Assembly: GCF_018863195.1 (NCBI RefSeq) | Contig: NZ_JAHKRT010000007.1 | Span: 62,001-126,000 of the forward strand | Origin: Sphingomonas quercus | Lineage (GTDB): Bacteria; Pseudomonadota; Alphaproteobacteria; Sphingomonadales; Sphingomonadaceae | DNA: 64,000 nucleotides | Reading direction: 5' to 3' | In this document: one piece after another, positions 1-64,000 of the stretch | Position numbering within the stretch: position 1 is the first letter of the stretch | Layout of the letters: each line of letters begins with the position of its first letter | Position numbers and translations under genes: made by a program | Notes under the pieces: model-generated | What the model was told of the DNA's origin: nothing | What the model saw: the letters and a program-made list of their open reading frames with translations, nothing else | Databases searched by the model: none

Positions 1-476
1 AACCCCCAGTCGCAATAGAGCCGGTCGTTGGCGAGGTTGATCAGGCCATCGGGGCCGTTGTCGACATCGAGCATGATGGCGTCGAAGCCCGCCCGCTGCT
101 CGGCGATGACATCGTGAACGTCGCGGATTTCGAGCGAAACGCGGGGATCGCCGAGCGAATTGCCGTGGATCGACGCCAGTGGTCCGTGCGCCCAGCTGAC
201 CACCTTGGGAACAAGCTCCGCGACGACGATGGTCGCCGAGGCGGGCAGCGCCGATCGCGCCGCGGCGAGCGTGAAGCCCATGCCGAGGCCGCCGATCAGC
301 ACGCGGCTGGCCCGTCGGCCAAGGCGCGCACAGGCGAGGGTGGCCAGGGCCTCCTCCGATCGATAGGCCCAGCTTCCCATCAGCTGTTCCTCACCGAACA
401 GAATCTCGTAATCGTCACCGTGGCGGACCAGGCGCAATTGTCCGCCCCCCGGAATATCGGCCGTATCGATAAGCAC
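1..476 (-). CDS. Spermidine synthase-like (PABS fold) protein, C-terminally truncated by window edge
   Basis: The reverse strand reads from a GTG at 476 into a protein beginning LIDTADIPGGGQLRLVRHGD. A glycine-rich SAM-binding loop (LIGGLGMGFT) follows about 65 residues in, then VVAELVPKVVSWA and AIMLDVDNGPDG. These are the hallmarks of spermidine-synthase-like aminopropyltransferase or methyltransferase folds. The frame is still open at base 1, so the C-terminus is missing. A TTG 33 bases further upstream is an alternative start. Substrate is unknown: many proteobacterial members of this family are not true spermidine synthases. Family assignment is fairly secure, function is not. Confidence 0.7.
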   Translation of the reverse strand, partial: MLIDTADIPGGGQLRLVRHGDDYEILFGEEQLMGSWAYRSEEALATLACARLGRRASRVLIGGLGMGFTLAAARSALPASATIVVAELVPKVVSWAHGPLASIHGNSLGDPRVSLEIRDVHDVIAEQRAGFDAIMLDVDNGPDGLINLANDRLYCDWG

Positions 477-511
477 CCCTGACGGCCCGAGCGCTGCGGC
501 CGCGGCCAAGG

Positions 512-751
512 TCAATCAACGGCCTCCGACGATGCCGTCATGAGGGACTCGCCGTCATCGCCCGAGCCGGTGAGAAGCTTGGCCGAGGCGGCCTGGATGC
601 GGGCATTGTCCGTACGCTCGGTCCTGACCGCCAGGGCAGCCCATGCATCGGATGCGCGCTGGCACCGCTCGCGGACATTTTCGAGCGTGGCGGCATCGGC
701 CGCCAACTGCTGTTTGGCGGCCTGGTCCTGGTAGAAATGCAAGGCTGACAT
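512..751 (-). CDS. Small helical hypothetical protein downstream of cold-shock gene
   Basis: A 79-residue protein starts at an ATG preceded by a GGAG-like site. It begins MSALHFYQDQAAKQQLAADA and is rich in Ala, Gln, Glu and Arg, with no signal peptide or membrane segment, so it should be a soluble, mostly helical cytoplasmic protein. It lies 59 bases downstream of the cold-shock gene on the same strand, separated by a strong hairpin, so it is probably read through from the csp promoter at reduced level. I do not recognise a family. The spacing and coding-like composition make it a likely real gene. Confidence 0.6.
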   Translation of the reverse strand: MSALHFYQDQAAKQQLAADAATLENVRERCQRASDAWAALAVRTERTDNARIQAASAKLLTGSGDDGESLMTASSEAVD

Positions 752-775
752 TGGGGGCTCCCGAGGATGAGGGGA

Positions 776-802
776 ACAGGCGAGGTCGATGACCTCGCCT
801 GT
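776..802 (-). terminator. Perfect 12-bp stem hairpin between cold-shock gene and downstream gene
   Basis: ACAGGCGAGGTC (776-787) and its exact reverse complement (791-802) flank a 3-base loop. The hairpin starts 9 bases past the cold-shock stop codon. On the transcribed strand there is no clean U-tract (TCCCC follows), so it is more likely a partial terminator or mRNA-stabilising element that sets the csp to downstream-gene ratio than a full stop. Confidence 0.6.
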
Positions 803-810
803 CTCAATCC

Positions 811-1017
811 TCAGGCAGCCTGCAGGTTCACCGCAGAAGTCTTGCCGCGCCGATCGGTCTCGAGCTCGTACGAAACGCGCTGATCCTTGTCGAGGGTGCG
901 CATGCCGGCCCGCTCGACGGCGGTGATGTGCACGAACGCATCGGTGCCGCCGTCCTCGGGCGCGATGAAGCCATAACCCTTGTCGGCGTTGAAGAATTTG
1001 ACGGTTCCGGTGATCAT
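811..1017 (-). CDS. Cold-shock protein (CspA family)
   Basis: This is a 68-residue single cold-shock domain, the usual length for CspA-type RNA chaperones that melt mRNA secondary structure. It starts MITGTVKFFNADKGYGFI, containing RNP1 (KGYGFI, about 13-18), and carries RNP2 (DAFVHI, about 26-31). Aromatic RNA-stacking residues are in place. An in-frame ATG farther upstream would add 41 residues with no family match, so the start at 1017 is preferred. The gene is followed by a hairpin and a small hypothetical gene on the same strand. Which csp paralogue this is cannot be told. Confidence 0.93.
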   Translation of the reverse strand: MITGTVKFFNADKGYGFIAPEDGGTDAFVHITAVERAGMRTLDKDQRVSYELETDRRGKTSAVNLQAA

Positions 1018-1178
1018 CTGGGTATCCTTTATCCCATGTGTGACGGGCATGCGCCACGCGGCGCATCCCGGCTTCGTGAGGCAAGAAAGGGACAAAGGAA
1101 GCCTGAGCGGCCCGTTATCCGTCGCAGGCGACGTCAGCATCCCGAATATAGGCGGGTTCGCGTCCGAATCTAGTCCGA

Positions 1179-1355
1179 ATGTCCGTGAGCGTGATCGGCC
1201 CTGTCGATTGCGTGCAGCAAGTCATCAAGGGAGGGATCGTGCTCAGGCAGAAATGTCTGCCTCAGCCCCTGGCTTATGATCCTCAGATCGACCCCGAACG
1301 CGGGGGCAGGGACGACTCGGTCGCGATCGTCCACCGATATCTCCGCTGGTGGTGA
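1179..1355 (+). CDS. Possible small ORF, 58 aa
   Basis: An ATG-initiated frame of 58 residues lies in the otherwise empty 1018-1608 interval. It begins MSVSVIGPVDCVQQVIKGG and ends VHRYLRWW. The mixed hydrophobic and charged composition looks more protein-like than the other frames here, but there is no obvious ribosome-binding site and I recognise no family. The rest of 1018-1608 shows no gene; its left part should hold the promoter and leader of the cold-shock gene. Confidence 0.3.
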   Translation: MSVSVIGPVDCVQQVIKGGIVLRQKCLPQPLAYDPQIDPERGGRDDSVAIVHRYLRWW

Positions 1356-1608
1356 GCTGAAACCGGGTTAAGCGATCGACGCGGTTTTTGTTCCGCTGAT
1401 GCGCATCCTCGTCGGGGATTATCTGGCCCGTCCTGTCCAGGGACAGGTTGCCTGAGGGAGGGGGCCTCGGTCCCCCGGCGCCGGCTGATCCAAATTAGCG
1501 CGCGACGCGCCACTTTCGGCTATACAGAATCTCGACGCCGTCCGTTTGGCGCCGTTTGCCGAGAGTAACTGGAAAGCTCCCGCTCCAAAATCGCCGGAGG
1601 AGCTAACT

Positions 1609-1869
1609 ATGCCTCACTTTGAACTATTCACATTGGACGGTGAGTTTGCCTCATGCATCGCTACCTATGACGTCGCTGATGCGGAGGAAGTGCTTGCCTT
1701 ATGCATGTTGCGACTGGAAGGCTGTGATCTGGAAATCCGGCGTGACGATAAGCTCGTCGCGCGCATAGCCAGGTCTGGCCATGTCACCCGCGCCGTCGAT
1801 TGCCCCGGATTCGTCTACGCCGGCGGCCATCGGCCCGCCCCGGGCCGGGGCGACTCAGCGTCGAACTGA
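1609..1869 (+). CDS. Hypothetical protein, 86 aa
   Basis: The ATG at 1609 follows a clear GGAGGAG ribosome-binding site 8 bases upstream, which decides this start over an in-frame ATG at 1546. The product begins MPHFELFTLDGEFASCIATY and contains a compact alpha/beta-looking first 65 residues, followed by a Gly/Pro-rich tail. There is no signal peptide and no metal motif. The gene converges on the dehydrogenase gene, with stops only about 10 bases apart. No family recognised. Confidence 0.65.
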   Translation: MPHFELFTLDGEFASCIATYDVADAEEVLALCMLRLEGCDLEIRRDDKLVARIARSGHVTRAVDCPGFVYAGGHRPAPGRGDSASN

Positions 1870-1879
1870 CATCGGACTC

Positions 1880-2866
1880 CTAGTCCTCCCGCCGGCTCCG
1901 CTGCCGCCGCACCGCCAGGAACAGCCCTCCCGCCGCCAGCGACGCGACCAGCGCGGCGGCGGCAAGCCCGGCCCTGCGGGCGGGAGGGGTGCGCAGGCCG
2001 CCGTCGATATGGGCGCCGTCGCCGGGAGGGGCCATGACGTTGCCGTCGGTTGCGGGCGCCGACGCCGCTGCCGCGAAATAGCGTTCGAACACCAGCCTGA
2101 TGGCGTTCGCGTTCAGGGCAGGGGAGAGCGCATGGCCGAGCCGCGCCGCCCAGGTCGCCGTGCCGAGGATTACGCTCGGGCGCGGATGATCGGCGAGACG
2201 GACGACCGCTTCGGCTACCGTGCGCGGATCGAGCAGCGGCGGCGGCGCCGACAGTGCCTTGCCGGTGTAGTTGCCGGCATGGCGGATCGCCGGGGTATCG
2301 ACGAAGGACGGGTAGACGTCGCAGACATGAACGCGCGGATGCTCGGCAAGCTCGGGCCGCAGCGCCTCGGTGAAGCCTCTCAGGCCGAACTTGCTCGCCG
2401 AATAGGATGTGGCAAACGGCGCCGCAGTGAAGCCGCCGACCGAGATCATATTGACGAGCACGCCCTCGCCTTGCCCGATGAAGATCGGCAGCACGGCATG
2501 GGCGTCGTTCATATGGCCGATGAGGTTCGAGCGGATGATCCGGTCATGCGTCTCGATCGGCACGTCGAGGAAGCGACCGACCGCGCCGACACCGACATTG
2601 CTGAACCAAAGGTCGATCCGCCCGGCGAAGCTCTGCGCGGCGGCGGCGAGGGCTTGCACGGCCGTGGCATCGCCGACGTCGGTCGGCACCACCAGCACCT
2701 GCACGCCGGCGGCGCGACACGCCGAGGCGACCGTTTCCAGATCGTCGCGGCTGCGCGCCGCGAGGATGAGGTTCCACCCGCGCGCGGCGAAGGCCTCGGC
2801 CGTGGCCTGGCCGATGCCGCTGGAGGCGCCGGTGATCACGGCAGTGCGGGTCCGATTGTCAGCCAT
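1880..2866 (-). CDS. Short-chain dehydrogenase/reductase with C-terminal membrane anchor
   Basis: The 328-residue product has a classical SDR core: the TGASSGIG dinucleotide-binding loop near residue 10, SNVGVG in place of the NNAG motif, and the YSASK catalytic Tyr/Lys pair. A C-terminal extension of about 70 residues ends in a hydrophobic stretch (AGLAAAALVASLAAGGLFLAV) followed by a basic tail, suggesting inner-membrane attachment facing the cytoplasm. The substrate cannot be read from sequence. The start MADNRTRTAV is preferred over an upstream ATG because the extra 37 residues are Pro/Gly-rich and unlike the family. Convergent with the preceding small gene. Confidence 0.85.
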   Translation of the reverse strand: MADNRTRTAVITGASSGIGQATAEAFAARGWNLILAARSRDDLETVASACRAAGVQVLVVPTDVGDATAVQALAAAAQSFAGRIDLWFSNVGVGAVGRFLDVPIETHDRIIRSNLIGHMNDAHAVLPIFIGQGEGVLVNMISVGGFTAAPFATSYSASKFGLRGFTEALRPELAEHPRVHVCDVYPSFVDTPAIRHAGNYTGKALSAPPPLLDPRTVAEAVVRLADHPRPSVILGTATWAARLGHALSPALNANAIRLVFERYFAAAASAPATDGNVMAPPGDGAHIDGGLRTPPARRAGLAAAALVASLAAGGLFLAVRRQRSRRED

Positions 2867-3001
2867 GAAGCTCGGCTCCGGTTGCGGCGATTGGGTGTCG
2901 TTCGGGCAACCCGGGGGGCGGACGGGAGTTCCCCACCCGCCGCCGGCCCCGGTCCGGCGGCGCGGGGGGTTTTTCATGCAAACCAGCGGACGGGAATTGG
3001 G

Positions 3002-3202
3002 ATGAATGTCGGAACAAGGGTGAATGAGGTCGGCACGCTGATCCGGGACGGCGGCGCCTTTTACCTGCGGCGCGATGTCGGCGGTCGGTTCGAGCTGGAG
3101 TTACAGCGAACACCGGTCGATCTTGTCGAAAAACGGGTGCACCTGGTCGGGACGATCATCGGCCCCGGGCTGGTCAGCGCCGACGGCGTTTCCGCGGCCT
3201 GA
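3002..3202 (+). CDS. Small DUF5818-like protein, 66 aa
   Basis: The frame reads MNVGTRVNEVGTLIRDGG, then FYLRRDVGGRFELEL, KRVHLVGTIIG and LVSADGV. That pattern of short beta strands ending in a KRV.(L/I)xG motif matches small sphingomonad proteins of the DUF5818 type, as I recall them. The start follows a GGGAATTGGG ribosome-binding site. No catalytic residues are apparent and the function is unknown. It is the last backbone gene before the island's left junction. Confidence 0.6.
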   Translation: MNVGTRVNEVGTLIRDGGAFYLRRDVGGRFELELQRTPVDLVEKRVHLVGTIIGPGLVSADGVSAA

Positions 3203-3387
3203 CTATGCTCTGTCGGGCTGGAGGCGTGCGGTGCGCCGGGCGCGGCCCGCTCCGCCTGCCGCGCCTGCGTGACACTGTCTGCGCCGCAGCAGGGCCTGTC
3301 TGCGCACCATCTCGATCACCTCCGTTCGGATGGGACGGGCCGGATATGCCGGATGCACTTGCTTAGGGAGGCGCCTCTTGCTCGCAT

Positions 3388-3433
3388 CTCGTGAGCATTA
3401 GCGAACTCGGCCCCGTGTTTTCGCCGTGAGAGG
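3388..3433 (-). repeat. attL: 22-bp core plus degenerate tRNA-Glu 3' half
   Basis: Bases 3412-3433 are identical to 28482-28503. The 24 bases to the left (3388-3411) still match 15 of 24 bases of the tRNA-Glu 3' end at 28458-28481, giving 37/46 overall at a constant offset of 25,070. This is what is expected if integration displaced the original tRNA 3' half, which has since decayed without selection. It is not a functional tRNA. Confidence 0.85.
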
Positions 3434-3530
3434 CCCCTCTAGGATGTTCATGGACATCCATGGATTTAAGGAAATCAATAACTTAGTCTATTTCTGTCCT
3501 TGCATTTCCATAACCGTTTTGGCATGTCTG

Positions 3531-3552
3531 TTTGGGACGTATTCGTGACGTT
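3531..3552 (+). repeat. Left-end repeat, probable integrase arm site
   Basis: TTTGGGACGTATTCGTGACG begins a 22-base stretch matching 18 of 22 bases at 28393-28414, in the same orientation. It lies about 100 bases inside attL, just upstream of the integrase start. It consists of two tandem, roughly 10-base GGGACGTAT-like units, typical of arm-type integrase binding sites. Its position also allows autoregulation of the integrase promoter. Confidence 0.5.
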
Positions 3553-3566
3553 TCCTGAGAGCGGCG

Positions 3567-4853
3567 ATGGGTGTTGTTCGGGAAGTTCGGCTGTTTGAGC
3601 GCACCACGCGCAGGCGGCTGGCTGTCCGCCATCACCCTTATTGGCGGATGATCTCCGAGGGTGCCCACATTGGCTACTACCGCGGACCTCGCGGTGGCAA
3701 GTGGGTGGCCCGTTATCGCGAGGCCGGCTCCAACGAGCCTTACGCGACCCTGTCGCTTGGGACCGCCGACGACATGGTCGAGGCGGACGGCGAGATGGTG
3801 CTCAACTACAAGCAGGCGCTCGACAAGGCCAATGCGTGGATCAAGCAGCAAGCCAATGGCGGCCGCACCCTCAATCCCAATCTGACCGTCCGCGACGCGA
3901 TAAAAGCCTATATCGAGATTCGGGACGCACGGGTGGCCGCGCACGGTGGAAAGCACTCCAGCGGCTATTACACGCTCAACAAATACGCGCTCCCTGACCG
4001 GACCCTGTGCAGGATCAAGCTATGCGACCTGAGCGAGGCCGAGCTTCGCGGCTGGCAACGCCGTCTCAAGGGCGTCGGCGCGACCACGAAGCAGCGCGTC
4101 GTCACCGACCTCAAGGCGGCGCTGAACCTCGCCTTCGAGGAGCACCGCCGCGCGCTGCCGAGCGACCTACCGATCACGATCAAATACGGGCTCAAGCCGG
4201 TGTTCGTCGACGATGCCCCGTCCGAGCCGGCGCGGGACAATCAGGTGCTGGCCGACGACCAGATTCGGCGCATCCTCGCCAAGGGCAAGGAAATGGACGA
4301 GGATGGCGACCACTTCCTCCTGACGATGCTGCTGGCCGCCACGGGCGCGCGCTTCTCGCAGGTGACGCGGATGCTGGTCGGCGACGTGCAACCCGAATTC
4401 AAGCGCGTAATGGTGCCGCCATCAAGGAAGGGCAGGGGCCGCAAGCCCGGCAAGCCCATTCCCGTGCGGGTGGGACCAGACGTGCTCGCGGTACTGGAGG
4501 GAACGGCCGAAGGCCGCAAGGCATCGGAGCCGCTACTGGTCCGATGGCGATACCGTCAGATCTCCCCGACCAAATGGGTGCGTGTCGACCGCCGGGCCTG
4601 GACCAGCTCGTCGGAGATGTCGCGCTGGTGGGCGGAGATCGTCAAGGCGGCTGGCTGCCCCGGCGTCATCCCCTACGCCCTGCGCCACAGCTCAATCGTA
4701 CGAGCGATCCGCAACGGCCTCCCGATCCGGCTGGTGGCCGCGCTCCACGACACATCGGTTGCGATGATCGAGAAGCACTATGCCCGCTGGATCACCGAGA
4801 GCCTGGACGAACTGGCGGCGCAGGCGGTTGTGCCCCTGTTACATGCGGCGTGA
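3567..4853 (+). CDS. int: Tyrosine recombinase (site-specific integrase)
   Basis: This 428-residue phage-type integrase has an N-terminal arm-binding region, a core-binding domain (about 105-195) and a C-terminal catalytic domain. Catalytic residues visible are R262 (ATGARFSQV), R373-H374 in YALRHSS (the usual HxxR reads YxxR), H394 (LHDTS) and nucleophile Y405 (KHYARW). It catalyses integration into and excision from tRNA-Glu through the 22-bp core. The gene lies directly inside attL, as usual for tRNA-borne islands. It is full-length with no frameshift, so the island could still be excisable. Confidence 0.93.
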   Translation: MGVVREVRLFERTTRRRLAVRHHPYWRMISEGAHIGYYRGPRGGKWVARYREAGSNEPYATLSLGTADDMVEADGEMVLNYKQALDKANAWIKQQANGGRTLNPNLTVRDAIKAYIEIRDARVAAHGGKHSSGYYTLNKYALPDRTLCRIKLCDLSEAELRGWQRRLKGVGATTKQRVVTDLKAALNLAFEEHRRALPSDLPITIKYGLKPVFVDDAPSEPARDNQVLADDQIRRILAKGKEMDEDGDHFLLTMLLAATGARFSQVTRMLVGDVQPEFKRVMVPPSRKGRGRKPGKPIPVRVGPDVLAVLEGTAEGRKASEPLLVRWRYRQISPTKWVRVDRRAWTSSSEMSRWWAEIVKAAGCPGVIPYALRHSSIVRAIRNGLPIRLVAALHDTSVAMIEKHYARWITESLDELAAQAVVPLLHAA

Positions 4854-5290
4854 GGGCAGGCTGCCCTACGCGTCGGGAGGAAGGCGTGAGATACCCACCG
4901 CCTCTTTTGTTAGCGGGGACCGGAGACGTCGAACGCCGCTGCCAATGGCGCGGGCCGGACGGGAGTTGGACGTCGGTAGTTGGGCGGTTGAGGGCTGGCA
5001 GTTTTTAGGTGCGGTAGAGTGAAATGCGGACCTTCGATTAGCTAGCCAGTGAAACAAAGAAGGCACAACCGCGCCCCTGCAGCTGACCCTTCTCTGATCC
5101 CAGAAGCCGCCGTCCATTCAGCATCTGCAACGACACGAAAATTTTTGGTGCCCGTCCATCTTGCTAAGCGGCATAGCAGCAATTTCGGCCGCTCGTTCAT
5201 AGATCGCCACGACGATCGGTCGACTAAGACCTTAACCTGTTCGATCAGGGTAGAAGCCTTTGGCAGTTGGGCCAATCTGATTTGAGCTCG
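4854..5290. other. 437-bp gap without a recognised gene
   Basis: This stretch lies between the integrase stop and the convergent polymerase-like gene stop. I see no credible coding frame, tRNA or strong terminator. It is somewhat less GC-rich than the backbone. An RNA partner of the neighbouring RT operon could lie here at its 3' side, but nothing in the sequence demands it. Confidence 0.4.
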
Positions 5291-6877
5291 TCAAACTTCG
5301 TTGTCCTTTGGAGCGGAGGAGGTTTGCTCACGTTCGGCAAAGTCACTGATCGACGCCTTGCCCGAGACCCGTCCGCCGAGCACTTCGCTCATAGCCCTCT
5401 CGAAGGCCTCGACGACCCCGCCCGGTGTATCGGCGAGCGTGTGCTCGAACAGAAGTGCGTCGTGCATTGGCAGGACGACTCTTACGTCTTCGATGGAGGC
5501 TGCCGCCAGCAGCGCGCGCTTGAATATCAGTGAGGCCGTGCCCTGTACCACCTGGCTGACGGCCGAACGCTGCTCCTTGCGGGTGAGCTGTCCCCCGCCG
5601 GTTCGACGATAGTGATTGCCTAGAATGGTGGCTACCCGGCCGGCGGTCTGGAACTCGGTCCACACCCCCCTCTTCCAGTCTTCGTAGCGTTGGAAGAGCC
5701 GAAACGCCTCCTTCGCCTTCTGCCTGTCAACTCCGAGCGAGACGGCAGCGTCCACAAGCGCCTTGCGGGTCATCCCGTAGGCATAGGACAGGAATAGCTG
5801 CTTGGAGGCCTTCCGATTGCCGATAAGCCCTAGGTGCGTAGTCGCGAAGAGCTCGTACATGTCACCTGCCGCATAGAGCCGCTTGAGTTCCTCGTCATCG
5901 GATAGTGCTGCCATGATCCCGACCTCGAACTGGTCGAAGTCGACGTAGCCGAGTTGGGCATCACCGTGCGCGGTAATGATCGACCGATATCGTTTCGGGA
6001 TGTTCTGCAGGCTGGGACTACGCAGTTGCACGCGCGATGTGCGCGAGCCAAACACGTCGACTACCGGTCGCGTAATGTCGGTAGACAGGGTGAGCGAGCC
6101 AAGCACTCTACGCGCCGTGCCAAGGGCAAGGAGCGCAATTGTGTCGCCGCCGAAGTCGTTTTCGTGCGGCACGAACTCCAGGAGATATTCGACGGAAACC
6201 TCGTCCAGCTCGAAACCTTCTTTGAGCAACTTGGCCTCAATGGCGCGCCTGCTCGGCGTCTCGAGCGGCATGTCGTGCTTCGCGGAATAGTCCTTCAGCA
6301 GCAAGAAGTAGTCGTGCTCCGCCTGCATCCGCTTGTCCGAGAGCCCTGCCGTGTCGATCGAGATGCCGGCCGACATCGAGAGCTGGAGCAACCGGTAGGC
6401 GGGTACTTCGACGGAAAAGAAGCGCTCGAGCTCGCCTTCGACGGACGCCTGCGCGCAGAGGTCAAGATACATCGCCGCGATCGCCATCGCGGCACTGGCG
6501 GCGACCGTTCCGTCAAACGGGACGCCCTTGTTGAACATCTTCTGATACGTGTCACGGACCTCCTGCTCGGCCCCGTATTGCCCAAGCAGTGCCGTGACGT
6601 CGCGTTTCTCACGGGCGAGCCGTTCCTCGGGGATTCCGCTAATCGAGATGCGGAGCTCATCGATGTCGATGATCGTGCCGGGCAGCGTGCCCGTGCTGTC
6701 GAACAGTGCATCGCGGATCATCCAGAAGTCGTGGCACACTACAATGCCCGGAAATGTGACGACGCTCGCAGCGTCGGTCTCCTGGACCCGCCCGTCCTGG
6801 AACCAGTAGAAGGCGTCCGCTCCCCTCCCGGTGAAGTCCTTTATGAAGAGCAGGAGCCTGGAGGCCAGGTCAATCAT
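5291..6877 (-). CDS. Truncated family-A DNA polymerase-like protein, RT-associated
   Basis: The 528-residue protein has a recognisable Pol I palm/fingers: SPSLQNIP (287-294), motif A DFDQFE (D313, E318), O-helix RKASKQLFLSYAYG (R355, K359, Y367) and motif C MHDALLFE (D473). It lacks the 5' nuclease domain. The first 150 residues only vaguely recall a 3'-5' exonuclease fold (VVCHDFWMIRDAL, TIIDIDELRIS), with no convincing catalytic carboxylate set. Leu363 replaces the usual Phe/Tyr of the O-helix and Ala474 replaces the Glu after the motif C Asp. Its start overlaps the RT stop by 8 bases, so the two are translationally coupled. It should act as a nucleotide polymerase working with, or after, the RT. 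Confidence 0.85.
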   Translation of the reverse strand: MIDLASRLLLFIKDFTGRGADAFYWFQDGRVQETDAASVVTFPGIVVCHDFWMIRDALFDSTGTLPGTIIDIDELRISISGIPEERLAREKRDVTALLGQYGAEQEVRDTYQKMFNKGVPFDGTVAASAAMAIAAMYLDLCAQASVEGELERFFSVEVPAYRLLQLSMSAGISIDTAGLSDKRMQAEHDYFLLLKDYSAKHDMPLETPSRRAIEAKLLKEGFELDEVSVEYLLEFVPHENDFGGDTIALLALGTARRVLGSLTLSTDITRPVVDVFGSRTSRVQLRSPSLQNIPKRYRSIITAHGDAQLGYVDFDQFEVGIMAALSDDEELKRLYAAGDMYELFATTHLGLIGNRKASKQLFLSYAYGMTRKALVDAAVSLGVDRQKAKEAFRLFQRYEDWKRGVWTEFQTAGRVATILGNHYRRTGGGQLTRKEQRSAVSQVVQGTASLIFKRALLAAASIEDVRVVLPMHDALLFEHTLADTPGGVVEAFERAMSEVLGGRVSGKASISDFAEREQTSSAPKDNEV

Positions 6878-8606
6878 AGGCGCTGACCTCGTCGACGAGG
6901 TTCAGGAGATCAGTGCTCTCCCGCACGGCGAACGGGAGGCCATCCTCGTTACAGTGGCGCTCGGCCCTGGGCCCCGTCCCCTTCAGGCAGGCGGGGACAT
7001 GGCCGTAGAGCGGACGCCGCGCGTCTTCGTCCAAGACGGACGAGGCAATGAGAAGGTAGCGGGCGTTCTGGTAGGGCAGCGTCGTGAACTCCTGCACGCA
7101 TTTCTCGATCAGCGCCTTCTCATCGACGCAGCGGAGCCAGATCAGAATGGCGGCCGCCTCGCCCGACTTCATGTCTTCCCGCAGCTTGCGGTCCGCCAGT
7201 GCTACGAGATCGTCGGACCGGTGCCTCCGCGCAGCGAGCAGCATCCAGATGTTGTAGTTCTGCCAATCGTGGATGGCCCCATCCTCCGCGAGCAGGAACG
7301 CTTCCAGGGCCGGCAGGCAGCGCCCGTCGCGATCAAGCGTGGCGATCAACCGGCAGTACTGATCAGTCGTGACGGCGTGCTCGGACAGCGAGCGCGACAG
7401 CGTGTCGAGGAGGTTAGCCGACAACGCGTCGCCCACGTCGAAGAGTCCGGACTCCACGATCTTCGCCACCCGGTTTACCGCGAAGCGAAAGGTCCGCGAC
7501 TGCGAATCCCTCTCTTCGATGCATCGACTCAGAATCTCGAAGATGTACGTTACCGATCTGGTCACGATTCGCCGGCTGCGGGACTGCCACATCTGGTTGA
7601 TCGCGATGGTAGAACTGTCCTGTGAGGGGAAGTACTCCGCGACTTTCTTGTTCGATACGTCGGGTGCGAGGATCTCGGTCTTGTTGGCGTTGATATTGAG
7701 GCCCACCGTCCGTAGCTGCCGGATGAGATCCTGGAGGGCGCGCCGGGCGTGCAGCTCGGAATCGGCAATGATGCGGATGTCGTCGACGTAGCGGTAGTAA
7801 TCGTAGCCCTTCCTCGTCATCTCCCTGTCCACGAACGACAGCAAGATATTGGACAGGAATGCCGATGCGTCACGGTTCTGCGGCAGGCCATGGTCGCGGC
7901 TGAACGTCCATTGCGTGAGCAGCCGGTCGAGGGTGGCGATCGCGTTGCGGATCTGCAGCTTCTCCGGGCCGGTCGCGGCGAGGTCAGGGACTGCTTGCTC
8001 GAGCGCTTTGATGATCTGCACGCGAGAGATGTTCTCGAAGAAATTGCTCAGGTCGGTGACCAGCAGATGCCGTCCCGACTTGCGGAAGGTCAGCGTGACG
8101 CCTTCGAAGGTGAACCAGCGGTCGATCTTGTTCTTAAACAGATACTTCTCATTAAGGGGAGCAGGCTCGAACCGATAGCTTAGGACGCGATGGCCAAGGA
8201 GTGAATCGTAAAACGGGATCAGAAAACTGCAGATAGCCTGATAGACAAAGCGGTCGAAAAAGTCAGTCTCCAGGCCATAACGTTCCCCGTACCCCTTCTT
8301 TGGAATATTACGGACAACGCTGCGCGTACCGCGGTACTCGCCGTTCCATTCCTGCAAAAGCGAGATAATAATCCGCTTCGCCTCAGCCTGATCCTTGAAA
8401 AGGTCCTCATAATGAAGGCAGTCAAAATACCAGTCGTCACGCATGTCTTGACGGAGGTGCTTCAGCACCAAGTCGAATCGAACTGGAAATCCAAGCGCCT
8501 GGCCGTTCAGCCAGAAGGCGGGACTAAGAGCATAATCGCTCTTTTCGTCAGTCTCACCACTGCTGTTCACTCCAATGTGGTTCCTCGGTTCCAGCGGGTT
8601 AAGCAT
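6870..8606 (-). CDS. Reverse transcriptase, UG/Abi-like defence type
   Basis: The 578-residue protein carries the RT signature: motif A VTDLSNFF (D185), motif B GLPQNRDAS (240-248), motif C YVDD (273-276) and motif D GLNINANKT (302-310). There is no maturase, endonuclease or thumb X domain of group II introns and no retron-type VTG motif that I can see. Residues from about 340 to the end look all-helical, as in UG/Abi RTs that act in phage defence. It is the first gene of a two-gene operon with the polymerase-like gene and is divergent from the STAND operon. The exact UG group cannot be assigned by eye. No clear Shine-Dalgarno precedes the ATG at 8606, so the N-terminus is uncertain. Confidence 0.9.
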   Translation of the reverse strand: MLNPLEPRNHIGVNSSGETDEKSDYALSPAFWLNGQALGFPVRFDLVLKHLRQDMRDDWYFDCLHYEDLFKDQAEAKRIIISLLQEWNGEYRGTRSVVRNIPKKGYGERYGLETDFFDRFVYQAICSFLIPFYDSLLGHRVLSYRFEPAPLNEKYLFKNKIDRWFTFEGVTLTFRKSGRHLLVTDLSNFFENISRVQIIKALEQAVPDLAATGPEKLQIRNAIATLDRLLTQWTFSRDHGLPQNRDASAFLSNILLSFVDREMTRKGYDYYRYVDDIRIIADSELHARRALQDLIRQLRTVGLNINANKTEILAPDVSNKKVAEYFPSQDSSTIAINQMWQSRSRRIVTRSVTYIFEILSRCIEERDSQSRTFRFAVNRVAKIVESGLFDVGDALSANLLDTLSRSLSEHAVTTDQYCRLIATLDRDGRCLPALEAFLLAEDGAIHDWQNYNIWMLLAARRHRSDDLVALADRKLREDMKSGEAAAILIWLRCVDEKALIEKCVQEFTTLPYQNARYLLIASSVLDEDARRPLYGHVPACLKGTGPRAERHCNEDGLPFAVRESTDLLNLVDEVSAYD

Positions 8607-8949
8607 AGGGTTGCGGCGTCGGTTTAATGCGTCTCGATCGGATCGTCACAGCCCGCCGTTCCTGACGAAACTCGCATGTTCTGAATGCCAACGAGTAGCA
8701 AGATCTCAAGGATTAGCCGCTGACAAGGTCGAGCTGATCCTTTGCTCGAACGCCAATCTGATCTCGTCTTCCACGCTCAAAAATCCCTTGATTCCCACCA
8801 TAGCCAACATGACGCTAGCAGCTTCGTCTGGCAACCTGATGTGGCGCAGGATCGGATGGACGAGCGTTCGAAGCTCGCTTCACGTTTGCGCAAAAATCGG
8901 CGGGTATCCCCCCTTTCCTGCGCACGCCCGTATCGCCTATGTTCCACGA
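8607..8949. other. Divergent promoter region between RT and STAND operons
   Basis: These 343 bases must hold promoters for both operons. They contain a short hairpin-forming palindrome (CGAGC-GTTCGAA-GCTCG, about 8862-8878), but no gene, terminator or strong extended structure that would establish a non-coding RNA. Many defence RTs use a nearby structured RNA template, so this is a sensible place to look for one. Confidence 0.4.
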
Positions 8950-11900
8950 ATGTTCGAGATCACCGGCGAAGATGTTGCACGACTGGGGGATGCTGATCTG
9001 CGTACGCTGGTCGCGCGCCTAGCATTGGCGGAGCTTGCCTCCCAGGGACTGCCCCAATCCGCAGTGACGGCGGGCGGGCATCAGGATGCCAGGGACGGAG
9101 GGATCGACGTGCGCGTCGAGGTCTTAGGCGCGCTCGCCGCCGCCGATTTCGTACCGAGACCGGTGACCGGGTTCCAGGTCAAGCGGCCCGACATGCCTGC
9201 ATCCGAGATCATGAAGGAGATGCGTCCGGAACCGGCAAAAGAGCTGCGTCCCGCGATAGCGCGCCTCGCCGAGCGTGATGGGGCGTACATTATCGTGAGC
9301 GCGCAAGGATCGGTTGCCGATCAGCCGCTTATAGACCGACGACAGGCGATCCGCGACGCCCTGACGGACTGCGCGGATGCGGACAAGCTCCACACGGACT
9401 TTTACGATCGCGAGCGGCTGGCCACATGGGCAAATCGCTACCCCGGTGCTGCAGCATGGGTACGCGCTCGGGTTGGCGCGCCGATGACGGGCTGGCGCGC
9501 GATCGGTGCATGGTCGAACACGGAGGTGGTGCAGGGCCATCCTTACCTCGTTAGCGATGAGGCGAAGGTCATCGGTGAGCGGACCGGTGGTCGCGACGAG
9601 CTCACGATCCTGCAGGCGCTCGACACCCTTCGAGAGAAGCTGTCGATGCCGCGCCAGTGCATCCGCCTCATCGGCAGGTCGGGCGTTGGTAAGACGCGCT
9701 TTGTCGAGGCTCTGTTCGAACCGGGCGTTGGGGCGGCCGCCCCGCTTGATCCTGCATTCTCGGTGTACACCGACTTCGACGAGGATATCGCGCCAAGCAC
9801 GCGGGAAATGGCGCGTCGCCTCGTCGAAGCGGGCCAGCGCGCGATCCTTGTCATCGATAACTGCAATCCGGCAACGCACAGTGAGCTGGCCACCATCTGC
9901 AACCGTCCTGGCAGCCAAATAAGCCTGCTCACCGTCGAATATGATGTTCGTGATGACGAGCCCGAGCGCACCGAGGTGTTCCGGCTCGTCACAACGTCGA
10001 AAGGCGCGATCGAGACGTGGCTGCACCGCGAGTTCCCGCATGTCTCACAGGTGGATAGAGGCACGATCGCCCAGTTCAGCGACGGCAACTTCCGAGTTGC
10101 CCGTGCGCTCGCCGGTACGGTGGGTCGGGGAGAGACGCTGGGCCGACTGCGTAGCCAAGAGCTCTTCGAGCGGCTGTTCGTCCAGCGCAACGCTCCTGAC
10201 CATCAGCTGTTGCGCGACGCCGAGGCGCTGGCGCTTGTATACTCATTCGATGGCGAGGATGACGGCCCTTCCGGTGAGCTCGCGAACCTCGGGACACTCG
10301 CTGGACGTAGCGTGCGCGAGCTCTTCGGCGCAGTCGCCGAGCTTCGTGGACGCGGCATCATTCAATCGCGCGGCCGCTGGCGCGCAGTGTTGCCCCAAGC
10401 GATCGCGAACAGGCTTGCCGCAAGTGCATTGGCCCGCATCCCGCCGAGAGCAGTCGACGGCTTCTGGCGATCAGCATCGGCACGCCAACTCAAATCGTTC
10501 GCGCGGCGCATCGGCTACCTCCACGACAGCGCGGAAGCGCGCGAGGTCGTCGGCCGGTGGCTGAATCCCGATGGACCACTGGGGAATCTATTCGAACTGG
10601 GAGACATCGGGCTCGACATCTTGCGCGGCTTGGCGCCGGCCTCGCCCAAGGTGGTCCTTGCGGCGATGCACGCGGAACTGGATGGGGCGCGTGGCGAGCG
10701 TACCATCGCCACCTCGAACCGATCGCGTAGCGGTTGGATCAGGCTTCTAAAGGCGCTGGCGTACGAATCTGGGACGTTCGAAGCGGCGGCGAAGCTGCTC
10801 GCTCGCTTCGTTTGGGCAGAACCGGAAGGCCATAATTCCGATCCGGCGCGGGAGCCATTCGCTGAGCTCTTTCACATCCACCTGTCTGGAACGCGCGCAT
10901 CGCCTGAACAGCGACGGGGCCTCGCGAAGACGCTTATCGCGAGCGGCGACGCCACACAGATGCGCGCTGGCGCGGTGGCGCTTGGTGCGTTGCTCAAAAC
11001 CTCCCTCTTCTCGTCGCACGCGTCGTTCGACTTCGGCGCGCGGCCGCGCGATTTCGGCTGGCATCCCACGACGCGTGACGAGATCGATGCATGGTACAAT
11101 GGCGCTATCGACTTGGCAGTCGACACAGCGCCGGTTCTGCCGGAGGCGAGCTCGCTGCTCGGCAGCCACATACGTGGCATCTGGCATTTTGCAGGTTGCC
11201 ACGATCGCATCGAGGCTGCTGCGGAACGCTTTCGCGTGAACGGCAGCTGGATCGATGGGTGGATTGGTCTGCGCGGCACGCACCGCTGGGATGGGAATGG
11301 CCAGTCCTCCGAGGAGCGAGGGCGTCTAGAGGCCTTGATCAGAAGCGTGGAACCTAAGAGGCTTCTCGAGCGGGCGCGCGCAGTGGTCCTCTCGCACAGC
11401 GCGCTCGGTTTCGACATCACGGACGGTGATGAGGCCGATCCGGTTCAGGCCTATCATCGCGCGTCTGACACGGCGATCGATCTCGGAAAGGCGATGGCCA
11501 CCGAGCATGCCGACCTTCCGGTATTTCTCGGCGAAGTGTTCGCCGGTCATGCCGCGCGGGCATTCGAGTTCGGCTGCGGGCTTGCCGCAGGCTCCAATGA
11601 TCCCCGCGCCACTTGGGATCTGCTGACCAGCGCGTTCGCCGCCGCAGGGCCCGGACAACGCGAGATCAGCATTCTGGGCGGTTTCGTCTCAGCGCTCCAC
11701 CGATCCGATGCTGGCGCCACGAACGCGATTCTCGAGGAGACGATGCGGGATGAGGAACTGCGGCACGCCCTGCCTTTTCTCCAGTCGCGCGCCGCGCTGG
11801 ATCGAGAGGGGCTTGACCGGCTCCGGCGCGTGGCGGCGGCTCGGCTGGTCGAGGCGGAGGATTTCTCGAGCCTCGCATGCGGGGTTGTCGAAGGCACCCA

Positions 11901-12726
11901 ACCTGACCTGCTGGTGGAGATGCTCGATGTCGTCTCCCGCCTGGATAGAGGGTCGGGCGTGGCGCTCGACATCCTCCACACGCGTCTCATGTGCGAAAAG
12001 GATAGCGGAGTCGAGCTGCCCGCTGAACTCACCAGCTATGGGAGGGCTCTCCTTTGCCGGGCAGACTTCGGCCTCGCACGAGCCGGACGCGACTATCGGC
12101 TTGGCGCTCTGGTGGAATATTGCTTCGCCGGCCCAGACGCGGCCGACGACGCCCGCATCCTCTGCCAGCGCCTCGTCGCCGCGATCAGGGCCTATGAGAT
12201 CTATGTCCATGACTCCCATTATTTCCTGACTGCCCTGTTCAAGACTCAGCCGCTTCCCGCGCTTGACTGCGTTCTCGACAATGGCGTCGATGGCGCCGAC
12301 GAGGATATGTTTGAGGTCAGTGTGAGTCGGACCTCGCCATTGGATCAGGTTCCTGCCGCTATGCTGGTCGGCTGGGCCGACCAGGTACCCGAGCGTCGCT
12401 ACCCCCGCCTTGGCGCTGCAATGTCGATCTTCGTGCTTCGAAATCTCGACGAGGTCACCGGCCTGTCTGACCACTTCATCGGAGTGATGGCGCATGCGCC
12501 TGACAAGGCCGCATTCCTGGGCAGTCCTTTCAACACCGTGCATCCGCGCGGATGGGTGGGCTCGCTCGTCGCCAATCTCGAGCATCGCAAATCGGTGCTG
12601 GCCGGCTTGGAGCAACTCGGTGACGCCCAGGTGAACGCGTGGCTCATCATAGCAAACCGCACAATCGACAACTGGATTGCGGCAGAACGCGAGCGCGAAA
12701 ATGCGCAGGAAGAGAGCTTCGAATGA
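8950..12726 (+). CDS. PD-(D/E)xK nuclease fused to STAND ATPase (Avs-like defence protein)
   Basis: The product is 1258 residues. The N-terminal domain has a restriction-endonuclease-like DGGIDV (49-54) with FQVK (75-78), the PD-(D/E)xK pattern of Mrr-type nucleases. A STAND-type NTPase follows: Walker A GRSGVGKT (242-249) and Walker B AILVIDNC (298-305). The remaining roughly 850 residues are helical repeats of the kind used as ligand sensors. Avs proteins share this order and, on sensing a phage protein, cut DNA indiscriminately; the same role is inferred here. The start MFEITGEDVARL is chosen because the nuclease domain begins directly after it; an in-frame ATG 375 bases upstream lies in non-coding-looking sequence. 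It leads a two-gene operon. Confidence 0.85.
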   Translation: MFEITGEDVARLGDADLRTLVARLALAELASQGLPQSAVTAGGHQDARDGGIDVRVEVLGALAAADFVPRPVTGFQVKRPDMPASEIMKEMRPEPAKELRPAIARLAERDGAYIIVSAQGSVADQPLIDRRQAIRDALTDCADADKLHTDFYDRERLATWANRYPGAAAWVRARVGAPMTGWRAIGAWSNTEVVQGHPYLVSDEAKVIGERTGGRDELTILQALDTLREKLSMPRQCIRLIGRSGVGKTRFVEALFEPGVGAAAPLDPAFSVYTDFDEDIAPSTREMARRLVEAGQRAILVIDNCNPATHSELATICNRPGSQISLLTVEYDVRDDEPERTEVFRLVTTSKGAIETWLHREFPHVSQVDRGTIAQFSDGNFRVARALAGTVGRGETLGRLRSQELFERLFVQRNAPDHQLLRDAEALALVYSFDGEDDGPSGELANLGTLAGRSVRELFGAVAELRGRGIIQSRGRWRAVLPQAIANRLAASALARIPPRAVDGFWRSASARQLKSFARRIGYLHDSAEAREVVGRWLNPDGPLGNLFELGDIGLDILRGLAPASPKVVLAAMHAELDGARGERTIATSNRSRSGWIRLLKALAYESGTFEAAAKLLARFVWAEPEGHNSDPAREPFAELFHIHLSGTRASPEQRRGLAKTLIASGDATQMRAGAVALGALLKTSLFSSHASFDFGARPRDFGWHPTTRDEIDAWYNGAIDLAVDTAPVLPEASSLLGSHIRGIWHFAGCHDRIEAAAERFRVNGSWIDGWIGLRGTHRWDGNGQSSEERGRLEALIRSVEPKRLLERARAVVLSHSALGFDITDGDEADPVQAYHRASDTAIDLGKAMATEHADLPVFLGEVFAGHAARAFEFGCGLAAGSNDPRATWDLLTSAFAAAGPGQREISILGGFVSALHRSDAGATNAILEETMRDEELRHALPFLQSRAALDREGLDRLRRVAAARLVEAEDFSSLACGVVEGTQPDLLVEMLDVVSRLDRGSGVALDILHTRLMCEKDSGVELPAELTSYGRALLCRADFGLARAGRDYRLGALVEYCFAGPDAADDARILCQRLVAAIRAYEIYVHDSHYFLTALFKTQPLPALDCVLDNGVDGADEDMFEVSVSRTSPLDQVPAAMLVGWADQVPERRYPRLGAAMSIFVLRNLDEVTGLSDHFIGVMAHAPDKAAFLGSPFNTVHPRGWVGSLVANLEHRKSVLAGLEQLGDAQVNAWLIIANRTIDNWIAAERERENAQEESFE

Positions 12727-12760
12727 TCGCGGCTCGGAGCCGAAAAGGAAAATGTAGCCG

Positions 12761-13762
12761 ATGAGCGACCGCGCCAACGCCTGCGCGATATGCGAGGGTG
12801 CCGCCGGTGCGGTGTGCACGACCTTCCAAGTGTCGGGCAAAGATGCGCTCGGTTTCGCCTGCGAGGCCTGCGGCGAATATGAGGTGGCGCGCACCGCCCT
12901 GGTCAATTGGTTTGGAGGAACGCGCCGGCTCGACGCGCGCGAGCGCGCCGCTCTGGCGCACCGCGTCCGTATCACCGACCGCTCGTCGGGGCGCCCGCTC
13001 GTCACGACGTTCTGGCTGGATCAGTTCGTGCCCACGGCGCGCGTGCCGAGCCCGGCCCTGCAGGCGGCAAATCTCATCCGAGTGGTGGGAGACCATGTGA
13101 GCCACACGGGCGAAGGATATTTCATCGACGGAGTCCGGGATGCCACGCTGATCGGATCCTTCAACCAAATGATGTTTGATCAACTCATCCGCGAGCTGAC
13201 TGAAAGAAAGGTACTGATCAACGCGGGCAGCGCGACCATCCCGAACCCACGCGGACCGGGCGTGCTATCCGGAAGGCTCCATGGGCTCTCGCTTGATGGA
13301 TGGGAACGGTATGAGGCCGAGCAGCGCGGTAAGATGGCCGGAAAATACGGCTTCATGGCGATGAAGTTCGGGGACGTGGAATTGGATGCCTTCTCCGAAC
13401 GCGTGATCAAGCCGGAGGTCGAGTCCGCGATCGGCTACACCGTCGTCGACCTGAGGAACGTCTCACGCGCCGGCGTCATCGACAATCTCATGAGGGAGCA
13501 GATCAGGGATGCTGCGTTCGTGCTGGTCGACCTTACCCATGACAACTTCGGCGCCTATTGGGAAGCGGGCTATGCGGAGGGGCTCGGCAAGCCAGTGATC
13601 TATCTATGCGAACGAACGAAGTTCGAACGCGCTCGAACCCATTTCGACACCAACCATTGCACGACCGTGCTTTGGTCAATCAGCGAGGAAGATCAATTCC
13701 GTCGTGAACTCGTCGCAACTCTCCGCCGATCACTGAACCTGTTCGCAAAGGAGACGGATTAG
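12761..13762 (+). CDS. Zinc-ribbon protein with nucleoside deoxyribosyltransferase-like domain
   Basis: The 333-residue product starts with two CxxC pairs (C8/C11 and C34/C37), a probable zinc ribbon. A middle region of unknown fold follows. A C-terminal domain (about 198-290) has FMAMKF, then DLTHDNFGAYWEAGYAEGLGKP, the conserved pattern of the nucleoside 2-deoxyribosyltransferase/TIR-like fold, with E268 placed like the catalytic Glu. Such domains can act as base- or NAD-cleaving effectors in immunity. It starts 34 bases after the STAND stop on the same strand, so it is probably cotranscribed. Whether it is an effector, a sensor or a housekeeping passenger is inference. Confidence 0.72.
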   Translation: MSDRANACAICEGAAGAVCTTFQVSGKDALGFACEACGEYEVARTALVNWFGGTRRLDARERAALAHRVRITDRSSGRPLVTTFWLDQFVPTARVPSPALQAANLIRVVGDHVSHTGEGYFIDGVRDATLIGSFNQMMFDQLIRELTERKVLINAGSATIPNPRGPGVLSGRLHGLSLDGWERYEAEQRGKMAGKYGFMAMKFGDVELDAFSERVIKPEVESAIGYTVVDLRNVSRAGVIDNLMREQIRDAAFVLVDLTHDNFGAYWEAGYAEGLGKPVIYLCERTKFERARTHFDTNHCTTVLWSISEEDQFRRELVATLRRSLNLFAKETD

Positions 13763-14120
13763 AGAGCAGGCCGGCACCGGACGCCTCTTCGGCTCAAGCC
13801 ATCGCTCGCAACGCCGCCTCCAGATGGCAACCAGGTCGGCGGGGTCCTCGAGCCCGGTGCTTGACCGGGCGATCCTGCCGCCATAGTCGTGGGCCGGAGT
13901 TTCCGGCTCGGAATAGAGCATGATGAGTAAGTTCGCGTGGCCGCAGCGGCGAAAATTACGCTTCCCACTCCATAGCGGACCATTCCGCTCACCTGAATAA
14001 ATGACCGCTTTAGGGCGGAGCCGCTCGCACCTCGAACGACTTGAATTAGGGCGCATATCTGCCGTGGCCCCGATCGGTTTGAGCGGGAGCCACGGCACTT
14101 TATCCCCTCAACGATATCCC
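13763..14120. other. Gene-free 358-bp gap
   Basis: This lies between the convergent ends of the STAND operon and the autotransporter gene. I see no convincing gene, RNA or clear intrinsic terminator in it, although terminators for both flanking genes would be expected here. Confidence 0.4.
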
Positions 14121-19760
<5,640 letters not shown>

Positions 19761-20617
19761 CGCGACGTCCTCCCTGTTCGCATGATGGCGCGCGCGGGGC
19801 GCGCGCCTCCCACCACCAGCCCCCGGCCCAACGGCACGGACGACACTGGCGGGGCTCAAAAACCGCTCTGTTCCAATGGCCCGACATGCACCCACGCCAG
19901 ACCCGACCCCCCACAAGGGCCAACCAACTCACTTCATTATATGAACAGAGAGGCATTAATGAGTTACGGATGATGAGAAATTAAATTGAGTAGTGCGCAA
20001 GATTGAATTCGAGACCGCGCCGGCAAGGGCGTCGAGCCCACCCGCGCCCCTCCTAGCCCGAACGCCGGCGAGAGGGCGTCGCTCCGCCATGCGGATGCTC
20101 CGCGCCACCCTCTCGCCGGGAACAAACGTCCGGGGAACGCGCCGCGCCGCCAGCAATTTGCCCCCGACACGGCGGCCAACTCGGCGCATCCGCAAGGCGG
20201 ATGCAGGCGTTCGGGACGCACACCCTGCGGGCGTAATGTGCAATGGACCCTACGCACGGGTGCTGCGGCGAAAATATCGCGCTAGATCAATGAGATGCGC
20301 ATGTAATACGCGTGCGACACCGGCCCGCAATCCTGTATTACAGCATATACGGCGTCTCATAAGCCACAGGTATCATCCTGAAATATAAGGAGGTTATTTG
20401 TAATACTTGTAATGCGACCCGATTTCCGGGGCGTGTCCCCGTGACCCGATGTGAGGGGGACCGGCTGGCGGTGATCGGGCAACGGGGAGGGGGCCGTCGA
20501 CCCGATCCGGTCGCCTTCCCACGCTCCAACGCACCCTTGAAAATATCATTTCTAGGGCGTAACTGTATTGTGCTTCATGACACTCCGTGAGGGTCCCGGA
20601 TTGGGAGTCCTTACGGC
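19761..20617. other. Non-coding stretch upstream of autotransporter and RHH operon
   Basis: The 857 bases hold promoters for the autotransporter (leftward) and the small-gene operon (rightward). I find no credible gene. An AT-rich part near 20280-20420 contains four TGTAATAC-like half-sites, listed separately, and an isolated AAGGAGG near 20387 that precedes no ORF longer than about 10 codons. Confidence 0.5.
20302..20415. repeat. Four TGTAATAC-type half-sites (possible operator or nicking region)
   Basis: TGTAATAC occurs at 20302-20309 and 20399-20406, its exact inverse GTATTACA at 20335-20342, and a one-mismatch copy TGTAATGC at 20408-20415. The first pair is inverted; the last pair is a 9-base tandem repeat. 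They lie 200-315 bases upstream of a ribbon-helix-helix gene, so they may be its operators or an element-specific recombination or transfer site. Confidence 0.45.
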
Positions 20618-20917
20618 ATGGTTACGATTGTTGTTCGCGTTGACGACGCGCTCCACGCGCGGCTGGCCCGCCGTGCCTCTGGCGCGAACCTGTCCTTCTC
20701 GGCCTTCGTGCGCGCGGTGCTCGAACAGGCGATGGACGATCGCGGCCGCTACGTCTTCTCGTCCCACGACGAGATCCTCGCCACCGCGATCCAGATCCTC
20801 TCGATCGTCGCCACCGCGGTCGGCCAACAATCGCCCCGCGCCCTCGAACAAGGCATGGCCGAGGCCCGAAGGATCCTGGCCCAACGCGGCCTGTTGGGCG
20901 GGGAGGGCGCACAATGA
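20618..20917 (+). CDS. Ribbon-helix-helix DNA-binding protein
   Basis: The 99-residue protein opens with a basic beta strand, VTIVVRVDDALHARLARRAS, followed by two helices (NLSFSAFVRAVLEQAMD), the classic MetJ/Arc/CopG ribbon-helix-helix layout. The C-terminal half is helical. Proteins of this design often accompany transfer or mobilisation genes of integrative elements and bind short repeats such as those just upstream. Its stop overlaps the next start as ATGA, so translation is coupled. Probably an autoregulator or relaxosome-type accessory, but no relaxase is present on the island. Confidence 0.75.
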   Translation: MVTIVVRVDDALHARLARRASGANLSFSAFVRAVLEQAMDDRGRYVFSSHDEILATAIQILSIVATAVGQQSPRALEQGMAEARRILAQRGLLGGEGAQ

Positions 20918-21072
20918 ACGTCCTTCTTTGCCACCACCCGCCCGCCCCCGAACCCCGAGGCGGTGCCCCACACCCCACCAACGCCCCCCTGCTCTCCGAT
21001 CAAGAGGGCAGGGAAGGGCGCCCCAAGCGCACCCCGCCAGCCCCGCGCCGACAGGGCGGAGGACAATCATGA
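20914..21072 (+). CDS. 52-aa Pro-rich protein, coupled between RHH and HTH genes
   Basis: An ATG overlapping the upstream stop (ATGA) opens a 52-residue frame beginning MNVLLCHHPPAPEPRGG. It ends in a TGA that again overlaps the next gene's ATG. Overlaps at both ends suggest real translation as part of a three-gene unit. The composition is Pro, Arg and Gly rich, with no fold or motif recognised. It may serve mainly as a translational linker. Confidence 0.5.
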   Translation: MNVLLCHHPPAPEPRGGAPHPTNAPLLSDQEGREGRPKRTPPAPRRQGGGQS

Positions 21073-21275
21073 CGCCACACGAAAAGCCCCAACACCCCGC
21101 CGAACCCGAAGCCATCACGGTGAGGATCCCGACCGCGCTGCGAATGCTCGGCCTCAGCCGCTCGCAATTCTACCTGATGATGAAAGACGGCGAGATCGAA
21201 ACCATAAAAGTCGGCCGCGCCACCCTCGTCGTGGTGGCAAGCCTCCACCGCTTCGTGGCGGCGAGAAGGCGGTGA
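21069..21275 (+). CDS. Helix-turn-helix protein, AlpA/excisionase-like
   Basis: The 68-residue product reads ITVRIPTALRMLGLSRSQFY, then LMMKDGEIETIKVGRATLVV and a basic end. It matches the winged MerR/AlpA-type helix-turn-helix used by excisionases and element regulators: the first helices bind DNA and the IKVGRATLV segment forms the wing. It is coupled by ATGA overlap to the preceding small gene. It is a plausible recombination directionality factor or regulator for the island integrase, although it lies 16 kb from int. Confidence 0.8.
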   Translation: MTPHEKPQHPAEPEAITVRIPTALRMLGLSRSQFYLMMKDGEIETIKVGRATLVVVASLHRFVAARRR

Positions 21276-21746
21276 GGGGTGGGGGCGGCGTGTATTGGCT
21301 GATAGTTGATAGGTGACTTTTAGAAGATCGCGACGGAATACTGTCATTTGCGAGGCAGGGGATCACATCTCACGCTCGCTTCCGCTCGCGATAATCGTTG
21401 ACGGACCAGTAGGTCTGTTGAGATCTCAAGTTTCTCGGCGGTGCCACGACCAGGATTCGGAGAATCACAACCGATTTGGACCTTCTATTCAGGCTCAATC
21501 CGGTTCGATCCAGTGGGCTTTCAATACGGTGGGCCCGGATTCTGTCACTTCCGCCCCTCCGGCGAACAAAACCGCTTGCGGCGCTCCGCATGCTTTCAAA
21601 CTTACAATATTCTTTGCTTCTTAGCCTACGGTCGCTAGCGTAGCATCGGACTGGGGGGCGCTGTTATTGTTTAGGCGGGGGATTGTCGGTCGAATTGCGG
21701 ATGCGACGACCCCGTGGTCGCCGACGACTGACGGTGCGCGCGGTGA
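21276..21746. other. Non-coding gap of about 470 bp before the GHKL operon
   Basis: This stretch lies between the AlpA-like gene and the GHKL operon. It is distinctly less GC-rich than the surroundings, especially 21540-21680, and should contain the promoter for the downstream operon. I see no convincing gene, RNA or repeat. Confidence 0.4.
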
Positions 21747-22193
21747 ATGGCGATGGTAGCACTGCTCAGGCGGGTTGCCGCTCTCCTTCGCCGCATCTTT
21801 GGATTATCGCCGCAGTCCAAGGAGCCGCTTCCGGCTCCTTCCGATCCTTTGTCCGATCGGCGGCCAGGGCCCGAGAATCCGCCGCAAGAGCAGTCAGCGG
21901 AAGAGCAATTGGCCGTGGATGGGCAGGGTCCGAAGCAGACTGCGAGCGCCGCGAGCGAAATCGAGGAGGCGACCGCAGATGCTGCGAGCGGCGCCTCGGC
22001 GCCGCCCAGCGCAGAGGGAATCGAGCGGTCGGCGACATGCGGCCCATCGATCACGCTGTACCGCACATCTCATCAGTCCACAGTGAAGAGGGCGAGGGGG
22101 GCGGCAACAAGCCGGAAGGCATGGCCGGTGAACGATGTCCGGCAATTGCATCCGGGTGGCGCGCCGCGCATGGTCGTTCGGATGAGGGGTTAG
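21747..22193 (+). CDS. Uncertain 148-aa ORF preceding GHKL ATPase
   Basis: The frame begins MAMVALLRRVAALLRRIFGL, a potential amphipathic membrane-binding helix, and continues as an Ala, Pro, Glu and Ser-rich region without recognisable domains. It ends 2 bases before the GHKL gene start, which suggests translational coupling and is the main reason to believe it. An internal ATG at 21753 is equally possible. Low-complexity composition keeps confidence modest. Confidence 0.4.
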   Translation: MAMVALLRRVAALLRRIFGLSPQSKEPLPAPSDPLSDRRPGPENPPQEQSAEEQLAVDGQGPKQTASAASEIEEATADAASGASAPPSAEGIERSATCGPSITLYRTSHQSTVKRARGAATSRKAWPVNDVRQLHPGGAPRMVVRMRG

Positions 22194-22195
22194 CC

Positions 22196-24106
22196 ATGAA
22201 CGATCAAGCTGCTGAGAAGCTCGCCAACGAGATACACCGGGCGCGCGTGAGCGGAGATGTCGTTCACGCGACGCTTCGTGTCGACGATCGCGTCCTCGCG
22301 CGTGTCACCGATGGCATCTATCGGCGGCCTTCGTCCGCCTTCCGCGAGCTCATCTCGAACGCCTACGACGCGGACGCGACCGAGGTCATCCTCCAGACCG
22401 ACGCGCCGCGTTTCGATCGCGTCGTTGTGCGCGACAACGGCCGCGGGATGTCGCCCGAATCCCTGGCCGACCTGGTGACGCACATCGGCGGTAGCTCGAA
22501 GCGTACGGCGAAGGGGAAGCGGCTCGGAACCGTCAGCGAAGACGATCCGACGCTATCGGTCGGAGGTCGCAGGCTGATCGGCAAGATCGGCATCGGGCTC
22601 TTCTCGGTCTCGCAGCTGACAAAGCACTTCCAGGTGATCACGAAGCGGCGCGGCGATGCGTTCCGTACGTCCGCCGTGATCGTGATGAAGACGCACACCG
22701 AGGAGATGCTCGCCGCCGCGTCCGAGGGCGATGTGTTTGAGACCGGCACGGTGAAGATCACCAGCGAGCCGGCCGCTGACGTCGACACGCAGGGGACCGA
22801 GATCATCCTGCTGGAGCTGACCCAGCAGGCGCGCGAGCTGCTGCAGAGCCTGGACCGGTGGTCCGAGCTGGATCGCGCCGAGGCCGGCGACATCGAGGGA
22901 TTGCCCCCGAGCCCGCCCAGCTACCACATCGGCCGCGTGGCCGCCGACGACGCCGACATCTTCCTCGAGCGGCCAAAGCTGCCTTGGCTGGCGTCCGACA
23001 GTCCGAAGGACAGGTTCCGCAAGCTCTACAATGCAGTCCGCCAGGAGGTTCGCACCCGCAAGGCCACCCCGAATGTCCAGGAATCGCTAGACGGCTATCT
23101 CGGGATGATCTGGCTGCTCAGCTTGGCCGTGCCGGTGCCTTACATCGACAAGCATCCGTTCGAGCTGACCGCGGACGACGGCATCGGCTTCTACCGACTG
23201 ACGAGCAGGACCGCGGAGGCGGTCGAGCTTTCGGACGGCGAGACGATCGGCGCGCATCTCGGGCTCACCAGTTCGGTCGATCCGGTCGGGCCGTTCCGCG
23301 TCCTGCTCGACGATGTCGAGCTGCTCCGCCCGGTTTCCTTCGACAGCCAGCTTCACGGCACCAGCGATATCGGGCGGCCTCTGATGTTCTTCGGCAAGGT
23401 AACATCGGGGCTTGGGGCCGTGCCGCCAGAGATCGGCGGGGGTGCGCTGTCCTTCGAGGCGTATCTGTACTGGAACCAGAAGATCACGCCAAAGGAGAAC
23501 AACGGCTGTCTCGTCCGCGTGAACAATGCGAGCGGTGTTCTCTTCGACCCGTCCTTTCTGAGCTACCAGGTCTCCGAGCTGACGCGGCTGCGCCAGCTGA
23601 TGTCTGAGGTCTTCATCACCGAGGGCCTCGACGCTGCGCTCAATATCGACCGCGAATCCTTCAACTTCAGCCATCCCCACTACCAGTATCTGCAGAAGTG
23701 GGTCCATTTCGCCGTCCGCCAGACGACCAACAAGTTGAAGGGGTTGAACAAGGAGCTCCTCGAGGCGAAGCGCGCGAAAGCTGAAGGTGCTCGCGTTTCC
23801 CGCCTGGAAACCCTGGTGGAACGGGTATGGCGGTCTCGCCGGGGAGTGGACTCGGAGCCGCCGCCGGAGGTGCGGTTGGCCGCCCGCGGCCAGTCTATGC
23901 TGACCGACCGTGATCGCGGCGTACTCGTCTTCGACGCGGATGCGCTTGAGGCCGAAGCGTCCAGGCGCGACAGCACCGTCGAGCCGGCCCAGCTCGAGGC
24001 TTTGGTGAAGGTGCTGTCCGCCTGGGGCTTGCTCGAGGAGATGAGCTGGGATGACCAGCAGTCGCTCCTTGCCGACATCGCCGCTGTGTTCGGGGTGCGG
24101 TCCTGA
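22196..24106 (+). CDS. GHKL (HSP90/MutL/MORC-like) ATPase of a defence operon
   Basis: The 636-residue protein carries a Bergerat-fold ATPase at its N-terminus: N-box ELISNAYDAD (E51, N55), G1 DNGRGM (80-85) and G2 GKIGIGLFS (129-137). An S5-like transducer domain and a coiled helical C-terminus follow. Prokaryotic MORC-like GHKL proteins have been described beside DNA methylases and Vsr-type nucleases, where the ATPase is thought to act as a DNA-loading clamp during restriction. The next gene overlaps by one base (TGATG). The Dcm-Vsr pair lies immediately beyond on the other strand, supporting a modification-linked defence role. Substrate and partners are inferred. Confidence 0.85.
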   Translation: MNDQAAEKLANEIHRARVSGDVVHATLRVDDRVLARVTDGIYRRPSSAFRELISNAYDADATEVILQTDAPRFDRVVVRDNGRGMSPESLADLVTHIGGSSKRTAKGKRLGTVSEDDPTLSVGGRRLIGKIGIGLFSVSQLTKHFQVITKRRGDAFRTSAVIVMKTHTEEMLAAASEGDVFETGTVKITSEPAADVDTQGTEIILLELTQQARELLQSLDRWSELDRAEAGDIEGLPPSPPSYHIGRVAADDADIFLERPKLPWLASDSPKDRFRKLYNAVRQEVRTRKATPNVQESLDGYLGMIWLLSLAVPVPYIDKHPFELTADDGIGFYRLTSRTAEAVELSDGETIGAHLGLTSSVDPVGPFRVLLDDVELLRPVSFDSQLHGTSDIGRPLMFFGKVTSGLGAVPPEIGGGALSFEAYLYWNQKITPKENNGCLVRVNNASGVLFDPSFLSYQVSELTRLRQLMSEVFITEGLDAALNIDRESFNFSHPHYQYLQKWVHFAVRQTTNKLKGLNKELLEAKRAKAEGARVSRLETLVERVWRSRRGVDSEPPPEVRLAARGQSMLTDRDRGVLVFDADALEAEASRRDSTVEPAQLEALVKVLSAWGLLEEMSWDDQQSLLADIAAVFGVRS

Positions 24107-25287
24107 TGGATGAGTTCAGCGACGCCGACATCGTCGGCCGCATCGCCCACCGCCCGGTCGCAGAGGAGCCGGCGCCGCGTCCGTTCAAGCCCTGGCATCG
24201 CCCGCGCAAGCAGTGGATCAGGCGATACCAGTGGCACGATTCGCTCGTCGACATGCTGCGGGAGACCCACTTTCCCGCAGACGCCCGCGTGATGCGCTAC
24301 CTGAGCCTGCCCGGTGAGGATCTACTGGACGTGCGGGTTCTCCGCGAGGCTTGCGAGCAGGCTGGCGTGGATCTGCGTTTCACCGGCCTGAACGCGGTGG
24401 GCGCCGGCTCTGCGCGTGACGTGCAGCTGAACATCGCGGAGAGCGAGGTTCGCGGCCTCTCCGGCATACATAAAGGGTCGGCGATCCTGCGCGAGCGCTT
24501 CGAGACGGTCGCGAACACCAGGTCGCTGGCATTCGCCGAGGTGCGCGATGGCGGCCCGTTTCACGCGGTAAACATCGACCTGTGCGACCATCTCGCACTC
24601 CGCCCGCAAGACGGCGGAGGGCACACCATCATCGATGCGCTTGCGGAAGTGATTCAGCTGCAACTGCAGCACGCGATGCATCCATGGCTGCTGTTCTTGA
24701 CTACCCGCGTCGCGCCAGACCAGATCGATGCGCGCAACCTAGCCGCGCTGATCAGGGCGGTCACCGATAACGTCGCCACCAGCGCCGCTTTCGGCGATCG
24801 GACGGCTGCGCTGCTCCGCGCCGAGGCGGACGGCCTGCAGGCGGCGCTCGATGATCCAGCGAGCCTCGATCCCCAGGCGTTCATGAATCTCTTCGCGCTG
24901 GGTTTCGGCAAGTGGCTGCTGAGGTTCGTCGGCGCGGCCAATCCCGGGCGCACGCTCCGGATGCTGCCGAGCTGCTTCTACGCCGTGCGCCCGGATCGAC
25001 CGGACATGCTGTCACTTGGTTTCCGGTGCGACGTGCCACGCGCCCCGGCGCAGGACCGGTATGCGCTCGTCGGCGAGCGCTGGGCTGACCCTGTCGCTGC
25101 CGAGGTGAATCACGCGATGGGACTCCTCGACGAGACAGAGCGACTGATGGATCTCGACGCGACACTGGCCGGCGACCACCAGTTAATGGAAGCAGTCACG
25201 ATTGAATCGGCAGCGCTCCTGCGCGCCGCTCACTACGACGTCGACGGTAACCCCGGTTATCGCGGGTGGCTGGACGCAGCTGCTTAA
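24106..25287 (+). CDS. Partner protein of GHKL ATPase, function unknown
   Basis: The 393-residue product begins MDEFSDADIVGRIAHRPVAE and has a hydrophobic strand followed by an acidic turn (YLSLPGEDLLDVRVLREA) that resembles the nucleotide-binding edge of a Rossmann-type methyltransferase, though no GxGxG loop is present. It is soluble, with no membrane segment. It overlaps the GHKL gene by one base, so the two are made together. Its 3' end overlaps the vsr 3' end by 4 bases on the opposite strand, tying the two half-operons physically. Exact family not recognised. Confidence 0.6.
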   Translation: MDEFSDADIVGRIAHRPVAEEPAPRPFKPWHRPRKQWIRRYQWHDSLVDMLRETHFPADARVMRYLSLPGEDLLDVRVLREACEQAGVDLRFTGLNAVGAGSARDVQLNIAESEVRGLSGIHKGSAILRERFETVANTRSLAFAEVRDGGPFHAVNIDLCDHLALRPQDGGGHTIIDALAEVIQLQLQHAMHPWLLFLTTRVAPDQIDARNLAALIRAVTDNVATSAAFGDRTAALLRAEADGLQAALDDPASLDPQAFMNLFALGFGKWLLRFVGAANPGRTLRMLPSCFYAVRPDRPDMLSLGFRCDVPRAPAQDRYALVGERWADPVAAEVNHAMGLLDETERLMDLDATLAGDHQLMEAVTIESAALLRAAHYDVDGNPGYRGWLDAAA

Positions 25288-25796
25288 AAATCCCTTGGAT
25301 CGCGGGGCCTGACACGGGCTGGTGCAGGGCCCAAGCCATCATCCGGACCATCGTGGTGGGGAAGCAGGATATCTGGCTTGCGCTGCGGCATTAATTCCAG
25401 GAGTCGGGAATTGAGCCCGGGTTTCCGCGCCTCGCATTCCCAGATCACCTCGACGTTCCAGCCGAGCGCAGCGAGTGCCGCCGCCGCAGCGGTGTCGCGC
25501 TCAGAATTTCGCCTGAACTTCTCCGCCCAGTATTCCTGCCTAGTCCGTGGCATCCGCGCATCACGGCATCCCGCGTGCTGATGCCAGAAGCATCCGTGAA
25601 CTAGGATAACGGTGCGGTGGCGGGGTAGCACGATATCCGGCTTGCCGGGCAGATCACTGCGGTGAAGGCGGAAGCGGTAGCCAAGCCGATGGAGGGCTCG
25701 CCTGACCATCATCTCCGGCTTGGTATCCTTGGATCGAAAGCCCGCCATCATTTTGCGGCGCGCCTCCGCCGAAAGGACGTTGCCAGCTGGTTCCAT
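25284..25796 (-). CDS. vsr: Very-short-patch repair endonuclease
   Basis: The 170-residue protein is a clear Vsr: KMMAGFRSKDTKPEMMVRRA, FRLHRSDLPGKPDIVLP (active-site D54) and the zinc/intercalation segment LVHGCFWHQH (67-74), then EVIWECEARK. Vsr nicks 5' of T:G mismatches created by deamination of 5-methylcytosine. It follows the cytosine methyltransferase on the same strand (71-base gap), the standard pairing. The C-terminal 30 residues (Pro/Arg/Asp rich) extend beyond the usual length, but the core is complete. Confidence 0.95.
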   Translation of the reverse strand: MEPAGNVLSAEARRKMMAGFRSKDTKPEMMVRRALHRLGYRFRLHRSDLPGKPDIVLPRHRTVILVHGCFWHQHAGCRDARMPRTRQEYWAEKFRRNSERDTAAAAALAALGWNVEVIWECEARKPGLNSRLLELMPQRKPDILLPHHDGPDDGLGPAPARVRPRDPRDF

Positions 25797-25867
25797 TTAC
25801 CTCAGCTTGGGCGCCGAGGGTGTGGTTTCAAGGCGCCACGGCTCCGCGACGAGCCGGTTTGCCATAA

Positions 25868-26929
25868 CTATGCGCGAGCACGCGCCTCTGTGGCGGACAT
25901 CCCGGCCGCCGGCTCGCGTGCGCAGTCGAGCGCGGCTATTTGGGTTCGAATCGACAGCGCGACCGCCGATGCGACTGGCGGCGGCACGGCCTCGCTGATC
26001 TGGACGATCTGCGAGGAAAGGCTGCCGATCAGCTCGTATCTCGGTGGGAACCCCTGGAGCAGCATCGCCTCGTAGACGCTCAGCCTGCGCGTGCAGCTGG
26101 GATGGATGTGCACCTCGCGGTGCCCGTAAGCGACCGTGGGGCTAGGTTTATCCCATGCGAGGGTCTTGAAGCTGCGGTTGCTGCCGTCACCGGGCTTGAG
26201 CGCGCCCGGAGTGGTGAACTTCGCCGACTTCGGCTTCATGCACCAGTGATTGACATGGTGCGGGATCCGGTCCGAGGTCAGCCCTCGCTTGTAGTAAGTC
26301 GCGTCGGGTAGGTGGCCAATCGCTTGTCGGACGTCCGGCCGGCGGCCATCGGCAGTCGGTATCTTCGGCGGCGGCGTCCACTTCGCGTCGCCGTAGAGGT
26401 CGCTGTTGAACCCAACCAGGAAGAGGCGCTCGCGGATCTGCGACGTCGAGTAGTCTGTGGCGAGGAGCACCGCACGGTTCAAGGTGAATCCGGCCTCCTG
26501 GAATGCCGACTCGTATCGTCGGAGCCGATGAGCGTGGCGCTCGCTCAGGAGCCCGGTCACATTCTCCATCACGAAGAATTTGACCGGGTTGCGCTCGTTA
26601 AGAGTTCCAAGCAGCTTCGCGTAGGCGAGCGGCAACGAATGTCGCGGATCCGCATCGAGGTACACGGTGTTAGCGCGGCTGAAGCTCTGGCAAGGCGGCC
26701 CGCCGATCACACCCTCGGGTGCGAATTCGCTTCCATGTAGCTCGTCGAGCTTTTCGAGGGTGAGCTTCGACACGTCGCCGACGTGCCCGTGGGAGGGACG
26801 GCTCTTGCGGTTGTGGTTGTAGGAGGCGATGCTGTCCTTGCGCAGATCGAACGCCAGACCGACTTCGTATTCCCGCGCCTCGAACCCGACATCGAGTCCG
26901 CCTGCCCCGCAGAAGAGGCTGAGTAGCAT
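25868..26929 (-). CDS. dcm: DNA cytosine-5 methyltransferase
   Basis: The 353-residue enzyme has motif I LSLFCGAGGLDVGF at the N-terminus, motif IV GGPPCQSFS (nucleophile C80), motif VI ENV (122-124), motif VIII QIRERLFLVG and a motif X-like EAVPPPVA. It should methylate C5 of cytosine at an unknown site; the target-recognition region (about 190-270) cannot be decoded by eye. The start at 26929 follows GGGGAGGCG. An ATG 87 bases upstream would add 29 residues and is possible. Vsr follows. No obvious cognate restriction endonuclease adjoins, so it may serve the GHKL module. Confidence 0.93.
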   Translation of the reverse strand: MLLSLFCGAGGLDVGFEAREYEVGLAFDLRKDSIASYNHNRKSRPSHGHVGDVSKLTLEKLDELHGSEFAPEGVIGGPPCQSFSRANTVYLDADPRHSLPLAYAKLLGTLNERNPVKFFVMENVTGLLSERHAHRLRRYESAFQEAGFTLNRAVLLATDYSTSQIRERLFLVGFNSDLYGDAKWTPPPKIPTADGRRPDVRQAIGHLPDATYYKRGLTSDRIPHHVNHWCMKPKSAKFTTPGALKPGDGSNRSFKTLAWDKPSPTVAYGHREVHIHPSCTRRLSVYEAMLLQGFPPRYELIGSLSSQIVQISEAVPPPVASAVALSIRTQIAALDCAREPAAGMSATEARARA

Positions 26930-27391
26930 GCAACGCCTCCCCGGATTTGAATCCGAAACGTAGACGCGGGAGGGCGCGCGTGCAAGCTCGATGCGCGCGG
27001 TGAGATGATCTTTCATTACTTGATGGGCTCAATCGGTCGAGGGTGTCAACGAGGTCGATGGATGGCGGCGGATTGAGGTTGGGGAAAGGGTTTGGCGACA
27101 CGCTGAGGGCGTTCTTCGATGCGCTGAACTACGAGCCACTATTCGCGAGTGGATCGCTCTGGACGGTGGCGGGCGGCGGTCGCGACTTAAGCTACCGACT
27201 ACTTTCCGTCCAATAGGTGCCGTTGGCCGGGCAGCTAGGCGAACGGCCGCTTTTTAGGTTCGGATAAGGCAGCGCTGAACGACCGGTTGGGGCGCAAGCA
27301 GCTGGAGAGGAGCGAGGCCACGGCATCCCGTTGCTAATCATGGTTCTGCCCCATATATTGCCCCTGTAGCAAGGCGATTTGTGAGGCGGAT
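26930..27391. other. Gap between methyltransferase and toxin-antitoxin operon
   Basis: These 462 bases should hold the divergent promoters of dcm and the Xre-RES pair. A weak GC stem followed by CTTTTTAGG near 27230-27260 could terminate something, but no gene precedes it. I see no coding frame with supporting signals. Part of it may encode the longer methyltransferase N-terminus. Confidence 0.4.
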
Positions 27392-27754
27392 ATGGCGTCG
27401 GCTTTCTTGACTGATGTCGCTGGCCGGGAAGGCGCGGTGTCACCCGAGGTGCTTTCCGGGCGACTGAGGATCAGCAAGGGGGAGCTCGCACTGGCCCTGG
27501 GGCTGTCGCGGGATTCGGTGTCGAAGCGCGATCGGATCGGTTCGCCCGCCACCCAGCGGCGGCTTCGGGACGTCATCGAGATCATCAATCGCGTGATCCC
27601 GTGGGCGGGTTCTGAGCTGGCTGCATTCGCCTGGTACAGGTCGCAGCCGATACCATCCTTTGGAGATCTCACGGCCGAGGATCTGGTCGTCGCGGGGCGG
27701 GGCGAGGTGGTGAAGCGCTATCTTAGCCGGATCGCGGAGGGCGGCTTCGCTTGA
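27392..27754 (+). CDS. Antitoxin, Xre/MbcA/ParS-like (DUF2384)
   Basis: The 120-residue protein has a helix-turn-helix (RISKGELALALGLSRDSVSK) and a C-terminal ParS/MbcA-type toxin-binding domain (INRVIPWAGSELAAFAWYRSQPIPSFG, typically followed by a GxxxxVxxYL segment, here GRGEVVKRYL). It should bind and inhibit the RES toxin encoded next and repress its own promoter. A GAGGCGG ribosome-binding site precedes the ATG. Confidence 0.88.
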   Translation: MASAFLTDVAGREGAVSPEVLSGRLRISKGELALALGLSRDSVSKRDRIGSPATQRRLRDVIEIINRVIPWAGSELAAFAWYRSQPIPSFGDLTAEDLVVAGRGEVVKRYLSRIAEGGFA

Positions 27755-28290
27755 GCCTGCCCGTCGAGGCGTTTGAGGGCATCGTCTATCGCGCGCATCA
27801 TCCGCGTTGGGCCGTTGATCCGGAATCGGGGGAGGGGGCGAGCCGCCATGGCGGGCGCTTCAACCGGCGTGGGACGCCGGCGCTCTATGCGTCGCTCCGG
27901 GTGGAGACGGCTTGGCTGGAGGCGCAGCAGGGTTTTCCATTCAAGGCGCAGCCGATGACGCTGTGCGCCTATGCGGTGCATTGCGTGGATATCCTTGATC
28001 TCAGCTCGGCGGATGTCCGGCGGGCGGCGGCTGTCACCCTGGAGGAGCTGGCCTGCCCATGGGAGGATCTCGCCGATCGTGGTCATGAGCCGCCGAGTTG
28101 GGCGGTTGCCGCGCGTCTAGCCGCTGAGGGCATGGCCGGCATCATTGTCCCGAGTTTCGCGCATCGGGCCGGGTCGGACGACCGCAACCTCATCCTGTGG
28201 AAATGGGGTCGGGAAAAGCCACACCAGCTTCGGGTTATCGACGATCATCGCCGGTTGCCGAGCAACGACCTGTCGTGGACCGCCGACTGA
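27751..28290 (+). CDS. RES-domain toxin (NAD-targeting)
   Basis: The 179-residue protein is a RES domain: IVYRAHHPRW (R14), GGRFNRRGTPALYAS (35-48) and ETAWLE (E52). RES toxins of Xre-RES systems degrade NAD+ and stop growth. Translation starts at a TTG that overlaps the antitoxin stop (TTGA), which coupled with the weak start codon would keep toxin synthesis below antitoxin. It is the last gene before the island's right junction and may stabilise the element. Confidence 0.9.
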   Translation: MSLPVEAFEGIVYRAHHPRWAVDPESGEGASRHGGRFNRRGTPALYASLRVETAWLEAQQGFPFKAQPMTLCAYAVHCVDILDLSSADVRRAAAVTLEELACPWEDLADRGHEPPSWAVAARLAAEGMAGIIVPSFAHRAGSDDRNLILWKWGREKPHQLRVIDDHRRLPSNDLSWTAD

Positions 28291-28392
28291 TTCGCGGCCC
28301 GCGAATCGGACCCGCTCAGTAGCCCCGCCGAGGCCGATCGCGACGGTCCGAAAAACCATCCCCCGACGTCCACGGACATATGCCGTTTTCCA

Positions 28393-28414
28393 TTTGGGAT
28401 GTATTGGGGATGTT
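28393..28414 (+). repeat. Right-end repeat, probable integrase arm site
   Basis: Matches 18 of 22 bases of 3531-3552 in the same orientation (TTTGGGAYGTATT followed by GGAYGTT). It lies about 68 bases inside the right core. A shared CCGTTTT precedes both copies by 9-16 bases. Confidence 0.5.
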
Positions 28415-28458
28415 CTGGCTTTGATCCGCCGTGCTATCGGCTAAGCCATTGAAATCCC

Positions 28459-28534
28459 TGGTGACCCCTACGGGACTCGAACCCGTGTTTTCGCCGTGAG
28501 AGGGCGACGTCCTAGACCGCTAGACGAAGGGGCC
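28459..28534 (-). tRNA. tRNA-Glu(CTC)
   Basis: On the minus strand the gene folds with acceptor GGCCCCT/AGGGGTC, anticodon stem TCGCC/GGCGA, loop CTCTCAC giving anticodon CTC, and an encoded CCA end (28459-28461). It is the island's insertion target: its 3' half (to 28481) is supplied by the element and restores an intact gene. Confidence 0.95.
28482..28503 (-). repeat. attR core within tRNA-Glu
   Basis: Exact copy of the 22 bases at 3412-3433, spanning the anticodon loop and 3' stem through the variable region to the start of the T arm. The crossover site of the integrase lies inside it. Confidence 0.88.
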
Positions 28535-28590
28535 GTCTGGGAGGAGGCGCCCCCTTATGGAGAGAGCGCCGCCCCGTCAAGCGTTGATGT

Positions 28591-29964
28591 TCACGCCGCC
28601 GCCTTGTGGCGTTCGCGCAGCTCCTGGTTGAGCATCTCGGCGAGCAGGAACGCCAGCTCCAGCGACTGGCCGGCGTTGAGGCGCGGGTCGCAATGGGTGT
28701 GGTAGCGGTCGGCCAGGCTCTGCTCGGTCACCGCCACCGCGCCGCCGGTGCACTCCGTCACGTTCTGCCCGGTCATCTCGGCGTGGATGCCGCCGCCATG
28801 GGTGCCCTCGGCGCGATGCACCGCGAAGAAGCCGCGCACCTCGGCGAGGATCCGCTCGAACGGCCGCGTCTTGTAGCCGGTCGATGCCTTGACGACGTTG
28901 CCGTGCATCGGATCGCACGACCATATCGGCGTCCGTCCCTCGCGCTTCACGGCGCGGACCAGGGCCGGCATGTGCTTCTCGATCTTGTCGTGGCCATACC
29001 GGGTGATCAGCGTGATGCGCCCGGGCTCGCGGCCCGGATCAAGCACGTCGAGCATGCGCAGCAGCACGTCCGGATCAAGGCTTGGCCCGCATTTCACGCC
29101 GATCGGATTACCGAGGCCGCGCAGGAACTCGACATGCGCCGAGCCCTCGAAGCGGGTGCGATCACCGATCCACAGGAAATGGGCGGACGTGTCATACCAG
29201 TCGCCGGTCAGGCTGTCCTGGCGCGTCAGCGCCTGCTCATAGGGGAGCAGGAGCGCCTCGTGGCTGGTGTAGAAGCTGGTGCCCTTGAGCTGCGGCACCG
29301 TTTCCGGATCGACGCCGCACGCAGCCATGAAATCCAGCGCCTCGCCGATGCGGTCGGCCATCTCGCGATAGCGCTCGGCCCAGGGGCTGCGGCCCATGAA
29401 ATCGAGCGTCCAGCGATGCACCTGATGCAGGTTGGCATAGCCGCCCTGCGCGAAGGCGCGCAGCAGATTGAGCGTCGCCGCCGACTGATTATAGGCGCGG
29501 ATCATGCGCTGCGGATCGGGCGCGCGGCCGGCCTCGGTGAAAGCGATGTCGTTGATGATGTCGCCGCGATAGCTGGGCAGGGAGAGGCCGTCGGCATCCT
29601 CCATGTCCGCCGAGCGCGGCTTGGCGAACTGCCCGGCCATGCGCCCCAGCTTCACCACCGGCAGCTTCGAGGCATAGGTGAGCACCACCGCCATCTGGAG
29701 CAGCACGCGGAACGTGTCGCGGATGTTGTTGGGGTGGAATTCCGCGAAGCTCTCGGCGCAATCTCCGCCCTGGAGCAGAAATGCCTTGCCGGCCGCGACC
29801 TCGGCCAGATCCTGCTTGAGCGCGCGCGCCTCGCCGGCAAAGACCAGCGGCGGATAATGGCTGAGTTCGCTCTCCGCCGCGGCCAGCCTGGCCGCATCGG
29901 GATAGGCCGGCAGCTGCCGGGCCTCGTGATCACGCCACGTCTCCGGCGTCCAGTTCGCCGTCAT
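28591..29964 (-). CDS. Class II 3-deoxy-7-phosphoheptulonate (DAHP) synthase
   Basis: The 457-residue enzyme condenses phosphoenolpyruvate and erythrose-4-phosphate in the first step of the shikimate pathway. Class II (plant-like) hallmarks are [19 protein letters not shown] at the N-terminus, [39 protein letters not shown] and the C-terminal [20 protein letters not shown]. Length fits the family. Start [10 protein letters not shown] is chosen because upstream sequence is unlike the family. It sits between tRNA-Glu and wecB on the same strand as wecB, 76 bases downstream of it. Feedback control cannot be read. Confidence 0.95.
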
Positions 29965-30040
29965 CTCTCGTCTTCCCAAAAGCCTGAAGGGTGGGTTTCC
30001 TTGCGCGTCCGGGCGCGTGAAAGCAACCGCAGCTTTTCTA

Positions 30041-31171
30041 TCAGCGTGATCGCGCGCGCAGATAGTGCAGGCAGGCCTTGATGATGTGCCGGGCGGCCCG
30101 CCCGCGCCCGAACGGGAAGCGCGGTACAGCCATCGCCGCATATGCCCTGGGATCGTCGAGCAGCCGCGTCGCCGCCGCGACGATGCGATCGGCGTTGGTG
30201 CCGACGAGGCGGAGGCTGCCGCTGGCGAGGCCCTCCGGTCGCTCCGTCACCTCGCGCAGCACCAGGAGGGGCACGCCGAGCGCCGGCGCCTCCTCCTGCA
30301 TGCCGCCGCTGTCGCTGAGGATGAGATGCGCCGCCGACATCGCCGCGACCCATTCGGGGTAGGGTAGCGGATCGCTCAGCGTGACCTGCGGCACATCGCG
30401 GAGCGCCGCCTGGACCGGGGCGCGGATCGCCGGATTGGGATGGAGCGGCAGCAGGATGCGCACATCGTCCCGCGCGGCGAGCCGGGCGACCGCCGCGCAG
30501 ATGCCGTCGATGCCGTCGCCGATCGCCTCTCGCCGATGACAGGTGACGAGCACCAGCCGCCGCGGATCGGGCGGGGCGGGCGGCAGGCGCGCCCGCATCG
30601 TCAACAGCGCGTCGATCACCGTGTTGCCGGTGATCAGCACCTGACCGCGCACCGCCCGGTCGGCGCCCAGATTGGCGGCCGCCTCCGGCGTCGGCGCGAA
30701 CAACAGCGCCGCGATACGATCGATGGCGACGCGATAGCGCTCCTCCGGGAAGGGCCGATCCATGTCGTAGGATCGCAGCCCCGCCTCGACATGGCCAAGC
30801 GGGATGCCGAGCGAGCGGGCGGCCAGCGCGGCTGCGTAGGCCGAACTGGTGTCGCCCTGAACCAGCACCAGGCCGGGCCGGGCGATGGCCAGCCAGCTTC
30901 CGACGGCGGCCTCGATCGCCGCCTCGCGCGCTTCGAGCCCGTCGGCGCGGCGCGGGATGGCGAGGCGATGAGCGGCTGACAGCCCGAAGGCGGCGAGCGC
31001 ATCGTCGCACATCTCGCCATGCTGGCCGGTGGTGACGAGGCTGGTCGGGAGGCCGGCATCGCGAGCGGCGATGATCACCGGGGCCATCTTGATCGCTTCC
31101 GGCCGGGTGCCGATGATCACCGCGATTCCGGGCTCGCTGCTCACCGGATTGAATGGCGGGACACTTTGCAT
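30041..31171 (-). CDS. wecB: UDP-N-acetylglucosamine 2-epimerase (non-hydrolysing)
   Basis: The 376-residue product interconverts UDP-GlcNAc and UDP-ManNAc for surface polysaccharide synthesis. Recognisable segments are [66 protein letters not shown] and [23 protein letters not shown] with TERPEG. All key catalytic regions are present and the length is normal. It stands apart from any polysaccharide cluster in this window. Confidence 0.94.
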
Positions 31172-31222
31172 CGCCGCGATGCATAATCTGAATAACCTGC
31201 GACAACCACAAATTACGTAATT

Positions 31223-31897
31223 TCAGGGATTCAGTGGCAATGTGAACCCCTGGCGGCGCACCGTGCGGATAAGAGGGGTGCCGGCCACCACCTCCAGCTT
31301 GCCGCGCAGGCGGTACAGGTTGACGTCGATCACGTTCATCTGTGGCTCGATGCTGTGTTCCGGCCAGCACGCGGACCACATCTGTTCGCGCGAAACGATC
31401 GTGCCGGCGCGCTCGATGAGGATCCGCAATATGTCGAACTCCTTGGGGCTGAGGTCGATATGGCGGCCACACCAATGCGCACTGCGGGCGCGAAGCCGCA
31501 CTTCCAGATCCCCCAGCACATGGGCCTGCGCGCCGGTCTCCGGCCGCGACCGGCGCACCAGAGCGTCGAGGCGTGCGACCAGTTCCTCCTCGTCGAACGG
31601 CTTGGCCATGCAGTCATCCGCGCCCGCACGCAGCCCGGCGACGCGGCGTCGCGCCTCGTCGCCTTCGAAAAGCAGCAGCGTCGGCACGTGCGCGTCCACG
31701 GCGCGCAACTGACGCAATGGCTCCAGATTTTCATCGAGGCCGTCGAGGATCAGCACGTCATGACGTGCCGCGCCGATCCGGCGCAGCATCTCGCCGGCGC
31801 GCGTCACGCAGGTGACCTCGTGCAGCTCGGCCTGCGCCAGAGCGGAGACGACGCGCCGGGCGCCATCCCGCCCATCTTCCAGCAGCAAGACCCGCAT
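31223..31897 (-). CDS. OmpR-family response regulator with atypical receiver
   Basis: The 224-residue protein has a receiver domain (acidic pocket E7/D8, phospho-acceptor D52 in LILDGLDEN, Lys in AKPFDEEE) and an OmpR winged-helix domain (LSPKEFDILRILIERAG, then NVIDVNLYRLRGKLE, RTVRRQGF). The switch Thr/Ser that normally follows the fourth strand (usually LTA) reads LLLFEGDEA, so phosphorylation-driven switching may be altered. No sensor kinase gene is adjacent, so it is an orphan here. The target is unknown. Confidence 0.88.
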   Translation of the reverse strand: MRVLLLEDGRDGARRVVSALAQAELHEVTCVTRAGEMLRRIGAARHDVLILDGLDENLEPLRQLRAVDAHVPTLLLFEGDEARRRVAGLRAGADDCMAKPFDEEELVARLDALVRRSRPETGAQAHVLGDLEVRLRARSAHWCGRHIDLSPKEFDILRILIERAGTIVSREQMWSACWPEHSIEPQMNVIDVNLYRLRGKLEVVAGTPLIRTVRRQGFTLPLNP

Positions 31898-31963
31898 AGT
31901 CCCCTCCGGAGGGGGGGAACTTCCACGATCGCGCGTTACGGCGCAATAGCTTGGCCGGGCGGC

Positions 31964-32575
31964 CTAATAGCCCATCAGGGCCAGAACCTCGCGCCGGGAT
32001 CGCTCGTCCTCGCGGAACACGCCCATCATCCGGCTGGTCGTCATCGCCACGCCCGGCGTGCGTACGCCGCGCGCCGTCATGCAGGCATGGCTCGCCTCGA
32101 TCACCACTGCGACGCCATGGGGGTGGAGATGCTCCCAGATACAGTCCGCCACTTCGGCGGTCAGCCGCTCCTGCACCTGCAGCCGGCGTGCGAAGCCGTG
32201 TAGCACGCGGGCCAGCTTGGAGATGCCGACGACGCGGTGGCGCGGCAGATAGGCGATCGCCGCCTTGCCGATGATCGGCGCCATGTGGTGCTCGCAATGC
32301 GACTGGAAGGGGATGTCCTTCAACAGCACCACCTCGTCATAGCCGCCCACTTCCTCGAAGGTGCGGCTGAGATGGTGGGCGGGATCCTCGCCATAGCCCT
32401 GGCAATATTCCTTCCAGGCGCGCGCCACGCGCCTCGGGGTGTCGAGCAGCCCCTCGCGGCCCGGGTCGTCGCCGGCCCAGCGGATCAGCGTGCGTACCGC
32501 GTCCTCGACCTCTGGCGGCACCGGTAGCTTCGCGGGCGGGGCGACCAAATCCCCATCGGTCGGCTCTTCGGCCAC
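31964..32575 (-). CDS. folE: GTP cyclohydrolase I
   Basis: The 203-residue enzyme converts GTP to 7,8-dihydroneopterin triphosphate, entering folate synthesis. Zinc ligands lie in SHCEHHMAP and in the ACMTARGV region; FYSxCEHH-like context reads [25 protein letters not shown] and [15 protein letters not shown] are the typical GTP-binding and core segments. Length is normal for class IA. It lies just downstream (same strand) of tRNA-Arg. Confidence 0.95.
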
Positions 32576-32598
32576 GGCAATCTCGAACTAGCGAAACC

Positions 32599-32675
32599 TG
32601 GTGGCCCCGGCAGGACTCGAACCTGCGACCTGCGGTTTAGGAAACCGTCGCTCTATCCGGCTGAGCTACGGAGCC
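32599..32675 (-). tRNA. tRNA-Arg(CCT)
   Basis: The minus strand folds with acceptor GGCTCCG/CGGGGCC, D loop AGCCGGATAGAGC, anticodon loop TTCCTAA (anticodon CCT) and T arm GCAGGTTCGAGTCCTGC; CCA is encoded. The outer anticodon-stem pair is A-C. Confidence 0.94.
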
Positions 32676-33060
32676 ACGCGCCCCACCTATCGACCATTTT
32701 CACCCAACGCAAATCGGCGGCGACAGGCGCCAGGTTGCGGCCGTCAGCGTTCATTAAGCCTCGCCAGCGCAAGGGTTTGGCTGAATGACGCAATCGATCA
32801 CGTTGATCCTGATTCATCGCCGCGTGGTTTTCGATGCGAACGTCCTATGATGTGCATATGTCATGCAGCTGCAAACAGTGTCGGCCAAACAGTTCGCCTG
32901 CTCCCTCAGGGGCAGAGTTGGTGGCTTGTGCGTCGATTGGTTGCCGGGCTTACGCTGGCGGTGCCCGGGCACGTGAAATTCATGGCGTCCGGATTGCGTC
33001 GAGGATGATCACGGTGCGCCGAGTCGGAAGGGGAGGCGTTCCTTTTTTACGTGAAAGTGA
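32676..33060. other. Intergenic stretch of 385 bp
   Basis: This lies between tRNA-Arg and a small gene. It is moderately AT-enriched around 32760-32860. Short frames occur but none has a convincing ribosome-binding site or protein-like composition. I see no repeats or RNA. Confidence 0.4.
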
Positions 33061-33264
33061 ATGATGGTGTATGTTGATCTCGGCTGGCCGATGGCCGCCG
33101 CCGCCGGGCGCGGCGAGGAGGCGGCCCGGCTGATGCTGGAAGCGTTGCGCATTCTGGATGAGATCGGATCGCCCGCCGCCGGGCATCTGTCGATGGCGCT
33201 CGACGATCTGGGCGTCGCTACGCCGATCCCACGTTTCGCCTTCACCGACCTGGACATCGGCTAG
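33061..33264 (+). CDS. Small conserved-looking protein, 67 aa
   Basis: The product begins MMVYVDLGWPMAAAAGRGEE, continues AARLMLEALRILDEIG, and contains HLSMALDDLG. It is an alternating helical protein with no signal peptide. The regular amphipathic helices and the absence of low complexity make it look genuine, and I have an impression of similar small proteins in sphingomonads. A weak GTGAAAGTGA site precedes the start. Function unknown. Confidence 0.55.
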   Translation: MMVYVDLGWPMAAAAGRGEEAARLMLEALRILDEIGSPAAGHLSMALDDLGVATPIPRFAFTDLDIG

Positions 33265-33368
33265 CCGACCGCGCGCGCCTGCGAGACAAATATGTCGCAT
33301 CGCCCGCAATCGTGAAAAAATGGCGGGATTCCGTCACCGCTGTGGTGCCGGCCTCTCTATAATCAACA

Positions 33369-33451
33369 TGAGTGCTGGCGAGGCTGATGCCCTGCCACGC
33401 CTCGCTGATCGAACCTTGGCGGCCGTGCCGACTGGCGCGGCCGCCATTTTT
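33369..33451 (+). ncRNA. Candidate small RNA with own promoter and terminator
   Basis: A TATAAT box at 33358-33363 is followed by about 82 bases without an ORF that contain a hairpin (GCGAGGC 33378-33384 with GCCTCGC 33399-33405), then the strong terminator hairpin at 33417-33446 and five T residues. Promoter, compact structure and terminator in order are what an independent sRNA looks like. No clear -35 box is visible. Confidence 0.45.
33417..33451 (+). terminator. Intrinsic terminator
   Basis: TGGCGGCCG (33417-33425) pairs with CGGCCGCCA (33438-33446) and is followed directly by TTTTT. It ends the candidate sRNA, or otherwise transcription from the small gene upstream, before tRNA-Lys. Confidence 0.8.
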
Positions 33452-33529
33452 CGAATGGCTTCCGGGATAGCGCTTTACAGACCCCCATACCCCTGCTAAC
33501 CGGCCGCCTCCCAAGCCGATCCGGCTTAC

Positions 33530-33605
<76 letters not shown>

Positions 33606-33625
33606 TATTTTCGAAGTTGCCGAAA

Positions 33626-34747
33626 TCAGCCGCGGTAGCGGCGGCCGCCGCGGTCGGCCTCGCGATCGATGGCCATCAGCAGCCCCAGGCACAGCATCAC
33701 CGTCATTACCGCCGACCCGCCGAACGAGACCAGCGGCAGCGGAATGCCGACCACCGGCGCCAGCCCCATCACCATCATCAGGTTGATCATCACGTAGAAG
33801 AAGATGGTCGTCGAAAGGCCGGCCGCGGTGAGCCGCGCGAAGCGGGTGTTGGCCCGCCGGGACACACCCAGCCCCCATTGGCAGAGCAGGATGAAGGCGA
33901 CGATCAGGAGCAGGCCGCCCATCAGTCCCCATTCCTCGGCCATGGTCGCGAAGACGAAGTCGGTCTGCCCCTCGGGCAAATAATCGAGGTGACTCTGGGT
34001 GCCTTGCAGGAAGCCCTTGCCGAAGATGCCGCCCGAGCCGATCGCGATCTTCGACTGGCTGATGTGATAGCCGGCGCCGAGCGGATCGCTCTCCGGATCG
34101 AGGAAGATCAGCACGCGGTTGCGCTGATAATCCCGCAGCACGAAGAAATAGGCGAGTGGTGCCAGCGCGCCGAGCGCGAGCCCGCCGCCAACGAACAGCC
34201 GCAGCGGCAGCCCGGCCAGAAACATCACCGTCAGCCCACCCGCGGTGATCATCAGCGCCGTGCCGAGATCGGGCTGCAGCATGACCAGGAACGCCGGCAC
34301 TGCGATCAGCAGCGCCGCCGGCCAGATCGCGCTCCATCGCCTGACCTCGCCCGACGGCAGCATGTCGTAGAAGCGCGCCACCGCGAGGACGATCGCCGGC
34401 TTCATCAACTCGGAGGGCTGGAGACGGACGAAGCCGAGGTCGAGCCAGCGCTGGCTGCCGCCCGCAATGCCGCCGAGAAGCTCCACCGCAAGCAGCGAGA
34501 CGAGGATCATGGCATAGGCCGGCAACGCCGCCTGGCGCAGCCGCGCTTCGCCGATATGGGACAGGATCACCGCGCCGAACATGAACGCGATCAGCTTCAC
34601 CCCCTGCGACAGCGCCCATGGCCGCATTGATCCGCCGGCCGCCGAATAAAGCACTACCAGCCCGAATCCGCCGATCAGCAGCACCAGCAGCAGCATCCGC
34701 CACGGCAGGCGCGCGAGTGCGCTGGGGATCAGCGTCTGGCGGCTCAT
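33626..34747 (-). CDS. rodA: Rod shape-determining SEDS glycosyltransferase RodA
   Basis: The 373-residue polytopic membrane protein polymerises peptidoglycan glycan strands in the elongasome with PBP2. About ten hydrophobic segments and SEDS hallmarks are visible: LQPSELMKPA, LQPDLGTALMI, SHLDYLPEGQTDFVFA and VGIPLPLVSFGGS. Start MSRQTLIPSALARL overlaps the mrdA stop by 4 bases (ATGA type), so they are coupled. It is the last gene of mreB-mreC-mreD-mrdA-rodA. Confidence 0.96.
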   Translation of the reverse strand: MSRQTLIPSALARLPWRMLLLVLLIGGFGLVVLYSAAGGSMRPWALSQGVKLIAFMFGAVILSHIGEARLRQAALPAYAMILVSLLAVELLGGIAGGSQRWLDLGFVRLQPSELMKPAIVLAVARFYDMLPSGEVRRWSAIWPAALLIAVPAFLVMLQPDLGTALMITAGGLTVMFLAGLPLRLFVGGGLALGALAPLAYFFVLRDYQRNRVLIFLDPESDPLGAGYHISQSKIAIGSGGIFGKGFLQGTQSHLDYLPEGQTDFVFATMAEEWGLMGGLLLIVAFILLCQWGLGVSRRANTRFARLTAAGLSTTIFFYVMINLMMVMGLAPVVGIPLPLVSFGGSAVMTVMLCLGLLMAIDREADRGGRRYRG

Positions 34748-36765
34748 CGCGGCACGTCCGGACTGGGCGGGATTTCGGCGGCGGTGTCGGTGGCGGGGCC
34801 GGGCGGCGGAGCGGGAGGCGTCTGGCCGATCGGCGTCGGCGCGGTGGGGGCGGCGTTGGCGGCCTGGGCGGCGCGCCAGCGCGTGGACTTGGCGGCCATC
34901 CGCGCCATGATCCCGCCGCCCCATTTCTCCTCATTGGCCTCGAGCGTGCGCATCGCGCGCGGCTGGTCGAACAGATAGGTCATGATGTCGCGCGCCACCG
35001 CCGCGGCTTCCGCGCCATGGCCGGCATGCTCGAGCGTCACGGCGGCCGCGTAGCGAGGCGTGTCGGCGGGGGCGAAGCAGATGAAATGGCCGTGGTCGCG
35101 CAGCCGCCACTCGCCGCTGTCGCCGAGCGCCTTGGCGCGGCCGGCGAGGCGATCGGCCATGCTGATGCGGCGGACCTGCGCCGAGCCGGTCTTGCCGGCC
35201 AGCAGCACGCCCGGCACCTGCAGGCGCGCGACCGCCGCGGTGCCGCCGCCATTCACCACCGCGCTCATCGCCTCGCGGACGAGGGCGAGATGCTCGGGGT
35301 CGACATCCATCGCCGGCGGCACCGCCTCATTGGGCTCGTGGATCAGCCGCGGCTCGATCTTGCGACCCGAGGCGATGCGCGCCGCCATCACCGCCAGCTG
35401 TAGCGGATTGGTGAGCATATAGCCCTGGCCGATCGAGGTGTTGACGGTATCGGCCACCGTCCACGCCTTCTTGTATTTCTGCTCCTTCCACGCGGCGTCG
35501 GGAACGGTGCCGAAGCGCTGCGAGACGACGGGCAGCGGGTATTTCTCGCCGAGCCCGAGCCGGCGCGCCATCGCGGCGAGCCGTTCGATGCCGAGCTTGC
35601 GCATCATCGTGTAGAAATAGATGTCGCAGCTCTGCGCGATGGCGCGGCTCATGTTGATCGCGCCGTGGCCACGCCGGGACCAGCAGTGGAAGGTGCCGGC
35701 GCCGACGCGATAGGCGCCGGTGCAGCTCACCGTCTCGTTCGGATCGACGCCTGCCTCCAGCAGCGCGAGCGCGTTCATCGGCTTGACGGTGGAGCCGGGG
35801 GGATAAAGCCCCTGCAGCGTCTTGTTGACGAGCGGCAGGTGATCGTCGGCGGAAAGCATATTCCATTCGGAATGGCTGATGCCGGCGGAGAAGCTGTTCG
35901 GGTCGTAACAGGGCATGGAGGCCATGGCGAGCATGTCCCCCTTGGCAACGTCGATCACCACCACCGATCCGGACTGATCGCCCAGCCGCCGCGCCGCATA
36001 ATCCTGCAAGCCTGCATCGACGGTGAGATGGAGATATTTGCCGGGCACCTCCGGGCGCATCGTCAACTCGCGCACCAGCCGGCCGCGCGCCGTCACCTCG
36101 GTGCGCTTGGCGCCGGCGCGGCCGCGCAACGTCGCGTCCATCGTCTTTTCCAGCCCCTCCTTGCCGATGCGAAAGCCCGGCGTGATGAGCAGCGGGTTCT
36201 TCTCCCGCTCGTAATCCTCAGCCGAGGCCGCGCCGACATAGCCGACGAGATGGCCCACCGCCGGCCCCGTCGGGTAATGGCGCGCAAAGCCCCGCGACGG
36301 GGCGACGCCGGGCAGGTCGGCGAGCCGCAGGTTCACCGCGGCATAACGATCCCAGTCGAGGTTGGACGCGACCTGCACCGGCCGATAGCCGGCCGCCTTG
36401 GCGAGATCCTCGTGGATGCGCTCCACCTCGTCCTCGGGCAGGTCGAGGATGGCGCGCAGCGTCGCGATCAGCGCGTCCGCATCCTTCACCCGATCGGGGA
36501 TGAGATCGACGCGCAGATCGGGGCGGTTGACGGCGATCGGCTTGCCGGAGCGGTCGACGATCCACCCGCGTCGCGGCGGTACCAGGATCGACTGGACACG
36601 GTTGCTCTCCGCGAGATCCGAATAATGGGCGTTCTCGGCGATGGCGAGCCACGCCATGCGGCCGGCAAGCACCGCGCCAATGCCCATCTGCGCGCCGCCG
36701 ATGAACAGTGCACGGCGGGTGAAGGTGAAGCCCTGCTGGGCCTCGGTCAGCACCTTGCGGGTCAT
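34744..36765 (-). CDS. mrdA: Penicillin-binding protein 2 (elongation transpeptidase)
   Basis: The 673-residue protein has a short cytoplasmic N-terminus, one membrane anchor (RRALFIGGAQMGIGAVLAGR), a dimerisation/pedestal region and a transpeptidase domain with the three active-site motifs: STVK in PPGSTVKPMNAL, SCD in AQSCDIYFY and KTGSAQ. It cross-links peptidoglycan during lateral wall growth. The C-terminus carries a Pro/Ala-rich tail of about 40 residues (APTAPTPIGQTPPAPPPG), longer than in E. coli PBP2. Start MTRKVLTEAQ overlaps the mreD stop. Confidence 0.95.
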   Translation of the reverse strand: MTRKVLTEAQQGFTFTRRALFIGGAQMGIGAVLAGRMAWLAIAENAHYSDLAESNRVQSILVPPRRGWIVDRSGKPIAVNRPDLRVDLIPDRVKDADALIATLRAILDLPEDEVERIHEDLAKAAGYRPVQVASNLDWDRYAAVNLRLADLPGVAPSRGFARHYPTGPAVGHLVGYVGAASAEDYEREKNPLLITPGFRIGKEGLEKTMDATLRGRAGAKRTEVTARGRLVRELTMRPEVPGKYLHLTVDAGLQDYAARRLGDQSGSVVVIDVAKGDMLAMASMPCYDPNSFSAGISHSEWNMLSADDHLPLVNKTLQGLYPPGSTVKPMNALALLEAGVDPNETVSCTGAYRVGAGTFHCWSRRGHGAINMSRAIAQSCDIYFYTMMRKLGIERLAAMARRLGLGEKYPLPVVSQRFGTVPDAAWKEQKYKKAWTVADTVNTSIGQGYMLTNPLQLAVMAARIASGRKIEPRLIHEPNEAVPPAMDVDPEHLALVREAMSAVVNGGGTAAVARLQVPGVLLAGKTGSAQVRRISMADRLAGRAKALGDSGEWRLRDHGHFICFAPADTPRYAAAVTLEHAGHGAEAAAVARDIMTYLFDQPRAMRTLEANEEKWGGGIMARMAAKSTRWRAAQAANAAPTAPTPIGQTPPAPPPGPATDTAAEIPPSPDVPR

Positions 36766-37280
36766 TGCGGCAGCCGCCACACGTCGAGCTTCGCGCACAC
36801 CCGCTGCGCCAGCGGGAACAGCAGGATCGCGGCGACCAGCGTCGGCGCCGTCATGCGCAGCGCGCCCGCCCCGCCCATGAACCGCGCCACCGCCCAGCTG
36901 CCGAGCGTCGCCACGCCGCAGGCCACGCCGGCGAACAGCCATTCCTCCCACCAGCCGCGCCAGCTCATGCGATCCTCCGCCGCGTCGATGGCGAGCAGGA
37001 TCGCCGTCCACAGCACCATCGCCGTGCCCAGCGGCCGGCCCGAGAGGAGATCGTCGGCGAGCCCGAGCGGCAGCCCGATCCACGCCGGCCAAAGCTCCGG
37101 ACGGAGCAGCCGCCAGCCGAGCAGCATCAGGAGACCGACCGGTGGCAGCAGCGGCACGCTTGCCACCACCGGCAGCAGCACGAACGCCGAGCCGATGATC
37201 GTCGAGATGACCGGTACCGCCGCGGCGCGTCGCCGCATACGGCGCAATTCCGTTTCGTGCAGGCGCTGCATCGCGCTCAT
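36762..37280 (-). CDS. mreD: Rod shape-determining protein MreD
   Basis: The 172-residue product has five or so hydrophobic segments (VISTIIGSAFVLLPVVASVPLLP, LPLGLADDLLSGRPLGTAM, and so on) with the LGLxDDLLSG pattern typical of MreD, an inner-membrane partner of MreC. It overlaps both neighbours by 4 bases, within the mre operon. Sequence conservation is low in this family, so position in the operon carries much of the weight. Confidence 0.9.
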   Translation of the reverse strand: MSAMQRLHETELRRMRRRAAAVPVISTIIGSAFVLLPVVASVPLLPPVGLLMLLGWRLLRPELWPAWIGLPLGLADDLLSGRPLGTAMVLWTAILLAIDAAEDRMSWRGWWEEWLFAGVACGVATLGSWAVARFMGGAGALRMTAPTLVAAILLFPLAQRVCAKLDVWRLPQ

Positions 37281-38167
37281 TGCGCCAGCGTCGGTTCGGC
37301 CCGCGACGCTTGGTTGGCCGGTGGCGGCGGGGCGAAGGGGCGCTCGACGATGACGAAGTCGAGCCGGGCGGGGTCGGCGAGGGGGCGCGCGATCGCCACG
37401 TCCTCGCGCCGCTCGGTGACGAGCGCCACCGGCACGTTGGGCGGGAACACGCCGCCGATGCCCGAGGTGACCGCGATGTCGCCGGGCTGGAACGGGTTGG
37501 CGCCGGCCGAGAGCGGGCGCAGCTCGACCATCCCGTCGCCGCGTCCGGCAGCGAGCGCGGGAGCGCCGTCGCGCAGGCGGCGCACCGGCACCACGCTGCC
37601 GCCGTCGGTGAGCAGCATCACCCGCGAGGCGAGCTGGCCCGCCTCATAGACCCGGCCGACCACGCCTTCCGAAGAGCGCACCGGCATCCCCGGTCGCACG
37701 CCGTCGCTCCGTCCGGCGCCGATCGTCGCCATGCGGCGGATATCGCTGGCGGTGGAGCCGAGGATGCGGGTCGAGGCGACCCGCTCGGGCGAGCGCTCGA
37801 TCAGCCGGGTGAGGCGGCGCAGGCGGCGATTTTCGGCGCTGTCGATCTGCGCCTGGACGAGCTGTTGCCGGGTCGCCACCAGCTCGGCGCGCAGGACCCC
37901 GTTTTGGGTTCCCGCGTCGAGATAATCGCCGATGCCGTCGAATACGTCGCCGAGGCTGCGCACCCCCGATCGCCCCGCCGCCGAGATGGGGGCGGTGAGG
38001 TCCAGCACGCCCGCGCGCAGCAGCGCGAAGCCCGGCGGATCGAACCGGGCGACGAGGATCAGCCCCAGCCCCACCACGATGCCGGCCACGGCCACGACAT
38101 AGCCAATGAACAGGCCGTATTGAGCGCGGCGGGAAAAGCCGGGGCGCCGGTTTGACGGCGGCGCCAT
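37277..38167 (-). CDS. mreC: Rod shape-determining protein MreC
   Basis: The 296-residue product has a basic N-terminus, one transmembrane helix (YGLFIGYVVAVAGIVVGLGLIL), a coiled-coil stretch (ELVATRQQLVQAQIDSAENRRL) and a periplasmic beta-domain with GVRPGMPVRSSEGVVGRV and GDIAVTSGIGGVFPPNVPVA, as in MreC. It links MreB filaments to PBP2. It sits 8 bases after mreB and overlaps mreD. Confidence 0.95.
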   Translation of the reverse strand: MAPPSNRRPGFSRRAQYGLFIGYVVAVAGIVVGLGLILVARFDPPGFALLRAGVLDLTAPISAAGRSGVRSLGDVFDGIGDYLDAGTQNGVLRAELVATRQQLVQAQIDSAENRRLRRLTRLIERSPERVASTRILGSTASDIRRMATIGAGRSDGVRPGMPVRSSEGVVGRVYEAGQLASRVMLLTDGGSVVPVRRLRDGAPALAAGRGDGMVELRPLSAGANPFQPGDIAVTSGIGGVFPPNVPVALVTERREDVAIARPLADPARLDFVIVERPFAPPPPANQASRAEPTLAQ

Positions 38168-38175
38168 GACTGATC

Positions 38176-39240
<1,065 letters not shown>

Positions 39241-39334
39241 CTATAAGGATCGCGCCCTGGGCCCGCCCACCCACGGATTTTGGTCCGTGAAAGCCCTGTC
39301 GCGGAAGGCCGTCCGTTGGGCTAGAGGCTGTCCC

Positions 39335-41092
39335 ATGTCAATACGCCGACTGCCCGACGGACTTGTGAATCGCATCGCTGCCGGTGAAGTGGTGGAAAGG
39401 CCGGCTGCGGCGCTTAAGGAACTGGTCGAAAACGCCATTGATGCCGGCGCGACACGCATCGCCATCACCCTTGCGGCAGGCGGGATCGACCGGATCGAGG
39501 TCGCCGACGACGGCTGTGGCATCCCCGCCGGCGAGATCGCGCTGGCCTGCGAGCGCCACGCTACCTCCAAGCTGCCGGACGAGGCGATCGACGCCGTCAC
39601 CACACTGGGCTTTCGCGGCGAGGCGCTGCCCTCGATCGCCTCGGTCGCGCGGCTGACCATCGAGAGCCGCGTGCGCGGCGCCGATGGCTGGGCGCGCACG
39701 GTCGACAACGGCGTGGCGGTGGGCGAGGGGCCGGCGGCGATCCCGCCCGGCACGCGGGTGCGGGTCGAGGGCCTGTTCGAAAAGGTGCCGGCGCGGCGCA
39801 AGTTCCTGCGCTCGGCGCGCTCGGAATATGCCGCCTGCCTCGATATCGTCCGCCGCCTCGCCATGGCCCGGCCGGAAATCGGCTTCACCGTCGAGCATGA
39901 CGGTCGCCGCGCCCTTTCCGTCCCGCCGGGGGAGGATCGCCCCCAGCGGGTCGCCGCGCTCACCGATCGCGCGCTCGCCGAGAACAGCGTCGCCCTCGAC
40001 CATGTTCGCGAGGGCGTGATGCTGGGCGGCGTCGCCGGCCTGCCGACCTTCAATCGCGGCGTCGCCGATCACCAATATCTGTTCGTCAACGGGCGGCCGG
40101 TGCGCGATCGACTGCTCGTCGGCGCGGTGCGCGGCGCCTATCAGGACATGCTCGCCCGCGATCGCCACCCCGTCGTCGCGCTGTTCATTGATCTGCCTGG
40201 CGACCAGGTGGATGTGAACGTCCACCCGGCCAAGACCGAGGTGCGCTTTCGCGATCCCGGGCTGGTGCGCGGCCTCATCGTCGGCGGCCTGCGCGCCGCG
40301 CTCGACGCCGCCGGCCATCGCAGCGTGCAGCGCCCGTCCGAAGCGGCGCTCGGCGCCTGGGTGACAGAGCCGGTGACGGCGCCCTCCTTCTCCTATGCCG
40401 CGCCCACCGGCTATGCCCGACCGGCGACCCTGCACGATGCGGTACCCGGCTATTCGGCGCCGCCGATGGCCCGCGCCGAGCCTGCCGCGGCGCCGCCCCC
40501 GGCCTCGGTCAGCCATCCTCTCGGCGTGGCGCGGGGCCAGGTGGCCAACACCTATATCGTCGCGGAGGCCGACGACGGGCTGGTGCTGGTCGACCAGCAT
40601 GCCGCGCATGAGCGGCTGGTGCTGGAGCGGATGCGCGCCGCCATGGCGGGGTCCGGCGTCGCCGCCCAGACGCTGCTGCTGCCGCAGGTCGTCGAACTGG
40701 ACGAACCGGCCTGCGACCGGCTGGAGGCGCGGGCGGATGAGCTGGCCGGGCTCGGACTCGAGCTGGAGCGGTTCGGGCCCAAGGCGGTGCTGGTGCGTGC
40801 CACCCCGGCGCTGCTCGGCGGCGCGGATGTCGAGGGCCTCGTCACCGATCTCGCCGACGAACTCGCCGCCTTCGGGGAAGCGCTGGCGCTGCGCGAGCGG
40901 CTGGACCATGTCGCCGCGACCATGGCGTGCCACGGGTCGGTGCGCGCCGGCCGCGTGCTGTCGGTGGCGGAGATGAACGCGCTGTTGCGTGAAATGGAGA
41001 TCACCCCTCATTCGGGCCAGTGCAACCACGGCCGCCCCACCTGGGTAAAGCTGGGCCACGCCGATATCGAGAAACTGTTCGGCCGACGCTAG
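39335..41092 (+). CDS. mutL: DNA mismatch repair protein MutL, endonuclease type
   Basis: The 585-residue protein starts [20 protein letters not shown] (GHKL N-box [24 protein letters not shown]). Its C-terminal domain carries [12 protein letters not shown] (about 420-431), an exact DQHA-x2-E-x4-E metal-binding endonuclease motif, with ACHGSVRAG and QCNHGRP completing the site. It therefore should nick the error strand itself, as in bacteria lacking MutH. Start is chosen at MSIRRLP, because the upstream 16 codons are unlike MutL. Divergent from mreB. Confidence 0.97.
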
Positions 41093-41202
41093 GCGAATTA
41101 TCGTTTCGCAGGACAAGAAGTCACATCCTTTACGTTCGGCTAACCGTCCATTAAGGGTATGTCAGGGGCGCATGAGGGGCGTCATCCTGAATAGGGTGGG
41201 CC

Positions 41203-41628
41203 ATGTTTCAATTGACGTTCGTGAGTGCGGCACGCGCAGGACTGAGCTGGGCAGAGATCGACGCTATTGCTGTTGCGGCGCAGCGTAATAATCATGACGA
41301 TAATATTACCGGAATTCTTATTTATAACGGCTTCCGATTTCTTCAAGTCATTGAAGGGGAACGGGAAATCGTGTCGTCCCGCTATGCCCGCATCTGCGCG
41401 GACCCGCGCCATGTCGAACCCCGGCTGATCGCGGCGCGCACGGTGCCGGAGCGGGCCTTCCACGGCTGGGATTTCGCGTGTCAGGAAGTACTGACCGCGG
41501 AGGACGGGCGGTCGTTCGCCCGCACCATCGCCGATCGCACCCCGCTGCTGCGCGATCGGACACTGCAGATGCTGTTCGACAGCTTCGCCCGGCCGGACCC
41601 GTCGGACCGTCCTGCCCGCGCCGCCTGA
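41203..41628 (+). CDS. BLUF-domain protein with Tyr-to-Phe substitution
   Basis: The 141-residue protein is a short BLUF flavin photoreceptor: MFQLTFVSAARAGLSWAEID, then QRNNHDDNITGILIYNGFRFLQVIEG. It aligns without gaps to PixD-type BLUF domains: Asn29 and Gln48 fall at the flavin-contacting Asn31 and Gln50. The conserved redox-active Tyr8 position is Phe6 here (codon TTC). The Trp is kept (FHGWDF), but the neighbouring Met position is Phe. It should still bind FAD but may lack the normal photocycle. It stands alone, converging with yceI 5 bases away. Confidence 0.9.
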   Translation: MFQLTFVSAARAGLSWAEIDAIAVAAQRNNHDDNITGILIYNGFRFLQVIEGEREIVSSRYARICADPRHVEPRLIAARTVPERAFHGWDFACQEVLTAEDGRSFARTIADRTPLLRDRTLQMLFDSFARPDPSDRPARAA

Positions 41629-41633
41629 GCGGA

Positions 41634-42254
41634 TCAGCCGGCCGGCTTTTCGAACGCGGCGGCGATGATCACCGTCACCTCATCCGAAATTCCCGGCAGG
41701 CCATAGGTCACGCCGAACTCGCTGCGCTTGATATGGGCGCGGCCCTCGAAACCGATCGTCGCCGTCTTGCGATTGGGATTGGTGCCGGCACCGTGGAACA
41801 GCACCTCCAGCGCCACCGGCCGCGTCACCCCATGCAGGGTCAGTTCGCCCTGCACCAGCGCCCCGGCCTGGCGAAGCTGGATGGCGGTCGAACGGAAGCG
41901 CATGGTCGGGAATTTCGCGGCGTCGAAGAACATCGGTGAGGCCAGCTCCTCGTCGAGCCTCGTGCTGGTCGTGCGCACGCTGGCGACCGGCACGGTGACG
42001 TCGAGAGCCGCGGCGGCCGGTCGCGCCGGGTCGATGGTCAGCGTTCCGGAGACCTCGGAAAAATGGCCGTAATAGGGCGTGAAGCCGAGATGATCGACGC
42101 CGAACAGGATCTGGGTGTGGCCCGGCTCCACCTGATAGGTGCCGGCGGCGACGCGGCTCGGATCGGGCGCGCCGGGGATGGCGTTCGGCGCCTGCGCTCC
42201 GGTGGCCGAGGCCACGGCGAGGAGGGCGAGTGGCAGGAGCAGGCCACGGCGCAT
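41634..42254 (-). CDS. YceI-family periplasmic lipocalin-like protein
   Basis: The 206-residue product has a signal peptide (MRRGLLLPLALLAVASATGAQA) and a YceI beta-barrel: YQVEPGHTQILFGVDHLGFTPYYGHF, then MFFDAAKFPTMRFRST, GELTLHGVTRPVALEV and GRAHIKRSEFGVTYGLPGISDEV. YceI proteins bind isoprenoid-like lipids in the periplasm. Length is normal. Start MRRGLLLP is the first that gives a good signal peptide; upstream codons do not. Confidence 0.93.
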   Translation of the reverse strand: MRRGLLLPLALLAVASATGAQAPNAIPGAPDPSRVAAGTYQVEPGHTQILFGVDHLGFTPYYGHFSEVSGTLTIDPARPAAAALDVTVPVASVRTTSTRLDEELASPMFFDAAKFPTMRFRSTAIQLRQAGALVQGELTLHGVTRPVALEVLFHGAGTNPNRKTATIGFEGRAHIKRSEFGVTYGLPGISDEVTVIIAAAFEKPAG

Positions 42255-42357
42255 CGGACGATCTCTCTCGAAAGACGAAGGGGCGGCCCTTCTCGGCGCC
42301 GCCCCCGTTTCTGTCAAACTTCACCCACCAGCTTCGCAGCCTTCAGGGTGGCGATGC

Positions 42358-42384
42358 TTCGGGGAAGCCCGCTGCCTCCCCGAA
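42358..42384 (-). terminator. Stem-loop downstream of ilvC
   Basis: TTCGGGGA (42358-42365) pairs with TCCCCGAA (42377-42384), 11 bases past the ilvC stop. It lacks a U-tract on the transcribed strand, so it may be a weak terminator or a 3'-end stabiliser. Confidence 0.5.
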
Positions 42385-42395
42385 AGCGCGCCGGA

Positions 42396-43989
<1,594 letters not shown>

Positions 43990-44037
43990 CGGTTTCGCTC
44001 GGATCGAAGGGGTGGAGAGGGGGCAGGCGCGCCGCGC

Positions 44038-45813
44038 TCAGACCAGCGCGCGCGCCTCGTCGTCCATCTCGCCCGATACCTCGTTGGCCTGGAGGATCAT
44101 GTCGGTATGGGCGGCCCCGCTCGGGATCATCGGGAAGCAGTTGGCGAGCTTCGTCACCCGACAATCGACCATCACCGGGCCGGGATGGTCGAGCATCGCG
44201 GCAATGCCGTCGTCGAGCTGATCCAGCGTGTCGATGCGCAGGCCGCGCCAGCCATAGGCCTCCGCCAGCCGCACGAAATCCGGCAGCGCCTCGGAATAGC
44301 TTTCGGAATAGCGGCTGGAATAGGTCAGCTCCTGCCACTGGCGGACCATGCCCATATATTCGTTGTTCAGGATGAACACCTTCACCGGCAGGCGATATTG
44401 GGTGGCGGTGGCCATCTCCTGGCTGTTCATCTGGATCGACGCCTCGCCGGCGATATCGATGACCAGCGCGTCCGGATCGCCGAGCTGGGCGCCGATCGCC
44501 GCCGGCAGGCCGTAGCCCATCGTGCCCAGCCCGCCGGAGGTCAGCCAGCGATTGGGATCCTCGAAGCCGAAATGCTGCGCCGCCCACATCTGGTGCTGGC
44601 CGACCTCGGTGGTGATGATCGGACGGCGGGCGTGGGTCGCCTCCCACAGCCGGCGGATCGCCGTCTGCGGCATGATCGCCTGCGCGTCGGGCGCGGGCGG
44701 CACGGCGAGGCAGTCCTTCGCGCGCCACCGGGCGATGCGCGCCTGCCAGTCGGTCTGGTCGACCCGGGCATGGCCGCGCTCGCGCCAGATGCGGATCATC
44801 TCGTCCAGCACCCGGCCGACATCGCCGACGATGCCCATATCGACGCGGATCACCTTGTTGATCGAGGAACGGTCGATATCGACGTGGATCTTCTTCGCTC
44901 CGGGGGCGAAGGCGTCGACCCGGCCGGTGACGCGATCGTCGAAGCGCGCGCCGAGGGCGAGGATCAGGTCCGCCTCGTTCATCGCCAGATTCGCCTCGTA
45001 GGTGCCGTGCATGCCGAGCATGCCCAGCCAGTCCGGATGGGAGGCGGGGAAGGCGCCCAGGCCCATCAGCGTCGAGGTGACCGGCGCGCCGGTCAGCGAC
45101 TGGAGCTGACGCAGGGCGGCACTCGCCTGCGGGCCGGAATTGATGATGCCGCCGCCGGTATAGAGGATCGGCCGCTCCGCCGCCGCCAGCATCTCCACCG
45201 CCGCTTCGATCAGCGCCGGGTCGGCTGCTTCCTGCGGACGATAGGTGGGGCGGACGCGCACCACCGGGTCGGCCGCCGCGTCGACGTCCGCCGGCCACGG
45301 CGCGGTGGCGATCTGGACGTCCTTGGGCAGGTCAATGACAACCGGGCCCGGCCGTCCGGAGGTGGCGATGTGGAATGCCTCGTGCAGCGTCGCCGCCAGC
45401 CTGGCGGGATCCTTCACCAGATAATTATGCTTGGTGCAGTGGCGGGTGATGCCGACCGTGTCCGCCTCCTGGAAGGCGTCGGTGCCGATCAGGTGTGTCG
45501 GCACCTGCCCGGTGATGACCACCATCGGGATCGAATCCATCAGCGCGTCGGCGAGGCCGGTGACGATGTTGGTGGCGCCCGGCCCGGAGGTGACCAGCAC
45601 CACCCCCGGCTTGCCGGTGGAGCGCGCATAGCCCTCCGCCGCGTGGGCGGCGCCGCCTTCCTGGCGGACGAGGATGTGACGCAGCTTCCGCTGCTTGAAC
45701 AGCGCATCGTAAATCGGAAGCACGGCGCCGCCCGGATAGCCGAACACGATCTCCACCCCGAGCGCGCTCAAGGTCTCGACCAATATGTCAGCGCCGCTCA
45801 GCTCGTCCTTCAT
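44038..45813 (-). CDS. ilvB: Acetolactate synthase large (catalytic) subunit
   Basis: The 591-residue ThDP enzyme condenses pyruvate to acetolactate. Visible: VEIVFGYPGGAVLPIYDAL (catalytic Glu upstream), GQVPTHLIGTDAFQEADTVG, GLGAFPASHPDWLGMLGMHG and the ThDP motif GEASIQMNSQEMATATQYRLPVKVFILNN (in which the usual GDGS reads GEAS). The start at 45813 has GGAACGA upstream; an ATG 12 bases earlier is possible. It heads ilvBHC. The 150 bases upstream show no clear attenuator. Confidence 0.96.
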   Translation of the reverse strand: MKDELSGADILVETLSALGVEIVFGYPGGAVLPIYDALFKQRKLRHILVRQEGGAAHAAEGYARSTGKPGVVLVTSGPGATNIVTGLADALMDSIPMVVITGQVPTHLIGTDAFQEADTVGITRHCTKHNYLVKDPARLAATLHEAFHIATSGRPGPVVIDLPKDVQIATAPWPADVDAAADPVVRVRPTYRPQEAADPALIEAAVEMLAAAERPILYTGGGIINSGPQASAALRQLQSLTGAPVTSTLMGLGAFPASHPDWLGMLGMHGTYEANLAMNEADLILALGARFDDRVTGRVDAFAPGAKKIHVDIDRSSINKVIRVDMGIVGDVGRVLDEMIRIWRERGHARVDQTDWQARIARWRAKDCLAVPPAPDAQAIMPQTAIRRLWEATHARRPIITTEVGQHQMWAAQHFGFEDPNRWLTSGGLGTMGYGLPAAIGAQLGDPDALVIDIAGEASIQMNSQEMATATQYRLPVKVFILNNEYMGMVRQWQELTYSSRYSESYSEALPDFVRLAEAYGWRGLRIDTLDQLDDGIAAMLDHPGPVMVDCRVTKLANCFPMIPSGAAHTDMILQANEVSGEMDDEARALV

Positions 45814-45969
45814 CGCTCGTTCCATGCGTTGGGAAGCCGCGCCGATAGCGGCTGAAAATTAGGGTGTCAAACCATTATAAGAAATATTATTCCCACAGCG
45901 CCCGCCGGATCATCATTTTATGACCGGCCTTTTGACCGGGCTGAGATAAACAACCGGGCGAAGATAAAC

Positions 45970-46001
45970 AAAAAGCCGCCCCGGGTCTCCCCGGGGCGGC
46001 T
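45970..46001 (-). terminator. Intrinsic terminator of the CAA/PEP-CTERM gene
   Basis: On the minus strand AGCCGCCCCGG pairs with CCGGGGCGGCT (11 bp) and is followed by TTTTTG, 35 bases after the stop of the secreted-protein gene at 46037. It separates that gene from ilvB. Confidence 0.9.
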
Positions 46002-46036
46002 CGAATGGGTTGGTGTCGAGCCGGGCGAGGCGGGGA

Positions 46037-47071
46037 TCAGCCCGCGATAATCGACCGCCGGCGGCGCGAACGCGCCATCATACCGACCATGCCGAAGCCG
46101 AGCAACATCGTGCCCCACGTCGCGGGCTCGGGCACCGGCGTCACCGGGGTACGCGGGCCGGGGCCCTGGAAGGTGCCGAGATGAACCTCGCCGCGCATCG
46201 CAAAATTGTTGACCGCAACCGAGCCCTCGATCGACGAGCTGTTGCCCAGCGCCGCATTGACGCCGAGGATCGAGCCGTGGAAGCCCTTCACGTCGATCGT
46301 GGTGGCTTCGACGAAGTTCCACAACACATGCTCATTCACCCAGGCGCCGGCGTTGAAGTTGCTGCTCTGGTCGATATCGGCGCCGAACACGTTGATCACG
46401 ATCGACAGGTTGCCGGCGAGGCCGGCGAACAGCTTGTCGTAATCATTGCCGTCCTCGAACGCCGCCTCGGTCATGTTGAACACGGCGAAGTCGCCGGCGC
46501 CGGTGACGTCGAGCTTGTTGGCCTTTGAGGTGATCGTGGCGATCGCCGGCAGCTGCTTCAGCGAAAGGGACAGCGCCGCCAGATCGTTGGCAAGGGTCGT
46601 CGTTTCCGTCTGGATCTGCGTCTTCAGGCCGGCGACGCCGGTGGTCGCGGTCTTGGTGCCGCTCGGGTTGAAGCCGCTCACCGTGCCGCCGGCATCGATG
46701 TGGCCGCCGACGTTCATGTTGATGTTGTTGATGTTGCCGCCGACGCGCACCGACTGCGGCGAGCCGAGCCCCGACTGGACCGCGGCGTTGCTGATGTTGC
46801 CGCCGACGGTCAGCGCGGCCCGGCTGCTGTGGGTGTAGGCGCCGGAACCGCCGCTGCCGACTTCGACGCCGGCCGAGTCACCGCCGATGAAGGCCTTGCC
46901 CTGCACATGCTGGGACCCGTTGGTCAGGTTGCCGAGTACGATCAGGTTCAGCTCGCGCATCGCCTGAAGGCCGTTCGCGGCATTGCCGAGCGCGGGATTG
47001 CCCACGGCGAGGGCGGGCGTGGCGAAGGCGAGCACGCTCGCGCTCGCAACCAGTGCGACGATCAGCTTCAT
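46037..47071 (-). CDS. Choice-of-anchor-A secreted protein with PEP-CTERM sorting signal
   Basis: The 344-residue protein has a signal peptide (MKLIVALVASASVLAFATPALA), a beta-helix-like body with LNLIVLGNLTNGSQHVQGKAFIGG and SVRVGGNINNINMNVGGHI typical of the choice-of-anchor A (CAA) domain, and a C-terminal VPEPATWGTMLLGFGMVGMM followed by RSRRRR. That tail is an exosortase/PEP-CTERM signal (PEPxxW, hydrophobic segment, basic end), predicting processing and export to the surface or EPS. The residue after Trp is Gly instead of the usual Ala. Intrinsic terminator follows. Confidence 0.9.
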   Translation of the reverse strand: MKLIVALVASASVLAFATPALAVGNPALGNAANGLQAMRELNLIVLGNLTNGSQHVQGKAFIGGDSAGVEVGSGGSGAYTHSSRAALTVGGNISNAAVQSGLGSPQSVRVGGNINNINMNVGGHIDAGGTVSGFNPSGTKTATTGVAGLKTQIQTETTTLANDLAALSLSLKQLPAIATITSKANKLDVTGAGDFAVFNMTEAAFEDGNDYDKLFAGLAGNLSIVINVFGADIDQSSNFNAGAWVNEHVLWNFVEATTIDVKGFHGSILGVNAALGNSSSIEGSVAVNNFAMRGEVHLGTFQGPGPRTPVTPVPEPATWGTMLLGFGMVGMMARSRRRRSIIAG

Positions 47072-47137
47072 GATGGACCCCGGCTCTCTAAATAGCTGCG
47101 CCGGCCTTAAAGGTGGCGCGGAAATCCCGCAACGGTT

Positions 47138-48061
47138 CTAAACGGCGCGTAAAGGATGAACTTCGTTACTGTCTACAAACGGCACATGCGGCCAAGCCTC
47201 GGGAAACTGGTGCCTGATCCACGTTTTCTGGCGCTTGGCGTAATTGCGTGTGTCCTGTTGAAGTTGGCGAAGCGCGGCGTCGAGCGTGATTTCGCCGTTG
47301 AGATGGCGGAGCAGCGGCGGCACCCCGATCGCCCGCATCACCGGTAATGCGTGATCCAGCCGCCGCGCTTTGAGCGCCGCCGCCTCATCGAGCGCGCCGG
47401 CCGCGATCATCGCCGCCGCGCGGGCGTCGCAGCGGGCATAGAGAAGCTCGGTGGGGGGCAGGATTACGAGCGGCTGGAGTGTGATGCCGTCGGCGATGCC
47501 GCCGCTTCGCCTCGCCCGCCAAATGAGGATCGACTGGCCGGTCGAGCGCACCACCTCCAGCGCGCGGGCGATGCGGGCGGTATCGCGCGGGCCGATGCGC
47601 GCCGCCGCCTCCGCATCTTCACGTTCCAGCGCGGCGCGGGCGGCGGCCACGTCCAGCGCGCGGACGGTGGCGCGCACCTCCGGGTCGATCTCCGGCACCG
47701 GCGCGATGCCGTCGAGCAGCGTGCGGATATACATGCCGGTGCCGCCGACAAGGATCGGCAGCCGTCCCTCGGCATGGGCGGCCGCGATCGCCGCCCTGGC
47801 ATCCCCCGCCCATTGCGCCGCCGAACAGGCATCGGCGCCGTCGACATAGCCGAACAACCGGTGCGGCACGCGCGCCTCCTCCTCGGCGCTGGGGCGGGCG
47901 GAAAGAATTCGGAGATCGCGATAGACCTGCGCGGAATCGGCGTTGACGATGACGCCGCCAGTCCGTTCCGCAAGCGCCAGCGCATGAGCCGACTTGCCGC
48001 TCGCCGTCGGCCCGGCAATAAGCGCCACCGCCGGCCGGCCTTGTGGAGAGATCATGTTCAT
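47138..48061 (-). CDS. miaA: tRNA dimethylallyltransferase
   Basis: The 307-residue enzyme prenylates A37 of tRNAs reading UNN codons. Visible: P-loop ALIAGPTASGKSAHALALAE, VNADSAQVYRDLRILSARP, LPILVGGTGMYIRTLLDGI and RQLQQDTRNYAKRQKTWIRHQ. The start MNMISPQ at 48061 has AGGG 5 bases upstream; MISPQ at 48055 is an alternative. Either way, the 5' end overlaps the divergent serB start. Confidence 0.95.
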   Translation of the reverse strand: MNMISPQGRPAVALIAGPTASGKSAHALALAERTGGVIVNADSAQVYRDLRILSARPSAEEEARVPHRLFGYVDGADACSAAQWAGDARAAIAAAHAEGRLPILVGGTGMYIRTLLDGIAPVPEIDPEVRATVRALDVAAARAALEREDAEAAARIGPRDTARIARALEVVRSTGQSILIWRARRSGGIADGITLQPLVILPPTELLYARCDARAAAMIAAGALDEAAALKARRLDHALPVMRAIGVPPLLRHLNGEITLDAALRQLQQDTRNYAKRQKTWIRHQFPEAWPHVPFVDSNEVHPLRAV

Positions 48062-48938
48062 CGCAACCCTGATAGCAGCCGATACGATCGGCCGCGGCGA
48101 TATTTCCGCCGCGCGTGACGCGCTCGCCGCTGCTGGCGCCAACCCGGTCGAGCCGCGCTGGCTCGACGAGGGCAAGGCCGCGGACCTTCCCTTCACCGGC
48201 GATGCCGTCGCCGCTCGCGCCGCGCTCGAGGGGCTGGCCGCCGGCGTCGATGTCATCGTCCAGCCGGAGGCGGGGCGCGCCAAGCGGCTGCTCGTCGCCG
48301 ACATGGATTCGACGATGATCACCATCGAGTGCATCGACGAGCTCGCGGATTATGCCGGCATCAAGGCGGAAATCGCCGCCGTCACCGAGCGCGCGATGCG
48401 CGGCGAACTCGATTTCGGCGAGGCGCTTGCCGCCCGCGTCGCCCTGCTCAAGGGCCTCGCCGCGGACTCGATCGACCGCTGTCATGCCGAGCGGGTGGCG
48501 ATCATGCCCGGCGCCCGCGCGCTGATCCGCACCATGCGCGCGCGGGGCGGGCGGACCGTGCTGGTGTCGGGCGGCTTCACCGTGTTCGCCGATCGCGTCG
48601 CCGCGGAGATCGGCTTCGATCGCGCCATCGCCAACCATCTCGACATGGCCGACGGCGCGCTGGCCGGTACGGTCGCCCAGCCCATCGTCGATGCCCAGAC
48701 CAAGGTGACGACGCTGCTCGCCGAGCGCGACGCGCTTGGCCTCATGCCGGAGGAGACGCTGGCGGTGGGCGACGGCGCCAACGACATCCCGATGATCCAG
48801 GCCGCCGGCCTCGGCGTCGCCTATCATGCCAAGCCGCGCACCGCGGCGGCGGCGGCGGCGCGCATCGACGCCTGCGATCTGACCGCGTTGCTCTACGCGC
48901 AGGGCTGGCCGCGCGCCGAATGGGCGGCGGACGAGTAA
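48054..48938 (+). CDS. serB: Phosphoserine phosphatase
   Basis: The 294-residue HAD phosphatase makes serine from phosphoserine. Motif I LLVADMDSTMITIECIDELAD (nucleophile Asp), motif II VLVSGGFTVFADRVA and motif III/IV AVGDGANDIPMIQAAGLGVAYHAKP are complete. An N-terminal ~75-residue ACT-like region precedes. Start has GGAGAG upstream within the miaA coding sequence. Divergent from miaA with overlapping starts, convergent with the SPOR gene. Confidence 0.96.
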   Translation: MFIATLIAADTIGRGDISAARDALAAAGANPVEPRWLDEGKAADLPFTGDAVAARAALEGLAAGVDVIVQPEAGRAKRLLVADMDSTMITIECIDELADYAGIKAEIAAVTERAMRGELDFGEALAARVALLKGLAADSIDRCHAERVAIMPGARALIRTMRARGGRTVLVSGGFTVFADRVAAEIGFDRAIANHLDMADGALAGTVAQPIVDAQTKVTTLLAERDALGLMPEETLAVGDGANDIPMIQAAGLGVAYHAKPRTAAAAAARIDACDLTALLYAQGWPRAEWAADE

Positions 48939-48951
48939 GGGGAGGGGCGGC

Positions 48952-49863
48952 TCAGGGCGCGACCAGGAAACAGCCCTTGCCGGCCTTCTGGATGGCGGCG
49001 CACGCGCTCGCCGCCGCCGCCTTGCCGGGGAAGGGGCCGGCCTGCAACCGGGTTACCCCGTTCGCCGGCATGAAGCGCGGCGTCAGATCGCGCAACGTCG
49101 CCAGGCGGGACAGGTCCGTCCAATAATTCTGCGCCGCCTGCTCCTGGCCGAAAGCGCCGAGCTGGATGCGCCAGCCGCTGCCCGCCGACACCTTCGCCGG
49201 GTGCACGGTGGCAGCCGAGGCCGGGGCGCGAACGGCCGTCTCCGCCCGGGGCGCGGCAGCAGGAGCCCCGTTCGCGCCGAGCGCGCTGGCCAGTGCCGCG
49301 CCCCTCTGCCTGTCGGCGACGTTGATATAGGTTTCCATCGTCGCCAGACTGCGCTTTGCGGCATCGAGCCCGCCGGCGGCGGCCCGGCTCATCATCGCGT
49401 AGGCGCGGGGCCAATCCTTGGCCACGCCGTCGCCGTTGAACAGCGCGGTGCCCAGCACATATTGCGCGCGCGGCTCGCCCGCGGTGGCGGCCTTTTCCAG
49501 CCACGAAAACGACTCCGACCGTCGCGGCGAGGTGAACAGCATGAGGCCGAGCTGCGCCTCGGCGTTGAGATAGCCCTGATCGGCTGCCTTGCGATACCAG
49601 GATTGGGCCTGATCCGGATCCGCGGGCACGCCCTCTCCGCGGCGATAGGCCTGCCCGAGATTATACTGCGCCTCGGCATTGCCCGCCGCGGCGCGCGATC
49701 GCCAGCCCGCGATGGCGGCGGCGGAATCCTGAGGGGTGGTATTGAGGAACACTGTCGCCACCTGATGTCCGGCTGGCGCGTCTGTCTCCGCGGCTTGCGC
49801 GGCCTGGGTGGCGAGGGTGACGGCCATCGCCGCCGCTGTCAGCTTGCCTATGCACAGTCCCAC
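48952..49863 (-). CDS. Sel1-repeat and SPOR-domain periplasmic protein
   Basis: A GTG at 49863 with GGACGGG upstream gives a 303-residue protein with a signal peptide (GLCIGKLTAAAMAVTLATQAAQA|AE). Sel1-like repeats follow (AEAQYNLGQAYRRGEGV, AEAQLGLMLF, PRAQYVLGTALFNGDGV), then an Ala/Pro-rich linker and a C-terminal SPOR domain (WRIQLGAFGQEQAAQNYWTDL ... FMPANGVTRLQAGPF). SPOR domains bind denuded glycan at division sites. A TTG 39 bases upstream is another possible start, but gives no better signal. Confidence 0.85.
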   Translation of the reverse strand: MGLCIGKLTAAAMAVTLATQAAQAAETDAPAGHQVATVFLNTTPQDSAAAIAGWRSRAAAGNAEAQYNLGQAYRRGEGVPADPDQAQSWYRKAADQGYLNAEAQLGLMLFTSPRRSESFSWLEKAATAGEPRAQYVLGTALFNGDGVAKDWPRAYAMMSRAAAGGLDAAKRSLATMETYINVADRQRGAALASALGANGAPAAAPRAETAVRAPASAATVHPAKVSAGSGWRIQLGAFGQEQAAQNYWTDLSRLATLRDLTPRFMPANGVTRLQAGPFPGKAAAASACAAIQKAGKGCFLVAP

Positions 49864-49999
49864 GGTGAACCCGTCCAGCAATGCCTCCCCCGAGTGCCGC
49901 AATGCGCAAGGGCGAGTTGTTACGTAAATGACTTAATATTTGGTTACCTCTGGGCAGGCGTCGGCCATTCGCCGGCGTCGTGAAGGGGGCCTGTGCCGC

Positions 50000-51238
50000 T
50001 CAGCCAAGCGGCTGCCCGCCCTTGATCGTGCGCAGCACCTTGCCCTGCACGGGGAGGCCGTCGAACGGGGTGTTGCCCGCCGCGCCGGCCATGCGATCGG
50101 CGTCGATCTTCCACGGCGCATCGGCATCGACGATGACCAGATCGGCTGCGGCGCCCACCTCCAGCCGCCCGCCCGGCAGCCCGAGCAGCCGCGCCGGATT
50201 GGTCGACACCAGCGCGAACAGGCGCGGCAGGTCGATCACCTCGTCTCGCACCAGATTGAGCGACAGGGCGAGCAGCGTCTCGGCGCCGGCCATGCCCGGC
50301 GCGGCATCAGCGAAGGGCAAGCGCTTTGCCTCCGGCCCACGCGGATCATGGCCGGAACAGATCACGTCGACGGTGCCGTCGCGCACCGCCTCGATCGCCG
50401 CGCGCCGGTCATCCTCGCAGCGCAGCGGCGGGGAGAGGCGGGCGAAAGTGCGGAAGCCCGTCATCGCGATATCGGACAGCATCAGATGGGCAGGGGTGAT
50501 CCCGCAGGTGACCCGCACGCCGCGCGCCTTGGCGGCCCGGATCAGCTCGAACGCGCGCGCCGTCGTCACCTGGCGGAAGTGCAGCCGCGCGCCGGTGTCC
50601 TCGGCCAGCATCAGGTCGCGCGCCACCGCCATCGCCTCGGCGGCGGCGGGGGCGGCGGCAAGGCCGAGGCGGGTCGCGGTCTCGCCCTCGGTGGCGACGG
50701 CGGCGCCGGTGAGTCCCTCATCCTCCGCGTGGGTGATGACGAGCATGTCAAGGGCCGCCGCATAGCTCAGCAGCCGGTGCATCACGCCGGCGTCGGCGAT
50801 GCGCGCGCGGCCGGTGGCGACGGCGCAGGCGCCGGCCGCCTTCATCAGCCCGATCTCGGCAAGCTCGCGGCCCTCGAGCCGGGCGGTGGCCGCCGCGATC
50901 GGGTGGATCCACACATCAGGCTTGCCGGCGGCGGCGGCGCGCTGGATCAGGGCCGCGTCGTCGAGCGCGGGCGCCTGATCGGGCATCAGCGCGGCGCGGG
51001 TGATACCCCCGGCGGTGAAGCCCGGCAGGTCGATGGCGAAAGCGCCGAGATCGACCAGCCCCGGCGCCACCACCGCGCGCCGCACATCGGCGACCGCATC
51101 GGAGCTGCGCAGGGTGATGTGATCGAGATCGCCGAGCACCTCGATGACGCCGTCGCGCGCGAGCAGGCAGCCCTCGCGTACCGTGCCGGCGACGGGATCG
51201 ACGAGCCGCGCGTTGCGCAGCGCCAACGCCCGGCTCAT
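50000..51238 (-). CDS. Dihydroorotase-like protein lacking metal ligands (PyrC'/PyrX type)
   Basis: The 412-residue product has the amidohydrolase fold of dihydroorotase ([58 protein letters not shown]). In active enzymes the first motif reads DLHVH; here it is DLGAF (Gly65, Phe67), and the TDHAPH motif reads SGHDPR. It therefore should be catalytically dead and serve as structural partner of aspartate transcarbamoylase, as in Pseudomonas PyrC'. Its start overlaps the pyrB stop by 4 bases, so they are made together. A true dihydroorotase must be elsewhere. Confidence 0.9.
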
Positions 51239-52194
51239 GCCCAGCCCTCCACCTTGCGGCGGCGCCGGGTCAGCACGTCGAGACAGGCCATGCGCACCGC
51301 CACCCCCATCTCCACCTGTTCGGTGATCGCCGAGCGAACGGCATCGTCGGCGAGGGCGGAGGTGATCTCGACGCCGCGGTTCATCGGGCCCGGGTGCATG
51401 ACGAGCGCGCCCGGCGCCAGCCGGTCGATCCGCTCCGGCGTCAGGCCGTAGAGCGCGTGATATTCGCGAGGCGAGGGGATGAAGCCGCCATGCATCCGCT
51501 CCGTCTGAAGGCGAAGCGCCATCACCACGTCGGCATCCCTGATGCCGTCCTCGAGATTGGTGAAGACCTTCACGCCCATCCGCTCGATATCCCGGGGCAG
51601 CAGCGTCGGCGGACCGACCACGCGTACCTCGGCATTGAGCGCGGTCAGGCAGAGAATGTTCGAGCGCGCCACCCGGCTGTGCAGCACGTCGCCGCAGATC
51701 GCCACCACCTGATTCTCGATCCTGCCGCGCCGCCGCCGGATGGTCAGCGCGTCGAGCAGTGCCTGGGTTGGATGCTCGTGCCGCCCGTCGCCGGCGTTGA
51801 GCACCGGGCAATCGACCTTCTCGGCGATGAGCTGCGATGCGCCCGAGCTTTCGTGGCGGATGACGATCACGTCCGGCCGCATCGCGTTGAGCGTCACTGC
51901 GGTGTCGATCAGCGTCTCGCCCTTCTTCACGCTCGACTGGGCGACCGCCATGTTGACGACGTCCATGCCGAGCCGCTTGCCGGCGATCTCGAAGCTCAAC
52001 AGCGTGCGTGTCGAATTCTCGAAGAAGGCGTTGATCTGGGTGAGGCCGAACAGCCGCTCGTCATGCTTGGCGGTGGCGCGGTTGAGCGTCACCCATTGCT
52101 CCGCCTCGTCGAGCAGGAACAGGATTTCGTGCGGCTGAAGGCCATAGATGCCGGTGAGGTGGCGATGCGGAAAGGGATGGACGCCGTCGGACAT
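51235..52194 (-). CDS. pyrB: Aspartate carbamoyltransferase catalytic subunit
   Basis: The 319-residue enzyme joins carbamoyl phosphate and aspartate in pyrimidine synthesis. Carbamoyl-phosphate motif [20 protein letters not shown], then [15 protein letters not shown] and [14 protein letters not shown] are all present. No PyrI subunit is adjacent; the inactive dihydroorotase homologue downstream (4-base overlap) likely replaces it as partner. Start [12 protein letters not shown] is chosen; upstream codons are Pro/Gly-rich. Confidence 0.96.
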
Positions 52195-52299
52195 GAGCCG
52201 GTCCGATAGGCGAGGGGAGGCCGGGGGGCAACAGGGTGGTGGGACCACCGCTGTGCGGCGGGGAGCGCCCATCCGGCGAGGGCGGGTGTCGTGGATGCC

Positions 52300-52758
52300 T
52301 CAGCGCATCAGCGCGTCGATCGCACCTTGCAGGATATAGGCGGCGGCCATCTTGTCGACCGCCTCGGCGCGCTTGGCGCGGCTCGCGTCGGCTTCCAGCA
52401 AGGTCCGCGTGACCGCCGCTGTCGACCAGCGTTCGTCCCACAGCAGGATCGGGCGCTTGAGGACCGACAGGTTGCGGGCGAAGGCGCGCACCCCTTGCGT
52501 GCGCGGCGAATCGCTGCCGTCGAGCGACAGCGGCAGGCCGATCACCAGCCCGCGCACCGCCTGCTTCGCGAAGAAGGCGTCGAGCGTGGCGAGATCCTGC
52601 CCGAACTTGGTGCGCTTGATCGTCTCGGCGGGGGTGGCGATCGTCCATTGCGCGTCGCACAGCGCGAGGCCGATCGTGCGGGTGCCGACGTCGAGCCCGG
52701 CCAGCCGGCCGCCCTGCGGCAGCGCCTCGGCGAAGGCGGCGACGTCGGTGCCGATCAT
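52300..52758 (-). CDS. ruvX: Holliday junction resolvase-like RuvX (YqgF)
   Basis: The 152-residue RNase H-fold protein shows [58 protein letters not shown] and [12 protein letters not shown], as in YqgF/RuvX, with the catalytic carboxylates. It is implicated in 16S pre-rRNA 5'-end processing. Overlaps the DUF3089 gene upstream by 4 bases. Confidence 0.95.
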
Positions 52759-53873
52759 CCGTGCTGCGCGTGGAAGGCGGCGACGCGCGCCTCGGCGTCG
52801 GCGCGGATATTCGCCCAGAACAGGGCATAGTCGAACACATGGTAATTCTCGCCGCGCAGCACGAAGGCGCCATAGCCCTCGGGCGGCGGCCCGATCAGCA
52901 GCACGCCGGACGCGTCGCAGCGCGCCGGCACCGCGCCGGGCTTGAGGATCGCGTCGGTCAGGCTCGCCGTCGGCTGTAGCGCGCCGAGATTGGCCGAGGC
53001 CGGGGCGGTATCGCCCGGCCTGCCGGTCAGCGGATTGACGCAGAGCATGTGCGTGCCCTTGCGCGGCCGGCCGGTGAAGCCGGTGGAAAGGTCGAACACG
53101 TCACGCACCTGACTGGGGTCGGCGGGCTCGGCGAAGCTCTGCCAGGACAGGATGCACCCGGTCTGCCCGGCGCGCGCGCAGGGCTGGAGACCGAGCGCCG
53201 GCACGTCTGCCTCCACCGACACCGGCCAGCCCACGGCATAGGCCGCGACGATGCGCCGCTGCACCGGCTGCCCGGCGACATGTTCGGCGAGCAGGCGCAG
53301 CAGGTGGAGCGAGCCCTGGCTGTGCCCGGCGAGGATGATCGGCACATGTGGCGGCACCTGCGCGAGGAAGGCGCCGAAGGCGCGCTCCACGTCGCGATAG
53401 GCGAAATCGAGCGCCTTGCCGGCGTCCGCGGTGGAGGTGAGGAATGCCCCCATCGTCGCCTGCCGATAGCGCGGCGCCCAGATCGCGCCGACCGAGTTGA
53501 ATGCGCTCGCCTGGCTGGCCGCGAAGATGCGCAGCCGGCCGTTGGCCTCGGCGTCGTCGAGCGGCGCGTTCCAGGCGGTGCGGCGCAGATAGGTTGTCGG
53601 CGGCACATAGAAAACGGCGACGTCGGGATGGGCCGCGCGCGTCACGCCCTTGGGCGTCCAGTGTGTCGGATCGTCGGCGAGGTCGGGCCGGGCGAGCCAC
53701 GCCGCGGCGGTGCCATAATCCGGCGCACCCGCATCCCCGGGGGGCGCGAACGGGGCGGAGGGCACCAGGGCGGCACGCATCAGCCTGTCCTGGAACAGAT
53801 TCCATCCAATCCCGGCGGCGAGCGTCAGCATGATCAGACCTGCGACAATATAAAGAAAACGACGGGCCGCCAT
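52755..53873 (-). CDS. Membrane-anchored alpha/beta hydrolase (DUF3089)
   Basis: The 372-residue protein has an N-terminal membrane segment ([21 protein letters not shown]) and an alpha/beta-hydrolase body with nucleophile elbow [48 protein letters not shown] and [13 protein letters not shown] are typical of DUF3089. It probably faces the periplasm. Substrate unknown. Coupled to ruvX by a 4-base overlap; divergent from gatC. Confidence 0.88.
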
Positions 53874-53978
53874 GCATCCTCACAGAGACTTGGCCCGCCT
53901 CATGGACCCGATAGCGGCGAACGACAACCTTTCCGCACCAAGCTTGAAAGCGGCGGCTACGTCGGCTAGCCGCCATGC

Positions 53979-54266
53979 ATGTCCGTAGACGCCGCCACCG
54001 TTCGCAAGGTCGCCAGCCTGGCCCGCATCGCCGTCACCGATGCCGAGGCCGAGGCGCTGGTGCCCGAATTCAACAATATCCTCGGCTGGATCGACCAGCT
54101 CGCCGCGGTCGATACCGACGGGATCGAGCCGCTCGCCGCCGTCATCCCCAATCATCTGCGCCTGCGCGATGACGTGGTGACGGACGGCAATGTGCGCGAC
54201 AAGGTGCTTGCCAACGCGCCCGAGGCGCAGCACGGCTTCTTCGCCGTTCCCAAGGTGATCGAATAG
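53979..54266 (+). CDS. gatC: Asp-tRNA(Asn)/Glu-tRNA(Gln) amidotransferase subunit C
   Basis: The 95-residue helical subunit ([73 protein letters not shown]) clamps GatA to GatB. Length and the C-terminal [10 protein letters not shown] are canonical. Its stop shares one base with the gatA GTG start (TAGTG). Confidence 0.97.
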
Positions 54267-55753
54267 TGACCGACAAGTCCCTGACCGACCTCGGCATCGC
54301 CGCCATCCGCGACGGCGTGAAGGCCGGCGCTTTCACCGCGCGCGAGGTGGCGGAGGCGCATGTCGCCGCTGTCGCTGACGCCCGCGCGCTCAACGCCTTC
54401 CTTGTCGAGACGCCCGATCGGGCGCTCGCCGCTGCGGACGCCGCCGACGCCGATCGCGCCGCCGGCACGTTGAAGCCGCTGTCGGGCGTGCCGCTCGGCA
54501 TCAAGGACCTGTTCTGCACCGAGGGTGTCGAGACGACTGCGGCGAGCGGCATCCTCAAGGGCTTCACGCCCACCTATGAATCGACGATCACGGCGAAGCT
54601 GTTCGCGGCCGGCGCGGGCATGCTCGGCAAGCTGAACCTCGATCAGTTCGCGATGGGCTCGTCCAACGAGACCTCCGCCTTCGGCAACGTCATCTCGCCA
54701 TGGCGGCGGGGCGATGGCGGCAACGCCCCGATGGCGCCAGGCGGCTCGTCCGGCGGCTCCTCGGCGGCGGTGGCGGCACGGCTCTGCCCGGGCGCCACCG
54801 GCACCGACACCGGCGGCTCGATCCGCCAGCCGGCCGCCTTCACCGGCATCGCCGGCATCAAGCCGACCTATGGCCGCTGTTCGCGCTGGGGCGTGATCGC
54901 CTTCGCCTCCTCGCTCGATCAGGCGGGGCCGATGGCGCGCGACGTGCGCGATTGCGCGATCATGCTGGAGGCGATGGCCGGCTTCGACGCGAAGGACGCG
55001 ACCTCGCTCGACCTGCCCGTGCCCCACTGGGAAGCCAATCTTTCCGGCGATCTCAAGGGCAAGCGCGTCGGCGTTCCCGCCGAATATCGGGTGGATGGAA
55101 TGCCGGCCGAGATCGAGGCGCTGTGGCGTCGCGGCGAAGAGTATCTGCGCGACGCCGGCGCCGAGATCGTGCCGGTGTCGCTGCCGCACACCGCGCATGC
55201 GCTGCCGACCTATTACATCATCGCGCCGGCCGAGGCCTCGTCGAACCTCGCCCGCTATGACGGCGTGCGCTACGGGCTGCGCGACCTGCCCGACGGCGCG
55301 AACCTCCAGGAGATGTACGCCGCCACCCGCGCCGCCGGCTTCGGCGCGGAGGTGCGCCGGCGCATCATGATCGGCACCTATGTGCTCTCGGCCGGCTTCT
55401 ACGACGCCTATTATACCAAGGCGCAGAAGGTCCGCGCGCTGATCGCCCGCGATTTCGAGCGCGCCTTCGGGGCCTGCGACGTCATCCTCACGCCGACGGC
55501 GCCGTCGGCCGCGTTCGCGCTCGGCGAGAAGATGGCCGATCCGCTGGCCATGTATCTCAACGACGTGTTCACCGTGCCCTCCTCGCTGGCGGGCCTGCCG
55601 GCCATGTCGGTGCCGGCGGGGCTGGACGGGCAGGGCCTGCCGCTCGGCCTTCAGATCATCGGCCGCCCGTTCGACGAGCAGGGCGTGCTCAACGCGGGTC
55701 TGGCGATCGAACAGCGCGCCGGCTTTGTCGCGCGACCGGAGAAATGGTGGTGA
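54266..55753 (+). CDS. gatA: Amidotransferase subunit A (amidase)
   Basis: The 495-residue amidase hydrolyses glutamine to supply ammonia for Glu-tRNA(Gln)/Asp-tRNA(Asn) amidation. The Ser-cisSer-Lys triad is visible: Lys in [10 protein letters not shown], Ser in [15 protein letters not shown] and Ser in [17 protein letters not shown] start directly follows gatC. The end overlaps gatB by 10 bases. Confidence 0.97.
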
Positions 55754-57252
55754 GCGTCTATCAGCTGGAAGGCGCGACCGGCGCCTGGGAAGTGGTGATC
55801 GGGCTGGAAGTCCATGCCCAGGTCACCTCCGAGGCCAAGCTCTTCTCGGGCGCCTCGACGAAATTCGGCGCAGAGCCGAACGCGAACGTGTCGCTGGTCG
55901 ATGCGGCGATGCCAGGCATGCTGCCGGTGCCGAACCGGGAATGCATCCGCCAGGCAGTGCGCACCGGCATGGCGATCGAGGCGGAGATCAATCGCTGGTC
56001 GCGCTTCGATCGCAAGAATTATTTCTACGCCGATCTGCCGCAGGGCTATCAGATCAGCCAGCTTTACCATCCCTTGGTCGGCGAGGGCGTCGTCGCCATC
56101 GAGCCGCTGGAGCGCGACGGCCCCGGCGAGGCGAAGAAGGTCCGCGTCGAGCGCATCCATGTCGAGCAGGACGCCGGCAAGCTGATGCACGATCAGCATC
56201 CGACCCGCTCCTATGTCGATCTGAACAGGTCGGGCGTGGCGCTGATGGAAATCGTGTCGCGGCCGGACATGCGCTCGCCGGCCGAGGCGGGGGCCTATAT
56301 CCGCAAGCTGCGCGCCATCCTGCGCTATGTCGGCTCGTGCGACGGCAATATGGAGGAAGGCTCCATGCGCGCGGACGTGAACGTGTCGGTGCGCCGCGTC
56401 GGAACGGAAGAGCTCGGCACGCGCACCGAGACGAAGAACGTCAATTCGGTCCGCTTCGTCATGGCCGCGATCGAGCATGAGGCGCGCCGCCAGATCGCCG
56501 TGATCGAGGATGGCGGCAAGGTGGTGCAGGAAACCCGCCTGTTCGATCCGGACAAGGGCGTCACCCGCTCGATGCGCTCCAAGGAGGACGCGCACGACTA
56601 TCGCTATTTCCCGGACCCGGACCTGCTGCCGCTGGAACTCGACGAGGCGTTTATCGCGGAATGCCGCGAGAGCCTGCCCGAGCTGCCGGACGCCAAGCGC
56701 GATCGTTATGTCGACGCCCTCGGCCTCACGCCTTACGCCGCCGACGTGCTGACCGCGGACGTCGAGACGGCGCGCTGGTTCGAGGCGTTGCTGGTCGATG
56801 CGGCGGCCGCGCAGAATGCGCCGCAGGAGGCGGTGGCCAAGGCGGCGGCCAATTGGGTGACGTCCGACCTGTTCGGCGCGCTCAATCGGCTCGGCCGCGA
56901 GATCGGCGACAGCCCGGTCTCGCCGAGGCAGGGCGCGGCGCTGCTCGCGCTCGTGGCCGACGGGACGCTGTCCGGCAGCCTCGCCAAGCAGGTGTTCGAG
57001 GTGATGCTTGAGACCGGCGAGGACCCGGCGGCGATCGTCGAGGCACGCGGCCTGAAGCAGACCAGCGACACCGGCGCGATCGAGGCGGAAATCGCGAAGA
57101 TCATGGCGGCCAATGCCGACAAGGTCGCCGAATATCGCTCGGGCAAGGACAAATTGTTCGGCTTCTTCGTCGGCCAGACGATGCGGGCGATGGGCGGCAA
57201 GGCCAATCCGGCCGTGGTCAACGAAGTGCTCAAGAAGGCGCTGGACGGCTGA
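55744..57252 (+). CDS. gatB: Amidotransferase subunit B (tRNA kinase/amidotransferase)
   Basis: The 502-residue subunit phosphorylates and amidates mischarged tRNA. Visible: [54 protein letters not shown] and [24 protein letters not shown], and the C-terminal YqeY/GatB tail ending [31 protein letters not shown] at 55744 lies within the end of gatA. Completes gatCAB; its presence implies indirect charging of Gln and/or Asn tRNA. Confidence 0.97.
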
Positions 57253-57340
57253 GGCGGTATTGGCGGGCGGTGGCGCGGGCTCCCGCCTTGCCCTGCCGCC
57301 GTCGCTGCGATAGACGCGCCTTCGACCGGCGGCTCTCTAA

Positions 57341-57425
57341 GCGGGCGTGGCGGAACTGGTAGACGCGCTGGATTTAGGTTCCAGTATCGCAAGATGTGGG
57401 GGTTCGAGTCCCTTCGCCCGCACCA
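57341..57425 (+). tRNA. tRNA-Leu(TAG)
   Basis: Class II tRNA: acceptor GCGGGCG/CGCCCGC, anticodon stem CTGGA/TCCAG with loop TTTAGGT (anticodon TAG), a long variable arm, T arm with GGTTCGAGTCC and encoded CCA. Confidence 0.96.
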
Positions 57426-57496
57426 GCTCCCGTGCTTTCGTGGACGGGAGACGCCCATTTGCAATTTCAGGATAAGCAACGGGAAGGCCCGATAAC

Positions 57497-59188
57497 ATGC
57501 AGACGGTCGAGACTTTGAACGAGGGGCTTCGCCGCGCCTACACCCTCACCATCACGGCGACGGAAATCGATGCGCGCGTCAACGACCAGCTGGCGCGTGT
57601 CGCGCCGCAGGTGCGCATGCCCGGTTTCCGCCCCGGCAAGGTGCCGGCCAACCTCGTTCGCAAGATGCACGGCCCCGCCCTCCAGCAGGAGGCGCTGCAG
57701 GACGCCGTGCAGCAGGGCGTGCAGTCGCTGCTCGCCGAGAAGCAGCTGCGCCCGGCGATGCAGCCGGCGGTAGAGTTGGACGAGGGCTATGAGCCCGGCA
57801 AGGACGCCGAGGTCAAGGTGACGCTGGAGGTGCTGCCCCAGATCCCGACGCCTTCGATCGAGGGCCTCAAGCTGGAGCGGCTGACCGTCGAGGCCACCGA
57901 CGCCGAGATCGACGAGCAGGTCGGCCGCATCGCTGCGCAGCAGAAGATGTACGATCCTGCTCCCGAGGGCCATCCGGCCGTCGAGGGCGATCTCGTCACC
58001 ATGGATTTCGCGGGTTCCGTGAACGGCGTCGCGTTTGACGGCGGCACCGGTTCCGGCATGGCCGTCGAGCTCGGCTCCGGCCGGCTGATCCCGGGCTTCG
58101 AAGAGCAGCTCGAGGGCGTGAAGCTGGGCGAGAGCCGCTCGCTCAACGTCACCTTCCCGAAGGATTATCCGGAAAAGAAGCTGGCCGGCAAGGATGCCGT
58201 GTTCGAAGTCACCGTCACCGAGCTGAAGGTGCCCAAGGACGGCGGCGCGCCGGACGACGAGTTCGCCAAGAGCCTCGGCCTGGAGAGCCTGGACCAGCTT
58301 CGCGGTCTCATCAAGGGTCAGGTCGAGCAGGAGCTGAATGGCCTCACTCGCACCTATATGAAGCGCAAGCTGCTCGATCAGCTCGCCGAGAATCACGATT
58401 TCGACGTGCCGCCGTCGATGGTCGAGGCCGAGTTCGAGCAGATCTGGCGCCAGCTGGAGCATGAGGCGACGCACGAGGCCGATCCCGAGGCCGCCCGCGC
58501 CGAGCTCGAAAATGATCGCGACGATTATCGCAAGATCGCCGAGCGCCGCGTCCGCCTCGGCCTGCTCCTCTCCGAAATCGGCAACGCCAATGGCGTCACG
58601 GTGACGGACCAGGAGATGAACCGCCTCATCGCCCAGGCGGCGCAGCAATATGCCCCGGACCAGCGCCAGCGCTTCGCCGAATATGTCTCGCAGGACGCGA
58701 TGGCCGCCGCCCAGCTGCGCGCCCCGCTCTATGAGGACAAGGTGGTCGACTGGCTGTTCAGCACGGCCGAGATCAGCGACCGCGCCGTGACTCGCGCCGA
58801 GCTGGAAGCCGCGATCGAATCCGACGACGGCTTCGCCACCGGCACCCATATCCACGATCATGATCACGATCACGATCATGACCATGATCATCACGATCAT
58901 GACCATGATCACCACGATCATGACCACGATCACGGTCACGATCACAGCCACGAGGCCCAGGCCGAGGCGGCGCCCAAACCGAAGGCCAAGAAGGCGCCGG
59001 CCAAGAAGGCCGCCGCACCTGCGGCGGATGCCGAGGCGGAGGCTGCTCCCGCCGAGGAGAAGCCCGCGGCAAAGCGCAAGCCCGCCGCCAAGAAGGCCGC
59101 CCCTGCCGCCGACGCCGAAGCGCCTGCCGCCGAGGCCGACGCCAAGCCCAAGGCGAAGCGCGCCGCCAAGCCGAAGGCGGCCGAATAA
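57497..59188 (+). CDS. tig: Trigger factor chaperone with His/Asp-rich C-terminal extension
   Basis: The 563-residue protein has the ribosome-binding N-terminal domain (MPGFRPGKVPANLVRKMHG), an FKBP-type PPIase domain (GDLVTMDFAGSVNGVAFDGG, IPGFEEQLEGVKLGESRSL) and the helical chaperone domain to about residue 445. A tail follows: residues 451-486 hold 19 His alternating with Asp, then about 75 residues of Ala/Lys/Pro (KPKAKKAPAKKAAAP). Typical trigger factors stop near 430-460, so the tail is additional. It could bind zinc or nickel. Upstream of the GT2 and clpP-clpX genes, the usual tig-clpP-clpX cluster. Confidence 0.96.
   Translation: MQTVETLNEGLRRAYTLTITATEIDARVNDQLARVAPQVRMPGFRPGKVPANLVRKMHGPALQQEALQDAVQQGVQSLLAEKQLRPAMQPAVELDEGYEPGKDAEVKVTLEVLPQIPTPSIEGLKLERLTVEATDAEIDEQVGRIAAQQKMYDPAPEGHPAVEGDLVTMDFAGSVNGVAFDGGTGSGMAVELGSGRLIPGFEEQLEGVKLGESRSLNVTFPKDYPEKKLAGKDAVFEVTVTELKVPKDGGAPDDEFAKSLGLESLDQLRGLIKGQVEQELNGLTRTYMKRKLLDQLAENHDFDVPPSMVEAEFEQIWRQLEHEATHEADPEAARAELENDRDDYRKIAERRVRLGLLLSEIGNANGVTVTDQEMNRLIAQAAQQYAPDQRQRFAEYVSQDAMAAAQLRAPLYEDKVVDWLFSTAEISDRAVTRAELEAAIESDDGFATGTHIHDHDHDHDHDHDHHDHDHDHHDHDHDHGHDHSHEAQAEAAPKPKAKKAPAKKAAAPAADAEAEAAPAEEKPAAKRKPAAKKAAPAADAEAPAAEADAKPKAKRAAKPKAAE
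58847..58954 (+). repeat. GAYCAY hexanucleotide-type repeat within tig
   Basis: Tandem GATCAT, GATCAC and GACCAT units encode the His-Asp tract of trigger factor. As 3- or 6-base units, copy-number change would keep the frame, so tail length may vary among strains. Confidence 0.8.
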
Positions 59189-59233
59189 TCCCGGCGGCTT
59201 TCGCACCGCGCCGCCCTGCATAGGCAGAGGCCC

Positions 59234-60235
59234 ATGTCCGCTTCCGAAGCGAGTTCGCCGATGGATGGTGATATGGGCCGACGCCCGCGCGTCGCGATCC
59301 TGCTGCCTTGCTGGAACGAAGAGGCGGCCATCGGCCGCACGGTGGCGGCATTCCGGGCCTCGGCGCCGGATGCCGCCATCTACGTTTACGACAATAATTC
59401 GTCGGACGGCACGATGGCGGCGGCGCGCGCCGCCGGCGCCATCGTCCGGTCGGAGCGGATGCAGGGCAAGGGCCATGTCGTCCGCCGGATGTTCGCCGAT
59501 GTCGATGCCGACATCTACGTCCTCGCCGATGGCGACCTCACCTATGACGCCGCCGCGCTGCCCCAGCTGATCGACCGGCTGGTGGACGAGCAGCTCGACA
59601 TGGTCGTCGGCGCGCGCAAATCGGAGGTGGAGCTGGCCTATCGGCGCGGACATCGCCTGGGCAACCGCTTGCTCACCGGCATGCTGGCGCGGCTGTTCGG
59701 GCGCAGCTTCACCGATATCCTGTCGGGCTACCGCGTCTTCTCGCGCCGCTTCGTGAAGAGCTTCCCGGTGCTGTCCTCCGGCTTCGAGATCGAGACCGAG
59801 ATCAGCGTCCACGCGCTGGAGCTGCGCATGCCGGTGGCCGAGATCGTCACCGCCTACGCCGCCCGGCCAGAAGGCTCGGCGTCCAAGCTGTCCACCTATC
59901 GTGACGGCTGGCGCATCCTCAACACCATCCTCACCCTGTTCCGCGTCGAGCGGCCGGTGCTGTTCTTCGGCGGCCTCGGCCTCCTCCTCATTCTCGTCGC
60001 CCTGGTGCTGGCCGAGCCGCTCGCCGAGACCTATCTCGCCACCGGCCTGGTGCCGCGCCTGCCGACGGCGGTCCTCGCCACCGGCCTCACCATCGTCGCG
60101 TTCCTCTGCTTCTTCACCGGCGTGATCCTCGACACGGTGGTGCGCGGCCGGCGGGAGATGCGTCGCCTCGCCTATCTCGCCCATCCGGCGCCGGCAGCGG
60201 CAGCGGGAGCGCGGGGGCCGTCCGCTTCCACTTGA
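59234..60235 (+). CDS. Family 2 glycosyltransferase with C-terminal membrane helices
   Basis: The 333-residue protein has a GT-A fold: VAILLPCWNEEAAIGRTVAAF, IYVYDNNSSDGT, nucleotide/metal site YVLADGDLTYD and VGARKSE, TDILSGYRVFSRRFVKSFP, as in polyprenyl-phosphate hexose synthases and similar. Two hydrophobic segments near the C-terminus (PVLFFGGLGLLLILVALVLA and VLATGLTIVAFLCFFTGVIL) anchor it in the inner membrane. Sugar and acceptor are unknown. It lies between tig and clpP, interrupting the standard cluster. Confidence 0.9.
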   Translation: MSASEASSPMDGDMGRRPRVAILLPCWNEEAAIGRTVAAFRASAPDAAIYVYDNNSSDGTMAAARAAGAIVRSERMQGKGHVVRRMFADVDADIYVLADGDLTYDAAALPQLIDRLVDEQLDMVVGARKSEVELAYRRGHRLGNRLLTGMLARLFGRSFTDILSGYRVFSRRFVKSFPVLSSGFEIETEISVHALELRMPVAEIVTAYAARPEGSASKLSTYRDGWRILNTILTLFRVERPVLFFGGLGLLLILVALVLAEPLAETYLATGLVPRLPTAVLATGLTIVAFLCFFTGVILDTVVRGRREMRRLAYLAHPAPAAAAGARGPSAST

Positions 60236-60291
60236 AGTCTCCTCCGCGAAAGCCGATGTTGCTTTTTCCCAGCTAAGGATTTGGTCTTCCC

Positions 60292-60930
60292 ATGAGCATC
60301 GACCACGCCGACATCACCGCCGGCCTCGTTCCCATCGTCATCGAACAGTCCAATCGCGGTGAGCGGAGCTTCGACATCTTCTCGCGCCTGCTGCGCGAGC
60401 GGATCGTGTTCGTCACCGGCCAGGTCGAGGACCATATGGCCTCGCTGATCGTCGCCCAGCTGCTCTTCCTCGAGTCGGAAAACCCGAAGAAGGACATCTT
60501 CATGTACATCAACTCGCCGGGCGGCGTGGTGACGGCGGGCCTCGCGATCCACGACACCATGCAGTATATCCGCCCGCGCGTCGGCACGGTGTGCATCGGT
60601 CAGGCGGCGTCGATGGGCAGCTTCCTGCTCGCGGCCGGCGAGCCGGGCATGCGCATCGCGCTGACCAACAGCCGCATCATGGTCCACCAGCCGTCGGGCG
60701 GGGCCCAGGGCATGGCCGCCGATATCGAGATCCAGGCCCGCGAGATCCTGCGCATGCGCCACCGGCTGAACAGCCTCTACGCGCAATATACCGGCCAGCC
60801 GATCGAGGAGATCGAGAAGGCGATGGACCGCGACAAGTTCCTCGAGGCGGACGAGGCCAAGGCCTTCGGCATCATCGACGAGGTGTTTGACAAGCGCCCG
60901 GCGCCCGCCGAGGAGAAGGCGGCCGCGTGA
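60292..60930 (+). CDS. clpP: ATP-dependent Clp protease proteolytic subunit
   Basis: The 212-residue serine peptidase shows [39 protein letters not shown], catalytic Ser in [14 protein letters not shown] and His in [20 protein letters not shown]. It forms the tetradecameric chamber that degrades substrates unfolded by ClpX/ClpA. 148 bases upstream of clpX. Confidence 0.97.
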
Positions 60931-61078
60931 TGCGTTTGTCGTCAATCCCTTGTTTGCAGATGCGGGATAGACATATGATTAGGCCGTCGCCGATGTTTGG
61001 CGACGGTCCGGGGCTGTGGATCAAGCGGTGGGGCAGGGTGCGCCGCCGGCTTCCGCAGCGGATGAGGATAAGAGTTCT

Positions 61079-62353
<1,275 letters not shown>

Positions 62354-62380
62354 CGCCTCGCTTTATCGACAAGGCATGAA

Positions 62381-62414
62381 GGGCCGCCGCGGGACATCTC
62401 GCGGCGGCCCTTTT
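62381..62414 (+). terminator. Intrinsic terminator after clpX
   Basis: GGGCCGCCGCG (62381-62391) pairs with CGCGGCGGCCC (62400-62410) and is followed by TTTTCC. Confidence 0.9.
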
Positions 62415-62546
62415 CCTTTGCCTTTGCAAGGCGTTGCGGGAATTGCGGAGATTGGCTGTCGGAACGTTAGGGTTAATCGCCCGTCAATTGTCGGCTAAAG
62501 TTACATATTGATTTTGTTAACTATATTTCCCTTTGGGCAAATGAAT

Positions 62547-62562
62547 TGGCACGCCGCTTGCT
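62547..62562 (+). promoter_or_regulatory. Sigma-54 (-24/-12) promoter
   Basis: TGGCACGCCGCTTGCT matches the sigma-54 consensus TGGCACG-N4-TTGCW at every defined base, with GG and GC 12 bases apart. It lies 33 bases before the ATG of the PEPxxWA-CTERM gene, in an AT-rich leader. PEP-CTERM genes in other proteobacteria are known to be controlled by RpoN with the PrsK/PrsR system, which fits. Confidence 0.8.
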
Positions 62563-62594
62563 CTTATCTCCCTTGTCACACCAGGGAGAAAGAC

Positions 62595-63497
62595 ATGCCT
62601 ACCAAGCAGAACGCAATTTACGCACTCACCTTCATCGGCGCCCTTGTCGCTTATACTGCGCCGGCGGCTGCCGTCGTTACTTCGAGCAGCAGCGCTTATG
62701 GCGTGAAGGCCAATGTAAACGTGCTCGCCAACGTTCTCGACTTGAAGGCCGGCATCGGCTCGACTTCAGGCAGCGCGCCCGGCGCCTATGACAAGAGCAA
62801 CACTGTCGCCAAGGTAACGGCCGGCACGAACCTGACCACCCGGGTGTTCGGCGTTCCCGTGGTCAACGCCAAGGTCGGCATCGGCACCGGGGTCATCACC
62901 ACCCGCGCCAAGTCCGACGTGCCGAACGCGGTCAATGCCTCCGCCAGCGCCACGGTCGACAATCTCGGCGTGAACTTCACCCCGCTCAACCTGCTCGGTC
63001 TCGACCTTGTCTCGCTGAATGTCGGCGCCAGGGCGATCACCTCCACCACCCAGGTTGGCGTCGGCCCGGACGGGCTGTGGGGCAGCGGCAGCTCCGACCT
63101 CGCCGGCCTCAACATCACCGGCGGCCTGCTCGGCCTGCTCAAGCTCGACTTCAGCGCGCTCGCCCATGCCGGCCCGAACACCGCGATCAACCTCGGCGCC
63201 ATCTCGCTGATCCTCAACGAGCAGCAGCAGACGATCACCGACGACAGCATCTCGTTCTTCACCAACGCGCTGCGCATCACGCTGACCGACTATGCGCTGA
63301 ACGGCCACCTGCTCAACGGCAACATCATCGTCGGCCACTCGGAGGCGCGCATCTCCGGTTACGTGCCGCCGGTCGTCACTCCGCCGGCCGCGGCGGTCCC
63401 CGAGCCCGCCACCTGGGCGATGATGATCCTCGGCTTCGGCATGGTCGGCTTCGGCGCCCGCCAGCGCCGCTCGCGGATGGCCCGGGTCACGGCCTGA
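62595..63497 (+). CDS. Secreted PEPxxWA-CTERM sorting-domain protein
   Basis: The 300-residue protein has a signal peptide (NAIYALTFIGALVAYTAPAAA), a body rich in Ser/Thr/Asn/Ala beta strands (VKANVNVLANVLDLKAGIG, LTTRVFGVPVVNAKVGIGTG) and the C-terminal VPEPATWAMMILGFGMVGFG plus RQRRSRM tail, a PEPxxWA exosortase signal. It should be exported, cleaved and attached to or released with extracellular polysaccharide. AGGGAGAAAG precedes the ATG. A sigma-54 promoter lies just upstream and a strong stem-loop follows. Exact role unknown. Confidence 0.9.
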   Translation: MPTKQNAIYALTFIGALVAYTAPAAAVVTSSSSAYGVKANVNVLANVLDLKAGIGSTSGSAPGAYDKSNTVAKVTAGTNLTTRVFGVPVVNAKVGIGTGVITTRAKSDVPNAVNASASATVDNLGVNFTPLNLLGLDLVSLNVGARAITSTTQVGVGPDGLWGSGSSDLAGLNITGGLLGLLKLDFSALAHAGPNTAINLGAISLILNEQQQTITDDSISFFTNALRITLTDYALNGHLLNGNIIVGHSEARISGYVPPVVTPPAAAVPEPATWAMMILGFGMVGFGARQRRSRMARVTA

Positions 63498-63504
63498 GCC
63501 CCAC

Positions 63505-63548
63505 GCGGGACGGATCGGGCCGCACTCTCCGGCCGCGATCTGTCCCGC
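63505..63548 (+). terminator. Long stem-loop after PEPxxWA-CTERM gene
   Basis: GCGGGAC-GATCG-GGCC on the left pairs with GGCC-CGATC-GTCCCGC on the right (63531-63548), interrupted by single mismatches, 7 bases after the stop. There is no T-run, so it may stabilise the mRNA rather than terminate transcription. Confidence 0.5.
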
Positions 63549-63584
63549 GCTTGGAAAATCATTGCGGCCCCGCCACAAGAGGGC

Positions 63585-64000
63585 ATGGCCGAACCCGATC
63601 TCGCCCCCATCATCGCCGCCATCGCCGAAGAGATGAAAGCCGCGCCGGATCGCGGCACGGTGGCGAGCTATATTCCGGGCCTCGCCCGCATCGATCCGGC
63701 CCGTTTCGGCATCGCCGTCGTCACCGCCTCGGGAGAGGCGTTCACGGCCGGCGATGCCGAAATGTCTTTCTCGATCCAGAGCGTGTCCAAGGTCTTCGCG
63801 CTGACGCTGGCGCTCGGCAAGATCGGCGATGCCTTGTGGAGGCGGGTCGGGCGGGAGCCGTCGGGCACCGCCTTCAACTCCATCGTCCAGCTCGAGGCCG
63901 AGCGGGGCATTCCGCGCAATCCCTTCATCAATGCCGGCGCGATCGTGGTGTGCGACGTCAACCTGTCGCGCGCGCGGCCCGTCGAGGCGGTCGCCGAACT
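63585..64000 (+). CDS. glsA: Glutaminase, truncated by window end
   Basis: The first 138 residues read [19 protein letters not shown], then [23 protein letters not shown], the catalytic Ser-x-x-Lys region [39 protein letters not shown] and [14 protein letters not shown], all typical of the beta-lactamase-fold glutaminase GlsA that converts glutamine to glutamate and ammonia. The C-terminal half lies beyond base 64000. Confidence 0.95.

Follow-up and report, generated by a model that had tools for sequence, protein, structure and literature searches.

Why would a reverse transcriptase (RT) of a defence-associated type be encoded together with a second, unrelated DNA polymerase? The locus that raises this question lies in a 64,000-nucleotide stretch of a Sphingomonas quercus contig (NZ_JAHKRT010000007.1, positions 62,001 to 126,000; hereafter the window), in which an RT gene and a gene for a stand-alone family-A polymerase (PolA) have the boundaries and the strand that an initial annotation of the DNA had given them. 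The features of the locus, in window coordinates, are as follows.

3567–4853, plus strand: tyrosine integrase, given for context (Pfam Phage_integrase, 36.8 bits)
5291–6877, minus strand: RT-associated family-A DNA polymerase, 528 aa (PADLOC RTasPolA, 567.2 bits; Pfam DNA_pol_A, 81.7 bits)
6870–6877, minus strand: overlap of the RT stop and the PolA start, 8 nt (length kept in 23 of the 24 loci compared)
6870–8606, minus strand: open reading frame (ORF) of the UG9 RT (PADLOC RT_UG9_small, 797.8 bits; Pfam RVT_1, 50.4 bits)
8571–8680, minus strand: leader of the pair, with a short shared stretch near GCTTAACC, about 40–50 nt before the RT start (locus comparison)
8575–12726, plus strand: ORF homologous to PD-Lambda-4 A from about position 8950 onward, a neighbouring defence gene (PADLOC PD-Lambda-4_A, 1135 bits)

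The RT had been described as UG/Abi-looking, with YVDD and PQNRDAS motifs, and a profile check agrees: behind its best match, RT_UG9_small, come RT_UG9_large (275.8 bits) and then UG32 (172 bits), so that by profile the RT is a UG/Abi enzyme of group UG9. The initial annotation had held that the idea of a coupled system would fail if the RT belonged to a mobile retroelement family; the group II intron protein model TIGR04416 gives it 69.4 bits, below the model's cut-off of 300. Retron models were likewise rejected (retron_St85, 43.2 bits against a cut-off of 235; Ec67 and TIR retron models lower), and a repeat comparison of 4700–9000 found no long near-identical repeat pair. The probable start of the RT is the GTG at 8570, codon 13 of the ORF, which would give a protein of 566 aa. 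Two observations point to it: in five loci (L033, L034, L044, L046, and L081) the stretch from the upstream stop to the beginning of the match lacks an in-frame start codon, and the RT loci align from about this GTG onward. The aspartates of YVDD that had been named as catalytic, D275/D276, are D263/D264 in 566-aa numbering (used from here on) and are invariant in 23 sequences, as are D173, Y261, and V262. By profile the RT domain also matches AbiK (E 1.8e-7). The C-terminal half, where a Class 1 UG/Abi RT would have an alpha-helical repeat domain, had been annotated as helical and is all-helical in an AlphaFold model, whose mean pLDDT is only 60 (10-residue blocks of 82–92 occur across residues 441–520) and which in a fold search gave no match at E 0.001 or better; because the model is poor, it supports the helical domain, and likewise a priming loop, weakly. 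One invariant tyrosine, Y48, sits in a low-confidence loop between the N-terminal helices. As described in PMC9508834, Tyr44 of AbiK and Tyr61 of Abi-P2 prime from loops in the N-terminal helical part, and by analogy Y48 is a candidate priming tyrosine.

PolA is laid out as an exonuclease-like domain followed by a polymerase domain, without a 5' nuclease, and the earlier description of a stand-alone Pol I-like polymerase fits both its RTasPolA match and its AlphaFold model (pLDDT 85), which resembles KlenTaq, Bst, and Pol theta with Z 22–23 across residues 4–516. D313 and D473, previously singled out as its catalytic residues, align with motif A and motif C of E. coli Pol I (aspartates D705 and D882) and are invariant in 22 PolA sequences, as are the equivalents of Pol I R754, K758, Y766, R841, Q849, and H881. 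PolA thus resembles the Klenow fragment of Pol I and Pol theta in whole-chain fold and polymerase motifs; it differs from them in having no 5' nuclease, in three substitutions found in all 22 aligned sequences (F762L, G763S, and E883A in Pol I numbering), and in its exonuclease ligands. The initial annotation had seen no intact proofreading site. This stands insofar as PolA appears, from an alignment made partly by eye, to have lost three of the four canonical 3'-5' exonuclease metal ligands: positions 12, 54, and 129 are non-acidic in 22 sequences and position 14 is Asp, with position 129 placed by a weak HMM alignment and the others by eye. It needs amending in that the proofreading-domain fold is present (residues about 4–145) and has other invariant acidic residues; with D14, D50, D56, D71, D73, and E74 all invariant, the domain may hold another nuclease activity. 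A scan of synonymous sites for an element hidden within the coding sequence was flat in both genes save for a peak at PolA codons 106–125, where there were few comparisons.

The pairing itself is not new, contrary to what the initial annotation had supposed. According to a survey of 2021, 94% of the UG9 RTs from complete genomes have a PolA-type neighbour (PRK14975; PMC8934634, Table 4), and PADLOC models both the RT (RT_UG9_small, RT_UG9_large) and the polymerase (RTasPolA). The window locus matches in RT group and in polymerase partner, shows no difference from catalogued UG9–PolA when compared with the small form, and is another member. We found no functional study of UG9 in the literature searched. 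Besides the window, nothing in 398 genomes of the phylum scored above 88.1 bits with the UG9_large profile; with UG9_small the next best match in 289 genomes of the class had 81.3 bits, and with RTasPolA the next best in the 398 phylum genomes had 165.5 bits and fell in ORFs of Pol I length. Phage records gave no RT match and 63 distant polymerase matches, none spanning 80% of PolA.

Comparison of 24 loci supports the RT and PolA being a conserved, co-inherited unit. A survey of adjacency, as the initial annotation had proposed, found the polymerase start in 23 of them, the one exception (L050) being a truncated RT without PolA; in L046 the pair is present and the PolA frame is broken. The eight-base overlap noted in the window is identical in length in the same proportion of loci (22 scored by script and L032 read separately; L052 is the same contig as L032), which is beyond chance because fourfold-degenerate sites are on average only 36–38% identical between loci. 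Across 22 loci, with L050 and L046 left out, RT and PolA distances are closely correlated (Mantel r 0.946; highest value among 9999 permutations, 0.488). Both genes are under purifying selection as judged from dN/dS, which is 0.039–0.123 for the RT (12 of 22 comparisons gave a value) and 0.042–0.207 for PolA (16 of 20). For these estimates and the synonymous scan L050 was left out, as were L046 and L048 for PolA, and the RT row of L041 was given no weight.

The pair is a mobile module, often beside antiphage genes. It was found on plasmids, on phage contigs, and, in the window, on an integrase-bearing island, and the defence setting proposed for the window extends to relatives, with other defence genes adjoining the pair at at least 6 of the 24 loci. 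When neighbouring ORFs were clustered (up to four per side, 24 loci, E 1e-8, half coverage; simple ORF calling may miss genes of <90 aa), no third partner was found to recur beside the pair other than recombinases, namely serine recombinases of one family at 4 loci and a tyrosine integrase at 2. With recombinases as the sole recurring neighbours, two genes may suffice.

What, then, might two polymerases do together? The reading that we favour, tentatively, is that UG9 is a two-gene mobile defence module in which both enzymes act on the same DNA, the RT making a strand that PolA copies or extends. We infer that the RT would start this strand probably on its own tyrosine and without a dedicated RNA template; a protein-primed, template-free start is reported for AbiK, Abi-P2, and DRT3b. 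The Klenow-like, proofreading-deficient PolA would then copy or extend the strand, and in phage-infected cells the resulting double-stranded, non-genomic DNA would either stop the cell or tie up phage factors. Duplex DNA as a product has precedents in DRT3 (as reported in PMC13174585) and DRT7 (as described in PMC13213688). Like DRT3, in which two RTs and an ncRNA make duplex repeat DNA, the UG9 locus has two coupled polymerases and could by analogy make a duplex product; unlike DRT3, its partner is a family-A polymerase rather than a second RT, and no ncRNA is established. DRT7 (UG10), an RT fused to a primase-polymerase according to PMC13213688, also joins an RT to a second, unrelated DNA polymerase, whereas the UG9 pair consists of separate overlapping genes and its second enzyme is of the Klenow type, expected to need a primer. 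The likeness to AbiK and Abi-P2 lies in the RT domain, which matches the AbiK profile, and perhaps in the C-terminal half, helical in the weak model; in the account of PMC9508834 these RTs, unlike UG9, work with no partner polymerase. A helper polymerase is in principle not needed, because the DRT2 RT is reported to make its own second strand (PMC12039810).

An RNA-templated first step, the example given in the initial annotation, would have a small RNA, in the leader or encoded elsewhere, template the RT, with PolA making the second strand. Class 2 DRTs do use cis-encoded ncRNA templates, as PMC13174585 reports. We compared the flanks upstream of 24 loci and downstream of the 23 with PolA, and folded two clades. 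Up to 240 nt of leader is common to close relatives, and the 40–80 nt closest to the RT often exceed the identity of fourfold sites (e.g. 0.75 versus 0.60 for the window and L038). Seven leaders of one clade yielded no consensus structure; four of these, picked post hoc, share a weak one (−3.59 kcal/mol) in which 3 of 16 pairs are changed on both sides, which was scored on the very sequences it was derived from and whose covariation score was reached by 18 of 500 shuffles (the tool's count). In the four leaders of the other clade 0 of 52 pairs were doubly changed, and 4800–9000 gave no Rfam match. The UG models closest to the RT after UG9 (PADLOC: UG32, UG21, and UG7/DRT8) are, moreover, ones that we take to be Class 1-like. 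Strong constraint on a flanking RNA thus did not emerge, a well-supported RNA was not found in the flanks, the four-leader structure is a weak hint in one clade, and we consider an RNA template unlikely.

PolA might instead be a regulator or guard that binds the RT or its product and restrains the RT until a phage interferes, with catalysis secondary. The fixed overlap hints at co-translation and possibly at a complex, PolA has diverged more quickly than the RT (mean distance ratio 1.59), and F762, G763, and E883 are replaced throughout; the invariance of the catalytic and fingers residues is nevertheless hard to explain under a non-catalytic role, and we regard such a role as improbable. Quite improbable, too, is a role outside defence, in replication or break repair of the carrier elements. 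Such a role would suit a pair found on plasmids, phage contigs, and an island with an integrase, the folds closest to PolA include that of Pol theta, and a group II-like RT is reported to work in double-strand break repair (PMC12337344). The UG9 RT, however, is UG/Abi and not group II-like, the carriers vary, clustering of the nearest ORFs turned up no recurring replication gene, and defence genes adjoin several loci; since PolA matches bacterial Pol I about as well as it does Pol theta, the fold gives no pointer either way.

The reading in which RT and PolA act in turn as a defence module lends itself to a direct test by cloning, since the two genes together span about 3.3 kb, no third partner recurs with them, and both proteins have predicted catalytic residues. 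In the cited papers, as far as they describe it, defence RTs synthesise DNA either by themselves or together with an ncRNA, a second RT (DRT3), or a fused primase-polymerase (DRT7). That UG9–PolA represents a third route to duplex DNA by a defence RT, in which a protein-primed strand would be filled in by PolA with no RNA template and the two enzymes would be made together through the 8-nt overlap, is a more specific and rather doubtful proposal. If it is true, a separate repair-type polymerase would be another way of turning improvised strands into stable duplexes, put to use as an immune effector.

The two genes of the pair in the window were assigned by PADLOC as follows.

6870-8606, minus strand, UG9 reverse transcriptase (RT; model RT_UG9_small, 797.8 bits)
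5291-6877, minus strand, PolA, a Klenow-like family-A polymerase (model RTasPolA, 567.2 bits)

Profiled against UG/Abi groups, as the initial annotation had proposed, the RT falls in UG9, with 172 bits for the best other group, and RTasPolA is classed by PADLOC among the defence-associated reverse transcriptases (DRT). The genome (3.64 Mb, 15 contigs) contains a single RVT_1 match, and its second Pol I-like match shares 33% identity over residues 278-486. The RT 3′ end and PolA start share 8 nt, an overlap of the same length in 23 of the 24 loci compared. The RT-polymerase pairing that had been claimed is borne out; its claimed novelty is not, since in complete genomes, according to the passages of PMC8934634 consulted, 94% of UG9 RTs already have as neighbour a match to the Pol I-type model PRK14975. 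Passages of PMC4244168 put UG9 near the Abi lineage, in an uncertain relationship, and confine it to Proteobacteria.

The 24 loci comprise the window, two viral contigs (L032/L052 and L033), three plasmid loci representing five plasmid records (three of them from Dinoroseobacter shibae), 15 genome contigs retrieved through the RT alone and three genomes retrieved through PolA alone. Identity to the window proteins is 71-92% for the RT (22 sequences) and 61-84% for PolA (21 sequences), and, apart from one Paraburkholderia and one Vreelandella, the named hosts are all alphaproteobacteria. PolA was found in only 4 of the 397 genomes searched in the window's family, a count that includes the window, so the pair is rare there. 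Two copies are decayed: in L050 (10001-10993) the RT match gives way to unrelated sequence near residue 320 and PolA is absent, and in L046 (11700-13251) the arrangement is kept and the PolA frame is interrupted. In the Vreelandella PolA (L048, 11673-13487), residue 425 is followed by an insertion of about 95 aa that preserves the frame and was not found in the other aligned copies. By eye, the phage-type genes around the pair are head-morphogenesis-like in viral contig L033 and ParB-methyltransferase-like in viral contig L032, so that the pair looks like cargo.

RT and PolA distances are correlated across 22 loci (r = 0.946; the highest of 9999 permutations reached 0.488). Relative to the window, dN/dS is 0.039-0.123 for the RT (values from 12 of 22 comparisons) and 0.042-0.207 for PolA (values from 16 of 20), and the polymerase aspartates are invariant in the alignments of both proteins (23 RT and 22 PolA sequences). 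At PolA codons 106-125 (window 6503-6562), fourfold-site identity is 0.58-0.66 compared to 0.38 overall, in few comparisons, which may be chance.

The AlphaFold model of PolA is confident (pLDDT 85), and its best 50 fold matches, tied at Z 22.3-23.2, belong without exception to the Pol I or Pol theta type and align over residues ~4-516, a span indicating that PolA, as modelled, is an exonuclease-like domain plus a polymerase domain, with no 5′ nuclease. Automatic profile alignment gave no sensible alignment of the exonuclease-like domain, and its site residues were matched by eye, except for D501, matched by a weak HMM alignment; on this partly visual matching, the equivalents of E. coli Pol I D355, D424 and D501 are non-acidic in 22 of 22 PolA sequences, and that of E357, matched by eye, is Asp. 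Because six invariant acidic residues remain in this domain (D14, D50, D56, D71, D73 and E74), another activity is possible. At the polymerase site, Pol I F762, G763 and E883 are replaced by Leu, Ser and Ala in 22 of 22 sequences, and the equivalent of E710, which we take to be the steric gate, is retained.

The RT model is poor (pLDDT 60); it is helical from about residue 333 on and best at 441-520, and profile matches of the RT domain are to group II, UG15 and AbiK structures. Tyr48 (566-aa numbering) is invariant; in this model it sits between N-terminal helices, in a loop of low confidence. AbiK Tyr44 and Abi-P2 Tyr61 prime DNA from loops in the N-terminal part, as described in passages of PMC9508834, and by analogy Tyr48 would be a lead as a candidate priming tyrosine.

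The initial annotation had envisaged a two-step synthesis, for example RNA-templated cDNA made by the RT and then copied or extended by the polymerase, which is plausible. In the portions of the literature consulted, DRT3 uses two RTs together with an ncRNA to produce duplex repeat DNA (PMC13174585), DRT7, an RT-primase fusion, is described as making duplex-like DNA (PMC13213688), the product of DRT1 is protein-primed DNA (PMC13275509), and in DRT2 the second strand is made by the system's own RT (PMC12039810). Around the pair, homology among the locus pairs listed extends at most 240 nt upstream of it and 139 nt downstream of it (an artefactual entry for decayed L050 aside). Most stretches of the leader, the DNA upstream of the RT, show about the similarity of fourfold sites; similarity is often somewhat higher in the 40-80 nt closest to the RT, a rise that fits a promoter, a ribosome site or a small RNA alike. 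None of 52 pairs was doubly changed in folded leaders of one clade, seven leaders of the window's clade yielded no consensus structure, and an Rfam search gave no match; four of those seven gave a weak structure with three doubly changed pairs, modestly above shuffles. A flanking RNA is therefore not established, with a weak hint of a small one. Because of the weak structure in these four leaders, we rate lower, and consider unlikely, the reading in which UG9-PolA makes duplex DNA without an RNA template, by Klenow-like fill-in of a protein-primed RT strand.

The pair is divergent from an adjoining PD-Lambda-4 A homologue (PADLOC), and a tyrosine integrase lies nearby. Beside the integrase, 3405-3433 forms a direct repeat with 28475-28503 (27 of 29 nt, 22 exact), the latter copy within the following gene.

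28459-28534, minus strand, tRNA-Glu(CTC)

The two copies may be the attachment sites of an island spanning some 25 kb. Window ORF 28591-30141, which adjoins the tRNA-Glu gene, has homologues in three relatives, next to that gene in L110 and L112 and about 2 kb from it in L111; since no island or left-flank ORF was matched within 17 kb in these three, support is limited to the right boundary. After PD-Lambda-4 A, ORF 12761-13762 (333 aa) has a weak TIR effector match (31 bits) and a nucleoside deoxyribosyltransferase match below its cut-off, and ORF 14121-19916 (1931 aa), within the candidate island, looks glycine-rich and autotransporter-like by eye. In a second defence cluster (21683-27016), a Vsr nuclease (91.7 bits) and a cytosine methyltransferase (238 bits) accompany an ATPase-like ORF whose match to type II restriction is weak.

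Elsewhere the pair has ZacABC beside it in L049 and a HamB-like helicase in L039; in L051 the neighbour is a type III methyltransferase, in L036 a type IIG enzyme and in L052 a type IIG/ISP enzyme. PADLOC gave no match for two large suspected defence neighbours in loci L040 and L081. Defence-gene neighbours thus occur at 6 of 24 loci or more (a raw count that includes the window), a lower bound because the scan of 91 ORFs covered the best 25 of 97 families. We conclude that the pair is a real, conserved and already catalogued module of the DRT kind, composed of two predicted polymerases.
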